A stretch of DNA of 64,000 nucleotides from Butyrivibrio sp. (GTDB lineage Bacteria > Bacillota > Clostridia > Lachnospirales > Lachnospiraceae): assembly GCA_017615275.1 (NCBI GenBank), contig JAGAAO010000038.1, forward strand, positions 56,544 through 120,543. The letters run 5' to 3'. The notes beneath the pieces were generated by a model. The model was not told the origin of the DNA. It did no database searches and was given only the letters and a program-made list of their open reading frames with translations. Each line of letters opens with the position of its first letter. Position 1 is the stretch's first letter. A program made the position numbers and the translations under genes. Positions 1-64,000 of the stretch are shown here, one piece after another.

Positions 1-2
1 TC

Positions 3-131
3 AGCACGATTTTTGCTTTTGCACCTTTTCTTAATTGTATATCTTCGGGATTCAGAATTATAATAATTACAGTGCTTGTTGCGGCTGGTGCTGCAAAGGT
101 CGCACCTGTCAGGGAGGAAGAGAATGAATAA
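3..131 (+). CDS. azlC: AzlC-like branched-chain amino acid exporter subunit, C-terminal fragment
   Basis: An open frame enters from the left edge and stops with TAA at 129-131, leaving about 42 residues. It is hydrophobic and ends in a charged tail (…VREEENE). The fragment alone is not diagnostic. The call rests on the next gene, azlD, which normally follows azlC directly and here overlaps it by 8 bp. AzlC and AzlD together form an inner-membrane exporter for branched-chain amino acids. The start codon lies outside the window. Confidence 0.6.
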   Translation, partial: STIFAFAPFLNCISSGFRIIIITVLVAAGAAKVAPVREEENE

Positions 132-429
132 CGTATACGCATATATTCTTCTTATGGCAGTTGTAACCTATGCTATAAGGGCACTTCCGCTTACTCTTAT
201 AAGAAAAGAGATAAAGAGTACTTTTATAAGATCGTTTCTTTATTATGTGCCGTATGCTACTTTGGCGGCGATGACGTTTCCCGCCATATTGTCTGCAACA
301 GACAGCCGTTTTTCGGCAATCGCAGGCTTTGCGGTGGCACTTATACTTGCTTTTTACAAAAAGAGTCTTTTGACTGTGGCAGGATGCGCCTGCGCAGCGG
401 CTTTTTTGGTTGAATTGTTTATCAGGTAG
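124..429 (+). CDS. azlD: AzlD family branched-chain amino acid transport protein
   Basis: A 101-residue protein with three to four hydrophobic segments. It shows the AzlD hallmarks of an N-terminal TYAIRALPL-type stretch and a mid-protein [17 protein letters not shown] segment. AzlD is the small partner of AzlC in an integral-membrane exporter of branched-chain amino acids. I chose ATG 124 because a GGGAGG ribosome site sits just upstream (112-117) and the protein then begins as family members do; a longer frame back to 76 would run through azlC. The 8-bp overlap with azlC suggests translational coupling. Confidence 0.85.
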
Positions 430-443
430 ATCGGAGGATTAAA

Positions 444-989
444 ATGCATATAGGAATGGGATATGATGTACATCGACTTGTCCCGGACAGGGACCTTATC
501 ATAGGCGGAGTAAAGATTCCGTATGAAAAGGGACTTCTTGGACATTCGGATGCAGATGTACTTTTGCATGCTATAATGGATGCGCTTTTGGGAGCGGCGG
601 CTCTCGGCGATATCGGAAAGCATTTTCCGGACACGGATCCCAAGTATAAAGGGGCTGATTCGATTGCTCTTTTAAAAGAAGTGGGAAAAATGCTTGATGA
701 GAACCGATATCTTATCGAAAATATCGATGCGACGATAATTGCTCAGGCGCCCAAGATGAGGCCTCACATTGATACAATGAGGCAGAATATCGCGGATGCA
801 CTCGGAATAGAGCTGAGTCAGATCAATGTCAAGGCTACGACCGAGGAAGGACTTGGATTTACCGGAAGCGGAGAAGGAATATCATCGCAGGCGATATGTC
901 TTTTGACAAGCCCTATTGAACTTCATTCCACAAACGTTACATTTCAGAATGGCGAAGAGCCCAAAGCCTGTTGCGGCGGCTGCTCATAA
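444..989 (+). CDS. ispF: 2-C-methyl-D-erythritol 2,4-cyclodiphosphate synthase
   Basis: IspF cyclises CDP-ME 2-phosphate to MEcPP in the non-mevalonate isoprenoid pathway. The zinc ligands are visible as Asp8 and His10 in the N-terminal GYDVHRL, with [11 protein letters not shown] following around residue 35. The conserved AQAPKM and [10 protein letters not shown] segments are also present. At 181 residues it is about 20 longer than typical IspF, because of a C-terminal extension ending in ACCGGCS with three cysteines. ATG 444 has an AGGAGG-like site (GGAGGATT) upstream. It lies between azlD and cysS on the same strand. Confidence 0.95.
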
Positions 990-1046
990 AATAACACCGG
1001 AAATGAAACAGTAATGAAGTCAAATAACAAGGAGAAGATACAGATC

Positions 1047-2471
1047 ATGGCAAATACATTTTCTTTTTATAATACATTATCAAGAAAAGTTGAGGAGTTT
1101 GTGCCGGAAGTTCCGGGCAAAGTGTCGATGTACACATGCGGCCCTACGGTATATCATTTCGCTCATATAGGAAACATCAGAACATATATCATGCAGGATG
1201 TTCTTATTAAAGCGCTTGAGTACTCGGGATACGAGGTTAAAAGAGTTATGAACATAACCGATGTCGGACATCTTGCATCTGATGCCGACACAGGCGAAGA
1301 TAAGATGGTGGCAGGGGCAAAAAGAGAGCACAAGACCGTTATGGAGATCGCAAAGTTCTATACCGATGCGTTCTTTAAGGATTTTGATGCGGTCGGAAAC
1401 AAGCGCCCCGACATCACAGAGCCCGCTACTAACTGCATTCCTGAATTTATTCATATGATAGAAGTGCTTCTTGAAAAGGGATTTGCATATGTTGCCGGCG
1501 GAAACGTGTATTTTGACACGGGAAAGCTTGATAATTACTATGTCTTTTCATCGGAAGTTGAAAAAGAGCAGCTTCAGGTCGGCGTCAGAGATGATGTTGA
1601 AGAAGATTTAAACAAAAAGAATAAGACTGACTTCGTTCTTTGGTTTACAAAATCAAAGTTCGAGGATCAGGCGCTTAAGTGGGACAGCCCTTGGGGCGTT
1701 GGATATCCCGGGTGGCACATAGAGTGCTCATGCATTTCAATGAAGCATCTTGGAAATACCATAGATATCCACTGCGGTGGAGTAGACAATATCTTCCCGC
1801 ATCACACAAACGAGATTGCGCAGTCTGAGAGTTATCTCGGCTCAACATGGTGCAAATACTGGTTTCACAGCAATCACTTAAACGACAGGGCAGGTAAGAT
1901 GTCGAAGTCAAAAGGAGCCGTGCTTACAGTTTCTGTTCTCAAGGAAAAAGGATACGATCCTCTTGCTTACAGATTTTTCTGCCTGCAGTCACATTATCGC
2001 AAGCCGCTTGAGTTCTCGTTTGAGGCGCTTGATAACGTAACAGGTGCTTTCAATAAGCTTATCAATAAGATAGCTGAGCTTAAAGAGGGCGGAGAAGTTG
2101 ATGCTAAGGCAAAAGAGAAGTATGAGGGCGAATTTAGGGATGCTGTTGCAAACGACCTCAATACTTCAATGGCTATAACTGTTCTTTACGATGTACTCAA
2201 GGCAGATATGAACGATGCGACAAAGCTTGCGCTTGTTGAGAGCTTTGACAGAGTTCTTTCTCTTGATCTTATAGGCCATGCGAAGGCTCTTTCCGAAGGA
2301 CCCAAAGTGGATTCGGAGCTTGAGGCTTATATTCTCGATGCCATCGATAGAAGAGCAAAGGCTAAGAAGGAAAAGGATTTTGCGACCGCAGATGCTATCC
2401 GCGACGAGCTTTTGAGCAAGGGTGTTGAGATAAAGGATACTCGTGAGGGAGTAAAATGGCAGTTGATTTAA
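1047..2471 (+). CDS. cysS: Cysteine--tRNA ligase
   Basis: A class I aminoacyl-tRNA synthetase charging tRNA-Cys. From ATG 1047 the protein has 474 residues. The HIGH-type signature is HIGN at 40-43, zinc-binding Cys31 sits in TCGPTVY, and a second metal-site segment reads WHIECSC. The KMSKS loop is at about 284-288. The C-terminal DALR-like/tRNA-binding region ends with a KEKDFATADAIRDEL helix typical of CysS. An earlier in-frame ATG at 1014 is less likely: the family starts near MANTFSFYNT and an AAGGAG lies at 1029-1034. The end overlaps mrnC by 16 bp. Confidence 0.96.
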   Translation: MANTFSFYNTLSRKVEEFVPEVPGKVSMYTCGPTVYHFAHIGNIRTYIMQDVLIKALEYSGYEVKRVMNITDVGHLASDADTGEDKMVAGAKREHKTVMEIAKFYTDAFFKDFDAVGNKRPDITEPATNCIPEFIHMIEVLLEKGFAYVAGGNVYFDTGKLDNYYVFSSEVEKEQLQVGVRDDVEEDLNKKNKTDFVLWFTKSKFEDQALKWDSPWGVGYPGWHIECSCISMKHLGNTIDIHCGGVDNIFPHHTNEIAQSESYLGSTWCKYWFHSNHLNDRAGKMSKSKGAVLTVSVLKEKGYDPLAYRFFCLQSHYRKPLEFSFEALDNVTGAFNKLINKIAELKEGGEVDAKAKEKYEGEFRDAVANDLNTSMAITVLYDVLKADMNDATKLALVESFDRVLSLDLIGHAKALSEGPKVDSELEAYILDAIDRRAKAKKEKDFATADAIRDELLSKGVEIKDTREGVKWQLI

Positions 2472-2896
2472 ACAAATATCTTAATGAGAGATTCAAGATA
2501 GAAAGCAAGGATATAAGGACATATTCGCCTCTTACGCTTGCGTATATAGGTGATGCGGTCTTTGAGATCATCATAAGGTCAATTCTTGTGAACAAAGGAA
2601 ATACGTCGGTAAACAAACTTCATAAAAGAGCAAGCGATATTGTTAAAGCCGGCACGCAGGCTAAGCTTGCCGAGCTTCTTAGGGACTCTTTTACGGAAGA
2701 GGAGAGTGATGTTTTCAAAAGAGGACGCAATTCCAAACCGCACACGAAGGCAAAGAACGCATCGGTCATGGAATATCTTGAAGCGACCGGATTTGAGGCT
2801 CTTATCGGCTATCTGTATCTCACGGACAACATGGATAGAGCATGTGACCTTGTGGCTCTGGGAATTGAAAAGGCAGAGCTTGATATTCTTAAATGA
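2456..2896 (+). CDS. mrnC: Mini-ribonuclease 3 (MrnC)
   Basis: A 146-residue RNase III catalytic domain without the double-stranded RNA-binding domain. That is the mini-III architecture used in Bacillota for 23S rRNA 3-prime maturation. LAYIGDAVFE near the N-terminus matches the RNase III signature helix, and RGRNSKPHTKAKNAS followed by YLEATGFEALIGYLYL matches the rest of the fold. The gene sits directly downstream of cysS and upstream of rlmB, the conserved Bacillus/Clostridium order. It overlaps the end of cysS, suggesting translational coupling. Confidence 0.95.
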   Translation: MAVDLNKYLNERFKIESKDIRTYSPLTLAYIGDAVFEIIIRSILVNKGNTSVNKLHKRASDIVKAGTQAKLAELLRDSFTEEESDVFKRGRNSKPHTKAKNASVMEYLEATGFEALIGYLYLTDNMDRACDLVALGIEKAELDILK

Positions 2897-2912
2897 TTTT
2901 GAGGAAGTATAG

Positions 2913-3662
2913 ATGGAAGACAATTTTGAAAGCAGAATAATAGAGGGAAGAAACGCGGTTCTTGAGGCGTTTCGTGCAGGAAAGACTATAGACAGGCTCT
3001 TTGTTCTTGACGGATGCAAGGACGGCCCCGTTCAGACAATAATGCGCGAGGCTAAAAAGCACAAGGACACAGTTGTAAGCTTTGTAAAAAAAGAGAGACT
3101 TGATCAGCTATCTGAGACAGGAAAGCATCAGGGTGTCATCGCCTATGCGGCATCCTATGAATATGCGGAGGTTGAGGATATTCTTGAAAAGGCGGCAGCC
3201 AAAAATGAGGATCCTTTTGTTATTATTCTTGATAATATAGAAGATCCGCACAACCTCGGTGCGATAATCAGAACAGCCAACCTTGCGGGTGCTCACGGCG
3301 TGATTATTCCCAAGCACAGAGCAGTCGGACTTACCGCTACGGTTGCAAAGGCTTCCGCAGGTGCGATTAATTACACACCTGTTGCGAAGGTGACAAATAT
3401 TGTCAAGACAATAGAGGAATTAAAAGAAAAAGGTCTTTGGTTTGCCTGCGCCGATATGGGCGGTACTGAGATGTATAAGCTTAATCTCAAGGGACCCATC
3501 GGCATTGTAATAGGAAATGAAGGAAGCGGAGTGGGAAGACTTGTAAAAGAGAAGTGTGATATGGTCGCATCTATTCCCATGAAGGGCGACATAGATTCGC
3601 TCAATGCTTCGGTGGCTGCGGGTGTACTCGCTTTTGAGGTTGTAAGACAGAGACTTATGTGA
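2913..3662 (+). CDS. rlmB: 23S rRNA (guanosine-2'-O-)-methyltransferase RlmB/TrmH family
   Basis: A SpoU/TrmH-family 2-prime-O-methyltransferase of 249 residues. The N-terminal substrate-binding domain opens with IIEGRNAVLEAFRAG. The C-terminal SPOUT domain carries the trefoil-knot motifs LDNIEDPHNLGAIIRTA, IGIVIGNEGSGV and IDSLNASVAAGV. It is predicted to methylate a guanosine of 23S rRNA using SAM. AGGAAG lies upstream of ATG 2913, 16 bp after mrnC, so cysS-mrnC-rlmB-sigH read as one transcription unit. Confidence 0.93.
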   Translation: MEDNFESRIIEGRNAVLEAFRAGKTIDRLFVLDGCKDGPVQTIMREAKKHKDTVVSFVKKERLDQLSETGKHQGVIAYAASYEYAEVEDILEKAAAKNEDPFVIILDNIEDPHNLGAIIRTANLAGAHGVIIPKHRAVGLTATVAKASAGAINYTPVAKVTNIVKTIEELKEKGLWFACADMGGTEMYKLNLKGPIGIVIGNEGSGVGRLVKEKCDMVASIPMKGDIDSLNASVAAGVLAFEVVRQRLM

Positions 3663-4303
3663 GAATATCTATGGGAAAATCATGGGAAGATCTTAGTGAT
3701 GAGCAGCTCATATCCGGAATGAGGGATGAGAGCTTTAATGAATCGGATATCATGGACTTTCTTATGAACAAGTACAAGAACCTTGTTCGCAAAAAAGCTG
3801 TGTCCATGTTTATTCTTGGTGCAGACAGAGATGATTTGATTCAAGAGGGCATGATAGGTCTGTTCAAAGCCATCAGAGATTATGATTTCGGAAGAGACGC
3901 CGGCTTTGCCACTTTTGCGGAGCTGTGTATCTCAAGACAGATGTACTCGGCAATTAAAGCTTCTAATAGGAAGAAACACGCGCCGCTAAACAGTTATATA
4001 TCTCTCTATTCTCAAAATAGTGATTCAAATTCGGAAGGAGAGGTGGCGCTGGAAGATGTGCTTGAATCCGATGCGGGCTCGACTCCCGAGCAGCGTGTGA
4101 TCGATAAAGAAGATCTGGAGGCTCTTGAAAAAGAGATAGACAACAGTCTCAGCAGCTTTGAGAGGCAGGTTCTGGATCTGTACATCACAGGTATGAGCAT
4201 AAAAGATATTTCGGGTGTCCTTGGTCGGGATGAGAAATCAACAGATAATGCAATGCAGAGAATAAAGAACAAACTCAGAAAATATTTGAAGGGGAATGCA
4301 TAA
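3659..4303 (+). CDS. sigH: RNA polymerase sigma factor SigH (sigma-30 type)
   Basis: A sigma-70 family factor of about 214 residues. Region 2 is recognisable as NKYKNLVRKKA … GADRDDLIQEGMIGLFKAI and FAELCISRQMYSAI; region 4 as a C-terminal helix-turn-helix ending in DNAMQRIKNKLRKYL. This pattern matches SigH/Spo0H, which controls early stationary-phase, competence and sporulation genes in Bacillota. Its position after rlmB is the conserved one. A GTG at 3659 overlaps the rlmB stop; ATG 3671 (MGKSWEDL) is an equally plausible start. Confidence 0.9.
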   Translation: MRISMGKSWEDLSDEQLISGMRDESFNESDIMDFLMNKYKNLVRKKAVSMFILGADRDDLIQEGMIGLFKAIRDYDFGRDAGFATFAELCISRQMYSAIKASNRKKHAPLNSYISLYSQNSDSNSEGEVALEDVLESDAGSTPEQRVIDKEDLEALEKEIDNSLSSFERQVLDLYITGMSIKDISGVLGRDEKSTDNAMQRIKNKLRKYLKGNA

Positions 4304-4385
4304 AACTGCACGTTTTCTGGTGTTAAGAAAAAGAGAAAAATATTAAAATATTTTTCAGAAACATCTTTTTTAGATTGAACTTGTG

Positions 4386-4394
4386 TGCTATAAT
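4386..4394 (+). promoter_or_regulatory. Extended -10 promoter for the zinc-ribbon gene
   Basis: TGCTATAAT (TGn plus consensus TATAAT) lies about 40 bases before the start codon at 4437. No good -35 is visible at the right distance, so the extended -10 would have to carry recognition. The stretch between sigH and this site is AT-rich. Confidence 0.5.
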
Positions 4395-4436
4395 CAGTAA
4401 AGTGTTAACAATTAATTTAAAAAAGAGGAATGAGAA

Positions 4437-5174
4437 ATGATATGCAATAATTGTGGAACAGAGATTGAACCAAACGCAAGATTTTGTACATGTTGCGGCA
4501 CAGTTGTATCCGCAACTTCAATGCAGGAGAATGCATCGGTATATACAGATAGCGCACATCAGGTATATAATAATACAGTAAACGCAAATCCGACTAATAC
4601 AAACTCATATAATGCAAATTCGGTCAATGCGAATCCGTATAATGCAAATCCTGTTAATCCCAATCCGTACAATGCAAACCCTGCATACAACGGCGGGATG
4701 ATGAATTCGAATCCTATGAATGCGGCATCTGCAGATCCGCTTGATAATATCTTGGAGAAAAAAGAAGGTCCTGCAGCTGCTTACGGTTATGCTACGCTTA
4801 AAAAGAAGGAGTTTATAAACCTTCCTGTTTTTGCGAAGCTTAAGAAAGGTATAACAGGAACAGTAATAGGCATGTATGTTATATGCGGTATTAATGTTGC
4901 TTTGATGTGTATCGGAATGGGCTCCATTGTCGATCTGCTTATCATGCTTGGATTGTCTGTGGCAATTCATCTGTTGTATAGCTTTGGCGCATCGATTGCG
5001 TATTTGGTATATGGTATTATTAACTTAATATATATGTTAATAGCTTTACATACTCCCGGAGGATGGTACATTATTATTTGCGGAATTTGTGCTGTAATCT
5101 ATACGAGCAAAATCTCAAAATATTACAAAGAATATCAGAGAACAGGCTATATACCTGAATATCCTGTCGCTTAA
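4437..5174 (+). CDS. Zinc-ribbon membrane protein with Asn-rich linker
   Basis: A 245-residue protein in three parts. An N-terminal zinc ribbon has Cys3-x2-Cys6 and Cys17-x2-Cys20. A low-complexity linker at about 40-100 repeats N-A/P-N-P-Y/V units. Four hydrophobic segments follow at about 138-225. The architecture resembles the zinc_ribbon_2/YIP1-like proteins common in Lachnospiraceae, whose role is unknown; a regulator or membrane sensor is only a guess. Start ATG 4437 has an AGAGGAATG site. It has its own promoter and stands apart from sigH and rpmE. Confidence 0.75.
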   Translation: MICNNCGTEIEPNARFCTCCGTVVSATSMQENASVYTDSAHQVYNNTVNANPTNTNSYNANSVNANPYNANPVNPNPYNANPAYNGGMMNSNPMNAASADPLDNILEKKEGPAAAYGYATLKKKEFINLPVFAKLKKGITGTVIGMYVICGINVALMCIGMGSIVDLLIMLGLSVAIHLLYSFGASIAYLVYGIINLIYMLIALHTPGGWYIIICGICAVIYTSKISKYYKEYQRTGYIPEYPVA

Positions 5175-5182
5175 AAAAACAC

Positions 5183-5211
5183 TTGCATAAGAATTTTTTG
5201 TATGTTATATT
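5183..5211 (+). promoter_or_regulatory. Promoter of rpmE
   Basis: TTGCAT (5183-5188), a 17-base spacer and TATATT (5206-5211), preceded by TG one base upstream (extended -10). It lies about 70 bases before rpmE, matching a vegetative sigma-A promoter. Confidence 0.65.
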
Positions 5212-5283
5212 TATATAGCTGTTGTAAACGGCAGACACTATAGTATTTAAGAAGATTCTTTGTATATAGAGAGGTGAGAAAAG

Positions 5284-5490
5284 ATGAGACAGGACATTCA
5301 GCCGGAATTCCATCAGGCCACTGTTACTTGCAACTGCGGTAACACATTTACAGTTGGATCAACTAAGAGCGATATCCACGTAGAAATTTGCTCTAAGTGC
5401 CATCCGTTTTACACAGGCCAGCAGAAGGCTACAGCTGCTCGTGGACGTATTGATAAGTTCAACAAGAAATACGGCATGAGCAATCAGTAA
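5284..5490 (+). CDS. rpmE: 50S ribosomal protein L31, zinc-binding form
   Basis: A 68-residue L31. It has the opening MRQDIQPEF and four cysteines (CNCG…[13 protein letters not shown]), identifying the zinc-containing C+ type used under zinc-replete conditions. It is a structural component of the large ribosomal subunit. The gene has a dedicated promoter at 5183-5211, a GAGAGGTGAG ribosome site and a strong terminator at 5511-5538, so it is probably monocistronic although it leads the conserved rpmE-DUF1385-prmC-prfA block. Confidence 0.97.
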
Positions 5491-5510
5491 AATGTAGAAA
5501 TTAAGAGAGA

Positions 5511-5538
5511 GGTTGAGGCTGTTGGTCTCAACCTTTTT
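5511..5538 (+). terminator. Intrinsic terminator after rpmE
   Basis: Seven-base stem GGTTGAG / CTCAACC with a 9-base loop, followed by a run of T. Confidence 0.85.
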
Positions 5539-5649
5539 TATTCAATTTCGCTCGCGCGATAGCATTTCGCGAGTGAGAAGCTCTTTTGATAAATGTTGTT
5601 AATCACGAGTTTTTAAAGCGTTTATAAAAAATACGAGTGAGGTATAAGG

Positions 5650-7263
5650 ATGAAAAAACGCAGGATAGATCACTATTCCGGAATTGGAGGACAGGCAGTA
5701 CTTGAAGGCGTTATGATGCGCAACAAGGACATGTATTCTGTCGCAGTCAGAAAGCCTAACGGCGAAATTGACGTAGAGATCGATGAATTTCATGGAGTAG
5801 CGTACGGCAGTAAGCTGCTTAATATCCCATTTGTTCGAGGAATATTCGTATTCATCGATTCGCTTATGCTTGGACTTAAGGCAATAAATCATTCATCTTC
5901 GTTCTATGAAGAGGATGCAAGTAAAAAGCCTTCCAAGTTCGATGAGGAACTTGATAAAGTATCCAGTGGACATGAGGGCAAAGTGCTCATGTTCTTTACC
6001 ACGCTCGCTTCTTTTGGTTTCGCTATTGCACTTTTTATGGTGCTCCCATACGTACTTTCTGAGATAGCAGGGAAATATATAAGAAACGAATCCCTTATTG
6101 CTATTGCGGAAGGTGCTTTAAGAATTGTCATTTTCATCATTTATGTACTTATGATATCAAGGATGGAAGATATAAAACGACTATTCCGGTATCATGGTGC
6201 GGAACACAAATGTATTAACTGTATCGAAGGCGGAAGACCTCTTACTGTTAAGAATGTAAGAAACAGTTCAAGGCTCCACAAGAGATGCGGAAGCAGTTTT
6301 ATACTGTTTGTAATGTTTGTCAGCATTGTAGTGTTCTTTTTTGTAAGAGTTGATTCTATTCTTGCTAAGATTGTGATCAGAATCTTACTCCTTCCTGTTA
6401 TTTCGGGTATTTCATATGAGATAATCAGAATTGCGGGAAAGAGCGACTTTTTCCTTATCACAATTATTTCAGCTCCGGGTCTTTGGTTGCAGAGACTTAC
6501 AACCAAGGAGCCTGACGATCAGATGATCGAAGTTGCGATCAAGTCTGTTGAGGCTGTATTTGACTGGAAGAGATTTTTTATGGATTCTTTTGGTTACAAT
6601 ATGGAAGATGAGAGTAGCAACAGAATTGTCGAAAGACGTAAAACTGCCAGAACCGAACAGGACGATGAATATGAATCCTACGAAGATCAGAGATATTCGG
6701 AAGATACATATGCTGACGATGGGTATGCGGACGACAGATATGATGACAGATATGCTGATGGCAGATATGCAGATGACAGATACGATGATGAACCTTATCC
6801 GGATGACGCGGATCTTAATTATGATGCGGAAGATGCGGATTGGGATGACGAATATGTTGAACCCGAAGATCCTGATTGGGAATTTATTGAGCCCGAAGAT
6901 CCGGATTATGACGGTATTGACGTAGAGGATACAGAGTTTGACGGATTGAATCCTGAAGACGTTGATTGGGATAGCGCAGAAGCGGGAAATGCCGAGTATG
7001 ATGGCATAGACGAAGAAGATACAGAGTTTGACGGAGTTGGCTACGAAGATGCAGACTACGACGGTATGGACGCTGATGATTGGGGCGACGTTGAGGCAGA
7101 GAGACCAAGATACGAAGATGAACCCGTAAGATCAAGACGCGGCGTTGAACCGAGAAGACCCAGATGGGATGATGAAGATCCCGATTGGGACGATGACGAA
7201 GAAGATGCACATTGGGAAGAAGACGACGTCGATGACTCCGAATGGGAGAAACTTCTGAAGTAA
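5650..7263 (+). CDS. DUF1385 (YqhQ-like) membrane protein with long acidic tail
   Basis: A 537-residue protein. The first ~320 residues are a DUF1385/YqhQ domain, starting with GGQAVLEGVMMRN and carrying YHGAEHKCINC; several transmembrane segments lie at about 110-135, 148-168, 210-235 and 238-275. The last ~200 residues are an Asp/Glu/Tyr/Trp-rich repeat region (EDPDWEFIEPEDPDYDG-type units) with a very high negative charge. DUF1385 proteins are often called predicted metal-dependent enzymes, but their function is unsettled. Its place between rpmE and prmC-prfA is conserved in clostridia. The acidic tail is well beyond the usual ~300-residue family length. Confidence 0.88.
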   Translation: MKKRRIDHYSGIGGQAVLEGVMMRNKDMYSVAVRKPNGEIDVEIDEFHGVAYGSKLLNIPFVRGIFVFIDSLMLGLKAINHSSSFYEEDASKKPSKFDEELDKVSSGHEGKVLMFFTTLASFGFAIALFMVLPYVLSEIAGKYIRNESLIAIAEGALRIVIFIIYVLMISRMEDIKRLFRYHGAEHKCINCIEGGRPLTVKNVRNSSRLHKRCGSSFILFVMFVSIVVFFFVRVDSILAKIVIRILLLPVISGISYEIIRIAGKSDFFLITIISAPGLWLQRLTTKEPDDQMIEVAIKSVEAVFDWKRFFMDSFGYNMEDESSNRIVERRKTARTEQDDEYESYEDQRYSEDTYADDGYADDRYDDRYADGRYADDRYDDEPYPDDADLNYDAEDADWDDEYVEPEDPDWEFIEPEDPDYDGIDVEDTEFDGLNPEDVDWDSAEAGNAEYDGIDEEDTEFDGVGYEDADYDGMDADDWGDVEAERPRYEDEPVRSRRGVEPRRPRWDDEDPDWDDDEEDAHWEEDDVDDSEWEKLLK

Positions 7264-7266
7264 AAT

Positions 7267-8109
7267 ATGAATTACAAACATTGTTTGGAAAATGGAACAG
7301 ATAATCTGAAAAGAGCCGGAATCACAGAAGCTAAGCTTGATGCCCGGCTCCTTTTAGAGTATATATGTAAAACGGATCACAGCACTCTTTTTGCCCATCC
7401 TGACAGACCTGTGTCGGAAGAAGAAGAGAAACTCTATAATGAGTTCATAGAAAGAAGGATAAAGAGGGAGCCTGTCGCTTATATACTTGGCAGTATGGAC
7501 TTCATGGGGCTTACTTTTGATGTGTCGAAGTCTGTTCTCATACCTGAGCAGGACACGGAGATACTTGTCGAAGAGGCGCTCAGGTTCTGCGAAGATAAGA
7601 TGAGGGTTCTCGATCTTTGCACGGGCTCGGGATGTATTGGTCTTAGTATACTTAATTTTACAAATGAAACGAAGGTTCTCTGCACTGATATTTCCGAGGA
7701 AGCACTTGAAGTTGCGAAAGGTAACGCGGCTAAACTTGGGCTTGGTGAGAGAAGTGAGTTTATAAAGACAGATCTTTTCCCTGATAAAACAGTGGGGAAG
7801 TTCGATATATTGGTTTCGAATCCGCCTTATATCAGGACTGACGTTATAGAGAGTCTTGCGCCTGAGGTAAAAGATTATGAACCAAGGCTTGCTTTGGACG
7901 GATCCGAAGACGGACTTGTTTTTTACAGGAGAATTGCGGAAAACGTCGGAGAATACTTATATGCGGGTGCTTATGTGTTCCTTGAGATAGGATACGATCA
8001 GGCTGACTGCGTAAAAGAGCTCCTTGAAAAAGAGAGTAAGTATCACGATATAGAAGTAATCAAAGATTATGGCGGAAATGACAGAGTTATAAGAGCTTGT
8101 TATTACTAA
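7267..8109 (+). CDS. prmC: Peptide chain release factor N5-glutamine methyltransferase
   Basis: PrmC methylates the glutamine of the GGQ motif in release factors, here encoded by the next gene. The 280-residue protein has an N-terminal helical domain, a SAM-binding motif I (VLDLCTGSGCIGL, about 114-126) and the catalytic NPPY at 185-188. It starts only 3 bp after the DUF1385 gene and ends 15 bp before prfA, so all three are likely co-transcribed. Confidence 0.96.
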   Translation: MNYKHCLENGTDNLKRAGITEAKLDARLLLEYICKTDHSTLFAHPDRPVSEEEEKLYNEFIERRIKREPVAYILGSMDFMGLTFDVSKSVLIPEQDTEILVEEALRFCEDKMRVLDLCTGSGCIGLSILNFTNETKVLCTDISEEALEVAKGNAAKLGLGERSEFIKTDLFPDKTVGKFDILVSNPPYIRTDVIESLAPEVKDYEPRLALDGSEDGLVFYRRIAENVGEYLYAGAYVFLEIGYDQADCVKELLEKESKYHDIEVIKDYGGNDRVIRACYY

Positions 8110-8124
8110 AAAGTAGGTAGATAT

Positions 8125-9195
8125 ATGTTTGATAAGTTGGAAGACATTTTAAGACGATATGAAGATATTACCATGGAACTTAACAATCCCGTGGTTATTT
8201 CGGACCAGAACAGATTCAGAGCTCTTATGAAGGAGCAAAAGAGCCTGGAAGCTCTTGTTGAGTGTTATCTTGAATATAAGAAGTGCAAGGAGACTATTGA
8301 AGAGAGTCTTGCTCTTCTTGATGAGGAGAACGATCCCGATATGAAGGAGATGCTCAAGGAAGAGCTTTCTGAAGCAAAGAGCATGATCCCTTCATATGAA
8401 GAGAAGCTTAAGATACTTCTTTTGCCCAAGGATCCAAATGATGATAAAAACGTAATAGTTGAGATACGCGCAGGTGTAGGCGGCGATGAGGCTGCTCTTT
8501 TTGCTGCGGATATGTACAGGGTGTACACACGTTATGCTGAGAGACAGAATTGGCGTGTTGAGACAATGAGCGTGGAAGATATAGGAATAGGTGGAATCAA
8601 GGCTGTCAGCTTTATGATAAAAGGAAACGGCGCATATTCCAGACTGAAATTCGAGAGCGGAGTGCACAGAGTTCAGAGGATTCCTGCAACGGAATCGGGC
8701 GGAAGAATACATACTTCAGCGATCACGGTGGCTATCATGCCTGAAGTTGAGGATGTTGAAGTTGACATCGATATGAACGATTGCAAGTTCGATGTGTTCA
8801 GAGCGTCCGGAAACGGCGGACAGTGCGTAAATACAACGGATTCGGCTGTGCGACTTACGCATTTTCCTACGGGAATAGTTATTTCCTGTCAGGATGAAAA
8901 GAGTCAGCAGCAGAATAAGGCGAAAGCGCTTAAGGTCCTTAGGGCGAAGCTCTATGAGATGGAGCAGGCAAAGCAGCACGAGGATGCGGCTGAGCTCAGA
9001 AGAAGTCAGGTTGGAAGCGGAGACAGATCCGAGAAGATAAGAACTTACAATTTCCATCAGGGACGCGTGACGGATCACAGAATAAATCTGACTCTCTATA
9101 AGATAGATCAGATAATGGACGGCGATATCGATGAGATCATTGATTCGCTGATAGCCGCAGATCAGGCAGAGAAGCTTTCTACTATGGAGAATTGA
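8125..9195 (+). CDS. prfA: Peptide chain release factor 1
   Basis: RF1 reads UAA and UAG stop codons. At 356 residues it is full length. The stop-codon-reading PxT tripeptide is present as PAT (187-189) in [15 protein letters not shown]. The peptidyl-hydrolysis GGQ is at 231-233, the target of PrmC. The remaining conserved blocks ([34 protein letters not shown]) are intact. PrmC and PrfA being adjacent matches their enzyme-substrate relation. Confidence 0.97.
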
Positions 9196-9329
9196 GGAAA
9201 TGCCGATTTGAGCGGTGTTTCCACAGAATAAACGAACTTGCCGAGGGTAATTATATAGTGTAAAATCTAATTAAATACTGTAAAACGTAAATCAATACGT
9301 GAAAAACAGACTTTTGGCGAGGTGCGATA

Positions 9330-9692
9330 ATGGATGATTCTTTTAAGAAGGAACTGATAGAGTGGGGCGTAGATTGGGAAGATGTCCGCAACAGATTTAT
9401 GGGCAACGAAGATCTTATAGCCAAATTTATGCTCAGATTCCTCAACGATCCCAGTATGAACAGTCTGTCCAAATATCTGGGAGAAGAGAATGTATCCGAG
9501 GCGTTCAAAGCGGTGCATGCACTTAAGGGAGTGAGCGCCAATCTGGGTCTTAAAGGCTTTTATTCGCAGGTGTTCGATCTGACGGAGATTTTAAGAGCGG
9601 GCAGTATGGAAGGCTATGAGCCTTATTATGACCATATTAAGTTAAAATATGACGATCTCATAGGCATTCTGAGCAGACATCAAAGTGCCTGA
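9330..9692 (+). CDS. HPt (histidine phosphotransfer) domain protein
   Basis: A 120-residue stand-alone Hpt domain. The phospho-accepting histidine is His63 in AVHALKGVSANLGL, the classic HxLKGxxxxxG helix. Such proteins shuttle phosphate between hybrid kinases and response regulators. No kinase lies next to it, so its partners are encoded elsewhere; the LytTR regulator at 12.6 kb is not an obvious partner. ATG 9330 has GAGGTG upstream. Its 3-prime end overlaps the convergent DUF5721-like gene by 13 bp. Confidence 0.85.
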   Translation: MDDSFKKELIEWGVDWEDVRNRFMGNEDLIAKFMLRFLNDPSMNSLSKYLGEENVSEAFKAVHALKGVSANLGLKGFYSQVFDLTEILRAGSMEGYEPYYDHIKLKYDDLIGILSRHQSA

Positions 9693-10180
9693 GCATCGAT
9701 TTCACATGATTCAAGGAAGCTTGGGAAGTAATTGTCCCAGGCTTTTTCTATGCTCTTATCGAGGGTAAAGACGTTATATGCGGTTCCTGTAGTGATAAGA
9801 AGCTCGTTGTTTGAGAATCTGATATTTATCCCAAGAGTGATCTGAGAAGGATCGATGTTTTCACCTGAACCGGCAATCACAGTCTCTTTTGTCTTATCAT
9901 CTGCATGGAAGACGAATTTGAAGCTCACGGGAGTTCTTTTCCCTTTTATGAGATTCAGGCATGTGGGACGAAGTTCCGACCAGAGTGAGAAAGTATCGGT
10001 AGGGATATTTTCGGAATCCTCCGTTGTATCTTTGTAAAATTCTCTGTTTATGTGTCCGTCGATTGAGAATGTATTGAAGGTTTCGATTGTGATCTCTTCG
10101 ACCTTGTAGTGGTCAAAAGCCTCAGTAGTTAAGAGTTTTGCCATAAAGATTTTGTTGTTGGTTATTTTGAGTGCGTTCAT
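9680..10180 (-). CDS. DUF5721-like hypothetical protein
   Basis: A 166-residue soluble protein with no signal peptide or membrane segment, predicted to be mostly beta-strand. The opening MNALKITNNKIFMAKLLTTEAFDHYKV resembles the Lachnospiraceae family named DUF5721, whose function is unknown; this is recognition from memory, not a search. An AAGGAG ribosome site lies upstream of its ATG. It converges on the HPt gene, overlapping its last 13 bp. Confidence 0.65.
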   Translation of the reverse strand: MNALKITNNKIFMAKLLTTEAFDHYKVEEITIETFNTFSIDGHINREFYKDTTEDSENIPTDTFSLWSELRPTCLNLIKGKRTPVSFKFVFHADDKTKETVIAGSGENIDPSQITLGINIRFSNNELLITTGTAYNVFTLDKSIEKAWDNYFPSFLESCEIDAQAL

Positions 10181-10389
10181 ATGGTCTCCTTAATATTAAT
10201 GTCTCCCGGAAAAAATTATATGATAATTATAGCTGTTTGTGCAGTTTTTTTTTAAAATTAAATAATGCGCCATTTATAAGAAAACACAACTACTTAAATG
10301 AAGAAAAAATAAGATAATTTAAATTTTATGTATATTTTTTGATGATTATACGTTATACTATAAATAAAAAATGTCCATAGAGGGGTAAA

Positions 10390-11412
10390 ATGGCTAAAAC
10401 AGTTAGATTAAAAGACATTGCTGAAAAGATTGGGGTTAGCACTGTCACAGTATCAAAAGCATTATCAGGACAAAAAGGCATGAGCGATGAACTCAGAGAG
10501 AAGATTCATGCTCTTGCAAATGAGATGGGATATATTCCGTCTGTTTCTCGCAAAGTAGATATCTTCAGTAAGAGCTACACAATAGGTCTTCTCATTTCCG
10601 AGAATAATATGACCGAATACAGCTCATACTATACCAAGATGCATCAGAAAGTATCTCAGATTGCGATGGAGATGGGATGCTTTACCATGCTCGAAGTTGT
10701 AACCGAACAGAGCGAGAAGAAAAAGAATTTCCCGCGTATAGTTGCGGATAAGAAGGTAGACGGTATCATCGTTATCGGAAGATTGGACGGAGAGTATCTT
10801 GAATCTATCAAAGAGAATTTCTCCATGCCGATGATCTATCTTGATTTCTGTAACCATACAGGAGATGAGGATGCTGTCGTTGCAGATAGTTTCCACGGCG
10901 CATATCTTCTTACAAATTATCTTTTTGATATGGGTCACACGACCATTGCGTTTGTAGGAACCGTTATGGCTGAAGGAAATATCACAGACAGGTATCTGGG
11001 CTATATGAAGTCATTACTCGAGCACAGTCATCCTTTCAGAAAAGAGTGGATTATTCCCGACAGAGATCTTTCAACCGGAGAGATGGATTATAACAGATTC
11101 TTTAAACTTCCCGAAGAGATGCCTTCAGCATTCTTCTGTAATTGTGATGTGGCAGCAAGTATGCTTATCAAGCGTCTTAAAGAGAACGGATACAGAGTTC
11201 CCGAGGATATCTCGGTTGTTGGTTACGACAATTATATCTTCCCGGGTCTGTGTGATATCAAGCTCACAACATATGAAGTAGATACTTACGAGATGGGTAG
11301 AAATGCGATTTATAACCTTATCCGTAAAATAGGTGGAGAGCGTTACAGACAGGGCGTTATGATACTTGAGGGACACATGGTTCCCGGAGACAGTGTTAAG
11401 AAGATCAATTAA
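10390..11412 (+). CDS. LacI family transcriptional regulator
   Basis: A 340-residue LacI/GalR repressor. The N-terminal helix-turn-helix is VRLKDIAEKIGVSTVTVSKALSG (about 5-27) with its hinge region, followed by a periplasmic-binding-protein-like effector domain containing DGIIVIGR, DNYIFPGL and the terminal dimer region. LacI proteins usually control sugar utilisation, but no sugar transporter or glycosidase is adjacent, so the regulon is unknown. AGAGGGG precedes ATG 10390. The gene stands alone between convergent and divergent neighbours and ends at a shared terminator. Confidence 0.93.
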   Translation: MAKTVRLKDIAEKIGVSTVTVSKALSGQKGMSDELREKIHALANEMGYIPSVSRKVDIFSKSYTIGLLISENNMTEYSSYYTKMHQKVSQIAMEMGCFTMLEVVTEQSEKKKNFPRIVADKKVDGIIVIGRLDGEYLESIKENFSMPMIYLDFCNHTGDEDAVVADSFHGAYLLTNYLFDMGHTTIAFVGTVMAEGNITDRYLGYMKSLLEHSHPFRKEWIIPDRDLSTGEMDYNRFFKLPEEMPSAFFCNCDVAASMLIKRLKENGYRVPEDISVVGYDNYIFPGLCDIKLTTYEVDTYEMGRNAIYNLIRKIGGERYRQGVMILEGHMVPGDSVKKIN

Positions 11413-11450
11413 TAAGCAAAACCAAAAAACTTAATATTAAGAAACTAATT

Positions 11451-11483
11451 AAGGAGCTGAACGCATATGCGCTTAGCTCCTTT
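11451..11483. terminator. Bidirectional terminator between the LacI gene and degV
   Basis: AAGGAGCTGA and TTAGCTCCTT form a long stem closing around an inner GCATATGC palindrome. T-runs follow on the + side and A-runs precede it, so it can end both convergent genes. Confidence 0.65.
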
Positions 11484-11500
11484 GTTCTCGTGTGCTTGAT

Positions 11501-12337
11501 TTAGCAAGTAACGATTATACCGCCGTCGTTTGCGTAGGTTGATGATAAACCTGCGGTGTCGACTATAATTGCCTCTTTGAAAGGTACTTTCTTGAGAATC
11601 ATGTCTTTTACGACAGATGCTCTTTCAAAACAGTTTACGTGAGAGATCATAAGTCTCTTTGATTCTGTGTTCTTTACTTCGGCTTCAATTATCTCAACCA
11701 TTTTGACAAGCGCTTTCTTCATACCGATTCCCTGGCTTCTCTGAACGATTTCGCCGTGAAGGGCGTAACAGACGGGCTTTATGTTGAGGGTGGAAGCTAC
11801 GAAAGCTTTCATTCCCGTAAGACGTCCGTTCTTTCTGAGAGTTTCAAGTGAATCAAGTACGAAATAGGTGTTCATTTCATCGCGATATGCTTCGAGCTTT
11901 TCTACGACTTCCTCAAACGGAAGACCCGACTCAGCAAGTTCCATAGCCATGAGTGCGATGTTTCCTTCGCCGCAACTTGCTGACATAGAATCAATTATAT
12001 GAATGTTTTTTTCTCCAATTTCTTCGAAATAAAGGTTTTTACCAAGAAGAGCGCTGTTGTAGCTTCCGCTCAGCTTTGAAGTAAGTGTAACAACATATAT
12101 ATCATCTGCGTCGCAGTCGTACGCGTTCATAAATAGATCCGGTGAAGGACAAGCTGTCTTCGGGCAATCTTCAGAGGCAGCTACTTTGGCCAGATAGTCT
12201 TTCTGGTCAAATGTATCATCATCGACAATCACGTGCCCACCAACCTGCAGGATGAGAGGAACGAACTCGAAACGAGGGTCGTGCCTGTACTGTGCGGGAA
12301 GATCGCAGCCGCTGTCTACTACAATTTTATAACTCAT
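11501..12337 (-). CDS. DegV family fatty-acid-binding protein
   Basis: A 278-residue DegV protein. It has the N-terminal KIVVDSGCDLP, the SPDLF/SKLSGSYNSA segment contacting the bound lipid, and RKNGRLTGMKAFVASTLNIKP. DegV (FakB-type) proteins bind fatty acids and present them to the FakA kinase for phospholipid incorporation. A GGAGGA ribosome site lies before the ATG at 12337. A candidate promoter (12386-12414) and a dyad (12360-12380) lie upstream. Confidence 0.92.
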   Translation of the reverse strand: MSYKIVVDSGCDLPAQYRHDPRFEFVPLILQVGGHVIVDDDTFDQKDYLAKVAASEDCPKTACPSPDLFMNAYDCDADDIYVVTLTSKLSGSYNSALLGKNLYFEEIGEKNIHIIDSMSASCGEGNIALMAMELAESGLPFEEVVEKLEAYRDEMNTYFVLDSLETLRKNGRLTGMKAFVASTLNIKPVCYALHGEIVQRSQGIGMKKALVKMVEIIEAEVKNTESKRLMISHVNCFERASVVKDMILKKVPFKEAIIVDTAGLSSTYANDGGIIVTC

Positions 12338-12359
12338 AAATCCTCCAAAAAACTTTGTA

Positions 12360-12414
12360 AAGTAGTTTTAAATACTACTTATTGTATAATACCACGTACG
12401 ACTGTCTCCGTAAA
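12360..12414 (-). promoter_or_regulatory. Candidate degV promoter with downstream dyad
   Basis: On the minus strand, TTTACG (12409-12414), 17 bases, then TATTAT (12386-12391). Between this -10 and the degV start lies a perfect dyad, AAGTAGT-N7-ACTACTT (12360-12380), which could be an operator or a 5-prime UTR hairpin. Confidence 0.45.
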
Positions 12415-12471
12415 GAATTCTTTAACTTGGCATATTGTGGTACATCCCGATCGGCGCAGAACAACGTGAAC

Positions 12472-12508
12472 CCAGATAAGAATGGCGTAGAAGGCGCAGC
12501 TTATCTGG
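12472..12508. repeat. 37-bp palindromic element, solitary copy
   Basis: CCAGATAAG at the left and CTTATCTGG at the right, total length exactly 37 bp. This is the same arm sequence and length as three tandem copies at 51974-52160. Flanks are also related: CGCAGAA…GTGAA before it (12455-12469) and a TGTGAAAAG-CT-CGT block after it. It sits between the LytTR regulator and degV. Confidence 0.75.
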
Positions 12509-12613
12509 GTATTAACGAAAAGGTGTGAAAAGACTGCGTGCACTGCATCGGCGTATGGCTTGCAATATAGCTCTGTGTCTGGAGCCTTCTATCATTCGGA
12601 TTTTGAATGGAGC

Positions 12614-13351
12614 TTATGAATCCGCGCCTTCCCGGCAGCATTTCTCTATTGCGTCGTTGATGGAATCGCGATAGTAGAGCGAGATCAGGAAAGATTCTCC
12701 GTTGTTCATCTTTACGGACAGCAGAGATTTCTTTTGTATGTGATTGACATTTATGAGTGCGTTGTCTGAAACGGGGCAGATCTGGGGAAATGCACCGCAT
12801 TCGTAGAAAAAGTCGTATACCGTGGAGAGGAGGTTCAGCTTGCGGCCGTCAGCGAGATAAATATTGATCTCCTGGCCTTTTCCTTTTACGCATACGATGT
12901 CGTCGCCGCCTGCGTAGACAGTTCCGTCGTGATCGCGCAGCTCAAGCTTGGCTGCGGGAACTTCTCTTTTTTCCATAATGGTATCGACCATAGCTGTGAT
13001 CTCTGCGACTTTTATGGGCTTATCGAGAAAGTACAGATTTTCTGCCTCGAGCCCTTCTTCCTTAGCTCTTTCTCTGTAATCAATGGAAGAACAGCAGAGT
13101 ATGATAGGCTTTGCTATGCCCATATCAAGGAGCAGTTTTGCAATATCAATTCCGTCGTGGTCGCTCGATGTCATATCTATGAATAAAGCTTGATACATCT
13201 GCGGCTTAGACATGAAGGCATCAACGTTTCCGTAAGAATGAAGATAAATCCTTTCTTCCTTCTCTTTAAAGATCCTGTCAGCCTGTCTCTTAAGAAGCCT
13301 TTCAGACTGCTTCCTGTCGGCGATATTGTCATCACATATTGCAAAGTACAT
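12614..13351 (-). CDS. LytTR family response regulator
   Basis: A 245-residue regulator of the AgrA/LytR type. The N-terminal receiver domain has acidic residues in ICDDN, phospho-acceptor Asp59 (FIDM) and conserved Lys111 (LDKP). The C-terminal LytTR DNA-binding domain spans about 135-240 and contains SDNALINVNHIQKKS. Such regulators often control peptide-signalling, bacteriocin or surface genes. No histidine kinase is adjacent. The gene is preceded by a structured 68-base leader and lies upstream of degV on the same strand. Confidence 0.88.
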   Translation of the reverse strand: MYFAICDDNIADRKQSERLLKRQADRIFKEKEERIYLHSYGNVDAFMSKPQMYQALFIDMTSSDHDGIDIAKLLLDMGIAKPIILCCSSIDYRERAKEEGLEAENLYFLDKPIKVAEITAMVDTIMEKREVPAAKLELRDHDGTVYAGGDDIVCVKGKGQEINIYLADGRKLNLLSTVYDFFYECGAFPQICPVSDNALINVNHIQKKSLLSVKMNNGESFLISLYYRDSINDAIEKCCREGADS

Positions 13352-13419
13352 AACTACCTATTGGCGGGCATACAGCCCGTCGTTTCCTTTCTCCGGTTTC
13401 CCGGTAGGGCAAAAAATAC
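13352..13419 (-). promoter_or_regulatory. Structured leader upstream of the LytTR regulator
   Basis: Read on the minus strand, this short gap contains a GNRA-type hairpin (CCGG-GAAA-CCGG, 13393-13404) and a second hairpin with CGGGC/GCCCG arms (13364-13378). A CUACC segment (13403-13407) can pair with GGUAG (13354-13358) just before the start codon; that stem shares bases with the first hairpin, so the two are mutually exclusive. A five-codon ORF (MPANR) ends over the same GGUAG. Translational control is an inference; I could not match a known riboswitch class. Confidence 0.4.
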
Positions 13420-13713
13420 TTAAATGAAACTAAAGTTTATGGGAGATAAGCGCATCAGTACGCAGAGCAGTATCTGCACGAGCAGAATGATCGGGATGCC
13501 GAGCTTGAATGACCAATGCTTGGTCTTGTGCCTGAAAGTGTACATTCCGATGAGCATTCCAAGGCTTCCTCCTATAATTGAAAAAGCAAAAAGGGTTGCC
13601 TCGGGAATGCGAAAGGCGTTTTTGCGCGCCCTTCGCTTATCGTTTCCCATTAAGGCAAACCCTATAATATTTACTGATACAAAATAGATTATCAATAAAG
13701 AAAGTGAATTCAT
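13420..13713 (-). CDS. DUF1294 family small membrane protein
   Basis: A 97-residue protein with an N-terminal membrane segment, the charged GNDKRRARKNAFRIPE block, then GGSLGMLIGMYTFRHKTKH and a final hydrophobic helix. This is the DUF1294 signature (GxDKxxA … RxPE … GGxxG … FRHKTxH). The function of the family is unknown. It lies 3 bp from the end of argG and just upstream of the LytTR regulator, all on the minus strand, so it may be read through from argG. Confidence 0.88.
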   Translation of the reverse strand: MNSLSLLIIYFVSVNIIGFALMGNDKRRARKNAFRIPEATLFAFSIIGGSLGMLIGMYTFRHKTKHWSFKLGIPIILLVQILLCVLMRLSPINFSFI

Positions 13714-13716
13714 AAA

Positions 13717-14940
13717 TTATTTATTCTTGGCTACTTCCTGCATCTTCATAGCGCGAACCTTTGAAGAGAGTCCGAAGAGGTTTATGAATCCCTCAGCATC
13801 GTGGTGGTCATAAAGGTCACCTGTCTTGAATGATGCGATGCTCTCGTTGTAGAGAGAGTAAGGTGATTTTGTTCCTGCCTTGATGATGTTGCCCTTGTAG
13901 AGCTTGAATGTAACTTCACCTGTTACATACTTCTGAGTTGATTCGATAAATGCCTGTTCAGCCTCGCGAAGAGGAGTAAACCATTTCCCTTCGTATACTA
14001 TATCGGCAAATTTGTTGCCCATATCTTTCTTCATTGTATAGGTATCACGATCTAAAATCAACTCTTCGAGCTGCTGATGTGCTTCATAGAGAATTGTTCC
14101 GCCGGGAGTCTCGTATACGCCACGTGACTTCATTCCGACTACACGGTTCTCGACGATGTCAACGATTCCGATTCCGTTCTCGCCGCCGAGCTTGTTGAGC
14201 GTGCGGATGATGTCTGAAACTTTCATCTCTTTGCCGTTAACTGACTTGGGCACACCTGCCTCGAATGTCATTGTTACTGTTGTTGGAACGTCGGGAGCAT
14301 CTTCGGGAGTTTTGCCGAGTACTAAAAGATGCTTGTAATTGGGCTCGGTTGCAGGATCTTCGAGCTCAAGTCCCTCGTGTGATATATGCCAAAGGTTTCT
14401 GTCACGGCTGTAGCTTGAATCTGCTGAAAAAGGAAGGTTGATTCCGTGCTGTCTGCAGTATTCGATTTCTGACTCACGTGAATCCATTGTCCACTTGTCG
14501 TTTCTCCAAGCAGCAATGATCTTGATGTCGGGAGCGAGAGCCTTGATACCGAGCTCAAAGCGGATCTGGTCGTTTCCTTTAACTGTAGCACCGTGGCAGA
14601 TTGCAACAGCGCCTTCTTTTCTTGCAATCTCAACGAGCTTCTTTGCGATAAGAGGACGAGCCATAGATGTTCCGAGAAGGTATTTGTTCTCGTATACGGC
14701 ATGAGCCTGTACGCAAGGAACTACGTATTCATCACAGAACTCGTCAACTACATCGAGGATGTAGAGCTTGCTTGCACCGCAGCTTGTAGCTCTCTCTTCA
14801 AGTCCGTCAAGTTCTTCTTCCTGACCACAGTCGATGCATACGCATACAACTTCGTAATCAAAATTTTCTTTAAGCCACGGAATGATAGCAGTTGTATCAA
14901 GTCCGCCTGAATAAGCCAAAATAACCTTTTCTTTTGCCAT
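13717..14940 (-). CDS. argG: Argininosuccinate synthase
   Basis: ArgG joins citrulline and aspartate with ATP to make argininosuccinate. From ATG 14940 the protein has 407 residues and begins MAKEKVILAYSGGLDT, carrying the PP-loop ATP-binding motif SGGLDT. The conserved CHGATVKGNDQIRFE and the TIPF/S-rich substrate loops are present. A longer frame to 14997 adds 19 non-family residues and is rejected. It is transcribed divergently from argC across a region with ARG-box-like sites and a good minus-strand promoter. Confidence 0.96.
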   Translation of the reverse strand: MAKEKVILAYSGGLDTTAIIPWLKENFDYEVVCVCIDCGQEEELDGLEERATSCGASKLYILDVVDEFCDEYVVPCVQAHAVYENKYLLGTSMARPLIAKKLVEIARKEGAVAICHGATVKGNDQIRFELGIKALAPDIKIIAAWRNDKWTMDSRESEIEYCRQHGINLPFSADSSYSRDRNLWHISHEGLELEDPATEPNYKHLLVLGKTPEDAPDVPTTVTMTFEAGVPKSVNGKEMKVSDIIRTLNKLGGENGIGIVDIVENRVVGMKSRGVYETPGGTILYEAHQQLEELILDRDTYTMKKDMGNKFADIVYEGKWFTPLREAEQAFIESTQKYVTGEVTFKLYKGNIIKAGTKSPYSLYNESIASFKTGDLYDHHDAEGFINLFGLSSKVRAMKMQEVAKNK

Positions 14941-15004
14941 GTTATTCCCTTTCTTCCATTTGATAATGGTATTTATTTTCGAATTTCTCAATTCCACTTA
15001 CCAT

Positions 15005-15033
15005 AATATACTCTCGAAAAATGCAAAAATCAA
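15005..15033 (-). promoter_or_regulatory. argG promoter
   Basis: On the minus strand, TTGATT (15028-15033), a 17-base spacer and TATATT (15005-15010). It lies 65 bases before the argG start and next to the first ARG-box-like site. Confidence 0.65.
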
Positions 15034-15040
15034 TACCGAA

Positions 15041-15110
15041 ATGAATAAATATTTAAAAATTACATCAAAAATTGCATAAATATTTAAAAACGGGTTGCAT
15101 AATTTATTTT
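15041..15110. promoter_or_regulatory. Three ARG-box-like operators between argG and argC
   Basis: ATGAATAAATATTTAA (15041-15056), TTGCATAAATATTTAA (15072-15087) and TTGCATAATTTATTTT (15095-15110) resemble the ArgR/AhrC operator consensus, a TGAATWWWWATTCA-type dyad. The first lies next to the argG -35 and the third overlaps the likely argC -35. ArgR repression by arginine is inferred from this placement and from the genes controlled. Confidence 0.6.
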
Positions 15111-15137
15111 GCGGTCGTATACTGAAACAAGTTTATA
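15109..15137 (+). promoter_or_regulatory. Candidate argC promoter
   Basis: TTGCGG (15109-15114), 17 bases, TTTATA (15132-15137), overlapping the third ARG-box-like site. The -10 is not ideal; other AT-rich hexamers nearby could serve. Confidence 0.4.
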
Positions 15138-15195
15138 TACCGTATATTTAATAGTTTAAATTCATTTTATTATAATTTTGCGAGGTTGAATAAAA

Positions 15196-16248
15196 ATGAT
15201 TAAAGTCGGAATAATCGGTGCCACCGGATATGCAGGGGCTGAATTGGTAAGGATCATACAGGGACATCCTGAAGCTGAGGTTGTATGGTATGGCTCAAGA
15301 AGCTACGTGGATGAGAAGTACAGCAGTGTATACGGAAACTTCTTTAAGATAGTGGATGCAAAGTGCATGGACGACAATATGGAAGAACTCGCCGATGCTG
15401 CGGATGTCATTTTCACAGCAACTCCCCAGGGACTCTGTGCATCACTCGTAAATGAAGAAATATTGAATAAGGTAAAAGTCATTGATCTTTCCGCTGATTT
15501 TCGATTAAAGGATGTATCGGTGTACGAAAAATGGTATAAAATAGAACATAAAGCGCCTCAGTTTATAGACGAAGCCGTATATGGACTTTGTGAGATAAAC
15601 AGAGACAAGATAAAGGGTACAAGAATCGTTGCTAATCCCGGATGTTATACGACATGCTCGATCCTTACGGCATATCCTCTTGTAAAAGAGGGTCTGATAG
15701 ATCCGGATACTCTTATCGTGGATGCTCTGAGCGGTGTCTCGGGAGCCGGAAGAGGAGCTAAGGTTGCAAATCTTTACTGCGAAGTAAATGAGAGCAGTAA
15801 GCCCTACGGAGTAACAAATCACAGACACACTCCGGAGATTGAAGAACAGCTTGGCTACGCTGCGGGAAAAGAGATAGTGATCAATTTCACACCTCACCTT
15901 GTTCCTATGAACAGAGGAATCCTTGCAACAGAATATGCAACACTTAATAAAAAAGATGGCAAACTCCCCACAGCGGCTGATGTTATGGCTGCATACGAGA
16001 AGTATTACAAGGATGAGACATTCATAAGACTTCTCGGCGACGGAGTTTATCCTGAGACAAGATGGGTTGAAGGAAGTAACTTTGTGGATATTGGATTTAA
16101 GATTGACGAGCGCACAGGCAGGATCGTGATGATGGGTGCGCTTGACAATATGGTAAAGGGAGCTGCGGGACAGGCTGTTCAGAACATGAACATCCTCTTT
16201 GGACTTAAAGAGTCTATGGGACTTGAGTCTGCGCCTTGCTTCCCGTAA
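15196..16248 (+). CDS. argC: N-acetyl-gamma-glutamyl-phosphate reductase
   Basis: ArgC reduces N-acetylglutamyl phosphate to the semialdehyde with NADPH. The 350-residue protein has the Rossmann start VGIIGATGYAGAELVR, the catalytic cysteine region NPGCYTT (about 148-154) and the HRHTPEIEEQL segment with its active-site histidine. GCGAGG precedes ATG 15196. It is the first gene of the argC-GNAT-argJ-argB-argD operon. Confidence 0.96.
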   Translation: MIKVGIIGATGYAGAELVRIIQGHPEAEVVWYGSRSYVDEKYSSVYGNFFKIVDAKCMDDNMEELADAADVIFTATPQGLCASLVNEEILNKVKVIDLSADFRLKDVSVYEKWYKIEHKAPQFIDEAVYGLCEINRDKIKGTRIVANPGCYTTCSILTAYPLVKEGLIDPDTLIVDALSGVSGAGRGAKVANLYCEVNESSKPYGVTNHRHTPEIEEQLGYAAGKEIVINFTPHLVPMNRGILATEYATLNKKDGKLPTAADVMAAYEKYYKDETFIRLLGDGVYPETRWVEGSNFVDIGFKIDERTGRIVMMGALDNMVKGAAGQAVQNMNILFGLKESMGLESAPCFP

Positions 16249-16279
16249 TTATACAGACGAAAGATGACGGGTGATACTA

Positions 16280-16723
16280 ATGGTTCGTGCAATGACAGTT
16301 GAGGATTATGACGACGTTTTTTCGCTGTGGATGTCCATCCGCGGCTTTGGAATCAGGTCGATAGACGATTCCAGAGAGGATATAGAGAGATTTATAAAAA
16401 GAAATCCGGGACTCAGCGCGGTGGATGTTGAAGACGGCAAGATTGTAGGAGCAATTCTGTGCGGACATGACGGCAGGAGAGCGTGTCTGTACCATGTATG
16501 TGTGAGCGAAGCGTACAGAATGCACGGTATAGGCAAAAAAATGGTTGAGTTTTGCTACGATGCGCTCAGAAAAGAGAAAATCAACAAGGTATGTTTAAAT
16601 GCTTTTGTGACAAATGAAGTCGGAAACAAATTCTGGCAGAAGATGGGCTGGACATTGCGCTCTGACATGAATTATTACGACTTTATTCTAAATGAAGAGA
16701 ATCTTACAGTATTTAACAAGTGA
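16280..16723 (+). CDS. GNAT acetyltransferase within the arg operon (YpeA-like, possible NAGS)
   Basis: A 147-residue GNAT N-acetyltransferase. The acetyl-CoA loop reads VSEAYRMHGIGKKM, with a C-terminal NEVGNKFWQKMGW block typical of the fold; overall it resembles E. coli YpeA. It lies between argC and argJ, overlapping or abutting both, so it is co-expressed with arginine synthesis. It could supply N-acetylglutamate as a short-form synthase to prime the cycle, but that is inference; it may acetylate another amine. ATG 16280 is preferred over GTG 16271. Confidence 0.75.
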   Translation: MVRAMTVEDYDDVFSLWMSIRGFGIRSIDDSREDIERFIKRNPGLSAVDVEDGKIVGAILCGHDGRRACLYHVCVSEAYRMHGIGKKMVEFCYDALRKEKINKVCLNAFVTNEVGNKFWQKMGWTLRSDMNYYDFILNEENLTVFNK

Positions 16724-16740
16724 TTATCGGGAGAAAAGAC

Positions 16741-17964
16741 ATGAAAGTAACAGAAGGCGGAGTTACAGCAGCAAAGGGCTTTATGGCGACAAGCTGTGAG
16801 GCAGGTATCAAGTACAAGGACAGAACGGATATGGCTTTGGTATATTCGGACACACCTTGCGTATGTGCGGGAACTTTTACAAGTAATGTTGTAAAAGCGG
16901 CATGTGTGCAGTGGGATAAGCAGATAGTCGATTCAGGAAAGCCCATGCAGGTGGTTGTTATCAATTCAGGAATAGCAAATGCTTGTACGGGAAAAGAGGG
17001 CTTTGATGCATGTGAAGCTACGGCAAAAGCTGTGGAGAAGAGCCTTGGCGTTCAATTTGATTCTGTAGCTGTTGCATCTACAGGCGTTATAGGCATGCAA
17101 CTTCCTGTAGATAAGCTTGTTGCCGGCGTTGAGAAGATGAGTAAGACTCTGGACAGCAGCATAGAAGCGGGAACAGCGGCGTCCAAAGCAATCATGACCA
17201 CAGATACCGTCAACAAGGAAGTTGCCGTTTCTTTTGAAATATCGGGAAAAGAAGTGGTTCTCGGCGGAATGAGCAAGGGATCGGGAATGATCCATCCGAA
17301 TATGTGCACGATGCTTGCTTTTCTTTCAACAGATATAGCTATTGAGAAAAAGCTTTTGCAGGAAGCTGTGAGTGAAGTTGTTTCGGATACATTCAACATG
17401 ATAACCGTAGACGGAGACACATCCACAAACGATACGCTTTTGTGCATGGCGAACGGAAAAGCGGGAAACGATATAATAAAAGATAAAAATGAAGATTACG
17501 AGACTTTTAAGAGTGCTCTTTTGTATGTGTGCGAGTTCCTTGCCAAGAAGATGGCGGCGGACGGAGAGGGCGCAAGTAAGCTCTTTGAAGCAAAGGTCAT
17601 AAATGCCAAGTCCAAAGAAGATGCCAAGACGCTTTCAAAAGCAATCGTCGGATCAAATCTTTCCAAGGCGGCTGTATTCGGATGCGATGCCAATTTCGGA
17701 AGATTCCTATGCGCTATGGGATATTCGGGAGCGCAGTTCGATCAGAACGATGTTGAGCTTTTCTTTGAGAGTAAAGCGGGCAAACTTGAGGTGTTCCACA
17801 GAGGAACTCCCATCGTTTTCGATGAGGACGAGGCACTTAAGATAATGAAAGAAGATACGGTAACTGTTTTTGTAAACATGAACGAGGGCGATGCACAGGC
17901 AACAGCTTGGGGCTGCGATCTTACTTACGATTACGTCAAAATAAATGCAGATTATAGGAGCTGA
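16741..17964 (+). CDS. argJ: Bifunctional glutamate N-acetyltransferase / amino-acid N-acetyltransferase
   Basis: ArgJ moves the acetyl group from N-acetylornithine to glutamate, recycling it in arginine synthesis. It self-cleaves into two chains before a conserved threonine. From ATG 16741 it has 407 residues; the cleavage site reads HPNMC-TMLAF with nucleophile Thr190. The residue before the scissile bond is Cys189, where most family members have alanine. GMSKGSGMI and DTSTNDT blocks are intact. An upstream GTG (16720) overlaps the GNAT stop; the GGGAGAAAAG site favours ATG 16741. Confidence 0.95.
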   Translation: MKVTEGGVTAAKGFMATSCEAGIKYKDRTDMALVYSDTPCVCAGTFTSNVVKAACVQWDKQIVDSGKPMQVVVINSGIANACTGKEGFDACEATAKAVEKSLGVQFDSVAVASTGVIGMQLPVDKLVAGVEKMSKTLDSSIEAGTAASKAIMTTDTVNKEVAVSFEISGKEVVLGGMSKGSGMIHPNMCTMLAFLSTDIAIEKKLLQEAVSEVVSDTFNMITVDGDTSTNDTLLCMANGKAGNDIIKDKNEDYETFKSALLYVCEFLAKKMAADGEGASKLFEAKVINAKSKEDAKTLSKAIVGSNLSKAAVFGCDANFGRFLCAMGYSGAQFDQNDVELFFESKAGKLEVFHRGTPIVFDEDEALKIMKEDTVTVFVNMNEGDAQATAWGCDLTYDYVKINADYRS

Positions 17965-17967
17965 GAA

Positions 17968-18864
17968 ATGGACAAGGATATGCAGGATGTATTGAAAAAA
18001 GCGGAAGTACTTGTAGAGGCACTTCCATATATTCAGAAATTCAACAGAAAGATTATAGTTGTTAAGTACGGCGGAAGCGCAATGAGCAATGCGGAGCTTC
18101 AGAAGAACGTAATAACCGACGTTACTTTGCTTAAACTTGTAGGTTTTAAGCCTATTATCGTACACGGCGGCGGAAAGGCAATAAGCTCTTGGGTTTCCAA
18201 GGTCGGAAAAGAGGCTGAATTTATAAACGGACTCAGAGTTACCGATTCTGAGACTATGGAGATTGCTGAGATGGTTCTCGGAAGAGTCAATAAGCAGCTT
18301 GTTACCATGGTTCAGGAGCTTGGAGTTAAGGCAATCGGTATAAGCGGTAAGGATTCGGGACTTCTTCATGTAAAAAAGAAACTTTCGGACGGCAAGGATA
18401 TAGGATATGTGGGAGAGGTTGATTCTGTTGATCCCAAGATTCTTTTTGATCTTTTGGACAACGATTATCTTCCTATCATAGCGCCTGTGGGACTTGATGA
18501 TAATTTTGATACATACAACATAAATGCAGATGACGCTGCATGTGCGGTTGCAAAGGCTGTGGGAGCAAACAAACTTGCATTCCTTACGGATATAGAGGGC
18601 GTGTACAAAGATATCAAAGATCCTTCATCATTTATTTCAAGACTTACATGTTCTGAAGCAGATGCTCTTATTGCATCGGGAAATATCGGAGGCGGTATGC
18701 TTCCGAAGCTCAACAACTGTACGGACGCCATCAGAAAAGGCGTTAATAACGTGCATATTCTCGACGGAAGGATTCCACATTGCCTTCTTCTTGAGATCTT
18801 TACCAAAAAAGGTATCGGAACAATGTTTATGTCGGATGACGACGCGCTTGCAATGAATAATTGA
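17968..18864 (+). CDS. argB: Acetylglutamate kinase
   Basis: ArgB phosphorylates N-acetylglutamate, the committed and often arginine-inhibited step. The 298-residue protein shows the amino-acid-kinase motifs [20 protein letters not shown] and the late LTDIEGVY and GGGMLPKLN segments. The N-terminal extension before the kinase core (about 20 residues, with the YIQKFNRK helix) is the type seen in hexameric arginine-sensitive enzymes. It starts 3 bp after argJ. Confidence 0.96.
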
Positions 18865-18882
18865 GTTTGGGAGACAGAAAAG

Positions 18883-20082
18883 ATGAGTGAATTAATGAAG
18901 CAGTATATCGATGAAGCAGAGAAGGCATTACTTCATACATACAACCGTTATCAGATAGTTCTTGATAAGGGAGACGGAGTTTATCTTTACGACCTTGATG
19001 GCAAAAAGTATCTGGATTTTGTGTCCGGAATAGCTGTTTTTGCCCTTGGATACAATTACAAAGATTATAATGATGCGCTAAAGAGTCAGATAGACAAGCT
19101 TCTTCACACATCAAATTATTATTACAACGTACCTGCCATCGAGGCTGCCAAGAAGATGAAAGAAGCTTCGGGCATGGACAGGGTGTTTTTTACCAACAGC
19201 GGAGCTGAAGCTGTTGAAGGCGCACTCAAAGCCGCAAGAAAATATGCATACTTAAAGGACGGCAAGACCGATCATGAGATAATCGCGATGAACCACTCGT
19301 TCCACGGAAGAACTTTCGGAGCTCTTTCGGTTACGGGAAATCCTCATTATCGTGAAGCGTTTGAGCCCATGATTGGAAATATAAAGTTTGCAAATCTTAA
19401 CGATTTTGAAAGTGTTCTTGCTTGCGTTAACGATAAGACATGCGCTATCATTATGGAAACGGTACAGGGCGAAGGCGGCATCTATCCTGCAACTGAAGAA
19501 TTTCTTACGAAAGTGAGAAAACTTTGTGACGAAAGAGATATTCTTCTTATCCTCGATGAGATACAGTGCGGAATGGGAAGAACGGGATATATGTACGCTT
19601 GGCAGAAGTTTGGCATCAAACCCGATATCATGACAACTGCAAAAGCTTTGGGATGCGGTGTGCCTATCGGCGCATTCCTCATGACGGAGAAAGTTGGCGC
19701 CAATTCGCTTGTTGCAGGAGATCACGGCACTACATACGGCGGAAATCCGTTTGCTTGTGCTGCAGTTAACAAAGTTCTTGATTTATTTAACCAAGACAAT
19801 ATAATAGAAAATGTAAGGGAAGTAGCTCCTTATCTTGAAAATAAACTTGATGAACTTAAGGACCGCTATGACTTTATTATCGACAGAAGAGGCGCCGGAC
19901 TTATGCAGGGTCTTGTGTTTAACAGGCCTGTAGCTGATGTAATAAATATGGCTCTTGAGAAGGGACTAATATTAATTAACGCCGGAGCTGAGATCATCAG
20001 GTTTGTTCCATCTCTTATAATAACTAAAGAAAATGTGGATGACATGATCGAAATTTTAGATTCATGTCTGGGGAATTTATGA
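18883..20082 (+). CDS. argD: Acetylornithine aminotransferase
   Basis: A class III PLP aminotransferase of 399 residues making N-acetylornithine from the semialdehyde. Visible motifs are FVSGIAVFALG, TNSGAEAVEGALKAAR, HSFHGRTFGALS, LILDEIQCGMGRTG and the PLP-binding Lys254 in TTAKALGCGVP. It is the last arginine gene of the operon. Its stop overlaps the start of the following solute-binding-like gene by 4 bp (ATGA). Confidence 0.95.
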   Translation: MSELMKQYIDEAEKALLHTYNRYQIVLDKGDGVYLYDLDGKKYLDFVSGIAVFALGYNYKDYNDALKSQIDKLLHTSNYYYNVPAIEAAKKMKEASGMDRVFFTNSGAEAVEGALKAARKYAYLKDGKTDHEIIAMNHSFHGRTFGALSVTGNPHYREAFEPMIGNIKFANLNDFESVLACVNDKTCAIIMETVQGEGGIYPATEEFLTKVRKLCDERDILLILDEIQCGMGRTGYMYAWQKFGIKPDIMTTAKALGCGVPIGAFLMTEKVGANSLVAGDHGTTYGGNPFACAAVNKVLDLFNQDNIIENVREVAPYLENKLDELKDRYDFIIDRRGAGLMQGLVFNRPVADVINMALEKGLILINAGAEIIRFVPSLIITKENVDDMIEILDSCLGNL

Positions 20083-21812
20083 GATTAAAAAACAGACTAA
20101 TTTCAACTTTACTTGCTTTTGGCATGATAGCCATAGTGGCATATAATGCGCTCTATGGTGGGAGTATATATGAATCACACTCCAACTGGCTTAATAGGGA
20201 GACAATAAGGATCTGGTACACCGACGAGGCACTTACTCCGTATATTTTCAGTAAGGCGATGGCTTATACATCGTCTCAGAAAATTGGACAGCGTGTTCGT
20301 ATTGAGCCTAAGTGCGTTCCCGAAAGTGAGTTTCTTGAGAAAATAAATGTGGAGTCTTTGAATGACCGTGAGTATCCCGATTTGTACGTTGCCACAAACG
20401 ACGTATTGGAGAAAGCGTATTATGCGGGACTTGCCATTGAATGTGACAATTCGGACGGATATTTCAGCGATGCTTTCTTCCCTAAAGCAGCGCTTTCTTC
20501 CGTAAAATACAACGATAAATTTATTGCTTATCCTTTCTATTTCGAGACAAGTGCTCTTGTTTACAACAAGACATATCTCGAAGATTTTGTATTGGAAGAA
20601 ATACTCAAAGAAAGAGAGAGCGTTCAGCAGGCTCTTGAAGGTGACAAAGAGGAAGAATCCGAAGAAGAGAATTCCGAAGAGGGCGAAGGCGATGCTGAAA
20701 AGAGTGAGGAAGAGTCCTCTGATGATAAAGATAAAGAAGATAAGATCGATATAGCATCTTCACAGGGAGATAATGCTCCCAAGATTGCAGGCGATGATTC
20801 GGAAAACAACAATGAGGAAGTTGTTGCAACAGATGATGTTATGGCTGCAAGTAAAGAGAACGCGCAGGTTGATCAGATGAATGAGAAGCTTGCGGAAGCT
20901 GAAAAAGATCCCGAGCTTATGGCAGAAGTTGAGCAGAGGATGAAAGAAGAGATTCCTACTTCAATTCAGGATATCATCGAGTTTTCAGGAAGATACAACG
21001 CGCCCGACCAGATTGATGTCTTTAAGTGGGACGTTACAGATATTTTCTATAATTATTTCTTTGTTGGAAAATATATGGATGTAGGTGGTGAGAACGGTGA
21101 TAATGCCGAGCTCATAAACATCTATGATGAAAATACGATAAGCTGTATGAAGATTTATCAGCAGCTTAGTCAGTTCTTTGCTATTGATGCGAGTACAATC
21201 GACTATGATTCCATAGTTAAGGATTTCGCTGACGGTAAGATAGTGTTTACCATTGCGACAACGGATATTTTTGACAGAATCAATGAAGTTACCAGTAACG
21301 AAAAAACTAATTTCGGAACAGCTCCTAAGAGGAAATTTGAATACGGAGTAGCTCCTATACCGGATCTTACCGATGAGTACGGGGCTAAGACAATGTCTGT
21401 TACGGATTGTATTGTTGTAAACGGATTTTCTGAGAATATTGAAGAGGCGAATCTTTTTGCCAAGTATCTGTGCAGGGATCTTAGTGGAGATCTGTATACA
21501 ATGTCAGGCAAACTTGCCGCTCACCAAGGTGTACAGTACCCGATAAAGGATCTGGAGACATTTGTAAAGGTTTATGCTTCATCTGTTCCTATGCCCAAGA
21601 CCATTGAGACAAGTAATCTCTGGATGGAACTTGAGATTGCGTTTATCAAAATTTGGGATGGATCTGAATGTAACAGTACGCTTAAACAAGTTTCTGAAAA
21701 AATTAAGACTCAGGTAAGCATACGGAAGACCGGAGAAACATATGAAGAAGAATACATCATGGATCCGATGGATGACGCATTGATTGAAGGACTTTCTGAA
21801 GAGGGAGATTAA
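20079..21812 (+). CDS. Extracellular solute-binding-like protein with acidic insertion
   Basis: A 577-residue protein with a single N-terminal membrane segment (about 4-26) and no lipobox cysteine, so it is probably anchored outside the cell. The fold resembles family 1 solute-binding proteins: an IRIWYTDEAL-type start, YPDLYVATNDV, FIAYPFYFETSALVYNK and FANYLC-like C-terminal helices. A Glu/Asp/Ser-rich low-complexity insertion occupies about residues 175-300. No permease or ATPase is adjacent, so it may not belong to an ABC importer. The 4-bp overlap couples it to argD, but a link to arginine is unproven. Confidence 0.7.
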   Translation: MRLKNRLISTLLAFGMIAIVAYNALYGGSIYESHSNWLNRETIRIWYTDEALTPYIFSKAMAYTSSQKIGQRVRIEPKCVPESEFLEKINVESLNDREYPDLYVATNDVLEKAYYAGLAIECDNSDGYFSDAFFPKAALSSVKYNDKFIAYPFYFETSALVYNKTYLEDFVLEEILKERESVQQALEGDKEEESEEENSEEGEGDAEKSEEESSDDKDKEDKIDIASSQGDNAPKIAGDDSENNNEEVVATDDVMAASKENAQVDQMNEKLAEAEKDPELMAEVEQRMKEEIPTSIQDIIEFSGRYNAPDQIDVFKWDVTDIFYNYFFVGKYMDVGGENGDNAELINIYDENTISCMKIYQQLSQFFAIDASTIDYDSIVKDFADGKIVFTIATTDIFDRINEVTSNEKTNFGTAPKRKFEYGVAPIPDLTDEYGAKTMSVTDCIVVNGFSENIEEANLFAKYLCRDLSGDLYTMSGKLAAHQGVQYPIKDLETFVKVYASSVPMPKTIETSNLWMELEIAFIKIWDGSECNSTLKQVSEKIKTQVSIRKTGETYEEEYIMDPMDDALIEGLSEEGD

Positions 21813-21828
21813 CATATGTTAATTTCGC

Positions 21829-21857
21829 TTGATAATTTGAGTTAGATGGACTAGAAT
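21829..21857 (+). promoter_or_regulatory. Promoter upstream of comEA
   Basis: TTGATA (21829-21834), 17-base spacer, TAGAAT (21852-21857), 40 bases before the comEA start; a sigma-A type site. Confidence 0.6.
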
Positions 21858-21896
21858 AAAAAATGCATGGCGGGGACCTCTTGTTATGGAGGGATC

Positions 21897-22559
21897 ATGC
21901 GCAAAGTTTTTATTATGCTGACAGGTGTCACGTTTATATCGCTTTTTCTTGCGGGGTGCACCTCAGCAAAGGCCGGAACAGAGCCAGTTATGAGCAATGT
22001 GCTTTGTGATGCGGGAAACGAATTATTATCAGACAGCAGTGCAGATGAAGCAATATCCGGTCAATCTGAAGATATAGTTTCCAAAGTACTTGTTGTATAT
22101 GTATGTGGAGCGGTGACTTCGCCCGGAGTTTATGAGCTTTCTGTCGGAAGCCGGGTAAATGATGCCGTTAATGCCGCCGGAGGGTTTGGCGACGAGGCTG
22201 ATACGGATTATATCAATCTTGCAGCGGAAATTTCCGATGGGGCAAAACTGCGTATTCCGACTCGGGAAGAGACGGAAAAGATGATGGAAAAAAGCGATGT
22301 GTTGGCGGATGGGGTATTTACCTGCGACAATACTGAACTTAATGTTGATACAAATTCAAAGGACAGCGGGCTTATCAATATAAATACCGCTTCTGAGGAT
22401 GAACTTAAGACTCTCCCGGGAATTGGGGACAGTATATCGGCGAGGATCGTTAAGTACCGTCAAGAAAACGGAAGTTTTAAATCCGTTGAGGATATCAAGA
22501 AGATATCCGGAATTAAGGACAAGCTTTTTTCAAAGATAAAGGAATACATTACTGTATAA
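21897..22559 (+). CDS. comEA: ComEA-like DNA-binding lipoprotein
   Basis: A 220-residue protein. A lipoprotein signal (SLFLAGC, Cys21) is followed by an SLBB domain (VVYVCGAVTSPGVYEL, about 63-125) and a C-terminal tandem helix-hairpin-helix domain (ININTASEDELKTLPGIG … ISGIKDKLFSKI). This is the ComEA receptor that binds double-stranded DNA at the surface during transformation. ComEA proteins are usually anchored by a membrane helix; here the anchor looks like a lipid. TATGGAGGG precedes ATG 21897. comEC lies 3.2 kb downstream on the same strand. Confidence 0.88.
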   Translation: MRKVFIMLTGVTFISLFLAGCTSAKAGTEPVMSNVLCDAGNELLSDSSADEAISGQSEDIVSKVLVVYVCGAVTSPGVYELSVGSRVNDAVNAAGGFGDEADTDYINLAAEISDGAKLRIPTREETEKMMEKSDVLADGVFTCDNTELNVDTNSKDSGLININTASEDELKTLPGIGDSISARIVKYRQENGSFKSVEDIKKISGIKDKLFSKIKEYITV

Positions 22560-22583
22560 CAATTTTATAGGAATGGGTGGAAT

Positions 22584-23270
22584 ATGAGTAAAAAAGTTTT
22601 GGTTGTTGATGACGAAAGAACAATAGTAAAGGGTATTAAGTTCAGCTTGGAACAGGATGATTTCGTAGTTGACTGCGCATATGACGGCGAAGAAGCTGTT
22701 GACATGGCAAAGCATCACAAATACGATATTATTCTTCTTGACCTCATGTTACCTGTGCTCTCAGGTCTTGAAGCTTGTCAACAGATAAGAGGTTTTTCAA
22801 ATGTTCCGATAATTATGCTTACAGCCAAGGGCGACGATATGGATAAGATTCTTGGTCTTGAAAACGGCGCCGATGACTATATGACAAAGCCATTCAATAT
22901 TTTGGAAGTTAAGGCGAGAATTAAGGCTATTATCAGAAGAGCTGCCAAGTCAACTCTTGATGACAAGTGCCTTCAGTTTGGTGACCTTAAGATTTATCAG
23001 GAATACAGAAGAGTATTCGTTAATGAGAAAGAAGTTGATGTAACAGTTCGTGAGTATGAGCTTTTGGAGTATCTTGCCGTACATGCAGGAAAGCCCTACA
23101 CAAGAGATATGCTTATGGATGTGGTTTGGAATAAGGATTGGGATTTCAAGGGCGATGCAAGAACTGTAGACGTTCATATCAGAAGACTTCGTGAGAAACT
23201 TGAGATCAATCCAAGTGAACCTCAGTATATCAGAACAAAGTGGGGAAGCGGATATTATTTCCAGGCTTAA
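22584..23270 (+). CDS. OmpR/PhoB family response regulator
   Basis: A 228-residue two-component regulator. The receiver has DD at 9-10, phospho-acceptor Asp53 (LLDLMLP) and Lys102 (TKPF). The winged-helix DNA-binding domain starts at about 125 and ends IRTKWGSGYYF. It pairs with the histidine kinase 19 bp downstream. The flanking competence and GerMN genes suggest an envelope- or growth-phase-linked signal, but the stimulus cannot be read from the sequence. Confidence 0.93.
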   Translation: MSKKVLVVDDERTIVKGIKFSLEQDDFVVDCAYDGEEAVDMAKHHKYDIILLDLMLPVLSGLEACQQIRGFSNVPIIMLTAKGDDMDKILGLENGADDYMTKPFNILEVKARIKAIIRRAAKSTLDDKCLQFGDLKIYQEYRRVFVNEKEVDVTVREYELLEYLAVHAGKPYTRDMLMDVVWNKDWDFKGDARTVDVHIRRLREKLEINPSEPQYIRTKWGSGYYFQA

Positions 23271-23289
23271 ACAGAGCTGCTAAAAATCT

Positions 23290-24804
23290 ATGAAAAAATA
23301 CTTTGTTGATATTTTAAATTTTTTCAAACAATTAAAGATCAGTAATCTTTTAAAGAGTCTAAGATTTCGATTTTTCATAATAGTCTTTGCGACAGGATTT
23401 TTATCATGCATCATCATGCATATATTGATCCTGCAAAGCTATGAAGATCGAGCAGTCAATGTCAAGTCCAATGAGGTGCAGACGCAGCTCAGGATTTTGG
23501 CAGATCACCTTTTAAAATATGATAATTATTTAAATAATCCAACATCAACCGTCATAAATGCTGAGCTGGACATGCTGGCCAACCTTTATGACGGTCGTGT
23601 GATGGTTATTAATGATAACCTCAAAGTTGTAAAAGATACTTACAACATAAGTCAGGGAAAGACTATCATTTCTGTTGAAGTTGTAAACTGTCTTAAAGAG
23701 GGTTCTAAAGGTGCACTCTCCAAGTACGATCAGGGAAACGGATACATTGAGATGATCACACCCATAATCGAGACAAAGGGTTATGGAGAAGGAGATGTAT
23801 CGGAAAAGGGAGAAAAAGAGGTCGTAAGAGGAGTTCTTTTGACCAGTGTTTCAACCGATTCCATTGAGACGACTTTGGATATCCTGAGTAAGAGGGCTCA
23901 GCTTATAGAGGGCATCATTACTCTTGTTATATTCGTATATGCTGCCCTTGTATCGATTGGTCTGTTGCAGCCGTTTACCAGGATTACTGCCGCAATTAAT
24001 GACGTTAAAGCGGGATATACGGACGAACCCATTGTCGGACCAAACTATTTTGAGACCGAGCAGATCATAAGAGCATTTAACGCTCTTCTAAAGCGAATGA
24101 AGGTTCTCAATGATTCGCGTCAGGAATTTGTTTCCAACGTGTCTCATGAGCTTAAGACGCCTATAACCTCGATGAAGGTTCTGGCGGATTCTCTTTTGGC
24201 GCAGGACAATGTTCCAAATGAAGTTTATAAGGATTTCATGACGGATATTGTAAGCGAGATAGACAGAGAGGATAAGATCATAAACGATCTGCTTTCTCTT
24301 GTTAAGATGGATAAAACTGCGGCCGATCTTAACATCACGAACGTTGATGTTGTTGAGCTCGTTGAAATAGTCTGCAAGAGACTCAGACCTATTGCGGTGA
24401 AGCACAACATAGAGCTTACTTTGGAGAGCAAACGTGCGATCACGGCTGAGATTGACGAAGTTAAGATATCGCTCGTTATTATGAACTTGGTGGAGAATGC
24501 CATTAAATACAATAAGGATCAGGGTCAGGTTAAGGTTGAACTTGATGCCGACCATCAGTTCTTTACCGTTAAAGTAATGGATACCGGTGAAGGTATTCCT
24601 GAATATGCGCTTTATCATATCTATGAGAGATTTTACAGAGTGGATAAATCAAGATCGAGACAGATCGGTGGAACCGGACTTGGTCTTGCGATTGCGAAGA
24701 ATGCGGTTCTTATGCACAGGGGTACAATTGATGTAGAGAGTAAACCTGATGTGGGAACAACGTTCACTGTTAAGATTCCGCTTATTTATACGAATCCTAA
24801 GTAA
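23290..24804 (+). CDS. Sensor histidine kinase (HAMP-HisKA-HATPase)
   Basis: A 504-residue membrane kinase with transmembrane segments at about 27-49 and 208-229, an extracellular sensor between them, a HAMP linker, the HisKA box with phospho-acceptor His286 (NVSHELKTP), and the ATP-binding N box (NLVENAIKYN), G1 (DTGEGIP) and G2 (GGTGLGLAIAK). It is the cognate kinase of the preceding response regulator. The GerMN lipoprotein downstream may belong to the same operon, as extracytoplasmic partners often do. Confidence 0.94.
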   Translation: MKKYFVDILNFFKQLKISNLLKSLRFRFFIIVFATGFLSCIIMHILILQSYEDRAVNVKSNEVQTQLRILADHLLKYDNYLNNPTSTVINAELDMLANLYDGRVMVINDNLKVVKDTYNISQGKTIISVEVVNCLKEGSKGALSKYDQGNGYIEMITPIIETKGYGEGDVSEKGEKEVVRGVLLTSVSTDSIETTLDILSKRAQLIEGIITLVIFVYAALVSIGLLQPFTRITAAINDVKAGYTDEPIVGPNYFETEQIIRAFNALLKRMKVLNDSRQEFVSNVSHELKTPITSMKVLADSLLAQDNVPNEVYKDFMTDIVSEIDREDKIINDLLSLVKMDKTAADLNITNVDVVELVEIVCKRLRPIAVKHNIELTLESKRAITAEIDEVKISLVIMNLVENAIKYNKDQGQVKVELDADHQFFTVKVMDTGEGIPEYALYHIYERFYRVDKSRSRQIGGTGLGLAIAKNAVLMHRGTIDVESKPDVGTTFTVKIPLIYTNPK

Positions 24805-24816
24805 GAGAGAGATAAT

Positions 24817-25767
24817 ATGAGAATCGGCTATTTTTCCAAAAACAGAATATTGGCGTGCACGTTGGTGTTTGTAATGGCTGTGTTATCTGTTTCTTGCAGT
24901 GCAAAGAAAGAGGATTCACGTAACAAGGTGGAAATCTATTATCTGAATTCTGATGAGACGGGTATTGTGTCCAAAGAGCACGAGCTTGCTGCTGATCCGA
25001 ATGATACACATGCAGTTGTGATGGAACTTGTTGAGGAACTTAAGAAAAGTCCCAGCAAGAGCATATATGGTGCGCCTATTTCGGAGGATGTTCTTCTTCT
25101 CTCGGATCCTCAGGTCATTGACGGTGTGATAGAGTTTAACTTTGGAAGTCAGTACTTTGCGCTCGGAAGGACTACTGAGATTCTTAGCAGAGCAGCGATA
25201 GTAAGAACATTTACTCAGGTTAAGGGGATTGATTATGTGAGCTTTTCGGTTGACGGAAGCCCTCTTACGGAGAATTTTAATCCTAAGGGAAAGCCCATAG
25301 GCAATATGTCTGCGGATACATTTATTTATAATGTAGGCAGTGAGATAAATACCTATGAAAAGATTGAGCTTAAGCTTTATTTTGCCAATGAGAACGGAGA
25401 TAAGCTTATTCCCGTATACAGATCGGTTGTTTACAACAGTAATATTTCTATTGAGAAGCTTGCGGTAGAGCAGATCATAAGCGGCCCCAATACTTCTGTT
25501 GTCAATCCTACGATCTCAAAGGATACCAAAGTAAACAGTGTAACGATCAAGGATGGAACATGCTACATTGATTTTGATTCGGCATTTTTGAATCCTACAA
25601 ACAATGTTTCAGCGGAAGTTACGCTTTATTCCATAGTTAATACCGTTGTAGAGTTCCCTGATGTAAATAAGGTATCTATATCGATAGATGGAAACTCATC
25701 GTTTAAGCTTCTGGATTTTACCATTACGGGAGCATATGAGAAAAATCTTGATATTGTAATGCAGTAA
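24817..25767 (+). CDS. GerMN domain lipoprotein
   Basis: A 316-residue secreted lipoprotein (VLSVSC, Cys27). It is followed by two GerMN-type repeats, roughly residues 40-165 and 175-310, seen as paired segments of the form VDGVIEFNFGSQYFALG and GTCYIDFDSAFLNP. GerMN domains occur in spore germination protein GerM and in LpqB-like partners of two-component kinases. The position 12 bp after the histidine kinase suggests the second role, an extracytoplasmic accessory of the sensor. Confidence 0.82.
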   Translation: MRIGYFSKNRILACTLVFVMAVLSVSCSAKKEDSRNKVEIYYLNSDETGIVSKEHELAADPNDTHAVVMELVEELKKSPSKSIYGAPISEDVLLLSDPQVIDGVIEFNFGSQYFALGRTTEILSRAAIVRTFTQVKGIDYVSFSVDGSPLTENFNPKGKPIGNMSADTFIYNVGSEINTYEKIELKLYFANENGDKLIPVYRSVVYNSNISIEKLAVEQIISGPNTSVVNPTISKDTKVNSVTIKDGTCYIDFDSAFLNPTNNVSAEVTLYSIVNTVVEFPDVNKVSISIDGNSSFKLLDFTITGAYEKNLDIVMQ

Positions 25768-25781
25768 GGAGTTATAGATAA

Positions 25782-28034
25782 TTGAAAAGACCGTTATGTC
25801 CGATTGCATTGGTCATTACGGCGATTGTCTTTTTGTATCTCGAATTTTTTTTACGAGATCTTTATTATGATATACCTGATGAACTTAACGGGGAGACGGG
25901 CTATTTGACGGGAATCGTCGCAAAGAAGGAAGAGCGCCCCGGTTCATCGGGTAATATTCTGAATACTATCTATGTGGTTCCACAGGATATTTCAATCGGA
26001 AAAATGAAATACATAATGTGCTGTTTGGAAGAGGAGGATTGCTATGTTCCTTCTGTTGGCGAACGCATTAAGGTAAAGGGGAAGATCGCTCCTTTTAAGG
26101 AGATGAGAAATCCCGGAGAATTTGACAGTCGTCTGTACTATGCAACGTTAAAGATTGCATTTAGGATGTATAATGCGAAGATCATGCAGACAGATCAACG
26201 AGAAGATGTTTTACGTGAAAGATTGTATGATCTGAAAATGTTTTTTGAAAAGAGCCTCGACAGTAATCCGATGCTCTCAGAGAGCGACTGCGCCGTTCTT
26301 AAGGCGATGCTGTTGGGAGACAGGGCTTATATGGATGATGATATAAAAGATATGTACAAAAGCAGCGGTATCATGCATATTTTGGCTGTGAGCGGTCTTC
26401 ACATATCTATTATGGGAATGGGGATATATAAGGTGCTCAGAAAATGTAAGCTGCATCCTTTTCTTTATACTGCCGTTCCAATAATTGTGATGTATCTGTA
26501 CGGAGAGATGTGCGGAATAAGTTCTTCGTCGTTCAGGGCTATATGCATGTTTGCCATAAAGCTTACGGCGCCTGTGGTAGGGCGTACGTACGACGTTTTG
26601 TCGGGACTTGCGGCAGCGGAGATATTGCTTATTCTGGATTGCCCGCTTTATCTGTACAACAGCGGATTTCTGTTTTCTTTTTGTGCGGTTATAGGCGTGA
26701 CGGTTGTAAGGCCTAAAACAGAAGCTTTGTTTGAAAAAAGAGACAGTGGAAAGCTTAAGTTCTACGGAGACGAAGACAGGCTTTTAAATAAGATATATTT
26801 GAAAATTCATTCCGGTTTCATGCTCGGGATATCTGTTCTGATTTCTACTTTACCGATCTATATGCTTTTTTATTACTCATATCCATTGTTTTCACTGATC
26901 TCAAATATGATAATAGTACCGCTTATGAGCATTCTTATGATAGCGGGAATACTGTGTATGTTCGTACATGGAGTTCTTGGAACTGTTCCCGGGGGATTTG
27001 CGCATGGAATTCTCTTTTTCTATGAGAAAGTCTGTAATATTCAAACGTTGATTCCCGGAAATACGCTGGTTATCGGACATGCGGGCAAATACAAAATCAT
27101 GTGTTATTGCCTGATGATCTGTTTGAGTCTTTTTTATTTCGAGAATAAATCTTCTATTAAAAAGCATATCGGGCGCATTCTTATACCAATCTCAATAATT
27201 ATTCTTATTTATCAGCCAAAGCCTGATCTTGTCATTTCTTCGCTTTATGTGGGGCAGGGGGACGGTATTGTGATAGAAGAGGGAAGAGAACATATTCTTA
27301 TAGACGGGGGAAGTTCTTCGCAGAAGCTTGTCGGGAAGTATTCGATAATTCCGTATCTGAAATACAGAGCTATAGGATCACTGGATGCCGCGGTGGTTAC
27401 GCATGAAGATAATGACCATATTTCCGGGCTGATGGAGATAATGGACGATATGGAGAAGGGCGGAATTAGGATAAAGAGGCTTATTTTGCCCGACGTATCG
27501 GATAGTTCAAGAGGCGATAATTACAGAGCGCTTGAGCAAAGGGCTGCGGAACTGGAGATTCCTGTCTCTTACATATCTGCAGGGCAGACATTTAATGTTG
27601 GAAAAGCAGAGTTTTTGTGCATCAATCCCTATATAGGAATGACAACGGAGGGTGCAAATGCTTATTCTACCGTTCTGTTCATGAGATATGGGGATTTCAG
27701 TGCTCTTTTTACGGGAGATGTGGAAGAAGAGGGGCAGGAGAATATAAAAGAGACGATAAGGAACAATCCTGAATTGTTTAGAAATATAACCTTACTTAAG
27801 GTGGCTCATCACGGATCGAAGTATACGACGGATGAAGAATTTCTGAAACTGACAGAGCCTAAGATCGCAGTCATCAGCTGCGGTGAGAACAATACCTACG
27901 GCCATCCGCACAGGGAGACACTTGAGCGCCTGTCCAATGTGGGCGCCGGGGTATACAGGACCGACCAATCCGGAGCTGTTACTGTCAAAGCAAAGAGAGG
28001 GAAAGTGGAGGTTGAAACGTTTTTGAAGAACTGA
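25782..28034 (+). CDS. comEC: ComEC/Rec2 family DNA internalisation protein
   Basis: A 750-residue competence channel that carries single-stranded DNA across the membrane. It has an N-terminal OB-like region, the ComEC integral-membrane core (MHILAVSGLHISIMGMG at about 204, followed by many hydrophobic helices to about 475) and a C-terminal metallo-beta-lactamase-like domain with VGQGDGIVIE, THEDNDHISG, LFTGDVEEEG and LKVAHHGSKY. The start is TTG 25782, chosen because AAGGAG lies 10 bases upstream and no in-frame ATG fits. comEA is upstream in the same direction. Confidence 0.93.
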   Translation: MKRPLCPIALVITAIVFLYLEFFLRDLYYDIPDELNGETGYLTGIVAKKEERPGSSGNILNTIYVVPQDISIGKMKYIMCCLEEEDCYVPSVGERIKVKGKIAPFKEMRNPGEFDSRLYYATLKIAFRMYNAKIMQTDQREDVLRERLYDLKMFFEKSLDSNPMLSESDCAVLKAMLLGDRAYMDDDIKDMYKSSGIMHILAVSGLHISIMGMGIYKVLRKCKLHPFLYTAVPIIVMYLYGEMCGISSSSFRAICMFAIKLTAPVVGRTYDVLSGLAAAEILLILDCPLYLYNSGFLFSFCAVIGVTVVRPKTEALFEKRDSGKLKFYGDEDRLLNKIYLKIHSGFMLGISVLISTLPIYMLFYYSYPLFSLISNMIIVPLMSILMIAGILCMFVHGVLGTVPGGFAHGILFFYEKVCNIQTLIPGNTLVIGHAGKYKIMCYCLMICLSLFYFENKSSIKKHIGRILIPISIIILIYQPKPDLVISSLYVGQGDGIVIEEGREHILIDGGSSSQKLVGKYSIIPYLKYRAIGSLDAAVVTHEDNDHISGLMEIMDDMEKGGIRIKRLILPDVSDSSRGDNYRALEQRAAELEIPVSYISAGQTFNVGKAEFLCINPYIGMTTEGANAYSTVLFMRYGDFSALFTGDVEEEGQENIKETIRNNPELFRNITLLKVAHHGSKYTTDEEFLKLTEPKIAVISCGENNTYGHPHRETLERLSNVGAGVYRTDQSGAVTVKAKRGKVEVETFLKN

Positions 28035-28077
28035 GACATAAATGGTGTCGTATTAGATTCATCTTGTTACGTGGTTT

Positions 28078-28289
28078 GGTTGCACAGACGCTAGGGAGAG
28101 AGCATACAGCCGCATTCGCGCAGTTCTCGGACGAGAAGATGATTTGCAAATAGAAAAAACAGCTAAATGTCGATTTCTCTGAATAATATGAAATGAGACA
28201 TTTAGCTGTTTTTGATATTTAGCAAAGCACGACGTAGACGAACACAAGCGAATGCGGCTGTATGCTCTCTCCCTAGCGTCTGTGCAACC
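28078..28289. repeat. Nested inverted-repeat element: 42-bp perfect arms around a terminator hairpin
   Basis: Arms 28078-28119 and 28248-28289 are perfect reverse complements over 42 bp (left arm begins GGTTGCACAGACGC). The sequence just inside pairs imperfectly. The core (28155-28171 with 28197-28213) is a second, perfect 17-bp inverted repeat with A and T runs on its outer sides, which can end both convergent genes. The whole ~212-bp unit could fold as one long hairpin, like a MITE or a decayed palindromic element. It lies between comEC and a convergent membrane-protein gene. Confidence 0.85.
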
Positions 28290-28299
28290 GTCGTATGTA

Positions 28300-28899
28300 T
28301 TAGGCTAAACCGTTTGCTCTGTTATATGCAAAGCAGATAGCGTTGGTGTTTTTGATGATGATATGAAGAGCAATTAAAGCTCCGACACCACAAACAAGAG
28401 ATCCGATAACCAGCCAAAGAAGAACCGTTGTTCCATTCTCTGTGAAATTCATACCGTATCTCATAGCGTTTTCGTGAAGCCTGTCACCTAAAGCATAGTA
28501 CCAATAGATACTGTAAATTCCACATGTGATAATTGAGAGAAGAAGGAACTTTATAAGACCTGCGGTTTCTTTTCCGTCTCCTGCGCATGCTATATTTACA
28601 TCGCTTGCAAGTGAGTAGATTAAGTAGTATGAATATATACCACATGTAACGATGGAAAGAAGAATTACCATGAGAAGACTTCTGTCAGTCTTGAGAGGTC
28701 CGCCTACATAGTTCTGACCGCCGTTATTAAATGCATCTTTTACGTCGTTAATTGCATTTGTTACTTCCTGCTCGGCAGAGTTGATTGTCTGTTCTGCGGC
28801 ATTTTTTAGGTTGTCTGCGATTGAATCAACAGCTGCACCGCAATTAGGGCAAGTAGTTGCTACTTCCGGGATTTCATTTCCGCAATTCTTACAAAACAT
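28300..28899 (-). CDS. Zinc-ribbon and DUF4234 membrane protein
   Basis: A 199-residue protein. An N-terminal zinc ribbon has Cys4-x2-Cys7 and Cys18-x2-Cys21; a helical linker follows (about 25-65) and then four hydrophobic segments carrying LLSIVTCGIYSYYLIYSL and its near-repeat LLSIITCGIYSIYWYYAL, the DUF4234 hallmark. Function unknown. It lies 10 bp after the DUF2752 gene on the same strand, so the two are probably co-transcribed, and it ends at the nested palindrome. Confidence 0.85.
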   Translation of the reverse strand: MFCKNCGNEIPEVATTCPNCGAAVDSIADNLKNAAEQTINSAEQEVTNAINDVKDAFNNGGQNYVGGPLKTDRSLLMVILLSIVTCGIYSYYLIYSLASDVNIACAGDGKETAGLIKFLLLSIITCGIYSIYWYYALGDRLHENAMRYGMNFTENGTTVLLWLVIGSLVCGVGALIALHIIIKNTNAICFAYNRANGLA

Positions 28900-28909
28900 A
28901 AGATTCCTC

Positions 28910-29299
28910 CTAGAAAAAAGTTATTATTTTGTATATTGCGCTCTGACGGGGCTCAAATGAGACTACTGAGCCGTCGGAATACAACATACGAAAAACATAT
29001 ACGACTAAGTATAAAGTAAAAAACAAATAAATAAAAGCGGAATATGCTTTTTTAGGTATGTTCCTTTTCAAAATAATGATAACAATTGCGGGTATCGGAA
29101 CCCAGAAAAGCGGATGAAATCTGAATGCGTCGGCTATATCACCTCTTAGAAGCGCAAGCCAAGCTCTTGTAGTTCCGCAGCCAAGACACGACACTCCCGT
29201 AAGAAATTTAATGGGGCATCCTATCCCTGTAATATGAAAAATAACGTATACAATCACTATTGCGCTTATTGCGATCAAAAAGTCTTTTTTCTTCTTCAT
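28910..29299 (-). CDS. DUF2752 membrane protein
   Basis: A 129-residue protein with three hydrophobic helices and the DUF2752 signature GCPIKFLTGVSCLGCGTTRA followed by ALLRGDIADAFRFHPL. The conserved Cys-Pro and CxxCGxTRA residues are present. Family function is unknown; members often neighbour DUF4234/zinc-ribbon proteins, as here. ATG 29299 has a GAGGTG site; a longer frame to 29362 is less likely. Confidence 0.85.
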   Translation of the reverse strand: MKKKKDFLIAISAIVIVYVIFHITGIGCPIKFLTGVSCLGCGTTRAWLALLRGDIADAFRFHPLFWVPIPAIVIIILKRNIPKKAYSAFIYLFFTLYLVVYVFRMLYSDGSVVSFEPRQSAIYKIITFF

Positions 29300-29429
29300 A
29301 AACACCTCGGTAATACGGAGAACATCCTTTGCTATTTTACTACAGAAACACAAAGAATTCACAACCTTTCATACTTTTGAAATGTATAATATGAGCGTTG
29401 GGTTTATGGGATTATAGGAAGGTGAAAAA

Positions 29430-30830
29430 ATGAAAAAAAGAATTGTTTCAATTATCACTGTTTTGACTGTGTTTGCTGCGGTGGGCTGTGCAAATACACA
29501 GGAAGAAAGCGGAGCTGTAATAATCTCAGATACTGCTGCTTCTGAAGAATCTATTGAAGAAGATACAGAAGAATTAGCAGAAGAGGATGCAGCTACGACT
29601 GCAAGTACAATTGAAGAATATGATGAAGAGGATTTGGTTGCGCTTTATGAGGAATTTCATGACGCACCTGTCTTTATTGCTTCATATGATGAATTCGATA
29701 TTGAGAATCCTGATGATCCTTCAAATAAACATTTCTTAAAAGGATGTATAGAAAAAATTGAATTGGATGCCGACAGTAAAAAACAATATCCGGAACTTGC
29801 AGCTTCATTGGAGAAATTAGTAGATAGCAGGTTTGAAGAGGCACAATCTATAAAACAAGATTATCTCGAAATGAGTGAAGAAGACCCGGACATACCATAT
29901 GATCTGTACTATACATATAATATAAAAAGATGCGATTCGCATTATGTGAGTGTAATATGCTATGCCGGCGGTTTTGGTGGGGGGGCTCATCCATGGGATG
30001 ATTATGAGGTAAAAAACTTTGATGTTAAGACGGGAAAAGAAATCTTGATCTCACAGTTTATTCCCGATAAAGAAAAGCTTTATTCATATATAAGGGATTA
30101 CTATATTAATAAAAGCGAGAACTTTTATTCGGATTGGGAAGAAGAACTTTTAAAAGAGGTTGAGAATTCCTATCTTGATACGGATACAATCAATAATTCT
30201 GAAGAATATATGCCGACCTTGAACTGGACATGCAGTGCTAAAGGGATTGATATAGATTTTGATAACTACACGCTTGCACCCAGAGTGGGTGGGGATATAT
30301 CTCTTTTTATACCATATTCTGCGGACATATTTGAAAAGGGCAACACACTATTAACTGTTACCGGTGATTTTTATGGAATAGGTAGCTCGGATGAGAGGTT
30401 AAGCGATGGTATAGATCTCGATGGCGACGGAAAATGCGATAGAGTTCTGGTAGAGTTTTCCAAAGATAATCCAAATGCCGGATGTAATATCAGCATAAAC
30501 GATGGCAAGAGTATAACAGTTGGTGAGAACAATCCTATATCAAAAATCAGAGCGTATATGGCTATAACTCCAACAGGAAAACATTGCTTATTGTTGATAT
30601 GCTACGGAAAAGAAGATCTGATATACAGTATCGCCTTGGATTCAGGAGTTCCCGAAGTTGTTGCTCAGGATAAAAACTATATTTTGGGCACAAAGAGAAA
30701 TAAAGCAAATCAGGACAATGAATACCTTCTGACAAGTATGTATAACATAAAACTCAGATCAACAGATGATAACAAATGCAGAATCTACTACCTCTCCGAG
30801 GATGGTCGCTTTATGACACAAGATAAATAA
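29430..30830 (+). CDS. Secreted lipoprotein with DUF3298-like domain
   Basis: A 466-residue lipoprotein (FAAVGC, Cys20) with an acidic Ser/Glu/Thr-rich stretch at about 22-70. A central region at about 85-300 resembles the DUF4163/DUF3298 pair of PdaC- and RsiV-like proteins: YVSVICYAGGFGGGAHP, then NFDVKTGKEILISQ and the final ISLFIPYSADIF. The C-terminal ~150 residues look like a beta-rich domain containing DLDGDGKCD, a possible calcium-binding (EF-hand/dockerin-like) loop. The role is unknown. It lies between comEC and holA, a pair usually close together in related genomes. Confidence 0.7.
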   Translation: MKKRIVSIITVLTVFAAVGCANTQEESGAVIISDTAASEESIEEDTEELAEEDAATTASTIEEYDEEDLVALYEEFHDAPVFIASYDEFDIENPDDPSNKHFLKGCIEKIELDADSKKQYPELAASLEKLVDSRFEEAQSIKQDYLEMSEEDPDIPYDLYYTYNIKRCDSHYVSVICYAGGFGGGAHPWDDYEVKNFDVKTGKEILISQFIPDKEKLYSYIRDYYINKSENFYSDWEEELLKEVENSYLDTDTINNSEEYMPTLNWTCSAKGIDIDFDNYTLAPRVGGDISLFIPYSADIFEKGNTLLTVTGDFYGIGSSDERLSDGIDLDGDGKCDRVLVEFSKDNPNAGCNISINDGKSITVGENNPISKIRAYMAITPTGKHCLLLICYGKEDLIYSIALDSGVPEVVAQDKNYILGTKRNKANQDNEYLLTSMYNIKLRSTDDNKCRIYYLSEDGRFMTQDK

Positions 30831-30831
30831 T

Positions 30832-30899
30832 GTAGTTTTTGCCTACGCGCTATTTGACTGCAGGTCAGGCTGCACCGAAGAGTCCGTAGGCAAAAAACT
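30832..30899 (+). terminator. Long-stem terminator after the DUF3298-like gene
   Basis: TAGTTTTTGCCTACG at the left pairs with CGTAGGCAAAAAACTA at the right across a ~38-base loop. It separates the lipoprotein gene from holA. The stem is T/A-flanked on both sides, so it could act in either direction. Confidence 0.6.
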
Positions 30900-30972
30900 A
30901 TTATAATAATGTGCGGATAAGCGGGTGAGTTTTTGTGACATTTGTGGTAACATAGTCTTGGAGTGTGAAAAA

Positions 30973-31995
30973 ATGGCAGTTAAAACATCGGATTTTCCGG
31001 CGAAACAAAGACAGATAAATGAGGATATAGCAAACGAGACGTTTAAGCCGTGTTATCTTTTGTATGGCGAAGAGGCTTATCTCAGGCTCCAGAATAGAGA
31101 TAAGCTTATTAAGGCTCTGGTCGGCGACAGCGCTTCCATGAATTTTACCAAGTATGAGGGTGACGGCTGCAATGCAGCTGAGATAATCGATATGGCGGAA
31201 ACCATGCCCTTTTTGTCCGACAAGAGAGTAATACTTGTCGAGAACAGCGGATTTTTCAAGAGCGGATGCCCTGAACTTGCCGATTATTTGAAGAGCCCTG
31301 CGGAAACAACATATTTTATCTTTGTTGAAAAAGAAGTGGACAAGAGAAAAGACATATACAAGGCAGCCTCGAAGCTCGGATTGGAACTTAGTTGCGACGA
31401 GCAGAACGAGGACACACTTAGGAAATGGATCACGGGAAAGCTTAAATCGGAAGGCAAGTCCATTACACCTAGAGCTCTTGCATTGTTTTTGGGCCGCGTA
31501 GGCACCGATATGTCCAATATCAGCACTGAGATAGAGAAACTTGTTTGCTATTGTATAGACAGAAATGAGATTACGGACGAGGATGTTGAAACTGTGTGTG
31601 CGAACTGGCTTACGGGGCGCATCTTTGCAATGACGGATGCAATCGTAGAGAGAAAGAGAACTGCGGCAATAAATCTCTACTACGATCTGCTTGCGCTCAA
31701 AGAACCGCCCGCCAAGATACTTGCTCTTATAACGAGACAGTTCAATCTAATGCTTCAGATCAAAGAAATGACACAGAATCACAAGGACAGAGCACAGATA
31801 GCGAGTGCCGTAGGATTGGCCCCCTTCCTTGTGGGAAAATATGTGGGCTGGGCAGCCGGATATACATTTGAAGAGCTTCATGATGCGCTTGAAATGTGTG
31901 CTTCAAATGATGAAGCCGTTAAATCAGGCAAACTTGACTACATAATTAGCGTTGAGATGGTCATAATCGGCTGTACACGTGAAAAATCCAAGTAA
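30973..31995 (+). CDS. holA: DNA polymerase III subunit delta
   Basis: HolA is the clamp-loader delta subunit that opens the sliding clamp. The 340-residue protein has the P-loop-like PCYLLYGEEAYL start, the FLSDKRVILVENSGFF beta-clamp-interacting segment and a C-terminal collar domain. ATG 30973 (MAVKTSDF) follows a TTGGAG site; the frame extends to 30925 but the added residues are not family-like. In many clostridia holA follows comEC directly; here about 2.9 kb separates them. Confidence 0.9.
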   Translation: MAVKTSDFPAKQRQINEDIANETFKPCYLLYGEEAYLRLQNRDKLIKALVGDSASMNFTKYEGDGCNAAEIIDMAETMPFLSDKRVILVENSGFFKSGCPELADYLKSPAETTYFIFVEKEVDKRKDIYKAASKLGLELSCDEQNEDTLRKWITGKLKSEGKSITPRALALFLGRVGTDMSNISTEIEKLVCYCIDRNEITDEDVETVCANWLTGRIFAMTDAIVERKRTAAINLYYDLLALKEPPAKILALITRQFNLMLQIKEMTQNHKDRAQIASAVGLAPFLVGKYVGWAAGYTFEELHDALEMCASNDEAVKSGKLDYIISVEMVIIGCTREKSK

Positions 31996-32029
31996 ACACT
32001 GGTTATATCAGAGTTTATTAAAATGTTAT

Positions 32030-32058
32030 TTGAAAAAGATAATTTTAGGGCTTATACT
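32030..32058 (+). promoter_or_regulatory. Promoter upstream of the DUF1653 gene
   Basis: TTGAAA (32030-32035), 17-base spacer, TATACT (32053-32058), about 30 bases before the TTG start at 32091. Confidence 0.65.
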
Positions 32059-32090
32059 ATACTAAGTTTACGCTTTTGAGGGAGGTTATT

Positions 32091-32666
32091 TTGGACAGAC
32101 CAAGACCACAGGAATTATACAGACATTTCAAAGGAAAAACATATCAGGTGATCACTATTGCAAAGCATTCCGAGACATTGGAAGACATGGTGGTTTATCA
32201 GGCATTGTATGGGGACTATGCCGTTTATTGCAGACCGCTTTCTATGTTTATGTCAGAGGTTGACAGGGAGAAATACCCTAACGCAGAGCAGCAGTATCGC
32301 TTTGAGAAGATCGAGAAAGTAGATAAGATCGAAAAGGTTGAAAAGAAGGAAGAAGCTCCGGCACCAAAGTTTAAGGTAGATACTTCATACGAGCGTTCCG
32401 CAGTTATGGAGAAGAGTATAGATGAGGAAGCTGAGGAACTTAATCTTGATCCGCTTGTGATCAAGTTTTTGGATGCCGACCTTGCTACGGATAAGAATGA
32501 TATTTTGAGCAAACTTCGTCCTACAATAACGGATGATATGATTGATATAATGGCAACCTCTGTCGGTGTTGTTATCGAAAAAGGGGATGTATACGACAGG
32601 TACAACGATCTTAGGAAATGTCTGACCACTATGGAAAAATACGAAAGCACCAGATTAAGGAGTTAA
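32091..32666 (+). CDS. DUF1653 domain protein
   Basis: A 191-residue soluble protein. The N-terminal ~65 residues are a DUF1653 domain: LYRHFKGKTYQVI, AKHSETLEDMVVYQALYGDY and PLSMFMSEVD. A charged Lys/Glu linker (KIEKVDKIEKVEKKEE) leads to a C-terminal helical domain of unknown kind. DUF1653 proteins are small and of unknown function; the extra C-terminal half is unusual. The start is TTG 32091, with GGGAGG 5-10 bases upstream; the frame above it contains the ribosome site itself. Confidence 0.8.
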   Translation: MDRPRPQELYRHFKGKTYQVITIAKHSETLEDMVVYQALYGDYAVYCRPLSMFMSEVDREKYPNAEQQYRFEKIEKVDKIEKVEKKEEAPAPKFKVDTSYERSAVMEKSIDEEAEELNLDPLVIKFLDADLATDKNDILSKLRPTITDDMIDIMATSVGVVIEKGDVYDRYNDLRKCLTTMEKYESTRLRS

Positions 32667-32673
32667 ACACAAT

Positions 32674-33699
32674 ATGAAATTACTTTCAGTTGCAATTCCC
32701 TGTTACAATTCAGAGGGTTACATGGCGAAGTGTATAGAATCACTGCTTGTTGGCGGTGAGGATGTTGAGATTTTGATAGTAGACGACGGATCAAAAGACA
32801 GAACAGCAGAGATCGCAGATGAATATGCTGCAAAGTATCCGACAATAATTAAAGCAATTCATAAGCCTAACGGAGGACATGGAAGTGCTGTAAATGCAGG
32901 AATCGAAAACGCCACAGGATTGTTTTTCAAGGTTGTCGATTCAGACGATTGGGTAAAAGAGATTGCATACAGAAAGATATTATCTACGCTTGCGGAACTT
33001 GCTGGCGGAGATACCCAGCTTGATCTTTTGATCAGTAATTTCGTATATAACAAGGTTGGTGAGAAGAGACATAAGGTCATGCGTTACAGTACCATGTTTC
33101 CTATCGAGGAGCTCTTTTCCTGGAAAGATATAAAGAGAACTCCCAAGGGACATTACCTTCTCATGCATTCGGTAATATTCAGGACCAAGTTATTGAAAGA
33201 GTGCGGATTAAAGCTTCCTGAGCACACATTCTATGTTGATAACATTTATGTGTTCAATCCGCTTCCTTTTGTTAAGACAATGTATTATCTCGATGTAAAT
33301 TTCTACTATTATTACATCGGACGCGAGGATCAGTCAGTAAATCAGCAGATCATGCTTTCACGAATCGATCAGCAGCTCAGAGTAAATAAGCTTATGATCG
33401 ACTATTATGTTGAAAACATAGGAATGATCCGTTCACAGGCTGAGAGACACAGATATATGTTCAATTATCTGGAGATTGTCACAGCCATTTCTTCGGTGCT
33501 CCTTATTACTGAGGATACACCGGAAAATCTCGCCAAGAGAAAAGCCCTCTTGCAGTATATTAAGGAAAAAAATTATTGGCTTTACGTTAAAATCAGATAC
33601 AGTATAGAAGGCACATATATTTATTTGCCCGGAAAAGGCGGTAGAAAGATAACTTTGGCGGGATATAAGTTGTTACAGAAAATTTTTCACTTTAATTAA
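32674..33699 (+). CDS. Family 2 glycosyltransferase
   Basis: A 341-residue GT-A fold glycosyltransferase. The N-terminal nucleotide-sugar region has SVAIPCYNSEGYM, LIVDDGSKDRT and the metal-binding VVDSDDWV at about 89-96. The C-terminal ~120 residues are helical without clear membrane spans. It probably adds a sugar to a cell-surface glycan or lipid. The start lies 7 bp after the DUF1653 gene. The following PAP2 phosphatase could work on the same lipid-linked pathway, but this is only suggested by position. Confidence 0.85.
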   Translation: MKLLSVAIPCYNSEGYMAKCIESLLVGGEDVEILIVDDGSKDRTAEIADEYAAKYPTIIKAIHKPNGGHGSAVNAGIENATGLFFKVVDSDDWVKEIAYRKILSTLAELAGGDTQLDLLISNFVYNKVGEKRHKVMRYSTMFPIEELFSWKDIKRTPKGHYLLMHSVIFRTKLLKECGLKLPEHTFYVDNIYVFNPLPFVKTMYYLDVNFYYYYIGREDQSVNQQIMLSRIDQQLRVNKLMIDYYVENIGMIRSQAERHRYMFNYLEIVTAISSVLLITEDTPENLAKRKALLQYIKEKNYWLYVKIRYSIEGTYIYLPGKGGRKITLAGYKLLQKIFHFN

Positions 33700-33759
33700 T
33701 GACGATAAAGTGATAAAGTAGTTTGTGATACAGTAGTTACACATACCTATGGGGAAAAA

Positions 33760-34470
33760 ATGAAAAATATATTTGAAAGGCTTGTCGGAAGGAAAGTTGA
33801 CAAGGATTACTTCAAGGATGTATTCAGAATGGCAATGCCGCTTCTTATGTATGGTGCTTTGTATATTATCTGGTTTTCGATAATAGAAAAACATAGATTT
33901 TCGCATTACGCTGTTATCCATACTGCTATTGATGATAGTATTCCATTTGTAGAAGCATTCATTGTTCCGTATTATTTATGGTTTTTTTATGTGGCGCTCA
34001 CGTTGGTGTTCTTTCTTTTGACACTGGAAATTGAGGACTATTACAGGAACTTCCTGTTCCTAATAACCGGAATGACATTATTCCTTATAATATCGACTCT
34101 GTTTCCTAACATACACCATCTGAGACCGGCAGTTATGCCAAGGGACAATGTATTTACCAAGCTGGTGGTACTTATATACAGCAAGGATACGCCGACCAAT
34201 ATCTGGCCGAGTATTCATGTGTATAATTCCATCGGAACTATGATAGCCATTCAGAGAAGTAAGAAAACAAATTCAATAGTGAAGATTTTGAGTAACATTT
34301 TGGCAGTACTCATTATTTTGTCGACAATGTTTGTTAAGCAGCATTCTGCTTATGATGTTGTCACAGCCATTGCTATGGCTATTATTTTCTATCTTGTTTT
34401 TTACAAGTCTTCATTTATGGAGGCTTTCTGCAGAAGAAGAGAAGAGAAACTTGCTTTCCGATATGAGTAA
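33760..34470 (+). CDS. PAP2 family membrane phosphatase
   Basis: A 236-residue protein with six hydrophobic segments and the three PAP2 motifs in order: a His-Leu-Arg-Pro block (HHLRP, motif 1), PSIHVYNS (variant of PSGH, motif 2, His at about 153) and KQHSAYDVV (motif 3, catalytic His and Asp). The family dephosphorylates lipid phosphates or acts as inositol-phosphotransferase-like enzymes. It lies between a glycosyltransferase and a convergent lipid kinase, so a lipid-carrier role is plausible. Confidence 0.82.
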   Translation: MKNIFERLVGRKVDKDYFKDVFRMAMPLLMYGALYIIWFSIIEKHRFSHYAVIHTAIDDSIPFVEAFIVPYYLWFFYVALTLVFFLLTLEIEDYYRNFLFLITGMTLFLIISTLFPNIHHLRPAVMPRDNVFTKLVVLIYSKDTPTNIWPSIHVYNSIGTMIAIQRSKKTNSIVKILSNILAVLIILSTMFVKQHSAYDVVTAIAMAIIFYLVFYKSSFMEAFCRRREEKLAFRYE

Positions 34471-34476
34471 AAAATT

Positions 34477-34516
34477 ACTCCGGTTTACCTAAAACTAAGG
34501 TAGACCGGAGTTTTTT
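34477..34516. terminator. Bidirectional terminator between PAP2 and lipid kinase genes
   Basis: ACTCCGGTTTACC and GGTAGACCGGAGT form a 13-base stem with one wobble pair and a short loop, with A-runs before and T-runs after. Confidence 0.85.
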
Positions 34517-35485
34517 TTACGTCATCAGCATCAGTTTTTGTTTGAGACATTCCAAGGTAATGTCGTCGGATTTTACCGAAACTTCGCCGTCTGTGTGAAC
34601 CCACATCGGAAGCATGGTCTTTATGTGTATCTTGGAAGTTCTGTATTTGTATACGCCTTTGAACATGTAGTGATGTCCGAATATAGCGAAGGGGAGTGCA
34701 AGGAACATCTTTGCTCTCTGCATATCACCGACTATACACAGATCGAACTTGCCGTCCGTGAGATCTGCTTTCGGTGCAAAGTTAAATCCGCCGCCTTCGT
34801 AGTGGTGTATCATCGTAGCGATAAAAAGAAAGTGCGACAAGTGCACTTTTTTACCGTTGTCAAATTCTATGTCGCAAGGTATCTTGTCGGCTTTAAGAAG
34901 CTGCTTGATCGCGATAATTCCGTAGGTCAGCTTTCCTAGACCTATCTTGTTAAAGAAGTTCTTGGTTCCGGATGAGAGAGCCTCTTCGCAGACTGCAGCG
35001 TCAAAACCTATTCCTGAACTTACATCGAAGTATCTGACTTTTCCAATCTCGCTTTCATGAAGCCTTGAGATGGGCTTTGTCATAGTGTTGTAGGTGAGTT
35101 TTCCTATGTCGAGAGTCCTTCTGACTTTTCCCTCCGTTACTCTTTTTAACAGATCGTCGTATTCTTTTGGATAATTGAGATCTCTTGAGAAATCATTACT
35201 TGATCCGATTGGAACATAACCGACTACAACTTTATCAAAATCGGTGATTCCGTTGATGGCCTCGTTTAGAGTTCCGTCGCCTCCGAGAACTATGACCTTA
35301 ATGGGAAGCTCTGATTCATCCGCTGATTCGATGAACTTAGACATGAGCTTAGATGCGTGCCCCGGACCTTCTGTGTAGGCGGGGGTGTAGTCGATACCGG
35401 CTGAGATAAATTTATTTTCAAGTCCGGTCCAGATATCTTTTCCCTTGCCGGATCTTGCTGATGGATTGACAATGCAGTAATACAT
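34517..35485 (-). CDS. Diacylglycerol/lipid kinase family protein (YegS/BmrU-like)
   Basis: A 322-residue lipid kinase. The N-terminal catalytic domain has the nucleotide-binding VLGGDGTLNEAING (about 68-81), GSSNDFSRDL and a downstream SSGIGFDAAVCEEA. The C-terminal beta-sandwich ends with VHTDGEVS. These enzymes phosphorylate diacylglycerol or related lipids at the membrane. The gene converges on the PAP2 phosphatase at a shared terminator; the two enzyme types catalyse opposing reactions on similar lipids, but they are not in one operon. Confidence 0.92.
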   Translation of the reverse strand: MYYCIVNPSARSGKGKDIWTGLENKFISAGIDYTPAYTEGPGHASKLMSKFIESADESELPIKVIVLGGDGTLNEAINGITDFDKVVVGYVPIGSSNDFSRDLNYPKEYDDLLKRVTEGKVRRTLDIGKLTYNTMTKPISRLHESEIGKVRYFDVSSGIGFDAAVCEEALSSGTKNFFNKIGLGKLTYGIIAIKQLLKADKIPCDIEFDNGKKVHLSHFLFIATMIHHYEGGGFNFAPKADLTDGKFDLCIVGDMQRAKMFLALPFAIFGHHYMFKGVYKYRTSKIHIKTMLPMWVHTDGEVSVKSDDITLECLKQKLMLMT

Positions 35486-35616
35486 ATGCGTCCTCTGTTA
35501 AAAAAATAATTAATCGAGAACATTATAGCATTTTTTTTTATTATATGGTACGATATGCAAGATGTTGCTTTAGCACATTAAATTGACGAATAAACCAAGT
35601 ATCCGGAGGAGTTGAA

Positions 35617-36855
35617 ATGTATTCATTGGACGAAGTCAGAAAGATTGACCCTGAAATTGCTTCATTGATAGAAGCTGAAGTTGAGCGCCAGAACAATCAT
35701 ATCGAGCTTATTGCATCAGAAAACTGGACAAGCAAAGCTGTTATGTCTGCAATGGGAAGCCCTCTTACAAACAAGTATGCTGAGGGATTACCCGGAAAAA
35801 GATATTACGGCGGATGTCACGTAGTTGATGAAGTTGAAAAGATCGCAATTGAGAGAGCAAAAGAGCTTTTCCACTGCGATTATGCTAATGTTCAGCCTCA
35901 TTCCGGGGCACAGGCTAATCTGGCTGTTCAGTTCGCGCTTTTACAGCCCGGTGATACCATCATGGGTATGAATCTCAGCCAGGGTGGTCACCTTACTCAC
36001 GGAAGCCCGGCTAACATTTCAGGTACATATTTCAAGGTAGTTCCTTACGGAGTTGACGATAACGGTGTGCTCGATTACGATGCAATGTACAAGCTTGCTG
36101 TAGAGCATAAGCCCAAGCTTATAATTGCTGGTGCATCTGCTTACTGCAGAACCATCGACTTTAAGAAATTCAGAGAAGCTGCTGACGCATGCGGAGCAAT
36201 CCTCATGGTTGACATGGCACACATTGCAGGTCTTGTGGCTGCAGGTGTTCATCCCAGTCCTTTCCCTTATGCAGATGTTGTTACAACAACAACTCATAAG
36301 ACACTCAGAGGACCCAGAGGAGGACTTATCCTTTGGAATCAGTCAGCTCAGGACAAGTTCAAGATCAACAAGGCTGTATTCCCCGGAATTCAGGGCGGCC
36401 CTCTTGAGCACGTTATCGCAGCTAAGGCTGTATGCTTCAAGGAAGCACTTACACCTGAGTTTACAGAGTATGGTAAGAAGGTTGTTTCCAATGCAAAGGC
36501 TCTTTGCGACGGTCTCATGAAGAGAGGCGTTCAGATCGTATCAGGCGGTACAGATAATCACCTTATGCTTGTGGATCTTACAAACTTCGGCCTTACAGGT
36601 AAAGAGGTTGAGGCATGGCTTGATGATGCACATATCACAGCCAACAAGAACACTATCCCCAACGAGCAGCAGTCCCCTTTTGTAACAAGCGGAATCCGTC
36701 TAGGAACACCTGCCGTTACAACAAGAGGCATGAACGAAGAGGATATGGACAAGATCGCAGAGGCAATCGCTGTTGTTATCAAAAGCAAGGGCGAGAAGAA
36801 CGATGAGGCACGCGCTATCATCAAGACTCTCACAGACAAGTATCCTTTGGACTGA
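35617..36855 (+). CDS. glyA: Serine hydroxymethyltransferase
   Basis: GlyA interconverts serine and glycine with tetrahydrofolate, the main source of one-carbon units. It is a full-length 412-residue PLP enzyme with [24 protein letters not shown], the PLP-binding Lys228 in [14 protein letters not shown] and [10 protein letters not shown]-like [15 protein letters not shown] near the C-terminus. CCGGAGGAG precedes ATG 35617. It is monocistronic with a terminator at 36914-36945. Confidence 0.97.
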
Positions 36856-36913
36856 TCTTTGGATGAAACGAGGATTTGATCATCGTTCTCCTAAATTATT
36901 ATAATGATTTTGA

Positions 36914-36945
36914 AGCCGATCTCCCGCAATCAGGAGATCGGTTTT
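36914..36945 (+). terminator. Terminator after glyA
   Basis: CCGATCTCC / GGAGATCGG nine-base stem with an 8-base loop and a T-run. Confidence 0.9.
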
Positions 36946-36946
36946 T

Positions 36947-37193
36947 CTATTTCATATCATTTGCTATTTGAAATTTTTTATAAATATCAGTAAATTATTT
37001 TGAGCGATTTTTTTGATTAATTAAACTGTCGAAAGCTTTAATGCATTACAAATCCTATGGACACAGGCTTTGTATTTTAAGAAAAAATGATGGTGGAATT
37101 GTGTGAATAGCATAAACAATTAAAATAAATCACAGATTTTTCAACAATAAGAATGTTAAAATCTAAATAAATGAACCAAATTGCTAAAATGTA
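36947..37193. other. AT-rich intergenic stretch with no gene seen
   Basis: About 250 bases of very AT-rich DNA between the glyA terminator and the promoter at 37194. No ORF of useful length, RNA fold or repeat was recognised. A-rich tracts just upstream of 37194 could act as an UP element. Confidence 0.6.
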
Positions 37194-37222
37194 TTGACAA
37201 ATTATTGGGCGGTAAATATAAT
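37194..37222 (+). promoter_or_regulatory. Perfect consensus sigma-A promoter
   Basis: TTGACA (37194-37199), exactly 17 bases, TATAAT (37217-37222): both hexamers match consensus, the strongest promoter in the window. The expected start is near 37229. It drives the non-coding transcript described next. Confidence 0.9.
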
Positions 37223-37228
37223 AAAAAC

Positions 37229-37603
37229 AGATAGAGAGACATTCACATAAAAAAATACTTCCGCTTGTTCTTTAATCCTTCGAACGGGTGGAAAGAAAGG
37301 TAGGTACGGTCCAAAGGGATAGTTAATTAAAATATTCAAAGAAAGGATGGTAAACTCCACCAGACAATTTGGACTAAGAAGTTAGGTAAAGTGTAAGGAT
37401 TGAAAATACAGCTCTTCCGGTACATGACGTGTGGTTATGACAATATCTACATCTTGCAACCACTGCATCTGAATGCAAAAATGAATGGAAAGATGAGGCT
37501 GGGAATATGGAGGACGGTCCGTTGTACGTAGAAAATGATAGTATAGATGGGTACTCGGTATAGGGCAGAAGCAGGTAATATGATGAAGCTTCTGCCCTTT
37601 GAT
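37229..37603 (+). ncRNA. Candidate structured non-coding RNA (~375 nt), class not recognised
   Basis: A perfect promoter opens this region and a 10-base terminator stem (37563-37572 with 37588-37597, then a T-rich tail) closes it. No long ORF lies between. Visible local folds: a 12-pair hairpin 37259-37270 / 37282-37293; a stem 37308-37315 / 37368-37375; GTGGTT/AACCAC at 37431-37436 / 37458-37463; and a TGCAT-CTGA-ATGCA tetraloop hairpin at 37464-37477. I did not find RNase P, tmRNA, SRP or T-box signatures. It may be an independent RNA or a long attenuator leader for the GH3-like gene at 37694. A chance 18-codon ORF lies near the end. Confidence 0.6.
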
Positions 37604-37693
37604 TATGTCCGTTAATGTGATAGAATAATTATAAGTAAAAGGAAGAGCTTAATAATTAGCATTTCCAAAGAGTAAATTAATAACGGGGATAAT

Positions 37694-39055
37694 ATGAGTA
37701 AGAAAATTGAACAAGATTTTGATGAAAAAAGGTTGGAGAGGAGACAGAGAAGAAAACGTAATCAGATAACGGCGTATTCTATACTGGCTGTAATTCTGAT
37801 GTTCATTACGGCATCTGTCTTTTCATGCATATATTCCCTTAATAAGGTGTTCGGCAAGACTAAGGACGAACAGGGAATTGAGGCGGCAGAAGAAGGAAGT
37901 TCGAAGGAAGTTGTTATCGAATCTCCGGGGGCTGTTGAGGAAGAGGAATACCTTGTTTCCAATGATGAGCTTTTGGATGGAATTGTCGACACATGTATAA
38001 AGGATATGTCCTTGGAAGATAAGGTTGCGGGGTTATTTATAGTGACTCCCGAGCAGCTTACGGGAGTATCTACAGCTGTCAAGGCAGGGAGCGGAACCAA
38101 GGATGCTCTCATGAAGTATGCGGTTGGCGGTCTGGTTTATTTTTCCAAAAATATCAAAAATGAAGAGCAGATTACAGAAATGCTGGATGAAACTTCCACA
38201 ATGAGTAAGTATCCGGTATTTACTTTGGTTGCAGAGGACGGAAGTAAGAGCGGAGCAATTTCGTCCAAGATCAACATAGAAAACGTAGCAACTGTTACCG
38301 ATTCGGATTCAGCACATACAACTGCTATGGCGGTCGGTAATGCAATGTACAAATACGGCTTTAATTTCAATATTTCACCTGCCATAGCTTATTCATCAAA
38401 AACATCTGATGATGCAGAGCTTGAAAAAGCTAAGGACATCGCGGTTTCTTTTTCTGAGGGTCTTATAGAGTCGGGAATGGTATCATGTTTCGATTCTTTC
38501 CCGTCCAAGGTAGACGCATCGGCAGATAAGACAGAAGTGGATAAGAGCGCAGATGATCTTGAAGCAGCTGAGTATAAAGTGTTCAAGGAAGCTATTGCCA
38601 ATGACAGCGTAAATGCGATCATGGTTTCGGCGGCGTCATATCCAAATGTAGAGAATGACAATTCTCCGGCTTGTCTTTCCAAGACAATGATCACAGATCA
38701 GCTCAGAGGTCACCTTGGATTCGGAGGTATAGTGCTCACAGATTCGCTTAGTTCTCCTGCTGTAACCAAGAATTACAAGTCAGATGAAGCTGCAGTTGCA
38801 GCAATTCAGGCGGGCGCCGATATGATCTATCTTCCCGAAAACTTCGAAGAGGCGTATAATGGTGTATTGAAGGCTGTCAAGGATGGCACTATTACTGAGG
38901 ACAGAATCAATGAGTCACTCAGAAGAATATATAAGATCAAGTATGCCGGAAGAATGGATGTGATCCAGGAGAACAATGACAGTTCCGACGAGCCTGCACA
39001 GGATGCGGCATCGGAGGAAGCATCCGATACATCTTCCGAAGCTGCTGATACTTGA
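37694..39055 (+). CDS. Membrane-anchored GH3-like protein, probably catalytically impaired
   Basis: A 453-residue protein. A basic N-terminus precedes a membrane anchor at about 24-46. A glycoside hydrolase family 3 N-terminal domain (NagZ type, about 95-425) contains MSLEDKVAGLFIV and GIVLTDSLS with the nucleophile-position Asp350. The conserved KHFPGH acid/base loop of NagZ is replaced by VSCFDSFPS at about 263-271, so hydrolysis is doubtful. A Ser/Asp/Glu-rich tail ends the protein. It lies 25 bp before the first VTC gene and may be a glycan-binding partner of that module. Confidence 0.8.
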   Translation: MSKKIEQDFDEKRLERRQRRKRNQITAYSILAVILMFITASVFSCIYSLNKVFGKTKDEQGIEAAEEGSSKEVVIESPGAVEEEEYLVSNDELLDGIVDTCIKDMSLEDKVAGLFIVTPEQLTGVSTAVKAGSGTKDALMKYAVGGLVYFSKNIKNEEQITEMLDETSTMSKYPVFTLVAEDGSKSGAISSKINIENVATVTDSDSAHTTAMAVGNAMYKYGFNFNISPAIAYSSKTSDDAELEKAKDIAVSFSEGLIESGMVSCFDSFPSKVDASADKTEVDKSADDLEAAEYKVFKEAIANDSVNAIMVSAASYPNVENDNSPACLSKTMITDQLRGHLGFGGIVLTDSLSSPAVTKNYKSDEAAVAAIQAGADMIYLPENFEEAYNGVLKAVKDGTITEDRINESLRRIYKIKYAGRMDVIQENNDSSDEPAQDAASEEASDTSSEAADT

Positions 39056-39080
39056 ACCTGTTGGTATACATGGTGGCATA

Positions 39081-39806
39081 ATGAGCAAATACAGAAACGA
39101 ATGGAAATACCTGATAAATTACGGTGAGTATGAAGCTTTGAAGACGCGCATGGGTCCGTATTTTCATATGGATCCCAACGCAATCGACGGAGAGTATATT
39201 ATTCGAAGCTTGTATTTTGATGATATTAAGAACAGTGCCTATGAAGAAAAAGATATGGGTGTGTTCTTCAGAAAAAAATACCGCATCAGAATATACAATT
39301 TTTCCGATTCGAGCATCAAGCTTGAGAGAAAAATAAAAAAAGGCAGTTATATATTCAAAGAAGCAGCGGAGCTCACCAAAGAAGAAGTCTATAAGATAAT
39401 AAACGGCGATTATGACTTTCTGCTTAGGAGTGAAAATAACCTATGCAGAGAGTTTTATTATGAGTGCATAAGCAATTTTATGCGTCCCAGAGTCATAGTC
39501 GATTATGACAGAACTCCATACATCATGGATTCTGGAACAGTCAGGATTACTTTTGACAAAAGAGTGCGGGCGGGAATCGGCAGTTTTGATATATTTGATC
39601 CAAATCTCCCTACACTGTCTGCACTTCCTGCGGATAAGATGATAATGGAGATCAAGTTTACGGAGTTTTTGCCTAAGATAGTTAAGGATCTGGCACCTCC
39701 TGACAGCAGTGAATTTGTCGCAGCATCCAAGTATGTTCTGTGCTGTGATAAGACCAAATACTTAAACGAATATGCATATTACACAGACGAGAGGAGTCTC
39801 ATATGA
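39081..39806 (+). CDS. VTC domain polyphosphate polymerase-like protein, copy 1
   Basis: A 241-residue VTC domain (CYTH-like triphosphate tunnel fold). Typical tunnel residues appear in NEWKYLI (ExK), YIIRSLYFDD, KYRIRIYNF, IKLERKIK and VDYDRTPY, plus MIMEIKFTEFLP near the end. In yeast Vtc4 this fold makes polyphosphate from ATP; bacterial members next to DUF4956 and CotH genes are less understood. ATG 39081 is preferred to the in-frame extension that runs into the GH3 gene. Its stop overlaps the DUF4956 gene by 4 bp. Confidence 0.88.
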   Translation: MSKYRNEWKYLINYGEYEALKTRMGPYFHMDPNAIDGEYIIRSLYFDDIKNSAYEEKDMGVFFRKKYRIRIYNFSDSSIKLERKIKKGSYIFKEAAELTKEEVYKIINGDYDFLLRSENNLCREFYYECISNFMRPRVIVDYDRTPYIMDSGTVRITFDKRVRAGIGSFDIFDPNLPTLSALPADKMIMEIKFTEFLPKIVKDLAPPDSSEFVAASKYVLCCDKTKYLNEYAYYTDERSLI

Positions 39807-40471
39807 GCATAAAAGATGTTATAAAGAAATCTATTTTAAATTCTTATTCCTATTCGGAGTTTGATTTTGTTAAGATCGCATTTTCACTTATAGTCGCACT
39901 TTTACTTGGAATTATGATCTTTCTGGTATATAAGAAGTTCTTTGCCGGAGTTGTCTTTTCCAAGAGCTTTGCGGTTACACTTATCGGTATGTGCGTTCTT
40001 ACATGTATGGTAACGCTGGCAATCAGCACCAATGTGGTTATTTCACTCGGTATGGTGGGTGCGCTTTCAATTGTCAGATTCAGAACTGCGATCAAAGATC
40101 CTCTTGATCTGTTGTATCTGTTCTGGTCTATAACAACGGGAATCACAGCGGGAGCCGGAATGTATGCGCTTACGATTGTTTCTGCGATTATCATGATAGC
40201 TATGATCGCATGCTTCTATGCAAAAGCGTCTGCGGGTCAGGTGTATGTTGCTGTTATCCATTATGATGGACAGGAGACTGCTGAAAAGGTCGCAAAGGCT
40301 TTTGAGAAGACAAAGCATTTTGTAAAATCAAAGACTATTCGCGGAAATACAACAGAGCTTGCGGTTGAAGTTTATGTGAAGAACGATGTGTTTGAATTTG
40401 AGAACAATCTCAGAAGCATCGAAAATGTAAAAGACGTTACATTCATTCAATACAATGGCGAATACAACTAA
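39803..40471 (+). CDS. DUF4956 membrane protein, copy 1
   Basis: A 222-residue protein with about four transmembrane segments in the first 140 residues and a soluble ferredoxin-like C-terminal domain. The DUF4956 core is seen in ISLGMVGALSIVRFRTAIKDP…FWSITTGI. Its function is unknown; the family nearly always neighbours a VTC-domain gene, and the 4-bp overlap here supports a joint role. It resembles the second copy at 44406. Confidence 0.9.
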   Translation: MSIKDVIKKSILNSYSYSEFDFVKIAFSLIVALLLGIMIFLVYKKFFAGVVFSKSFAVTLIGMCVLTCMVTLAISTNVVISLGMVGALSIVRFRTAIKDPLDLLYLFWSITTGITAGAGMYALTIVSAIIMIAMIACFYAKASAGQVYVAVIHYDGQETAEKVAKAFEKTKHFVKSKTIRGNTTELAVEVYVKNDVFEFENNLRSIENVKDVTFIQYNGEYN

Positions 40472-40547
40472 AGAAATACTCATAAAATCAGCGGTTCCAT
40501 TAAAAGATTATTAAATTAAGTTCATAAATCTTCCTATTTACGTTTTG

Positions 40548-40576
40548 TTGAAGTACAATTATTGTGCAGATATAGG
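40548..40576 (+). promoter_or_regulatory. Candidate promoter of the SHOCT-like gene
   Basis: TTGAAG (40548-40553), 17 bases, TATAGG (40571-40576), about 40 bases before the start codon. Confidence 0.45.
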
Positions 40577-40618
40577 ATGGAATCTTTGTCGCTACTTTGA
40601 CAAAGTGAAGGAGGTACT

Positions 40619-41491
40619 ATGGCAGATTTAAGTATAAACAGTCAGATATCGAATTCGCTGAATTCATCCGTAAATACACGTGGTGTTGAGAGCCGGAAAA
40701 CGGCAGATGCAAAGGATGTCAATACTCAGAACAGGAATCCCGATGAACGTTTACAGGACGTAAACAAAGACGCGGCAGCAAAAGCTGAAGAAGTTAAAGC
40801 ATCGGAATACGGACCTATCATAGCGCAGTCCGGTGATGGAGATACAGTTCGTGTAAAGAATGAGAATTCGGAGTTAAAGGCAGAAGAGAAAGACAGCGCC
40901 GCTACTATTTATGATGCTGCTAAGGGCGCTAACGAAAAGAAAGAAAAAGAAGATGTTCCCAACATCGATCTTCCCGAGAAGAAACCGGAGCCCGAAGAGG
41001 TTAAACCAAAAGAGACCGAAGTTCGTAAGGAAGAGCAGCAGAGAAGTAAGTACGATCTGACAGAGGAAGGCGAGAAAGAAAAACTTGCCAGGAAAACGGC
41101 TGAAAATGCCAGAAAAGAAACTGTCGAGGAGAGAAATCCCGAACTTGCAAACAGGCAGAATCAGGAGAAGATCTCAAAGGCAGGATCGAGTACTTACGCA
41201 GGCTACACTGATGCTCAGTTGGAGCAGATGTACTTAAGAGGGGATGTTTCCCAGATAGAGTACAATAAAGAGATTGAAGCCAGAGATGCTGCAAGAGAAG
41301 CAAGAATTGCCGAAGCAACCGAGAATTCCCGCAGGATGGTAGAGAACGAGGCGGAGTCAAGAGAAGCTGAGCGAACAGCTGAGATCGTCAATACTGTTCA
41401 GAACGGCAATGTTGCAGAAGGACCGGGAACGGTTCCGCTTGAAGCAAGACTTCAAGCAATACAGAACATAGATAATATGACCAATGGATAA
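40619..41491 (+). CDS. Low-complexity charged protein with SHOCT-like motif
   Basis: A 290-residue, highly charged, Glu/Lys/Ala/Asn-rich protein with no membrane segment or cysteine, expected to be largely disordered or helical. Around 197-222 a short YTDAQLEQMYLRGDVSQIEYNKEIE segment resembles the SHOCT (short C-terminal) helix pair found in oligomerising proteins. The C-terminal ~60 residues look like coiled coil. Function unknown. It starts after GAAGGAGG, has its own promoter and terminator, and sits between two VTC modules. Confidence 0.7.
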   Translation: MADLSINSQISNSLNSSVNTRGVESRKTADAKDVNTQNRNPDERLQDVNKDAAAKAEEVKASEYGPIIAQSGDGDTVRVKNENSELKAEEKDSAATIYDAAKGANEKKEKEDVPNIDLPEKKPEPEEVKPKETEVRKEEQQRSKYDLTEEGEKEKLARKTAENARKETVEERNPELANRQNQEKISKAGSSTYAGYTDAQLEQMYLRGDVSQIEYNKEIEARDAAREARIAEATENSRRMVENEAESREAERTAEIVNTVQNGNVAEGPGTVPLEARLQAIQNIDNMTNG

Positions 41492-41513
41492 ATAAAAAGA
41501 TAAATGCAAAGAA

Positions 41514-41550
41514 AAAGCATAGTCGGAATGTCCCGACTATGCTTTTATCT
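41514..41550 (+). terminator. Terminator after the SHOCT-like gene
   Basis: AAAAGCATAGTCGG and CCGACTATGCTTTT form a 14-base stem with a short loop; A and T runs at both ends would also serve a transcript arriving from the minus strand. Confidence 0.85.
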
Positions 41551-41594
41551 TTATAACATAAACCTTTGGGAGGCTATGGGCTTAATTATAATAA

Positions 41595-42131
41595 TTAGCG
41601 TGTGTAAATATGATCGCGTCTCTTGAAATACAGATAGTTAAATCCGATGAGTCCAAGCATCAGGAATATAAACACACGGCTGTAATAGTACTTTTTGTAT
41701 ATTGTATTAAGCATCGTAGTATGAATGATCGACTGTGCGATAAATGAAGTAAGTGCCAATATATAAGGCATTATCGCTGCTATTTTTACATATTTCTTTC
41801 TCTTAACGATAGAAATGCAGGCTACAACGATCGATACAACTATTGCAAAGGAAAAAATTGCGTTGATGAGATCGTTAAATGCCCATCCGTACGCCATTTC
41901 GTATCCTTTTTTTCCTCCTACATAGAAATGGTAGGAACTGACTAATGATGAAAAACCGGTTACCAGGTTGTGGAAGAATGCCCAAACGAACACTCCATAT
42001 AACAGGAAGCATTCCCACTCGCCCTTTGCCAGTGCATCACAGAATGAAATTCTTAATTTATCTAAAAAAAGAAGCGCGGCAGAATCTTTCAGGTTGTCAA
42101 TAGCTTTGGTGTAATTACTGTCTCTCTTCAT
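41595..42131 (-). CDS. Hypothetical four-helix membrane protein
   Basis: A 178-residue protein, not recognised. A charged N-terminal ~40 residues precede four hydrophobic segments at about 42-62, 85-108, 114-135 and 149-166, ending in a basic tail. AAAGGAAA precedes the ATG. It follows the lipoprotein gene on the minus strand by 51 bp and may be co-transcribed with it. No catalytic motif could be seen. Confidence 0.65.
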   Translation of the reverse strand: MKRDSNYTKAIDNLKDSAALLFLDKLRISFCDALAKGEWECFLLYGVFVWAFFHNLVTGFSSLVSSYHFYVGGKKGYEMAYGWAFNDLINAIFSFAIVVSIVVACISIVKRKKYVKIAAIMPYILALTSFIAQSIIHTTMLNTIYKKYYYSRVFIFLMLGLIGFNYLYFKRRDHIYTR

Positions 42132-42182
42132 AACAATTTTCCTTTCTCATATTCTTATCTATATATACATTGTGGGAACCGC

Positions 42183-42830
42183 TCAGCCCACAGTGAAGTT
42201 GTCTAACATTATAAGAGTCATTTTGTTTGTTTCTTTTTCAAAGACGAAAGTTAAAGCGTATCCGTCATATGTATATGTCATTACATGTGAAAGTTCTGTA
42301 TCATTTGCCTCAGTAGGCTCTCCGTAAATTCTTTTTATATCATCCTGAGTGTTGTAAAAATTTATTCCTCTGCCTGTTTTGGCGTTCTCGCCTGTAATTG
42401 CCAAAGTCACTATAGGTGTTTTGTCATCTTTTTTTACTGCTTCGACATAGAAGTTGTCGTATTTGTAAAAGTAGGAGGATTCATCCGAAGAATCCTTTGT
42501 GGGAGCTCCGAGCTCCTCGGTACAGTCGTTTAAGTCTCCGAAAAGTGAGATGTTCTTTCCTTTGCAGGTTATTATCGTATCGGGAAGCGAATACAGATGA
42601 TTCATATCTATCTTCCCGGAAGTTTTGCTTTCAGAAGTACCTGTGTCTGCATCAAGTGAAGATTCATGTGATGCGCCGCTTGCCGGTGATTCGGCGTCAG
42701 GCGTTTCATAATCATCAACACTCGTTTCAATAGTTTCTTCAATCTCTTTCTCGTTGGAGCCGCAAGCTGCAAGAGACAGAGCAATGGTCGTCATCAGCGC
42801 CGCTGTCAGTATATTTCTTTTTGTTTCCAT
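42183..42830 (-). CDS. Hypothetical secreted lipoprotein
   Basis: A 215-residue lipoprotein with signal and lipobox SLAACG (Cys23), an acidic Ser/Asp/Thr/Glu linker to about 75, then a compact mixed domain of ~140 residues (SLFGDLNDCTEELGAP … YTYDGYALTFVFEKETNKM). The latter pattern resembles small beta-rich lipoprotein domains common in Lachnospiraceae, with no assigned role. A good minus-strand promoter lies at 42911-42939. Confidence 0.7.
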   Translation of the reverse strand: METKRNILTAALMTTIALSLAACGSNEKEIEETIETSVDDYETPDAESPASGASHESSLDADTGTSESKTSGKIDMNHLYSLPDTIITCKGKNISLFGDLNDCTEELGAPTKDSSDESSYFYKYDNFYVEAVKKDDKTPIVTLAITGENAKTGRGINFYNTQDDIKRIYGEPTEANDTELSHVMTYTYDGYALTFVFEKETNKMTLIMLDNFTVG

Positions 42831-42910
42831 ATATATAATCCTTTATTGGTGAATATTTCATTAACTTATGTTCCTTTTTTCGCTTGGTGTGTATTAGTAT
42901 TGTTAATACA

Positions 42911-42939
42911 GGTATAACATAAATGATTTTGGGTGTCAA
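42911..42939 (-). promoter_or_regulatory. Promoter of the 42.2-kb lipoprotein gene
   Basis: On the minus strand, consensus TTGACA (42934-42939), 17 bases, TATACC (42911-42916). It accounts for much of the ~300-base gap, together with the divergent promoter at 43051. Confidence 0.65.
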
Positions 42940-43050
42940 TAAATGGAACCAAGGCAGATCCTGACTGGACGGAGGGGTATTCCGAAGTATTAAATCTGAC
43001 ATAGGCAGAATAACAAGTTATAGAAAAATTAATATTTTTTTAAAAACCTC

Positions 43051-43078
43051 TTGCGATTATAAAAAAAAAGTGTATAAT
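43051..43078 (+). promoter_or_regulatory. Promoter of the CotH/VTC/exopolysaccharide operon
   Basis: TTGCGA (43051-43056), 16-base A-rich spacer, TATAAT (43073-43078), 57 bases before the first gene of the 43.1-51.7 kb gene run. Confidence 0.65.
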
Positions 43079-43134
43079 TGTGAAAGTTGTGTGGTGATAT
43101 TGTGTTTAAATTGTGAAACGGTGGTACATAATTA

Positions 43135-43674
43135 ATGTTTACAAAAGAGAAATTGATCATTGAATTACCCAAAGTGGATTACAATCTTTATTTCACAAAA
43201 GATTCGATCCTGTTTTTGGCAATCATCATATCGATTTTGTTTTCGGTAGTAATGTGTCTTTGGGGACATCATTATTTCAAGGTGATTGCGGAAGTTCTTG
43301 CGGGAGCCGGAATTATGGCTGCAGGAATGATTTTGTTGGATCCGATTATTTCGAGTCCTACAGTGAAAATGTTTTTGCTTGTACTTTTGGTATTTGTATC
43401 CATGAGTATTGTGTTGAGTTTAATAACACATGTATTCAAAAAGGATGACAAGAACAAGGCACAAGCGGGAACGGGGCGGTTTTACCGCGTTGTTGCACCA
43501 ATTGTAGGTGCCGGATTATTGTTCGGTGTCTTTTACACATGTGTCTATTGCGACATTGTGTTTGACGCGATCGTAGCAATGGTGTTTGCATGTCTTGGTT
43601 ATCTTAATCAGATACGTACCAGAGGACATGTGACAGTGTTCCGTACCTATGATGATATATATTACGGGAGGTGA
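43135..43674 (+). CDS. Hypothetical membrane protein at the head of the exopolysaccharide operon
   Basis: A 179-residue protein with about six hydrophobic segments (roughly 25-45, 48-66, 78-100, 120-140, 142-160) and a short basic C-terminus, not recognised with confidence. The alternating glycine-rich helices are vaguely like TMEM198/DUF4203 proteins. It overlaps the following VTC gene region closely (stop at 43672-43674, VTC ATG at 43677), so it is likely co-translated with it. Confidence 0.65.
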   Translation: MFTKEKLIIELPKVDYNLYFTKDSILFLAIIISILFSVVMCLWGHHYFKVIAEVLAGAGIMAAGMILLDPIISSPTVKMFLLVLLVFVSMSIVLSLITHVFKKDDKNKAQAGTGRFYRVVAPIVGAGLLFGVFYTCVYCDIVFDAIVAMVFACLGYLNQIRTRGHVTVFRTYDDIYYGR

Positions 43675-43676
43675 CT

Positions 43677-44363
43677 ATGCTTGATGTAAGTAGAAAAGAG
43701 CTTAAGTATCTTATCGGAACCGATGAGATATACATTTACAAGAGCAAGCTTGAAAAGATCATGGACGCCGATCCGCATAATAAAGACGGTGGCTACACAA
43801 TAAGATCACTGTATTTTGACACATTCCATGATAACGATTATATGGAGAAGATTGACGGACTGGATAAGCGACAGAAAATACGTATGCGAATCTACGACGG
43901 AAGCACAAGTATAATCAAGCTTGAACTTAAAGCTAAGGAGGGTGATTTCCAGAGAAAAAGATCCCTCACGCTCAATCTCGAGGAAGCAGAAAGTTTGATA
44001 GATGGGGACTATACCTTTCTGATGGAGAGACCTGAGCACTTTGCCCACGGACTGTACACTATGATGCACACAAAGGGCTATATTCCAAAATGTATCGTTG
44101 AATACGACAGAATGGCATTCATGAACGAGTTCAACGATATAAGAATAACGTTTGATATGAACCTTAGAGCTTTGGAGGATCCGTCTGAATTTTTTAAAGC
44201 CAACATTGATGCGTACCCGGTAGCTGACCCTGCTGAGACGACAATGGAAGTTAAATACAACGGATTTTTGTTCTCATATATTAAGCAGACACTTGATGTT
44301 GTGAACAGACCAAGGATATCAAACAGTAAATATGTAAGATCCAGAGCTTTTGCAAAACAGTAA
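43677..44363 (+). CDS. VTC domain polyphosphate polymerase-like protein, copy 2
   Basis: A 228-residue VTC/CYTH-fold protein with RKELKYLIG (the ExK tunnel motif), YTIRSLYFDT, KIRMRIYDG, IKLELKAK, VEYDRMAF and TTMEVKYNGFL. It is homologous to copy 1 at 39081 but clearly diverged. GGGAGG sits 8 bases before ATG 43677. As in copy 1 the next gene encodes a DUF4956 protein. Predicted to act on ATP or polyphosphate at the membrane; the true bacterial substrate is not established. Confidence 0.88.
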   Translation: MLDVSRKELKYLIGTDEIYIYKSKLEKIMDADPHNKDGGYTIRSLYFDTFHDNDYMEKIDGLDKRQKIRMRIYDGSTSIIKLELKAKEGDFQRKRSLTLNLEEAESLIDGDYTFLMERPEHFAHGLYTMMHTKGYIPKCIVEYDRMAFMNEFNDIRITFDMNLRALEDPSEFFKANIDAYPVADPAETTMEVKYNGFLFSYIKQTLDVVNRPRISNSKYVRSRAFAKQ

Positions 44364-44405
44364 TAAAAAGAGAAAGATAGTAAGAGAAAGAGAGAGATTT
44401 ATAAA

Positions 44406-45092
44406 ATGAAAGAGCATCTTTACACGCAACTTATGGACACAGCAGGAACATTAACTGTTGAACAGATTATTTATAACTTTGTAGCAGCATGTATCCTCAG
44501 TATCATGATTTACATTTCATACAGAGTATCCCACTCAGGTGCGGTATACAGCAGAAAGTTTAACGTATCACTCGTTATGCTTGCGCTCGTTACAACACTT
44601 GTTATGAATGTTATCGGAAACAACATCGCATTGTCACTTGGTATGGTCGGTGCGTTGTCAATCGTTCGTTTCAGAACAGCTATCAAAGATCCCAGAGATA
44701 CAGCTTACATTTTCTGGTCAATCGCAATTGGTATCACTTGTGGTGTATCCAATTACCTCATTGCAGGAATCGGAACATTTGTTATTTTCGTATTCCTTAT
44801 CCTCTTCGGTGTAGTAAGAGACAATGAGAGAATCATGATCGTTATGAAGTCAGAGGCTGATAAGGTAGAAGAGCTTGACAAAGAGATCGTTTCATTCTTT
44901 GCAGGTAAGGCTACAATGAAGCTTCAGAATGTTAACAAGGACAAGAATGTAGCAGAGCTTATCTATGAGATTTCTGAGACAAACCTTAAGAAGCGTGAAA
45001 AAGCTAACGGAGCTTTTGTTCCCGGTTTTTCTACTAAGGAAGGGGTTAAGACAGTTAGTCTCGTAAGACAGGACGAGGAAATTAACCAGTAA
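44406..45092 (+). CDS. DUF4956 membrane protein, copy 2
   Basis: A 228-residue membrane protein with four predicted helices and a cytoplasmic C-terminal domain. The core is SLGMVGALSIVRFRTAIKDPRDTAYIFWSIAIGI, almost the same as in copy 1. It lies between the second VTC gene and cotH. The codon choice is smoother than in the flanking genes, hinting at higher expression. Confidence 0.9.
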   Translation: MKEHLYTQLMDTAGTLTVEQIIYNFVAACILSIMIYISYRVSHSGAVYSRKFNVSLVMLALVTTLVMNVIGNNIALSLGMVGALSIVRFRTAIKDPRDTAYIFWSIAIGITCGVSNYLIAGIGTFVIFVFLILFGVVRDNERIMIVMKSEADKVEELDKEIVSFFAGKATMKLQNVNKDKNVAELIYEISETNLKKREKANGAFVPGFSTKEGVKTVSLVRQDEEINQ

Positions 45093-45116
45093 TTAAGTAG
45101 GAATGAGTGGGCACAG

Positions 45117-46760
45117 ATGCGAAAGATATTTGAAATAAAGGAAAGAGGAGCTCTTGTTGCACTTAGCCTTTTGATGGTATTTATCATGGCATTCTTAAGC
45201 TTTTGCAATTCGGATGACAGGTATGGGATAAGTCCCGACGGAACCTATGCAAGCCTTAAGCCGGATGCATCAACTGATGATCCTCTTCTGTATATAGATA
45301 AAGATTTTAAAGTTAAGCAAGGTTTTCATACAAACCTTCCCATCGTAGTTCTTTCACTTGACACTGAACTTCCCGTATACAAGAGGTTTAGGAACGGTCA
45401 GGAAGAATTGTTGGACGAAGGAGATCCCTACACATCGGGAAGCATCAGAGTAATAGACAGCGGAACGGGAGATAATTCTCTTGCAACACCCGCAAGTTAC
45501 AACAGTGCAATCCGCATCAAGATGAAGGGACACTCTTCATTCATGTATGACAAGAAACAGTTTAAATTTAAATCTGTTTACGCTGACGGAAAAGAGAACG
45601 ATACAAGCATCCTTGGCATGGGCGAGGGAAGCGAGTGGGTTCTCAACGGAAGTATGGCAGATAAGAGCATGATAAGAAATTATCTTGCATATAGAATTGC
45701 ATCGGAGATCGGTGGAAATAACATGGCTCCGGACAGCAGATTCTGCGAAGTTCTCGTCGAGAAAAACGGCTCATATGAGTATCAGGGCGTATACCTTCTT
45801 ATGGAGACCATCTCAAGGGGTGATGAGAGAGTAAAGATCGATCAGTACAACCCTAAGAATGTATACTCCAGCTATATCGTAAGAAGAGACAGAAAAACAA
45901 ATTACGATATAATGCTCAATACTTACGGCAGAGAGACAGGAAAAGTTATACAGGAAGTAAAGCCTTATGACAACTGGATCGGTCTTAAGTATCCTTCACA
46001 GTCAAAGGTTACGGACGAGACTGTTGCGTACATTGAAAAAGATTTCTCCAAGATGGAGAAAGTCGTATATTCTGATGATGTTTCGGTATTCAGAGCATAC
46101 GACAAATATATAGATACACAGACATTTGCAGATTATTTCCTGATCAACGAGTTCTTTGGAAACTACGATGCAGGTAAGCATTCGACTTACATGTACAAGA
46201 ATTCCGGAGAAAGACTCAAGATCGGACCCGTTTGGGATTTCGACCAGGCGCTTAACAACAACCCTTTGGTTGAAATGGATCTGGAAGATCTTGCGTTCCA
46301 CACGCAGGATATTTACAAGCAGATATGTAATGACAAGAAATTTGTAAAGATTCTGAAGAACAGATTTACTTACCTTCGTCAGAATCAGTTGTCTACAGAT
46401 CACATATTTGACGTTATAGATGAAACTACAGCATACCTTAAATCGGCTCAGGTAAGAGAGTGGTACAGATGGGCAGATGATTATCTTGATCCTTCAAATG
46501 AGAATCCACATAACTATCATCTTGAGTCATATGAGAAAGATGGTGTGACATTATCAAGATTTACGGATGAATATGCAGACGAGATCTATGTTATTAAGAG
46601 TTTCATCCAGAAGCACGGCGAAGTCGTGCAGCTTGACCTCGGAAATATTCTTGGTTCGGCGCAGCTTAACACTACCGTAGGAGGAATAAGAGAACTTTTG
46701 CTTATGGCAACACTTATGTTGCTTATTATTCCGTCATATTTGATTCAGAGAAAGGGGTAA
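45117..46760 (+). CDS. CotH kinase family membrane protein
   Basis: A 547-residue CotH protein with an N-terminal signal anchor (about 12-31) and a C-terminal membrane helix (about 524-542), so the kinase domain faces outside. Kinase-like motifs are MKGHSSFMYDKKQFKFK, EWVLNGSMADKSMIRNYLA, YQGVYLLMETISR and the metal-binding WDFD (Asp374). Spore-coat CotH phosphorylates coat proteins; here the substrate is unknown. It links the VTC-DUF4956 pair to the polysaccharide genes, 24 bp and 3 bp from its neighbours. Confidence 0.9.
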   Translation: MRKIFEIKERGALVALSLLMVFIMAFLSFCNSDDRYGISPDGTYASLKPDASTDDPLLYIDKDFKVKQGFHTNLPIVVLSLDTELPVYKRFRNGQEELLDEGDPYTSGSIRVIDSGTGDNSLATPASYNSAIRIKMKGHSSFMYDKKQFKFKSVYADGKENDTSILGMGEGSEWVLNGSMADKSMIRNYLAYRIASEIGGNNMAPDSRFCEVLVEKNGSYEYQGVYLLMETISRGDERVKIDQYNPKNVYSSYIVRRDRKTNYDIMLNTYGRETGKVIQEVKPYDNWIGLKYPSQSKVTDETVAYIEKDFSKMEKVVYSDDVSVFRAYDKYIDTQTFADYFLINEFFGNYDAGKHSTYMYKNSGERLKIGPVWDFDQALNNNPLVEMDLEDLAFHTQDIYKQICNDKKFVKILKNRFTYLRQNQLSTDHIFDVIDETTAYLKSAQVREWYRWADDYLDPSNENPHNYHLESYEKDGVTLSRFTDEYADEIYVIKSFIQKHGEVVQLDLGNILGSAQLNTTVGGIRELLLMATLMLLIIPSYLIQRKG

Positions 46761-46763
46761 AAA

Positions 46764-48197
46764 ATGATATTTTCAAGTATACCGTTTTTAGTATATTTTT
46801 TCCCTATCGTTTTTCTGGGATATTATATACTCTCCTTCTCAAGAATGGCACAAAATATATGGCTGTTAATAGCAAGTCTCTTGTTTTATGCCTGGGGAGA
46901 GCCAATATATGTATTCCTCATGATCGGTTCGATACTGTTTAACAGTATAATCGCGATCATCATAGAGAAAGTAAAAGGTCAAAAGCTTAAGAAAGGCCTG
47001 CTTGTTTTCTCGATAGTCGGAAATATTTCGGTTCTTTTTGTGTTTAAGTACCTTATGTTTGTAGTCGGAATTGTGAATAGTGCATTTGCAGGTCTTTTAC
47101 CCGAGTATAAGATCACGCTTCCTATCGGAATTTCATTCTTCACATTCCAGGCACTTTCATATGTTGTTGATGTGTACAGAGGAACAACGAAAGCGGAAAA
47201 TCCTTTCTATGTAGGACTTTACGTAGCTTTCTTCCCTCAGCTTATTGCGGGACCCATCGTACAGTACAACTCGATCGCAGAGCAGATAAGAAGCAGAAAG
47301 AGCAGCATAGATAAAGTTGCACTCGGCTTATCACGTTTTGCTGTAGGTGTAGGTAAGAAGATCCTTATTGCGAATAACCTTGCTATTATTGCGAACGAAG
47401 TATTTAACTGGTCACTCATCGGTAGCGACAAGTTGGCTGTTCCCGCAACACTTGCATGGCTTGGATCTATTGCATATTCACTTCAGCTGTATTTCGACTT
47501 TTCGGCATATTCAGATATGGCGATCGGTCTCGGACTTTGCTTTGGATTTAAATTTAAAGAGAACTTCAACTATCCTTACGTTGCCGGATCTATTTCAGAG
47601 TTCTGGAAACGTTGGCATATTTCTTTGACAGATTGGTTCAGAGATTATGTATATATTCCTCTCGGAGGAAACAGAGTTGCAAATAAGGATACCATGGTTA
47701 GAAACCTTGCTATAGTTTGGCTTCTTACAGGTATCTGGCACGGTGCAAACTGGACATTCATTGTTTGGGGAATGTTCTTCTTTGCATTCCAGCTCTTTGA
47801 GAGAATTTTGGATTTTGATAATCACGTTCACAATGAATTCTTTAAGCATGTATATACCTTGCTGATAGTTAATTTCCAGTGGGTATTGTTCAGAGCTGAT
47901 GATATTTATCAGGCAGGACGTTTTTATCTTAACATGTTTGGACTTAACAATAACGGAATACTCAGCCAGACGGCATTAATGTTCGTAAGAGAATATTGGA
48001 TGTTCTTATTGGCAGGAATTATTTTCTCAACACCGATTATCCCGATGCTGAACAAGTGGTTCCATTCACATGAGAAAACTCCGATTCATGTAGCATATTC
48101 AATCGCATATCCCGTACTTATGTCGGTTATGGTGATCGTATGTATCAGCTATCTTGTTATCGGAAGTTACAATCCGTTTATTTACTTTAATTTCTAA
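46764..48197 (+). CDS. MBOAT family O-acyltransferase (AlgI/DltB-like)
   Basis: A 477-residue polytopic membrane protein of the MBOAT family, with the core NYPYVAGSISEFWKRWHISL, RDYVYIPLGGNR and the catalytic-histidine motif LLTGIWHGANWTF (His326). AlgI-type members pass acetyl groups across the membrane to a periplasmic or surface transferase for O-acetylation of exopolysaccharide. Its partner is probably the DHHW protein encoded 14 bp downstream. Confidence 0.94.
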   Translation: MIFSSIPFLVYFFPIVFLGYYILSFSRMAQNIWLLIASLLFYAWGEPIYVFLMIGSILFNSIIAIIIEKVKGQKLKKGLLVFSIVGNISVLFVFKYLMFVVGIVNSAFAGLLPEYKITLPIGISFFTFQALSYVVDVYRGTTKAENPFYVGLYVAFFPQLIAGPIVQYNSIAEQIRSRKSSIDKVALGLSRFAVGVGKKILIANNLAIIANEVFNWSLIGSDKLAVPATLAWLGSIAYSLQLYFDFSAYSDMAIGLGLCFGFKFKENFNYPYVAGSISEFWKRWHISLTDWFRDYVYIPLGGNRVANKDTMVRNLAIVWLLTGIWHGANWTFIVWGMFFFAFQLFERILDFDNHVHNEFFKHVYTLLIVNFQWVLFRADDIYQAGRFYLNMFGLNNNGILSQTALMFVREYWMFLLAGIIFSTPIIPMLNKWFHSHEKTPIHVAYSIAYPVLMSVMVIVCISYLVIGSYNPFIYFNF

Positions 48198-48211
48198 AGG
48201 AAGGTGCCGTG

Positions 48212-49444
48212 ATGAAATATTTTACAAAAAAGAGAATATTTGCGGCAGTTTTCTTACTGGGTGTTTTTTCATTCAGTGCCGTAAATATTTATAACAATAG
48301 ATTTACTCTGCTTAAACAAGTAGAGAAGTATGAAAAAGAGCCGCAAAAGATTCCTGAAAAACTTGAAAAAGTTATGGAAGATGACATATACGGCAAGACA
48401 GAATTTGTCGAGACTTACGGCTTTACGCAGAAAGCCCTCGGCAAGGATGAATTCAATGACTTTGAATATGTCAAAGACAAGAAGGGATTCCTTCATTATT
48501 CGGCATTCTATCGTGACGAGCAAAAGAATATTTTTGAGTGTGCTCTCAGGGTAAAGAAACTTCAGAACTATGTTGAGAAGTACGGAACAAAGGTGCTTTT
48601 TGTAATGGCACCTGCAAAGTACAACAGACAGTATACTGAGTTTGCGATGGGAACGCCGGTAAACGATCCTTCGGAAGATACATATGAGATGCTGGTTTAT
48701 CTCAACAGACTGGGAGTTCCGTGCATCAACCTCGCTGAGAATATTCCGAACAGTGAGATACCTTACGAACAGGCATTTTTCAAAACTGACCACCACTGGA
48801 CAGTTCCTGCCGCATTTGATGCGACAAAGATAATTGTTAACGATCTCAACGACAGATATGGTGCAAATCTTGATCCTACAGGATATTACCTGTCGGACGG
48901 AGCATATACCAAGAAGGAATATAAGAATCAGATGCTCGGTTCAATGGGAAGAGATACCGGTATCATTTATTCCGGTCGTGAAGATTTTACAGCTTATCTT
49001 CCTAATTTCAGTGGTCATTACAAGAGAACCTATGTAATGGACGGCGAGGAAACTTTGGAAGGAACATATACGGATGCGCTTTTGGACCCTACAGTTCTTG
49101 AGCCTACCCTCAATCTTTATGAGGATTCACCGTATTCACTTTATATTAAACAGGTTACAAACCTTGAGCATATTGAGAATCTCGATAACACTGACGGTCC
49201 AAGTGTACTTATGGTAAGAGATTCATTCTTTGGACCCGTTATCTCCTTCATGGCACCTATGTGCAGCAAGATTGATGCAATCTGGTCTATGGAGAAGATG
49301 GATGACATAAACGTAGGCGAATACATAAAAGGACAGTATGAAAAAGGAGAGAAGTACGATTATCTCATAGTTGAGTACTATCCTCACAACCTTGAAGAAG
49401 ATGCTTTTAAATTCTTCCGTGGAGATCACGAAAATGAAAATTAA
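48212..49444 (+). CDS. DHHW family (AlgX/AlgJ-like) surface protein
   Basis: A 410-residue protein with a single N-terminal anchor (about 6-25) and an extracellular SGNH-like domain. The DHHW family signature is TDHHW (Asp193-Trp196), with FVMAPAKYNRQY and MVRDSFFGPVISFMAP as further SGNH-like blocks. Such proteins complete polysaccharide O-acetylation begun by an MBOAT protein. ATG 48212 is chosen over the adjacent GTG because of the GGAAGG spacing. The end overlaps the glycosyltransferase gene by 11 bp. Confidence 0.88.
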   Translation: MKYFTKKRIFAAVFLLGVFSFSAVNIYNNRFTLLKQVEKYEKEPQKIPEKLEKVMEDDIYGKTEFVETYGFTQKALGKDEFNDFEYVKDKKGFLHYSAFYRDEQKNIFECALRVKKLQNYVEKYGTKVLFVMAPAKYNRQYTEFAMGTPVNDPSEDTYEMLVYLNRLGVPCINLAENIPNSEIPYEQAFFKTDHHWTVPAAFDATKIIVNDLNDRYGANLDPTGYYLSDGAYTKKEYKNQMLGSMGRDTGIIYSGREDFTAYLPNFSGHYKRTYVMDGEETLEGTYTDALLDPTVLEPTLNLYEDSPYSLYIKQVTNLEHIENLDNTDGPSVLMVRDSFFGPVISFMAPMCSKIDAIWSMEKMDDINVGEYIKGQYEKGEKYDYLIVEYYPHNLEEDAFKFFRGDHENEN

Positions 49445-51740
49445 GATTTGCTTTTGGATAAATACATTTTTTTCTATTCTGTATCTTGTATGGAGAATAT
49501 TCTTTACCATTCCGTTTGGATGCGGATGGTTGTCAGTTATGTGCGGCGTTATTCTTCTTGTGCTTGAAGCTCTCGGTATGGTCGAGGCGTTTGTTCACTT
49601 TATGAATATGCATTCCGTAAGTGATTACAAGGTTCCCGATGTGCCGAAGGAGCGTTTTCCTCACATCGATGTGTATATTTCCACATACAGTGAGGAGCCG
49701 GAGCTTTTGTACAAGACCATCAACGGCTGCAAAAACATGGAATATCCGGACAAGAGCAAAGTGCATATTTACCTTTGCGATGATAACAGAAGACCGGAGA
49801 TGGAAGAGCTTGCCAAGAAGATGGGCGTTAACTACTTGAAGCGTGCCGATAACAAGGGCGCTAAGGCAGGTAACCTGAACCATGCTCTTGCGCATTCGAC
49901 ATCACCTTACGTTCTTACATTCGACGCTGATATGATCCCTCAGAAGAGATTCCTGATGCAGCTCGTGCCGTATCTTGTTGACGCTGAGATGAAGAACGAG
50001 AACAAGAAAGAAGAGGATAAGATAAAGATCGGCTTTATCCAGTCCCCTCAGAACTTTTACAATCCCGACCTGTTCCAGTTCAACCTCTTTTCAGAGGACA
50101 GAATTCCGAACGAACAGGACTATTTCTATAAAGATATTCAGGCTGCCAGAACTAAGAGTAACAGTGTTATTTACGGTGGCTCGAATACGATTATCTCAAG
50201 AGAAGCTCTTGAGGCTATCGGTGGATTCTTTACTGATGCCATTACAGAGGACTTTGCAACAGGTATCCTGATCCAGAGAGCGGGCTTTGTCTGCCTCGGA
50301 ACAAGCGATCCTTTGGCATCGGGACTTTCACCGACAGACATACCTAACCTTATCCAGCAGCGTATTCGCTGGGGACGAGGCGTTATTGCAACCGGAAGAA
50401 AGATGCACATATACACTGCAAAAGATCTTTCTCTTTCTCAAAAATTAAATTATTGGGCATCAATATGGTATTGGTATTCACCGGTTAAAAGACTTGTATA
50501 CATGGTATCACCTATTTTGTATGCAGCATTCGGTTTTACTATATTTAAATGTACCCTACCGCAGGTATTGGCATTCTGGCTTCCGATGTATTTAACGTCA
50601 AATCTGGCACTGAGCCAGCTCTCGGGAAATGTCCGCTCAAACAAGTGGACAGGTATATACGAGACAATCATGTTCCCTTATATGCTGCTTCCTATAACCC
50701 TTGAAACCTTTGGAATCACTCTTAAGAAGTTCAAGGTTACACAGAAGAGTCAGATGAGCGGTAAACAGCACTATGAGCTGTATATGATTCCGTTCCTGAT
50801 ACTTATAGCGCTCTCGGCGCTTGGAATTATACGTTGTATCGCTGTTATTTTCGACAGTTCATCATTCGGCCCCGCAGTGGTTTTGTTCTGGATGATCATG
50901 AACCTTTACTACATGGTAATGGCTGTTCTGTTTATTGACGGTCGTGCGGCTTACAGAAAATCAGAGAGAATACCTCTTGAGATGCCTTGCACATTCACAA
51001 TAAACGGAATCGAGAGACAGGGTGTTACTGTAGACGTATCGGAAGAAGGTCTTGCTGTTCAGTTTGATAAGCCTTACTTCATCGATGAAGAAGCAGAAGT
51101 ACCTGTTGCTCTTAACTGGGAAAATTGTGATACAAACATCGTTACCAAACTTGTATATGTAAAGAGACACCATGAACAGTGGCGTTACGCTATGGTTATT
51201 ACAAATTACAAGGATAGCTATAACGAGTGGCTTAATATCGTTTATAACAGAATTCCGCCGCTTCCTTCCGAGATCATCAAGGACAGTGGAAGTTACGACG
51301 ATATCATGCTTAATACAAATAAGAGACTTGATCCTCCTTCATTCCAGAAGAGAATCTATCCCAGAGTTCTTCTTAACTATGACGGAACTATCGTAGGGGA
51401 AGAGGAGACCAAGGTACATATCAAGAACTTTAACTATGCTTGCATCAATCTTGCGATCTCAAACGGTCCCAAGAAGATGGTCATCAGACTCTTTGATGAT
51501 GTTACTCTCAGCTGCAGCTTTGTATTTAAGAGCCGCGGTAAGAACTGCATCTATCGCATCGAGAACATGCAGGACATCATAGAAGACAAAGAGAAGTACG
51601 CTAAGCTTTTGGACTTCCTTGTTGTTAACAACAAAAAGGCAAGAGGAGAAGATAAGCTTGAGAAGACTGAGAAGAGGCGTAGAGAAAAAGAAGAGGAAAG
51701 ACGCAGACTTATCGTATTCGATGAGCTTGATTGCGTTTAA
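49434..51740 (+). CDS. Cellulose-synthase-like glycosyltransferase with PilZ domain
   Basis: A 768-residue processive GT2 enzyme of the BcsA type. It has two N-terminal helices, a GT domain with DDNR (116-119), DADM (164-167), TED (271-273) and QQRIRW (308-313), and further membrane helices to about 503. A PilZ domain carries the c-di-GMP-binding RKSER (508-512) and DVSEEG (534-539). A second PilZ-like segment retains RIYPR (640-644) but lacks a DxSxxG motif. A charged coiled-coil tail ends it. It likely polymerises and exports a beta-glucan activated by c-di-GMP. A strong terminator follows. Confidence 0.93.
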   Translation: MKIKICFWINTFFSILYLVWRIFFTIPFGCGWLSVMCGVILLVLEALGMVEAFVHFMNMHSVSDYKVPDVPKERFPHIDVYISTYSEEPELLYKTINGCKNMEYPDKSKVHIYLCDDNRRPEMEELAKKMGVNYLKRADNKGAKAGNLNHALAHSTSPYVLTFDADMIPQKRFLMQLVPYLVDAEMKNENKKEEDKIKIGFIQSPQNFYNPDLFQFNLFSEDRIPNEQDYFYKDIQAARTKSNSVIYGGSNTIISREALEAIGGFFTDAITEDFATGILIQRAGFVCLGTSDPLASGLSPTDIPNLIQQRIRWGRGVIATGRKMHIYTAKDLSLSQKLNYWASIWYWYSPVKRLVYMVSPILYAAFGFTIFKCTLPQVLAFWLPMYLTSNLALSQLSGNVRSNKWTGIYETIMFPYMLLPITLETFGITLKKFKVTQKSQMSGKQHYELYMIPFLILIALSALGIIRCIAVIFDSSSFGPAVVLFWMIMNLYYMVMAVLFIDGRAAYRKSERIPLEMPCTFTINGIERQGVTVDVSEEGLAVQFDKPYFIDEEAEVPVALNWENCDTNIVTKLVYVKRHHEQWRYAMVITNYKDSYNEWLNIVYNRIPPLPSEIIKDSGSYDDIMLNTNKRLDPPSFQKRIYPRVLLNYDGTIVGEEETKVHIKNFNYACINLAISNGPKKMVIRLFDDVTLSCSFVFKSRGKNCIYRIENMQDIIEDKEKYAKLLDFLVVNNKKARGEDKLEKTEKRRREKEEERRRLIVFDELDCV

Positions 51741-51744
51741 TGCT

Positions 51745-51773
51745 GAGCCGGCGCGTTTGCGCCGGCTCTTTTT
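51745..51773 (+). terminator. Terminator of the exopolysaccharide operon
   Basis: GAGCCGGCGC-GTTT-GCGCCGGCTC perfect 10-base stem and tetraloop with a five-T tail. Confidence 0.95.
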
Positions 51774-51784
51774 AAGTAATCACT

Positions 51785-51803
51785 AGGTTCGGTCCTTTCG
51801 AAC
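51785..51803. repeat. Dispersed repeat R3, copy 1
   Basis: AGGTTCGGTCCTTTCGAAC, a small hairpin-forming unit (GGTTCG/CGAACC). A copy with one substitution lies at 52212-52230 on the other side of the palindrome array. Confidence 0.7.
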
Positions 51804-51825
51804 CGTAGTGTACTACTTAGTTCCG

Positions 51826-51853
51826 GCGAGCGAACGCGAGAGCGGAACTTCAT
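51826..51853. repeat. Dispersed repeat R4, copy 1
   Basis: A 28-bp GC-rich unit beginning GCGAGCGAACGCGAG and ending GAACTTCAT. It has three substitutions relative to its second copy at 52171-52198. Confidence 0.7.
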
Positions 51854-51885
51854 CTATTTTTCTTAATGCGACAGCCCTATTAAAG

Positions 51886-51934
51886 GCGCTCCGCAAAGTT
51901 GCGTGGTTCGCGGAATGGTAGATAATTGCTTCGC
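51886..51934. repeat. Dispersed repeat R2, copy 1
   Basis: A 49-bp unit opening GCGCTCCGC and closing TCGCGGAATGGTAGATAA then TTGCTTCGC. A second copy with conserved ends and a varied middle is at 61959-62008. Both lie shortly after a transcription terminator. Confidence 0.7.
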
Positions 51935-51973
51935 GCGCGAGCAGTGTAATTACGCAGAATAATTGCGGTGAAT

Positions 51974-52160
51974 CCAGATTAAATTACCGAATATGATGCG
52001 ATTTATCTGGGATTTTAAAGCGATTTTGAGTGACAGGCTGTGATAATTCCAGATAAAAGAGATGAAAGTCATGCGATTTATCTGGAAATTAAAGGAAATA
52101 TTGTGTGAAAAGTCTCGTCAATCCCAGATAAAAACGCTATAAGTTATAGTATTTATCTGG
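51974..52160. repeat. Tandem array of three 37-bp palindromes with a 75-bp period
   Basis: Palindromes at 51974-52010, 52049-52085 and 52124-52160, each exactly 37 bp, with arms CCAGATAAA / TTTATCTGG (the first has one change in the left arm) and 19-base centres that differ. Starts are exactly 75 bp apart, leaving two 38-bp spacers that share loose similarity (ATTAAAG…TTGTGTGAAAAG type). A solitary relative is at 12472-12508. Not coding in any convincing frame. Confidence 0.85.
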
Positions 52161-52170
52161 ATTCAGAGCC

Positions 52171-52198
52171 GCGAGCGAATGCGAAAGCGGAACATCAT
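52171..52198. repeat. Dispersed repeat R4, copy 2
   Basis: GCGAGCGAATGCGAAAGCGG-type unit; see copy 1 at 51826. It abuts the third palindrome of the array. Confidence 0.7.
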
Positions 52199-52211
52199 TT
52201 AACTAACCAAT

Positions 52212-52230
52212 AGGTTCGGTTCTTTCGAAC
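52212..52230. repeat. Dispersed repeat R3, copy 2
   Basis: AGGTTCGGTTCTTTCGAAC, one base different from copy 1 at 51785. Together R3 and R4 flank the array on both sides in the same orientation. Confidence 0.7.
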
Positions 52231-52340
52231 AAATGCTATAATCATTAGTAAAGGTTGATGTTGTTAGAGTGGCGGTTTCGCAGACTCCTTCGGGGTGAGA
52301 GAAGCTTGCAAAACATATACTGCGATGCGGAGGGAAAAAA

Positions 52341-52655
52341 ATGAAGGAAAAACTTGGCAAGCTCAATGTATTTGTACTGGCGGCTGTTATTGCGCTGGGA
52401 GTGATGGTGGCTGTCTGTATATTGAATCTGCTTCTTTATTATTCGATTGAAGAGATAATCGGAATACCTTATTCGGGTGGAGAAGTTACAGGAACAACAG
52501 GTTTTGGCATGGTTCTTGAGCATTATTACAGTCTTTCTCCGGATGCGGGGGAAACTACCAGCCTGTCATTTTCGCTGTTGTCTGCTATTATTAGTTATGT
52601 TGTGCTGTATGTGATTTCTTTTTTCATTGCAAAAGGAATTAAGGATTCACAGTGA
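52341..52655 (+). CDS. Hypothetical small membrane protein
   Basis: A 104-residue protein with two hydrophobic helices (about 10-32 and 76-97) around a Gly/Thr/Ser-rich loop with SGGEVTGTTGFG. It was not recognised. ATG 52341 has GGAGGG at a good distance and a terminator follows at once, which supports a real gene. It lies just downstream of the repeat cluster. Confidence 0.6.
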   Translation: MKEKLGKLNVFVLAAVIALGVMVAVCILNLLLYYSIEEIIGIPYSGGEVTGTTGFGMVLEHYYSLSPDAGETTSLSFSLLSAIISYVVLYVISFFIAKGIKDSQ

Positions 52656-52661
52656 CATAAA

Positions 52662-52701
52662 AAAGGGCTTTCGCTGATGTATTCTACGCGAAAGCCCTTT
52701 G
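52662..52701 (+). terminator. Terminator after the small membrane protein
   Basis: AAAGGGCTTTCGC and GCGAAAGCCCTTT form a 13-base perfect stem. Confidence 0.85.
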
Positions 52702-52968
52702 GTTCTTTTGTAATCTTTCTCCTTTCATTTTTTTCATAAATGAATGATAAGCGTATTAGTGATGTTAGTACAGTTATACACCAAAATGAAAAATATGTCA
52801 AATATAAAATTCACATTTTCTTAAATGCTGCGTGGTTAAGGGGAAAAATTGAGCCATAAAGTTGTTGCTGTCAGTGATGCGGGCATGGTAAAATGTTAAA
52901 GAAAAGTTAAAGAATAACAAGCCGGCAATATACGCGGCGATGACATAAACAGCAAAGGAGAAGAGCTT

Positions 52969-53691
52969 ATGAGTGAAATGGCAGATAAAATGGTGAAATG
53001 TTTTGACTATCCATATACTTTGTTTGGTGCGGGAACGGATTGCAGCGAGATAATGAGCGCTTACGAAGAAAAGAAGCGCATCGGAAAAGAAAAAGGATTT
53101 ACGCCTGTTATAGTTCCTGTTGATGATATCCTTTTAGAGTATTGGGGAATTCTTGAGGATGAGAAATATTCGGTAGAAGCAACTATTCGCGATGCGGCTT
53201 CCAAAGATGGAAAGACAATTCTTGATGCGCGTTACAAGGGATATCTTGAAGAGTTTGGAATACCCGAGAAGGATCTTGTCGGAGAATTTGAGGATGGACC
53301 TGATATTTTGGATGAGTACTCATCATTTGTCGATTTTGGTTCTTTTGATATTGTGGAAACTATAATTTTTGAAGTGCCGACAGCAAATCCTTGGGAAGTT
53401 GTGGCATATCTTCCTTTCGGTGGCTGGAATGACTGTCCTTCACCGGAAGATATGGTTGCTGTATGCAAATATTGGTTTGATAAGTACGGAGCGGTTCCTG
53501 TTACAATATCACATGATATTATGGAAATGTCGGTGCCTGAATGCGTTGGAGAGGGCAATGCGCTTGAACTTGCCAAAGAGCATTACGCCTTTTCAACGGA
53601 CAGAGTCGATCAGGGAACCCGTACATACACGATCAGCGAAGTGGCTGCAAGCCTTGCAGTATCTAAGATCTGGTTCTTCTGGTGGGATTGA
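52969..53691 (+). CDS. DUF4253 domain protein
   Basis: A 240-residue soluble protein. Its C-terminal half is a DUF4253 domain: NPWEVVAYLPFGGWNDCPSPEDMVAVCKYWFDKYGAVPVTISHD and the final KIWFFWWD. The N-terminal ~60 residues include FTPVIVPVDDILLEYWGI, also typical of the family. DUF4253 has no known enzyme activity; related genes are often linked to toxin-immunity loci, but nothing toxin-like is adjacent. AAAGGAGAAG precedes ATG 52969. Confidence 0.85.
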   Translation: MSEMADKMVKCFDYPYTLFGAGTDCSEIMSAYEEKKRIGKEKGFTPVIVPVDDILLEYWGILEDEKYSVEATIRDAASKDGKTILDARYKGYLEEFGIPEKDLVGEFEDGPDILDEYSSFVDFGSFDIVETIIFEVPTANPWEVVAYLPFGGWNDCPSPEDMVAVCKYWFDKYGAVPVTISHDIMEMSVPECVGEGNALELAKEHYAFSTDRVDQGTRTYTISEVAASLAVSKIWFFWWD

Positions 53692-53699
53692 TGTAATAA

Positions 53700-53727
53700 G
53701 GGCTGCCGCGTATTAGCGTGGCAGCCC
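53700..53727. terminator. Terminator shared by convergent genes, with a stop codon in its loop
   Basis: GGGCTGCC-GCG / GCGTGGCAGCCC stem with a short loop TATTA. The TAA stop of the minus-strand AP2-like gene (53713-53715) lies in the loop, so the last four codons of that gene form half the stem. Confidence 0.75.
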
Positions 53728-54519
53728 GGTTATTTTATAGATCCTGTCGGAAATCCTGACTTTGAGGTAGATGTCGGCGTATTGAGAGGGCGTTACCTCT
53801 TCGACATAGTTCTGGATGAAATTTCTTTTAATCCCGTTTTTGACGAGAATGTCTGCAGCTTTGTTGTAGGCAATCGCAGCTTCGGTTTCTGAGTCATATT
53901 TTCCCACAACATAGTTGCTCCTTATGTGTATGACCGTCTTGTACTTCACAAAACCTTTTTCGGCGTATTGCCTTACGCCGTGATATCTGTTGAGAATGAT
54001 GATGTTTTCATAGCGAAGATCATAGGGATCGTCGTTTGCAAAGCGGAAATCGCGTCCCGGTACGGAATAACTCTTAATGCCGTATCTTTGCAGAACAGAG
54101 AGCTGACTTCCGTAGTCCGCAACAAAAAGGTGAGATCCTCTTTTCATTATTTTGTGAGACGAATAATAAAAAAGATCGTCTATATCAAATTTTAAAAATT
54201 CATCTTTTGAAAGATAATAATTAAAAAAATTTTTTTCCAAATAAATGGGAGTTGAGATATAGATTCCTTTATCCCTGTAATTCACTAAAGAGACGCATTT
54301 TTCGAAGGGTAGCGCCATCGAAGGAGAGTATGACTCTATACTAAATGACGTGCAGTTTAAAACGTTTTTTGCTTCGCGATAAACCTTGGCTGCTTCCTTC
54401 ATTGAAGTAAACGAACCAAGGGCAATATGCTTGCCACAATAGGTTATAGAAGCCCTGAAAGATGGGGTTCCGTCTTTTAAAGTTGTCTCATATACTCCGA
54501 CAGAATTATTTTTTTTCAC
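53713..54519 (-). CDS. AP2 / degenerate HNH-like protein
   Basis: A 268-residue protein with two AP2/integrase-type DNA-binding repeats: 8-54 (GVYETTLKDGTPSFRASITY … LGSFTSMKEAAKVYREA) and 180-230 (HGVRQY … VGKYDSETEAAIAYNKAA). Between them, about 155-178, NDDPYDLRYENIIIL resembles the C-terminal half of HNH homing nucleases (the NPLDNRxENL block), but the catalytic His-Asn part is not obvious. It may be a domesticated homing-endonuclease-like DNA binder. It is convergent with the DUF4253 gene and divergent from thrC. Confidence 0.65.
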   Translation of the reverse strand: MKKNNSVGVYETTLKDGTPSFRASITYCGKHIALGSFTSMKEAAKVYREAKNVLNCTSFSIESYSPSMALPFEKCVSLVNYRDKGIYISTPIYLEKNFFNYYLSKDEFLKFDIDDLFYYSSHKIMKRGSHLFVADYGSQLSVLQRYGIKSYSVPGRDFRFANDDPYDLRYENIIILNRYHGVRQYAEKGFVKYKTVIHIRSNYVVGKYDSETEAAIAYNKAADILVKNGIKRNFIQNYVEEVTPSQYADIYLKVRISDRIYKITGLPR

Positions 54520-54632
54520 ACAATCACCCGGTTTGTATGTTATAATTTTAACTTAAGGGCTGTATTGAAAATGCCCTGAAAAATATGAAATAATATTTTA
54601 AATATTGTATCAACAAAAGAGGAGTAAAAGCA

Positions 54633-56126
54633 ATGGCAAAGGAAGTTTTGTACAGTAGCACCAGGGGAGCGCAGGGCCAGATTAAGGCTTCGGAAGCGAT
54701 TCTCAGAGGACTTGCACCTGACGGAGGATTATATGTCCCCGATCATATACCGCATCTTGAGAAAACTTTGAGAGAGATTGCGGAACTCGATTACCAGGGT
54801 ACTGCTTATGAGGTAATGAGACTTCTTCTTACCGATTATACAGAGGAAGAGCTTAAATACTGCATTACAAATGCATATGATTCAAAATTTGACACTAAAG
54901 AGATAGCTCCTATTTCAGAGGCGGATGGTGCTTTCTATCTGGAACTGTATCACGGCGCAACTATTGCTTTTAAAGACATGGCACTTTCAATCCTTCCATA
55001 TCTCATGACAACAGCTGCCAAGAAGAACAACGCCAAGAATGAGATCGTTATTCTTACAGCTACAAGCGGAGATACGGGAAAAGCTGCTCTTGCAGGTTTT
55101 GCTGATGTTCCGGGCACAAGGATCATTGTATTTTATCCCAAGCACGGTGTCAGCCCTATTCAGGAACAGCAGATGGTGACACAAAAAGGAGATAACACTT
55201 GTGTTATCGGTATTGAAGGAAACTTCGACGATGCTCAGACAGGAGTAAAGAAGCTCTTTACAGATGATAAGCTTGCAAAAGAGATGGATGAGAAGGGATT
55301 CCAGTTCTCATCGGCAAACTCCATCAACATCGGACGTTTGGTTCCTCAGATAGTTTATTATGTATATTCATACGCAAAGCTTCTTAAAGAGGGAAGAATT
55401 GCGGATGGCGATCCGATCAATGTAGTGGTTCCCACAGGTAACTTCGGCAATATACTTGCGGCTTACTACGCTAAGAACATGGGTGTTCCGATCGGAAAGC
55501 TTATCTGTGCTTCAAACTCAAACAAGGTACTTTTTGACTTCTTTAAGACAGGAGAGTATGACAGAAATCGTGAATTTGTTCTTACATCTTCACCTTCAAT
55601 GGATATTCTCATTTCATCAAATCTTGAGAGACTCATTTACCACATCTCAGGCGATAATGCCGGAGCAGATGCAGAGTACATGGGCAAGCTCGCTAAAGAT
55701 GGCAAATATGAAATAACAGATGATATGAGATCGAAGCTTGTTGACTTTTTTGGGGGATATGCTACAGAGCAGGAGACATTTGACACAATCAGAAACATAT
55801 TTGAGAAGACAGGCTATCTCATGGATACACATACAGCTGTTGCAAGTGCTGTATACAGCAAGTATGTCAAGGAAACAGGGGACAATACACCTACAGTGAT
55901 CGCTTCAACAGCAAGTCCCTTCAAATTTACCAGAAGCGTTATGAATGCTCTTAACAAAGGAGATGATTCCAAGGGAGATTTCGAACTTGCAGACGAACTT
56001 TCCAAGGTATCGAATGTTAAGATCCCCGAGGCGGTTTCATCAATAAGAACCGCTGAGATCAGACACAAAAAAGTTGTCGATAAGACTGAAATGGAAGGTG
56101 CCGTAAAAGAATTCCTCGGTCTTTGA
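54633..56126 (+). CDS. thrC: Threonine synthase
   Basis: ThrC converts O-phosphohomoserine to threonine. It is a 497-residue PLP fold II enzyme with the N-terminal STRG start, LRGLAPDGGLYVP, the PLP-binding Lys114 in ATIAFKDMAL, TATSGDTGKAAL and VPTGNFGNILAAYYAK. The length matches the longer E. coli/yeast-type class. AGAGGAG precedes ATG 54633. No hom or thrB is adjacent. Confidence 0.95.
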   Translation: MAKEVLYSSTRGAQGQIKASEAILRGLAPDGGLYVPDHIPHLEKTLREIAELDYQGTAYEVMRLLLTDYTEEELKYCITNAYDSKFDTKEIAPISEADGAFYLELYHGATIAFKDMALSILPYLMTTAAKKNNAKNEIVILTATSGDTGKAALAGFADVPGTRIIVFYPKHGVSPIQEQQMVTQKGDNTCVIGIEGNFDDAQTGVKKLFTDDKLAKEMDEKGFQFSSANSINIGRLVPQIVYYVYSYAKLLKEGRIADGDPINVVVPTGNFGNILAAYYAKNMGVPIGKLICASNSNKVLFDFFKTGEYDRNREFVLTSSPSMDILISSNLERLIYHISGDNAGADAEYMGKLAKDGKYEITDDMRSKLVDFFGGYATEQETFDTIRNIFEKTGYLMDTHTAVASAVYSKYVKETGDNTPTVIASTASPFKFTRSVMNALNKGDDSKGDFELADELSKVSNVKIPEAVSSIRTAEIRHKKVVDKTEMEGAVKEFLGL

Positions 56127-56160
56127 GCAAAAATTGATAAATGCTTAAACGGAGGTGCAG

Positions 56161-57534
56161 ATGGAAAACGGAAAGAATATTTACTCGGAAAATACACCTG
56201 AGATAGTTGAACTTGCTAGACTGTCAGAAACCGCGGATATGATCGAGAACGATCTTTTTGTCAAATATGACGTAAAAAGAGGGCTTAGAGATTTAGACGG
56301 AAAAGGTGTGCTTACCGGCCTTACACGTATTTCGGAAATAGTGGCGAAAGAAGAAAAAGACGGAAAGAGTATTCCTAAGGACGGCGAACTGTATTTCAGA
56401 GGATATGATGTCAAAGAACTTATTAAGGCAGCATCCGATGATAACAGGTTTGCTTTTGAGGAATGCGCATACCTGCTTCTTTTTGATAAATTGCCAAGTA
56501 AAAAAGAATTGGATGATTTTAACAGACTTCTTGGTTTTTACAGAAGTCTTCCCACAAGTTTCGTAAGAGATATTATCATGAAGGCTCCCAGTAAGGATAT
56601 GATGAATACCCTTGCAAGGAGTGTTCTGACTCTTTATTCTTACGATGATCTTGCGGATGATACATCATTACCAAACGTGCTCAGACAGAGCTTACAGCTT
56701 ATAAGCTTGTTCCCGCTTTTATCTATATACGGATATCAGGCTTATAACCATTATCACGAGGGAAAGACATTGTTTATTCACCCTCCTCTCGAGAAGCTTT
56801 CGACTGCCGAGACTATTTTGTATTTGCTCAGACCTGACAGCAAGTACACAGAGCTTGAGGCAAAGCTTCTTGATATTTGCCTTGTGCTTCATATGGAACA
56901 CGGCGGCGGTAACAATTCATCTTTCACAACCCACGTTGTCAGCTCAAGTATGACGGATACATATTCCGTTATTGCTGCGGCAATAGGCTCCTTGAAGGGA
57001 CCCAGGCACGGCGGTGCGAACATCAAGGTTGTTCACATGTTTGATGATATTGAAGCCAATGTCAAGAATTGGGAAGATGAGGAAGAAGTGGCTGCATACC
57101 TCACTAAGATACTCAATAAGGAGGCCTTTGATAATGCAGGACTTATCTACGGTATCGGACATGCCATCTATTCCAAGTCGGATCCGAGAGCTACAGTGTT
57201 AAAGAGCTTTGTTGAGAAGCTTGCAATAGAAAAAGGACGTGAAGACGAGCTCAAGTTATATGAGCTTGTTGAGAAGCTTGCGCCTCAGATCATCAGCGGA
57301 GAGCGCACTATGTATAAGGGTGTAAGCGCAAATGTTGATTTTTATTCCGGATTTGTTTATCGTATGCTTGGACTTCCTGAGGAACTTTATCCAACAATCT
57401 TTGCTATGGCGAGAATCGTAGGATGGAGTGCGCACAGAATGGAAGAGCTTGCCAACAGAGGTAAGATCATTCGTCCCGCATACATGGCAATTGAGCCCAG
57501 AAAAGGCTATATGGAAATGAAAGACAGAGTTTAA
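56161..57534 (+). CDS. Citrate synthase
   Basis: A 457-residue citrate synthase condensing acetyl-CoA with oxaloacetate. The active-site histidine regions are LHMEHGGGNNSSFTTHVVSS and the GPRHGGAN / GIGHAIYSKSDPRA blocks. It has a ~60-residue N-terminal extension before TRISEIV, as in the longer Clostridia-type enzymes. ATG 56161 follows ACGGAGG at 5 bases. In an anaerobe it probably feeds 2-oxoglutarate and glutamate synthesis. No aconitase or IDH gene is in the window. Confidence 0.92.
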   Translation: MENGKNIYSENTPEIVELARLSETADMIENDLFVKYDVKRGLRDLDGKGVLTGLTRISEIVAKEEKDGKSIPKDGELYFRGYDVKELIKAASDDNRFAFEECAYLLLFDKLPSKKELDDFNRLLGFYRSLPTSFVRDIIMKAPSKDMMNTLARSVLTLYSYDDLADDTSLPNVLRQSLQLISLFPLLSIYGYQAYNHYHEGKTLFIHPPLEKLSTAETILYLLRPDSKYTELEAKLLDICLVLHMEHGGGNNSSFTTHVVSSSMTDTYSVIAAAIGSLKGPRHGGANIKVVHMFDDIEANVKNWEDEEEVAAYLTKILNKEAFDNAGLIYGIGHAIYSKSDPRATVLKSFVEKLAIEKGREDELKLYELVEKLAPQIISGERTMYKGVSANVDFYSGFVYRMLGLPEELYPTIFAMARIVGWSAHRMEELANRGKIIRPAYMAIEPRKGYMEMKDRV

Positions 57535-57550
57535 GAAAAGAGGTGCTTTT

Positions 57551-58210
57551 ATGGAAGAGAAAGATATCATAAAGCTTATTGACCACACTCAGCTTCAGGC
57601 TGACGCTACATGGGAGGATATCGTGAGTCTTTGCGACGAAGCGGTTAAGTACAAGACTGCAACAGTCTGCATTCCGCCCACATATCTGAAGAGAGTGCAT
57701 GATAAGTATGGAGATGATCTTAAGCTCTGTACAGTTATCGGATTCCCTCTCGGCTACAGCTGCACTGCGGCTAAGGTTGTTGAGGCAAAAGAGGCTATAA
57801 AGGACGGCGCTCTTGAGATCGATACTGTTGTTAATGTAAGTGATGTTAAAAATCACAGATATGACGAAGTTAAGAAGGAACTCGAAGAGATCAGAAAGGC
57901 TTGCGGAGACAAGCTTCTTAAGGTTATAATCGAGACCTGTTATCTTACAGAAGATGAGAAAAAAGAACTCTGCAAGATCGTTACAGAGGTTAAGGCTGAT
58001 TATATCAAGACATCGACAGGTTTTGGCAGCGCAGGTGCAACTCTTGAGGACATTGAGCTCTTTAAGCAGAACATCGGACCTGATGTAAAGATCAAAGCAG
58101 CCGGCGGTATCCGCACAATTGAGGATGCTGTAAGCTACGCAGAAGCAGGCTGCAGCAGGATCGGCTCATCAAAGGTTGTACCTCTTATCGTTAAGAAGTA
58201 CGGATTGTAA
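57551..58210 (+). CDS. deoC: Deoxyribose-phosphate aldolase
   Basis: DeoC splits 2-deoxyribose 5-phosphate into glyceraldehyde 3-phosphate and acetaldehyde. The 219-residue TIM barrel has DHTQL at the start, the Schiff-base Lys153 in ADYIKTSTGFG, and the catalytic KAAGGIRT near the end. AAAAGAGGTG precedes ATG 57551. It lies between citrate synthase and an aminopeptidase gene on the same strand, not in a deo operon. Confidence 0.95.
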   Translation: MEEKDIIKLIDHTQLQADATWEDIVSLCDEAVKYKTATVCIPPTYLKRVHDKYGDDLKLCTVIGFPLGYSCTAAKVVEAKEAIKDGALEIDTVVNVSDVKNHRYDEVKKELEEIRKACGDKLLKVIIETCYLTEDEKKELCKIVTEVKADYIKTSTGFGSAGATLEDIELFKQNIGPDVKIKAAGGIRTIEDAVSYAEAGCSRIGSSKVVPLIVKKYGL

Positions 58211-58241
58211 GGAAATTTTTTTATATCGGGAAGTGATACAA

Positions 58242-60065
58242 GTGGAAACAGAAAAAAAGATTATAAAAAACAGGCTTACACAGCTCAGAAAGAAGATGAA
58301 AGAGAACGGGATCGATTACTACATGATCCCTACTTCAGATTTCCATAATTCTGAGTATGCCGCCGATTATTTTAAAGCAAGAGAGTATTTCTGTGGATTT
58401 GACGGATCAAACGGAACTTTGGTCGTAAGCGCGGATGAAGCAGGTCTTTGGACGGATGGAAGATATTTCATCCAGGCTGAGAATCAGCTCAAGGGCACAG
58501 GCGTAACTCTCTACAGAATGCTGGATGCAGGCGTTCCGACAATTGAGGAATATCTTGATTCCCAGATGGAGCAGGGTAATGTTCTCGGTTTTGACGGAAG
58601 AGTAGTGTCTGCGGTAATAGGCGACAGCCTTGCCAAGAAGCTTAAGAAGACAAAGACAGAGTTTAAGATCGACAAGGATCTTGCACAGGAAGTGTGGTCT
58701 GACAGACCCAAGCTTCCTTGCCATGATATCTATGTTCTTTCCGACGAGCTTTGCGGAAAATCTTTTAAAGAAAAACTTGTCGATGTCAGAAAGGCTATGG
58801 AAGAGAATGATACAAGCATTTATTTCCTTTCAAAGCTTGATGATATCATGTGGCTTACAAATTTAAGAGGAAACGATGTTGAGTGTAACCCTGTAGCTCT
58901 CTCATATGCAATAATAACAAACGATATGTTTATCCTGTTTGTGCAGAAAGAGGAAGTTACGGACGAGGTTCGCGCATATTGCGAAAGTAACGGCATCGTC
59001 CTTAAAGATTACGAAGAATATGCCGAGTACATGTCAGAATTTGTATTTACGGGTAATGTTCTTTTTGACAAGAGAAATACAAACTATTTCACATACAAAC
59101 TTATCACCGATAAGGCAGAATCTGCGGGATTTAAGACTGTCAACATCAAAGATCCCACAGAACTTATGAAAGCGATCAAGAACGACACTGAGCTTAAGAA
59201 TATCCGCGAGGTATATCTGCGCGACAGTGCCGCTTTGACAGAGTTTATTTACTGGGTAAAGGAAAACGCCGGCAAAGTTCCCATGACAGAGTATTCTGCG
59301 GCTTGCAAGCTTGATAGCATGAGAGCACAGCTTCCCGGATTTATAGAGCTTTCTTTCCCTACTATCAGTGCGTACAAGGCAAATGCCGCTATGATGCACT
59401 ACGAGGCAACAGAGGATAACTGTGCCGAGATAGGCAAGGACGGAATGCTTCTTGTTGATTCGGGCGGAACATACATGGGCGGAACTACCGACGTTACAAG
59501 AACTATCGTGATCGGCGAGATCTCTGATGAGATTAAGCACCACTACACGGCTACCGTTATCGGAATGCTTCAGCTTGCCAATGCGAACTTCCTTGAGGGA
59601 TGCACAGGCAAGAATGTGGACATTTTGGCGAGACAGCCCTTGTGGGATCTTGATATCGACTATAAGTGCGGAACAGGACACGGCATAGGATATATGCTCA
59701 ATGTTCATGAGGGACCTCAGAATATCAGATGGCGTTTTGTGCCCGGACAGAACGAGGCACCTCTTGCTCCCGGAATGATAGTTTCCGATGAGCCCGGAGT
59801 TTATATTCAGGACAGCCATGGAATCAGAATCGAGAATATTATCGAAGTTGTAAAGGGCAATCTGAACGGAGACGGACAGTTCCTGCACTTCGAGCACCTT
59901 ACATATGTGCCTATCGACCTTGATGCTATAGATACCAAGTATATGCAACCCAAGGATATCAAGGCACTCAACGACTATCACAAGAAGGTATACGAGAAAG
60001 TTTCTCCTCTTATCCAAGACGAGAATGCAAAAAAATGGCTCAAGGAAGCGACAAGAGAAATATAA
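58242..60065 (+). CDS. pepP: Xaa-Pro aminopeptidase (M24B family)
   Basis: A 607-residue metallopeptidase of the long, three-domain type with two creatinase-like N-terminal domains (about 5-145 and 155-310) and a C-terminal pita-bread catalytic domain. Metal ligands lie in LLVDSGGTYMGGTTDVTRT (two Asp), GTGHGIGYMLNVHEG (His), SDEPGVYI and GIRIENI (two Glu). It removes N-terminal residues before proline. GTG 58242 (VETEKKII) is preferred to the longer frame because of a GGGAAG site at the right distance and overlap with deoC otherwise. Confidence 0.93.
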   Translation: METEKKIIKNRLTQLRKKMKENGIDYYMIPTSDFHNSEYAADYFKAREYFCGFDGSNGTLVVSADEAGLWTDGRYFIQAENQLKGTGVTLYRMLDAGVPTIEEYLDSQMEQGNVLGFDGRVVSAVIGDSLAKKLKKTKTEFKIDKDLAQEVWSDRPKLPCHDIYVLSDELCGKSFKEKLVDVRKAMEENDTSIYFLSKLDDIMWLTNLRGNDVECNPVALSYAIITNDMFILFVQKEEVTDEVRAYCESNGIVLKDYEEYAEYMSEFVFTGNVLFDKRNTNYFTYKLITDKAESAGFKTVNIKDPTELMKAIKNDTELKNIREVYLRDSAALTEFIYWVKENAGKVPMTEYSAACKLDSMRAQLPGFIELSFPTISAYKANAAMMHYEATEDNCAEIGKDGMLLVDSGGTYMGGTTDVTRTIVIGEISDEIKHHYTATVIGMLQLANANFLEGCTGKNVDILARQPLWDLDIDYKCGTGHGIGYMLNVHEGPQNIRWRFVPGQNEAPLAPGMIVSDEPGVYIQDSHGIRIENIIEVVKGNLNGDGQFLHFEHLTYVPIDLDAIDTKYMQPKDIKALNDYHKKVYEKVSPLIQDENAKKWLKEATREI

Positions 60066-60103
60066 GATATCTGTAAAAATACTCTTAAATCCTGCGTAAA
60101 CCC

Positions 60104-60131
60104 TTGAAAAATGCATATGCATGAATATAAT
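60104..60131 (+). promoter_or_regulatory. Promoter of the 6S-like RNA
   Basis: TTGAAA (60104-60109), 16-base spacer, consensus TATAAT (60126-60131). The expected start is near 60138, exactly where the long RNA hairpin begins. Confidence 0.75.
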
Positions 60132-60137
60132 AAAGAT

Positions 60138-60402
60138 AGAGCTACAAGTGTAGTTCTCCTGGGGTGTCCGACAACTCCTGTGTAATTTGAACCTACATTA
60201 CTTTAAACGGGACTCCTACATTGCTGTTATAAATGTCACGCCTTCGGCCCTGCGCATGCGCAGACAAAGCTATGGGAGAGGAAGACAGGCATATCAGTTG
60301 CGGTAACCCACCTGGCGTTAGCTAGGAGTCAAATAACAGGAACCGGCATTTTGGGATTTAAATTGGGTATAAAAGCAGTCATATTTCTTATGGCTGCTTT
60401 TT
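60138..60402 (+). ncRNA. ssrS: Probable 6S RNA
   Basis: A strong promoter and an intrinsic terminator (60371-60402) bound a 265-base non-coding stretch. The ends pair in a long closing stem (60157-60166 with 60347-60356, then CCG/CGG, then TCCTGT/ACAGGA). The middle has a bubble with a small GTAAT/ATTAC hairpin, and a terminal stem GACTCCTA / TAGGAGTC continues into a CTGCGCATGCGCAG hairpin. Closing stem, central bubble and terminal stem are the 6S architecture; GGTGTCCG resembles its 5-prime consensus. 6S RNA mimics an open promoter and sequesters RNA polymerase. The mature end may be nearer 60356. Confidence 0.65.
60371..60402 (+). terminator. Terminator of the 6S-like RNA
   Basis: GCAGTCATA / TATGGCTGC stem with a TTTCT loop and a five-T tail. 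Confidence 0.8.
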
Positions 60403-60437
60403 CCATATGAGCCGATTTAAACTGCGGGGACAGAGAC

Positions 60438-61595
60438 ATGAAGATAAATAACAAGTGGTTCAAAAAAAAGTGGGTATCATATACGATTGCAACCTGTTCG
60501 GCTGTTCTTCTGTATATGTTTTTATCACACTTCACAACGATTATCGGAGCTATAAATTCATTCTTCAGTTTTCTCAGACCGATCATTATAGCGATTGTCA
60601 TAGCGTACATAGTAAATCCTGTGGCACGCTTATTTGAAGGCGGGATCTTTAGCAAGATAAAAAAAGAGAAGACCAAGTGGAAGCTGTCCGTTGCCTTGGC
60701 AATTATTGTGATACTTCTTTCGGTGACACTTCTTTTCCTGGCGCTGATACCGCAGATTGTGGAAAGCGTATCGACCCTTGTTATGAGCATCGGCGATTAT
60801 ATCGATTCTTCGCAGAATTCATCGCACAGCCTTATTAGTGAACTCAAGAAAAGCAGTTTCCTGGCTTTCCTCGGAGTTGATTTTGCCGCTCTTGAAGATC
60901 TGGGCGACAATATCCTTAACATGATAGGCGATTACTTTACTGCAAACGCACCAAATCTTGTCAGCGGATCTGTGAGCGCCGGCAAAGGAATGGTTGATCT
61001 GGCGCTTGCATTCATTCTTGCCATATATTTCCTTTTGGACAAAAAGAGACTCATAAAGGGCATTTCCAAATTTATGAGCCTTGTGATGAAGGACAAGACT
61101 TACAAGAGAACATGCGATGTTACCGATAAATGTAATGCAATCCTTATCAGATATATCAGCTTTGATATTATAGACGGAATCGTTGTCGGTATCGTCAACT
61201 TTATATACATGCTGATAGCGGGACAACCTTATGCGGTGCTGATCTCCGTTATTGTCGGAATCACGAATCTCGCGCCGACTTTCGGACCGATCGTAGGATG
61301 CGCTATAGGAGCGTTTATCCTTGTACTCATCAATCCATGGTATGCTCTTTGGTTTATTATATTTACGATAGTGCTTCAGACCATTGACGCATATATCCTG
61401 AAACCGAGACTTTTTGGAGAAAGTCTTGGCGTATCTCCGATCATGATACTTATTTCCATTATCCTCGGAGGCAGACTGTTCCAGGTTGTGGGTATTCTTC
61501 TCGCAATTCCTGTTGCTGCCATAATTGACTTTGTCTGGAAAGACTATGTAATAAAAAAACTTGAGGAAAAGAAAAGTGAGAGGTACAATATATAG
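60438..61595 (+). CDS. AI-2E family transporter
   Basis: A 385-residue membrane protein of the AI-2E/YdiK-PerM family with about eight transmembrane helices. Family features include an N-terminal pair of helices after basic residues, the coil region at about 120-165, ITNLAPTFGPIVGCAIGAF and LKPRLFGESLGVSPIMILISIILGG near the C-terminus. Members export or import small molecules and some act as Na+/H+ antiporters; the substrate is unknown. GGGGACAGAG lies before ATG 60438. Confidence 0.92.
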   Translation: MKINNKWFKKKWVSYTIATCSAVLLYMFLSHFTTIIGAINSFFSFLRPIIIAIVIAYIVNPVARLFEGGIFSKIKKEKTKWKLSVALAIIVILLSVTLLFLALIPQIVESVSTLVMSIGDYIDSSQNSSHSLISELKKSSFLAFLGVDFAALEDLGDNILNMIGDYFTANAPNLVSGSVSAGKGMVDLALAFILAIYFLLDKKRLIKGISKFMSLVMKDKTYKRTCDVTDKCNAILIRYISFDIIDGIVVGIVNFIYMLIAGQPYAVLISVIVGITNLAPTFGPIVGCAIGAFILVLINPWYALWFIIFTIVLQTIDAYILKPRLFGESLGVSPIMILISIILGGRLFQVVGILLAIPVAAIIDFVWKDYVIKKLEEKKSERYNI

Positions 61596-61656
61596 TAGTA
61601 GGTTAGTAACCGGATTCATTATACCGATTTTTTGATCGGATTTCGGGGGAGAAGTT

Positions 61657-61854
61657 ATGATGGAATTCATTAGTACAGCAGTTGAGTTTTCTAAGAAATA
61701 TATTGGAAAAGCCATGAAATTCTGGAATGGTCTTGACGATGATAAGAAGAAACTGCTGGCAGGTTGCCTGGTTGCAGCTGTAAGCGTTATCGTTATCGCT
61801 TCAATTGCATACAGCATGGGCAGAAACCGCGGAAGAAAGTATATATACAGATAA
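61657..61854 (+). CDS. Small single-pass membrane protein
   Basis: A 65-residue protein with a charged N-terminal helix, one membrane segment (about 36-53, LLAGCLVAAVSVIVIASIAY) and a basic tail GRNRGRKYIYR. GGGGGAGAAG precedes the ATG. A terminator follows at 61902, supporting expression. It is not recognised; positive-inside charge suggests the C-terminus is cytoplasmic. Confidence 0.65.
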   Translation: MMEFISTAVEFSKKYIGKAMKFWNGLDDDKKKLLAGCLVAAVSVIVIASIAYSMGRNRGRKYIYR

Positions 61855-61901
61855 TACAAAGCGCTGGTTGGCGTGTTAAAAACATATAGATTGCTTATTG
61901 G

Positions 61902-61928
61902 AGTCACCTTTATTTTGGTGACTTTTTT
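61902..61928 (+). terminator. Terminator after the small membrane protein
   Basis: AGTCACC / GGTGACT seven-base stem with an 8-base loop and a T-run. Confidence 0.85.
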
Positions 61929-61957
61929 GATTGGATAGAAAGTTTCTATCCAATCAA
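61927..61957. repeat. 31-bp perfect palindrome
   Basis: TTGATTGGATAGAAA-G-TTTCTATCCAATCAA, 15-bp arms around one base. It directly follows a terminator and runs into repeat R2. Could be an operator or the tip of a repeat element. Confidence 0.75.
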
Positions 61958-61958
61958 A

Positions 61959-62008
61959 GCGCTCCGCTATGGATGCGCAGCTCGCGGAATGGTAAATAAT
62001 TGCTTCGC
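61959..62008. repeat. Dispersed repeat R2, copy 2
   Basis: GCGCTCCGC at one end and CTCGCGGAATGGTAAATAA then TTGCTTCGC at the other; related to 51886-51934. Confidence 0.7.
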
Positions 62009-62034
62009 AATACCGCTCGCGCGCGAAAATGGTA

Positions 62035-62063
62035 ATGACACTTATCGCTTTTTCGAATATAAT
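62035..62063 (+). promoter_or_regulatory. Promoter of the phosphofructokinase gene
   Basis: ATGACA (62035-62040), 17 bases, TATAAT (62058-62063), 32 bases before ATG 62095. Confidence 0.65.
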
Positions 62064-62094
62064 GTAATTATACTTTCGAAAGGGGACAGGAGTT

Positions 62095-63354
62095 ATGGTG
62101 CAGAAAAAGAAAAGAAACGTAATTGTTGGGCAATCCGGTGGTCCTACCGCGGCAATTAATTCTTCGCTTGCCGGTGTGTACAGAACCGCCCTCGACCGTG
62201 GATACAACAAGGTTTACGGTATGATCCATGGCGTGCAAGGTCTCATGGAAGGTCGCTATGTTGACCTTTCCGATCACATTCAGTCAGGACTCGATATCGA
62301 GCTTTTGAAAAGAACTCCATCGGCATATCTTGGTTCTTGCAGATATAAGCTTCCGGAGATTTTTGAGAGTAAAGAGATATACGAGAAAATCTTTGAAATC
62401 CTCACGAAACTTGAAATTGATTGTTTTATCTACATCGGTGGAAATGACTCCATGGATACGATAAAAAAGCTGTCTGATTACGCCATTATCACAGGCTCTG
62501 ATATCAGATTCGTCGGCTGTCCCAAGACAATCGACAACGATCTGGCACTCACGGATCACACTCCGGGATACGGATCGGCAGCTAAGTATATAGGAACTTC
62601 TGTAAAAGAGATAATCAGAGACAGCTGGTCACTTGAGACAAGCCACGGTCAGGTTATCATAGTTGAAGTAATGGGAAGAAACGCAGGATGGCTTACCGGC
62701 GCGACAGCTCTTGCAAAGGGCGAGGATTGTGACGGACCGGATGCTATCTATATGCCGGAGATTCCTTTTGATATGGATGCCTTCCTGAAGAAGATAAAAG
62801 CTCTTTTAAAGAACAAGGCATCAATAGTTGTAGCCGTATCCGAAGGTATCAGAACCAAGGACGGCAAATATGTAAGCGATCTCGACAACTCGGTTGAGTA
62901 TGTTGATGCATTCGGACACAAGCAGCTCACAGGTACCGCAAGATATCTTTGCAACGTTGTTTCCGTTGAGTGCGGATGTAAGACACGTGCCATCGAGCTT
63001 TCAACTCTTCAGAGAGCAGCAAGCCACTGCGCATCTAGAGTAGACATTCTGGAAGCATATGAAGTAGGCGGTGCCGCAATGAAAGCTGCGGATGAAGGTG
63101 ACAGCGGCAAGATGGTTGTTATCGAGAGACTTTCTGACGATCCTTATCAGGCAGGTACTGAGGTTAAGGATGTTCATAAGATTGCCAACGACGAGAGAGT
63201 TGTTCCGAGAGAGTGGATCAGCAAGGACGGCACTTATGTAACCAACGAGTTTATCACTTATGTAAGACCTCTTATCCAGGGAGATGTCGGTCCCATCATG
63301 GTTGATGGTATTCCCAGACACTTATACAGACCGGGATTCCAGGACATTTTGTAA
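62095..63354 (+). CDS. 6-phosphofructokinase, pyrophosphate-dependent type
   Basis: A 419-residue PFK. The glycine-rich start VGQSGGPTAAINSSL, GGNDSMDT (115-122) and PKTIDND (143-149) are seen. Lysine in PKTIDND (glycine in ATP enzymes) and a non-glycine at the fourth position of GGxD point to the pyrophosphate-using class. The fourth residue is Asp118 and the third Asn117, where PPi enzymes usually show GGDD. It phosphorylates fructose 6-phosphate reversibly. GACAGGAG precedes ATG 62095. Confidence 0.9.
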   Translation: MVQKKKRNVIVGQSGGPTAAINSSLAGVYRTALDRGYNKVYGMIHGVQGLMEGRYVDLSDHIQSGLDIELLKRTPSAYLGSCRYKLPEIFESKEIYEKIFEILTKLEIDCFIYIGGNDSMDTIKKLSDYAIITGSDIRFVGCPKTIDNDLALTDHTPGYGSAAKYIGTSVKEIIRDSWSLETSHGQVIIVEVMGRNAGWLTGATALAKGEDCDGPDAIYMPEIPFDMDAFLKKIKALLKNKASIVVAVSEGIRTKDGKYVSDLDNSVEYVDAFGHKQLTGTARYLCNVVSVECGCKTRAIELSTLQRAASHCASRVDILEAYEVGGAAMKAADEGDSGKMVVIERLSDDPYQAGTEVKDVHKIANDERVVPREWISKDGTYVTNEFITYVRPLIQGDVGPIMVDGIPRHLYRPGFQDIL

Positions 63355-63425
63355 AAAATATCAGGTGTAATCTGTGTTTAATTGCAAAAAATATTGAAAA
63401 TCCCGCATTTTTCCGCATTTATTTG

Positions 63426-63454
63426 TTGTTTACAGCTTGAAATAGTGGTAAAAT
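63426..63454 (+). promoter_or_regulatory. Promoter of hup
   Basis: TTGTTT (63426-63431), 17 bases, TAAAAT (63449-63454), about 40 bases before the HU start. Confidence 0.55.
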
Positions 63455-63496
63455 GGGCAATGTAGTAAAATAAATTTCTTTTTGGAGGGAAATTAC

Positions 63497-63775
63497 ATGA
63501 ACAAGACAGAACTTATTGATGCAATTGCAAAAGAAGCAGGACTTTCAAAGAAAGACGCTGCTGCAGCACTTAACGCTTTCACAGACACAGTAACAAAGGA
63601 GCTTAAGAAAAAGGGTAAAGTTCAGCTCGTAGGTTTCGGAACATTCGAGACAACAAAGAGAGCTGCTAGAACAGGTAAGAATCCTCAGACTGGCGCAGCT
63701 ATCAAGATTCCTGCATCTATAGCACCTAAGTTCAAAGCTGGTAAGGCTCTTAAGGATCTTGTAAACAAGAAGTAA
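63497..63775 (+). CDS. hup: DNA-binding protein HU
   Basis: A 92-residue HU/IHF-family nucleoid protein: MNKTELIDAIAKEAGLSKKDA, VQLVGFGTFE and the DNA-binding arm RAARTGKNPQTGAAIKIPA with the conserved proline. The C-terminal KDLVNKK is typical. It binds and bends DNA without sequence preference. ATG 63497 follows TTGGAGGG; an upstream in-frame ATG (63482) lies on the ribosome site. Codon use is that of a highly expressed gene. Confidence 0.97.
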   Translation: MNKTELIDAIAKEAGLSKKDAAAALNAFTDTVTKELKKKGKVQLVGFGTFETTKRAARTGKNPQTGAAIKIPASIAPKFKAGKALKDLVNKK

Positions 63776-63788
63776 TTTAATACGATAG

Positions 63789-63822
63789 AAAAGGCTGTAC
63801 CGCATGGTACGGCCTTTTTTGT
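63789..63822 (+). terminator. Terminator after hup
   Basis: AAAAGGC-GTACC / GGTAC-GGCC-type stem around a GCAT loop, with a T-run. Confidence 0.85.
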
Positions 63823-63911
63823 TTAATAGGAAATTTCGCCTTGACGGCGAAATCTTGAATTAAAAGGCCCGGCAAGACCGCAATGTCATTAAGTTAAGGT
63901 GACACTAGAAG

Positions 63912-63948
63912 ATCTCTACATCAGAAATGATGTAGGGGTCTTTTTTTC
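63912..63948 (+). terminator. Hairpin with T-run near the right edge
   Basis: AGATCTCTACATCA and TGATGTAGGGGTCT form a 14-base stem with two wobble pairs around GAAA, then seven T. It ends a transcript that is not obviously coding (63823-63911), so it could close a small RNA or belong to a degraded element. Confidence 0.7.
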
Positions 63949-64000
63949 TGAAAAAAATGTTGACATAAAAGCTAAAAAGTGCGGCCGCTTTCGCTACTGA

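Follow-up and report, generated by a model that had tools for sequence, protein, structure and literature searches.

A recurrent operon joining VTC, DUF4956 and CotH genes to a putative machinery for a secreted, acylated beta-glucan

The ccsZABHI gene cluster, as far as the available text of PMC7710045 describes it, encodes a BcsA-like glycosyltransferase with a PilZ domain, an MBOAT protein (CcsH) and a DHHW protein (CcsI), and is associated with an O-acetylated glucan. It also includes the GH5 protein CcsZ, and CcsB, which has two transmembrane (TM) helices around an extracellular part; "CotH" is absent from that text, and VTC and DUF4956 are not mentioned there. In Gram-positive pelDEADAFG loci, an accessory group CotH-PPP-DUF4956 adjoins an exopolysaccharide synthase, and the available portions of both Pel papers name VTC a poly-phosphate polymerase (PMC7112168, PMC12345266). 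The NELoc-2 cluster of C. perfringens consists of VTC, a gene annotated as tubulin/FtsZ where DUF4956 would stand, and CotH, followed by genes for a protein of 685 aa, a HEAT protein and a GT2; no function for it is given in the available parts of PMC2879425 and PMC11677781. The exopolysaccharide association of these families is therefore not wholly new, being in print for Pel and visible, although unexplained, in NELoc-2. A 2025 paper did not find CotH-VTC-DUF4956 synteny outside Pel; contrary to that paper, the synteny does exist elsewhere.

The window analyzed here, a stretch of 64,000 nucleotides from Butyrivibrio sp., harbors seven tandem open reading frames on the plus strand at 43135..51740, as the preliminary description had it, and Pfam backs six of the seven identities then proposed: VTC, DUF4956, CotH, MBOAT, ALGX/SGNH plus DHHW, and GT2 plus PilZ. 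When the glycosyltransferase is started at ATG 49434 (its frame is open from TTG 49371), the successive intergenic gaps are -4, 42, 24, 3, 11 and -11 bases, which agrees with the described maximum of 42 and reduces the "several overlaps" to two. The strong terminator expected at the end of the operon is present at 51745..51768 (+), as a stem of 10 pairs, 9 of them G-C, followed by TTTTT. The candidate sigma-70 promoter at 43051..43078 (+; TTGCGA-16-TATAAT) does match consensus at 10 of 12 positions and is plausible from its sequence, although it does not stand out as a signal: promoter-like sites across the region number 24 vs 28.7 in shuffles, i.e., not above chance, and a divergent 11/12 site on the minus strand overlaps it. 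No Rfam family reached its gathering score within or ahead of the operon. The only such match in the window is a 6S RNA (60153-60361), and a relaxed scan of 42500-52200 returned four matches, each far under its gathering score. A second VTC-DUF4956 pair, absent from the preliminary description, ends 2.7 kb upstream of the operon.

The last three genes had been described as an acylation machine formed by a BcsA-type synthase, an MBOAT and a DHHW/SGNH protein, and they retain intact motifs and match ccsZABHI in the types of their parts. The MBOAT acyltransferase (g5, 46764..48197, +; PF03062, 5.8e-29) carries the C-terminal acyl-shuttle hexapeptide FIYFNF; the WHG motif is found in 60/60 sequences and FxYxxF at the C-terminus in 57/60. 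Its SGNH/DHHW-type acyltransferase partner (g6, 48209..49444, +) has one N-terminal TM segment and matches PF16822 (1.1e-9) and the DHHW family PF14286 (3.9e-5; 23.5 bits, below the cut-off of 25), with the residues of the DHHW and RDS motifs each kept in 52–54 of 55 sequences. The pair resembles PatAB and Dlt, which in the available text of PMC12148441 combine an MBOAT bearing a catalytic His and a C-terminal FxYxxF acyl shuttle with an SGNH partner: the WHG His, the FxYxxF, the SGNH Ser and the DHHW are all present here. The substrate would differ, being a BcsA-type polymer.

That polymer would be made by the product of g7 (49434..51740, +), a BcsA-type processive glycosyltransferase with GT2 and PilZ Pfam domains. 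Its match to TIGR03030 (2.1e-114) scores 383 bits vs a cut-off of 699, and assignment as that equivalog, the UDP-forming cellulose synthase, was rejected. A profile of g7 matches BcsA (7lby) at 1.9e-64, and the D, DxD, TED and RxRW residues are kept in 63–64 of 64 sequences. The PilZ domain contains both RKSER (RxxxR) and DVSEEG ((D/N)xSxxG), with key residues kept in 57–61 of 64 and the RxxxR arginines in 60–61 of 64. Control of the synthase by c-di-GMP through this domain is plausible from the motifs, and 27 GGDEF matches occur in the genome; a related BcsA-like enzyme that has the two PilZ motifs failed to bind c-di-GMP (PMC10374906). An acylated beta-glucan is the probable polymer, where we infer both the glucan product and acetyl as the acyl group.

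The operon differs from ccsZABHI in that neither a GH5 nor a CcsB-like gene turned up next to it. A GH5 cellulase gene lies at most 4 kb away in 38 of 64 BcsA loci, so that the likeness to CcsZ extends to many relatives of the operon; since the window itself contains no GH5 match, the operon was not filed as Ccs. A further possibility is that the CotH protein serves the synthase structurally, taking the place of CcsB/BcsB on the outer side of the membrane, with any kinase activity incidental. This CotH-family kinase (g4, 45117..46760, +; PF08757, 1.5e-46, a match spanning its full length) has a hydrophobic segment at each end, and its domain is predicted to be extracellular by the positive-inside rule, in line with the earlier proposal that CotH faces outward. 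The two-ended arrangement, which CcsB shares, occurs in 60 of 62 BcsA-linked CotH proteins, the exceptions being a fragment (L020) and a protein truncated at a contig start (L049), whereas the CotH proteins linked to NELoc-2 (24/24) or Pel (9/9) have an N-terminal hydrophobic segment only. Also in favor of a structural role, one BcsA locus (L039), in which MBOAT and SGNH genes are present and CotH is lacking, has a 357-aa two-TM protein encoded between the glycosyltransferase and the MBOAT. The comparison with CcsB, however, depends on this protein as the one usable query, itself a candidate CcsB only; a phmmer search with it gave no match outside L039, the other BcsA loci included. We consider a purely structural role improbable, as the catalytic Asp pair, equated by alignment with a CotH of spore-coat size and not with B. 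subtilis CotH itself, is kept in 91/91 (D351) and 90/91 (D374) sequences. We take this pair to bind metal. The g4 profile matches Bacillus CotH (5jd9) at 6.2e-5, over the N-terminal part only. In B. subtilis the CotH variant D228Q is inactive, and the source of ATP for spore-coat phosphorylation by CotH has been called unanswered (PMC7821199).

The second gene (g2, 43671..44363, +; PF09359, 2.2e-37) encodes a VTC domain protein of 230 aa. Its profile matches Vtc4 (3g3q) at 2.1e-12 in a local alignment that extends over the N-terminal three quarters of the domain. Residues K12, R71, R73, E85, K87, K96, R147, R158, E193, K195 and K220 are kept in 96–98 of 98 sequences, and the TTM catalytic residues as a set in 95–98 of 98, the equivalents of E426 and of the C-terminal Lys having been placed by pattern outside that alignment, and g2 is predicted to be an active TTM-fold polyphosphate polymerase. 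In the eukaryotic VTC complex, as presented in the available text of PMC9911596, polyphosphate synthesis is coupled to membrane passage, and changing R264, R266 and E426 of the Vtc4 TTM domain together impairs the polymerase. The bacterial protein has the same residues and differs in being a single VTC domain with no TM, its membrane partner being the separate DUF4956 protein. This partner (g3, 44406..45092, +; Pfam DUF4956, 1e-15) consists of a helical membrane domain and a C-terminal domain that is predicted, from its model, to be ACT-like and cytoplasmic. VTC and DUF4956 are a near-fixed pair to which CotH is an optional third member: they are paired in 126 of 133 VTC loci, with VTC first in 126/126, and in 4/4 cases in the window's own genome, while 73 of the 126 pairs have no CotH within 2.5 kb. 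The genome also has a PPK1-type match, so bulk polyphosphate does not depend on VTC.

The three genes could instead constitute a regulatory or phosphate/ATP-homeostasis module, in which an MgtC-like DUF4956 tunes the supply of ATP, phosphate or c-di-GMP and the matrix stays unphosphorylated. The ACT-like domain and a weak similarity to MgtC in 62 of 64 DUF4956 proteins point in this direction, and two-component genes occur no more than 4 kb from 6 of the 17 survey triads that have the longer CotH type. The available text of PMC12345266 refers to inhibition of ATP synthase and targeting of PhoR by MgtC, and reports that in S. intermedius a mutant of SIR_1592, an MgtC/ACT protein that we equate with DUF4956, makes more Pel and a CotH mutant less. 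According to the same text each of these mutants shows >50% less aggregation in sputum medium, no significant effect is described for deletion of the VTC-type gene, and Pel production does not require the triad genes. We nevertheless regard a solely regulatory module as rather unlikely. The window DUF4956 falls under the Pfam cut-off for MgtC (22.6 vs 31.4 bits), and such a module leaves unexplained both the intact catalytic residues of CotH and VTC and the tie between these two families across genomes. In the phylum, VTC is found in 23/27 genomes with CotH vs 2/172 others (p=6.5e-24), and in the family in 57/60 vs 34/60 (p=9e-7), both uncorrected for phylogeny. Two of the four phylum-level exceptions have only CotH proteins of 361 or 364 aa without TM or signal. 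These TM-less proteins are of spore-coat size.

The order VTC-DUF4956-CotH-MBOAT-SGNH-BcsA is exact in 30 of the 80 loci found with the window CotH, and recurs in loci named Lachnospiraceae and also in other families. Judged by sequence, the gene set is a recurrent operon whose five enzyme-like products keep catalytic or signature residues. The cotH-MBOAT gap, 3 nt in the window, exceeds 150 nt in 20 of 30 same-order relatives, and 28 of 29 such gaps that were read contain a short ORF that may encode a microprotein. Within the window's CotH lineage, polysaccharide genes adjoin in 78/78 loci with a recognized CotH ORF, comprising 56 with BcsA, 3 with MBOAT and a partial SGNH where the contig ends, and 19 of NELoc-2 type, two of which end before the glycosyltransferase; the 2/80 loci without a recognized CotH ORF still carry NELoc-2-type genes. 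The coupling of VTC-DUF4956-CotH to polysaccharide genes thus holds for this lineage, and a constant link to a processive glycosyltransferase fails for the triad as a whole: in the family survey, BcsA-, NELoc-2- or Pel-type genes are nearby in 18 of 53 triads and absent nearby in 35, which indicates that the module has other uses. These 35 triads, together with the many pairs that lack CotH, would suit two neighboring units that share a promoter by historical chance, the phosphate block being unrelated to the glucan. We give this little credence in view of the repeated order and the unbroken association in the window lineage. Lineages are moreover matched to synthase type, with 4 label changes on the VTC tree vs a shuffled mean of 29, and 9 vs 59 for CotH. 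In 12 loci CotH lies directly before BcsA, a changed BcsA position that represents rearrangement without separation.

With the Pel accessory group the window shares the adjacency of CotH, VTC and DUF4956; polymer and synthase differ. CotH precedes VTC in the Pel loci surveyed, belongs to another lineage and has one TM, whereas in the window it follows DUF4956. The operon is not contiguous with pelDEADAFG, and no PelG match was found in the window's genome (85% complete). The 19 NELoc-2-type loci share the window's CotH lineage; by the available descriptions, NELoc-2 differs in a chitin-synthase-like GT2 and in having no MBOAT/SGNH. The triad therefore accompanies polysaccharide synthase genes of three kinds and is found in their absence as well, suggesting a general surface function rather than a role with one sugar.

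The reading we favor, at about even odds, is that the operon serves a secreted acylated beta-glucan with a dedicated phosphate module built in. BcsA (g7) would polymerize and extrude the glucan, gated by c-di-GMP via PilZ, while the MBOAT would load an acyl group onto its own C-terminal Tyr and pass it to g6 for placement on the emerging chain. On the cytoplasmic side of the membrane VTC would convert ATP into polyphosphate, DUF4956 may couple it to the membrane, and CotH, tethered outside by its two TM segments, would phosphorylate a surface substrate, either the glucan or a protein holding it. We more tentatively propose that VTC-DUF4956 is a polyphosphate synthase and exporter that feeds exported CotH kinases, here giving a c-di-GMP-switched phospho-acyl-glucan matrix; that VTC yields polyphosphate, that this passes to the outside and that CotH acts as a kinase on the polymer or its anchor are steps that we infer. 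The co-occurrence of CotH with VTC, and the TM-less CotH proteins among its exceptions, led to this donor proposal and fit it. The changed Pel amount and aggregation of the S. intermedius mutants count in favor of a phosphate module. Counting against a phosphate module are a genome with an exported CotH and no VTC (G191), three of the window's family with CotH and no VTC (G027, G048, G097), and one with VTC whose CotH is only TM-less (G185). The same holds for S. intermedius, where Pel is made without these genes and no significant effect of the VTC-type deletion is described, and for the papers covered, which gave no biochemical work on VTC-DUF4956 pairs from bacteria. If true, a polyphosphate donor would solve how a kinase works in the ATP-poor surroundings of the cell, and phosphorylated, acylated cellulose-like matrices would be predicted in Lachnospiraceae-type bacteria. 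Recurrence in many related bacteria, Acetobacterium dehalogenans (L042) and Blautia schinkii (L075) among them, makes the phosphate source of a kinase outside the membrane testable and offers a route to testing phosphorylation outside the bacterial cell.

The first gene (g1, 43135..43674, +) encodes 179 aa with ~5 hydrophobic segments. A Pfam scan gave nothing above cut-off, a DUF92 match being sub-threshold, and Foldseek with its AlphaFold model (mean pLDDT 81) returned no match at E<=0.001. The family is fast-evolving, with 17–29% identity between g1 and 26 aligned relatives, and is found ahead of VTC in many same-order operons. Its larger members, of 354–405 aa, carry an extra N-terminal part.

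The seven ORFs of the operon lie on the + strand at 43135–51740, exactly where they had been reported. By ORF calling and Pfam they encode a membrane protein without a family (g1), a VTC domain protein (g2), a DUF4956 protein (g3), a CotH kinase (g4), an MBOAT protein (g5), an SGNH/DHHW-like protein (g6), and a GT2 glycosyltransferase with a PilZ domain (g7). The most likely start of g7 is the ATG at 49434, giving an overlap of 11 bases with g6. The operon terminator is convincing and the candidate promoter is plausible. No riboswitch or other RNA was found at the Rfam gathering level in or before the operon; the sole match at this level in the window is a 6S RNA (RF00013, 53.8 bits) at 60153–60361. 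The model of g1 has no Foldseek match with E≤0.001. The genes at 21867–24804 were considered, from their sizes, as another VTC-DUF4956-CotH set and were dropped because Pfam assigned them to SLBB/helix-hairpin-helix (ComEA-like), response regulator, and histidine kinase families.

The preliminary description proposed a functional tie of VTC, DUF4956, and CotH to polysaccharide genes. This coupling holds for the CotH lineage of the window but fails as a universal rule. In a scan of named genomes with a CotH alignment, the best 80 of 236 loci include 47 with BcsA, MBOAT, and SGNH genes near CotH, two with BcsA and MBOAT, seven with BcsA alone, three with MBOAT up to the contig end, and 19 with genes like those of the Clostridium perfringens cluster NELoc-2, although the selection of loci was not blind, as the query alignment was built from BcsA- and NELoc-2-linked members, and the 80 contain near-copies as well as VTC-identical pairs with surveyed loci (L060/L021 and L089/L022). 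The NELoc-2-type set consists of a ~720-aa protein, a HEAT protein, and a chitin-synthase-like GT2; the contigs of two of these 19 loci, L100 and L109, end before the glycosyltransferase. Two of these best 80 loci lack a recognised CotH ORF, yet NELoc-2-type genes are present, and the 78 recognised ORFs include two shorter than 450 aa (L085, at a contig start, and L111, in two pieces). Within the same best 80 of 236, the order VTC-DUF4956-CotH-MBOAT-SGNH-BcsA is exact in 30 loci, and BcsA directly follows CotH in 12. By record title these 80 cover 13 named families, and 13 of the 80 lack a family-level name; among the carriers are Oribacterium, Acetobacterium dehalogenans (L042), Blautia schinkii (L075), Clostridium lacusfryxellense, and Proteocatella sphenisci, the last of which has both cluster types, adjacent to each other.

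Synthase type follows the phylogeny of both proteins, changing 4 times on the VTC tree (shuffled mean 29) and 9 times on the CotH tree (shuffled mean 59), with the tree program warning of joined long branches in both and one VTC shorter than 190 aa left out. CotH topology also differs by linkage. By simple hydropathy, BcsA-linked CotH has a hydrophobic segment at each end in 60 of 62 proteins, the remaining two being incomplete (63 of 67 when CotH genes beside MBOAT only are also counted), and a single segment is found in NELoc-2-linked CotH (24/24) and in CotH linked to Pel, another exopolysaccharide system (9/9). Two loci, L086 and L088, have a second DUF4956-CotH pair after BcsA-MBOAT-SGNH, so that one synthase gene lies between two CotH genes.

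A survey of 120 genomes of the window's own family, which we infer to be Lachnospiraceae from two VTC identities and the nearest named relative, Oribacterium, gave at least 150 CotH matches, the tally of genomes being complete, and 133 VTC loci. DUF4956 is on the same strand and no more than 1 kb away at 126 of the 133, VTC coming first in all 126, and all four VTC and four DUF4956 matches of the window's genome are paired. Of the 126 pairs, 53 (in 38 genomes) have a CotH gene no more than 2.5 kb away. The expectation that this triad always travels with a processive glycosyltransferase was not borne out: BcsA- (4), NELoc-2- (6), or Pel-type (8) genes stand beside 18 of the 53 triads. The triad overall is thus not a polysaccharide module; rather, one lineage of it is tied to polysaccharide genes. 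Since the HMMs used detect these three types only, triads beside other glycosyltransferases are scored as without (L143 has weak GT2 matches, and L123 and L140 weaker MBOAT matches), and synthase genes may be missed where contigs are short, as several are. The 35 other triads comprise 17 with a longer CotH type, one copy of which is located in the window's own genome, 10 with CotH before VTC, seven unplaced, and one, from a contig of 4.4 kb, whose CotH is of the Pel type. Two-component genes lie within 4 kb of six of the 17 longer-CotH triads (L015:7044–12416, L034, L035, L121, L138, and L139), and no BcsA-, NELoc-2-, or Pel-type genes were found in these six loci.

CotH that works outside the cell would do so where ATP is scarce. 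The related eukaryotic kinases Fam20B and POMK phosphorylate sugars. For spore-coat phosphorylation by CotH, the ATP source is called unanswered by the authors of PMC7821199. VTC-DUF4956 could be the phosphate supplier for exported CotH, in which case CotH would be expected to need VTC even when the two genes are not neighbours. In the family survey, VTC occurs in 57 of 60 genomes with CotH and in 34 of 60 without (p=9e-7), and in a phylum survey of 199 genomes it occurs in 23 of 27 with CotH and 2 of 172 others (p=6.5e-24), both by Fisher tests that ignore phylogeny. Outside the window's family the phylum figures are 21/25 versus 2/172, and 14 families in this survey have both genes. Four genomes of the phylum survey have CotH only. 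In two of these the sole CotH is 361 or 364 aa long, without TM or signal, and, read from size and known biology, resembles the CotH that the mother cell makes for the spore coat; G295 falls below the family cut-off; and G191, with an exported CotH and no VTC, is a true exception. A mild counter-case is G185, where a TM-less CotH accompanies a VTC elsewhere in the genome. A PPK1-type match in the window's genome means that VTC is not the sole possible polyphosphate maker. The co-occurrence supports, rather than proves, a donor role of VTC-DUF4956 for CotH.

Catalytic residues were counted in sequences above 150 bits and free of stops (98 VTC, 91 CotH, 60 MBOAT, 55 SGNH, and 64 BcsA). Counterparts of R264 and R266 (by alignment) and E426 (by pattern), described as needed in yeast Vtc4 (PMC9911596), are kept in 95–98 of 98 VTCs. 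Of the 91 CotH proteins, 90–91 retain the Asp pair, whose first member is likely the counterpart of Bacillus subtilis D228; changing D228 to Gln inactivates the B. subtilis CotH (PMC7821199). DUF4956 has no match by sequence to solved structures at E≤1 and none by fold in Foldseek with E≤0.001. Its model (mean pLDDT 82) combines a helical membrane part with an ACT-like C-terminal domain; R88 and R90 of DUF4956 are invariant, and weak MgtC matches were obtained for 62 of the 64 DUF4956 proteins aligned. This predicted architecture agrees with the published reading of Streptococcus intermedius SIR_1592 as an MgtC-type membrane domain plus an ACT domain (PMC12345266), a protein to which the accessible text does not apply the name DUF4956.

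In the export and acylation half, the g7 protein aligns with solved BcsA throughout its synthase and membrane regions and its PilZ domain (7lby, E 1.9e-64); among 64 relatives, 63–64 keep its D, DxD, TED, and RxRW residues and 57–61 those of its PilZ motifs. With 383 bits against a cut-off of 699 for the cellulose synthase equivalog, g7 is not called a cellulose synthase proper, and no second PilZ was matched by Pfam beyond residue 620 at E≤1. In 38 of 64 loci, BcsA has a GH5 cellulase gene no more than 4 kb away, which supports a β-glucan as the probable product, although the window lacks such a gene. A BcsA-like PilZ synthase of Romboutsia makes a mixed-linkage glucan and its PilZ did not bind c-di-GMP (PMC10374906), so the g7 product may or may not share the linkage of cellulose, and g7 may or may not be controlled by c-di-GMP. 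The GH5 match of L037 comes from its BcsA-like ORF itself (8732–11875, 1047 aa), which may be a fused synthase and cellulase. In L024, a GGDEF-EAL protein (13181–15001) directly follows the NELoc-2-type GT2, a hint that this cluster may also be under c-di-GMP control.

All 60 MBOATs, g5 included, have the WHG histidine motif, and 57 have FxYxxF; the C-terminus of g5, FIYFNF, fits this pattern, which in PatA and DltX is described as an acyl-shuttle motif (PMC12148441). The DHHW and RDS residues of the SGNH partner are each kept in 52–54 of 55. In the CcsB comparison, one of the two queries, that from L038, by eye resembles another kind of protein. In seven loci SGNH and BcsA are separated by a metallo-β-lactamase-fold gene, identified by Pfam in L073 (14280–15104) and by phmmer to that gene in L020, L075, L077, L080, L082, and L083. 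Such matches occur near BcsA in 16 of 64 loci, not counting the window, where the match was an artefact from a ComEC-like gene at 25782 and was removed. Of 29 loci whose CotH-MBOAT gap was read (the 26 longer gaps measure 168–283 nt), 28 have in it a short conserved ORF (for example L046:3880–4053, L047:10206–10367, and L084:5486–5665) for a microprotein of 52–73 aa with a single TM, a mostly basic tail, and (Y/F)F(L/F)...(I/V/L/F)R before the TM, a pattern that was used in picking the ORFs and is therefore not independent evidence. A DltX-like acyl carrier role was rejected because 3 of 28 have Phe in place of the Tyr and the MBOAT has its own shuttle. The window gap is 3 nt, with no space for the microprotein, as in several close relatives.

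Exopolysaccharide operons with CotH-VTC-DUF4956 are a kind already known from Pel loci, and the NELoc-2 table of C. perfringens shows one cluster of VTC, a tubulin/FtsZ-labelled gene, and CotH (PMC2879425). A 2025 paper reported that it did not find this synteny outside Pel. Here the three genes adjoin outside Pel many times, including in the window's genome, in which PelG gave no match. No prior report of the triad with a BcsA/MBOAT/SGNH operon was recognised in searches of the open-licence PMC literature. As far as that literature goes, the form with BcsA, MBOAT, and SGNH is new, as are its wide spread and the dependence of CotH on VTC. A second VTC-DUF4956 pair, without CotH, follows a GH3 glycosidase-like gene in the window (region 37694–40471; VTC from about the ATG at 39081 to 39806, DUF4956 at 39803–40471). 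Its VTC groups with Pel-type VTCs on the VTC tree (97, starred), despite PelG having no match in the window's genome. In five operons a second, divergent pair directly follows BcsA (L047:15480, L050:15666, L051:14212, L069:16866, and L070:16929), and in the VTC tree the VTCs of these five form a long branch of their own.
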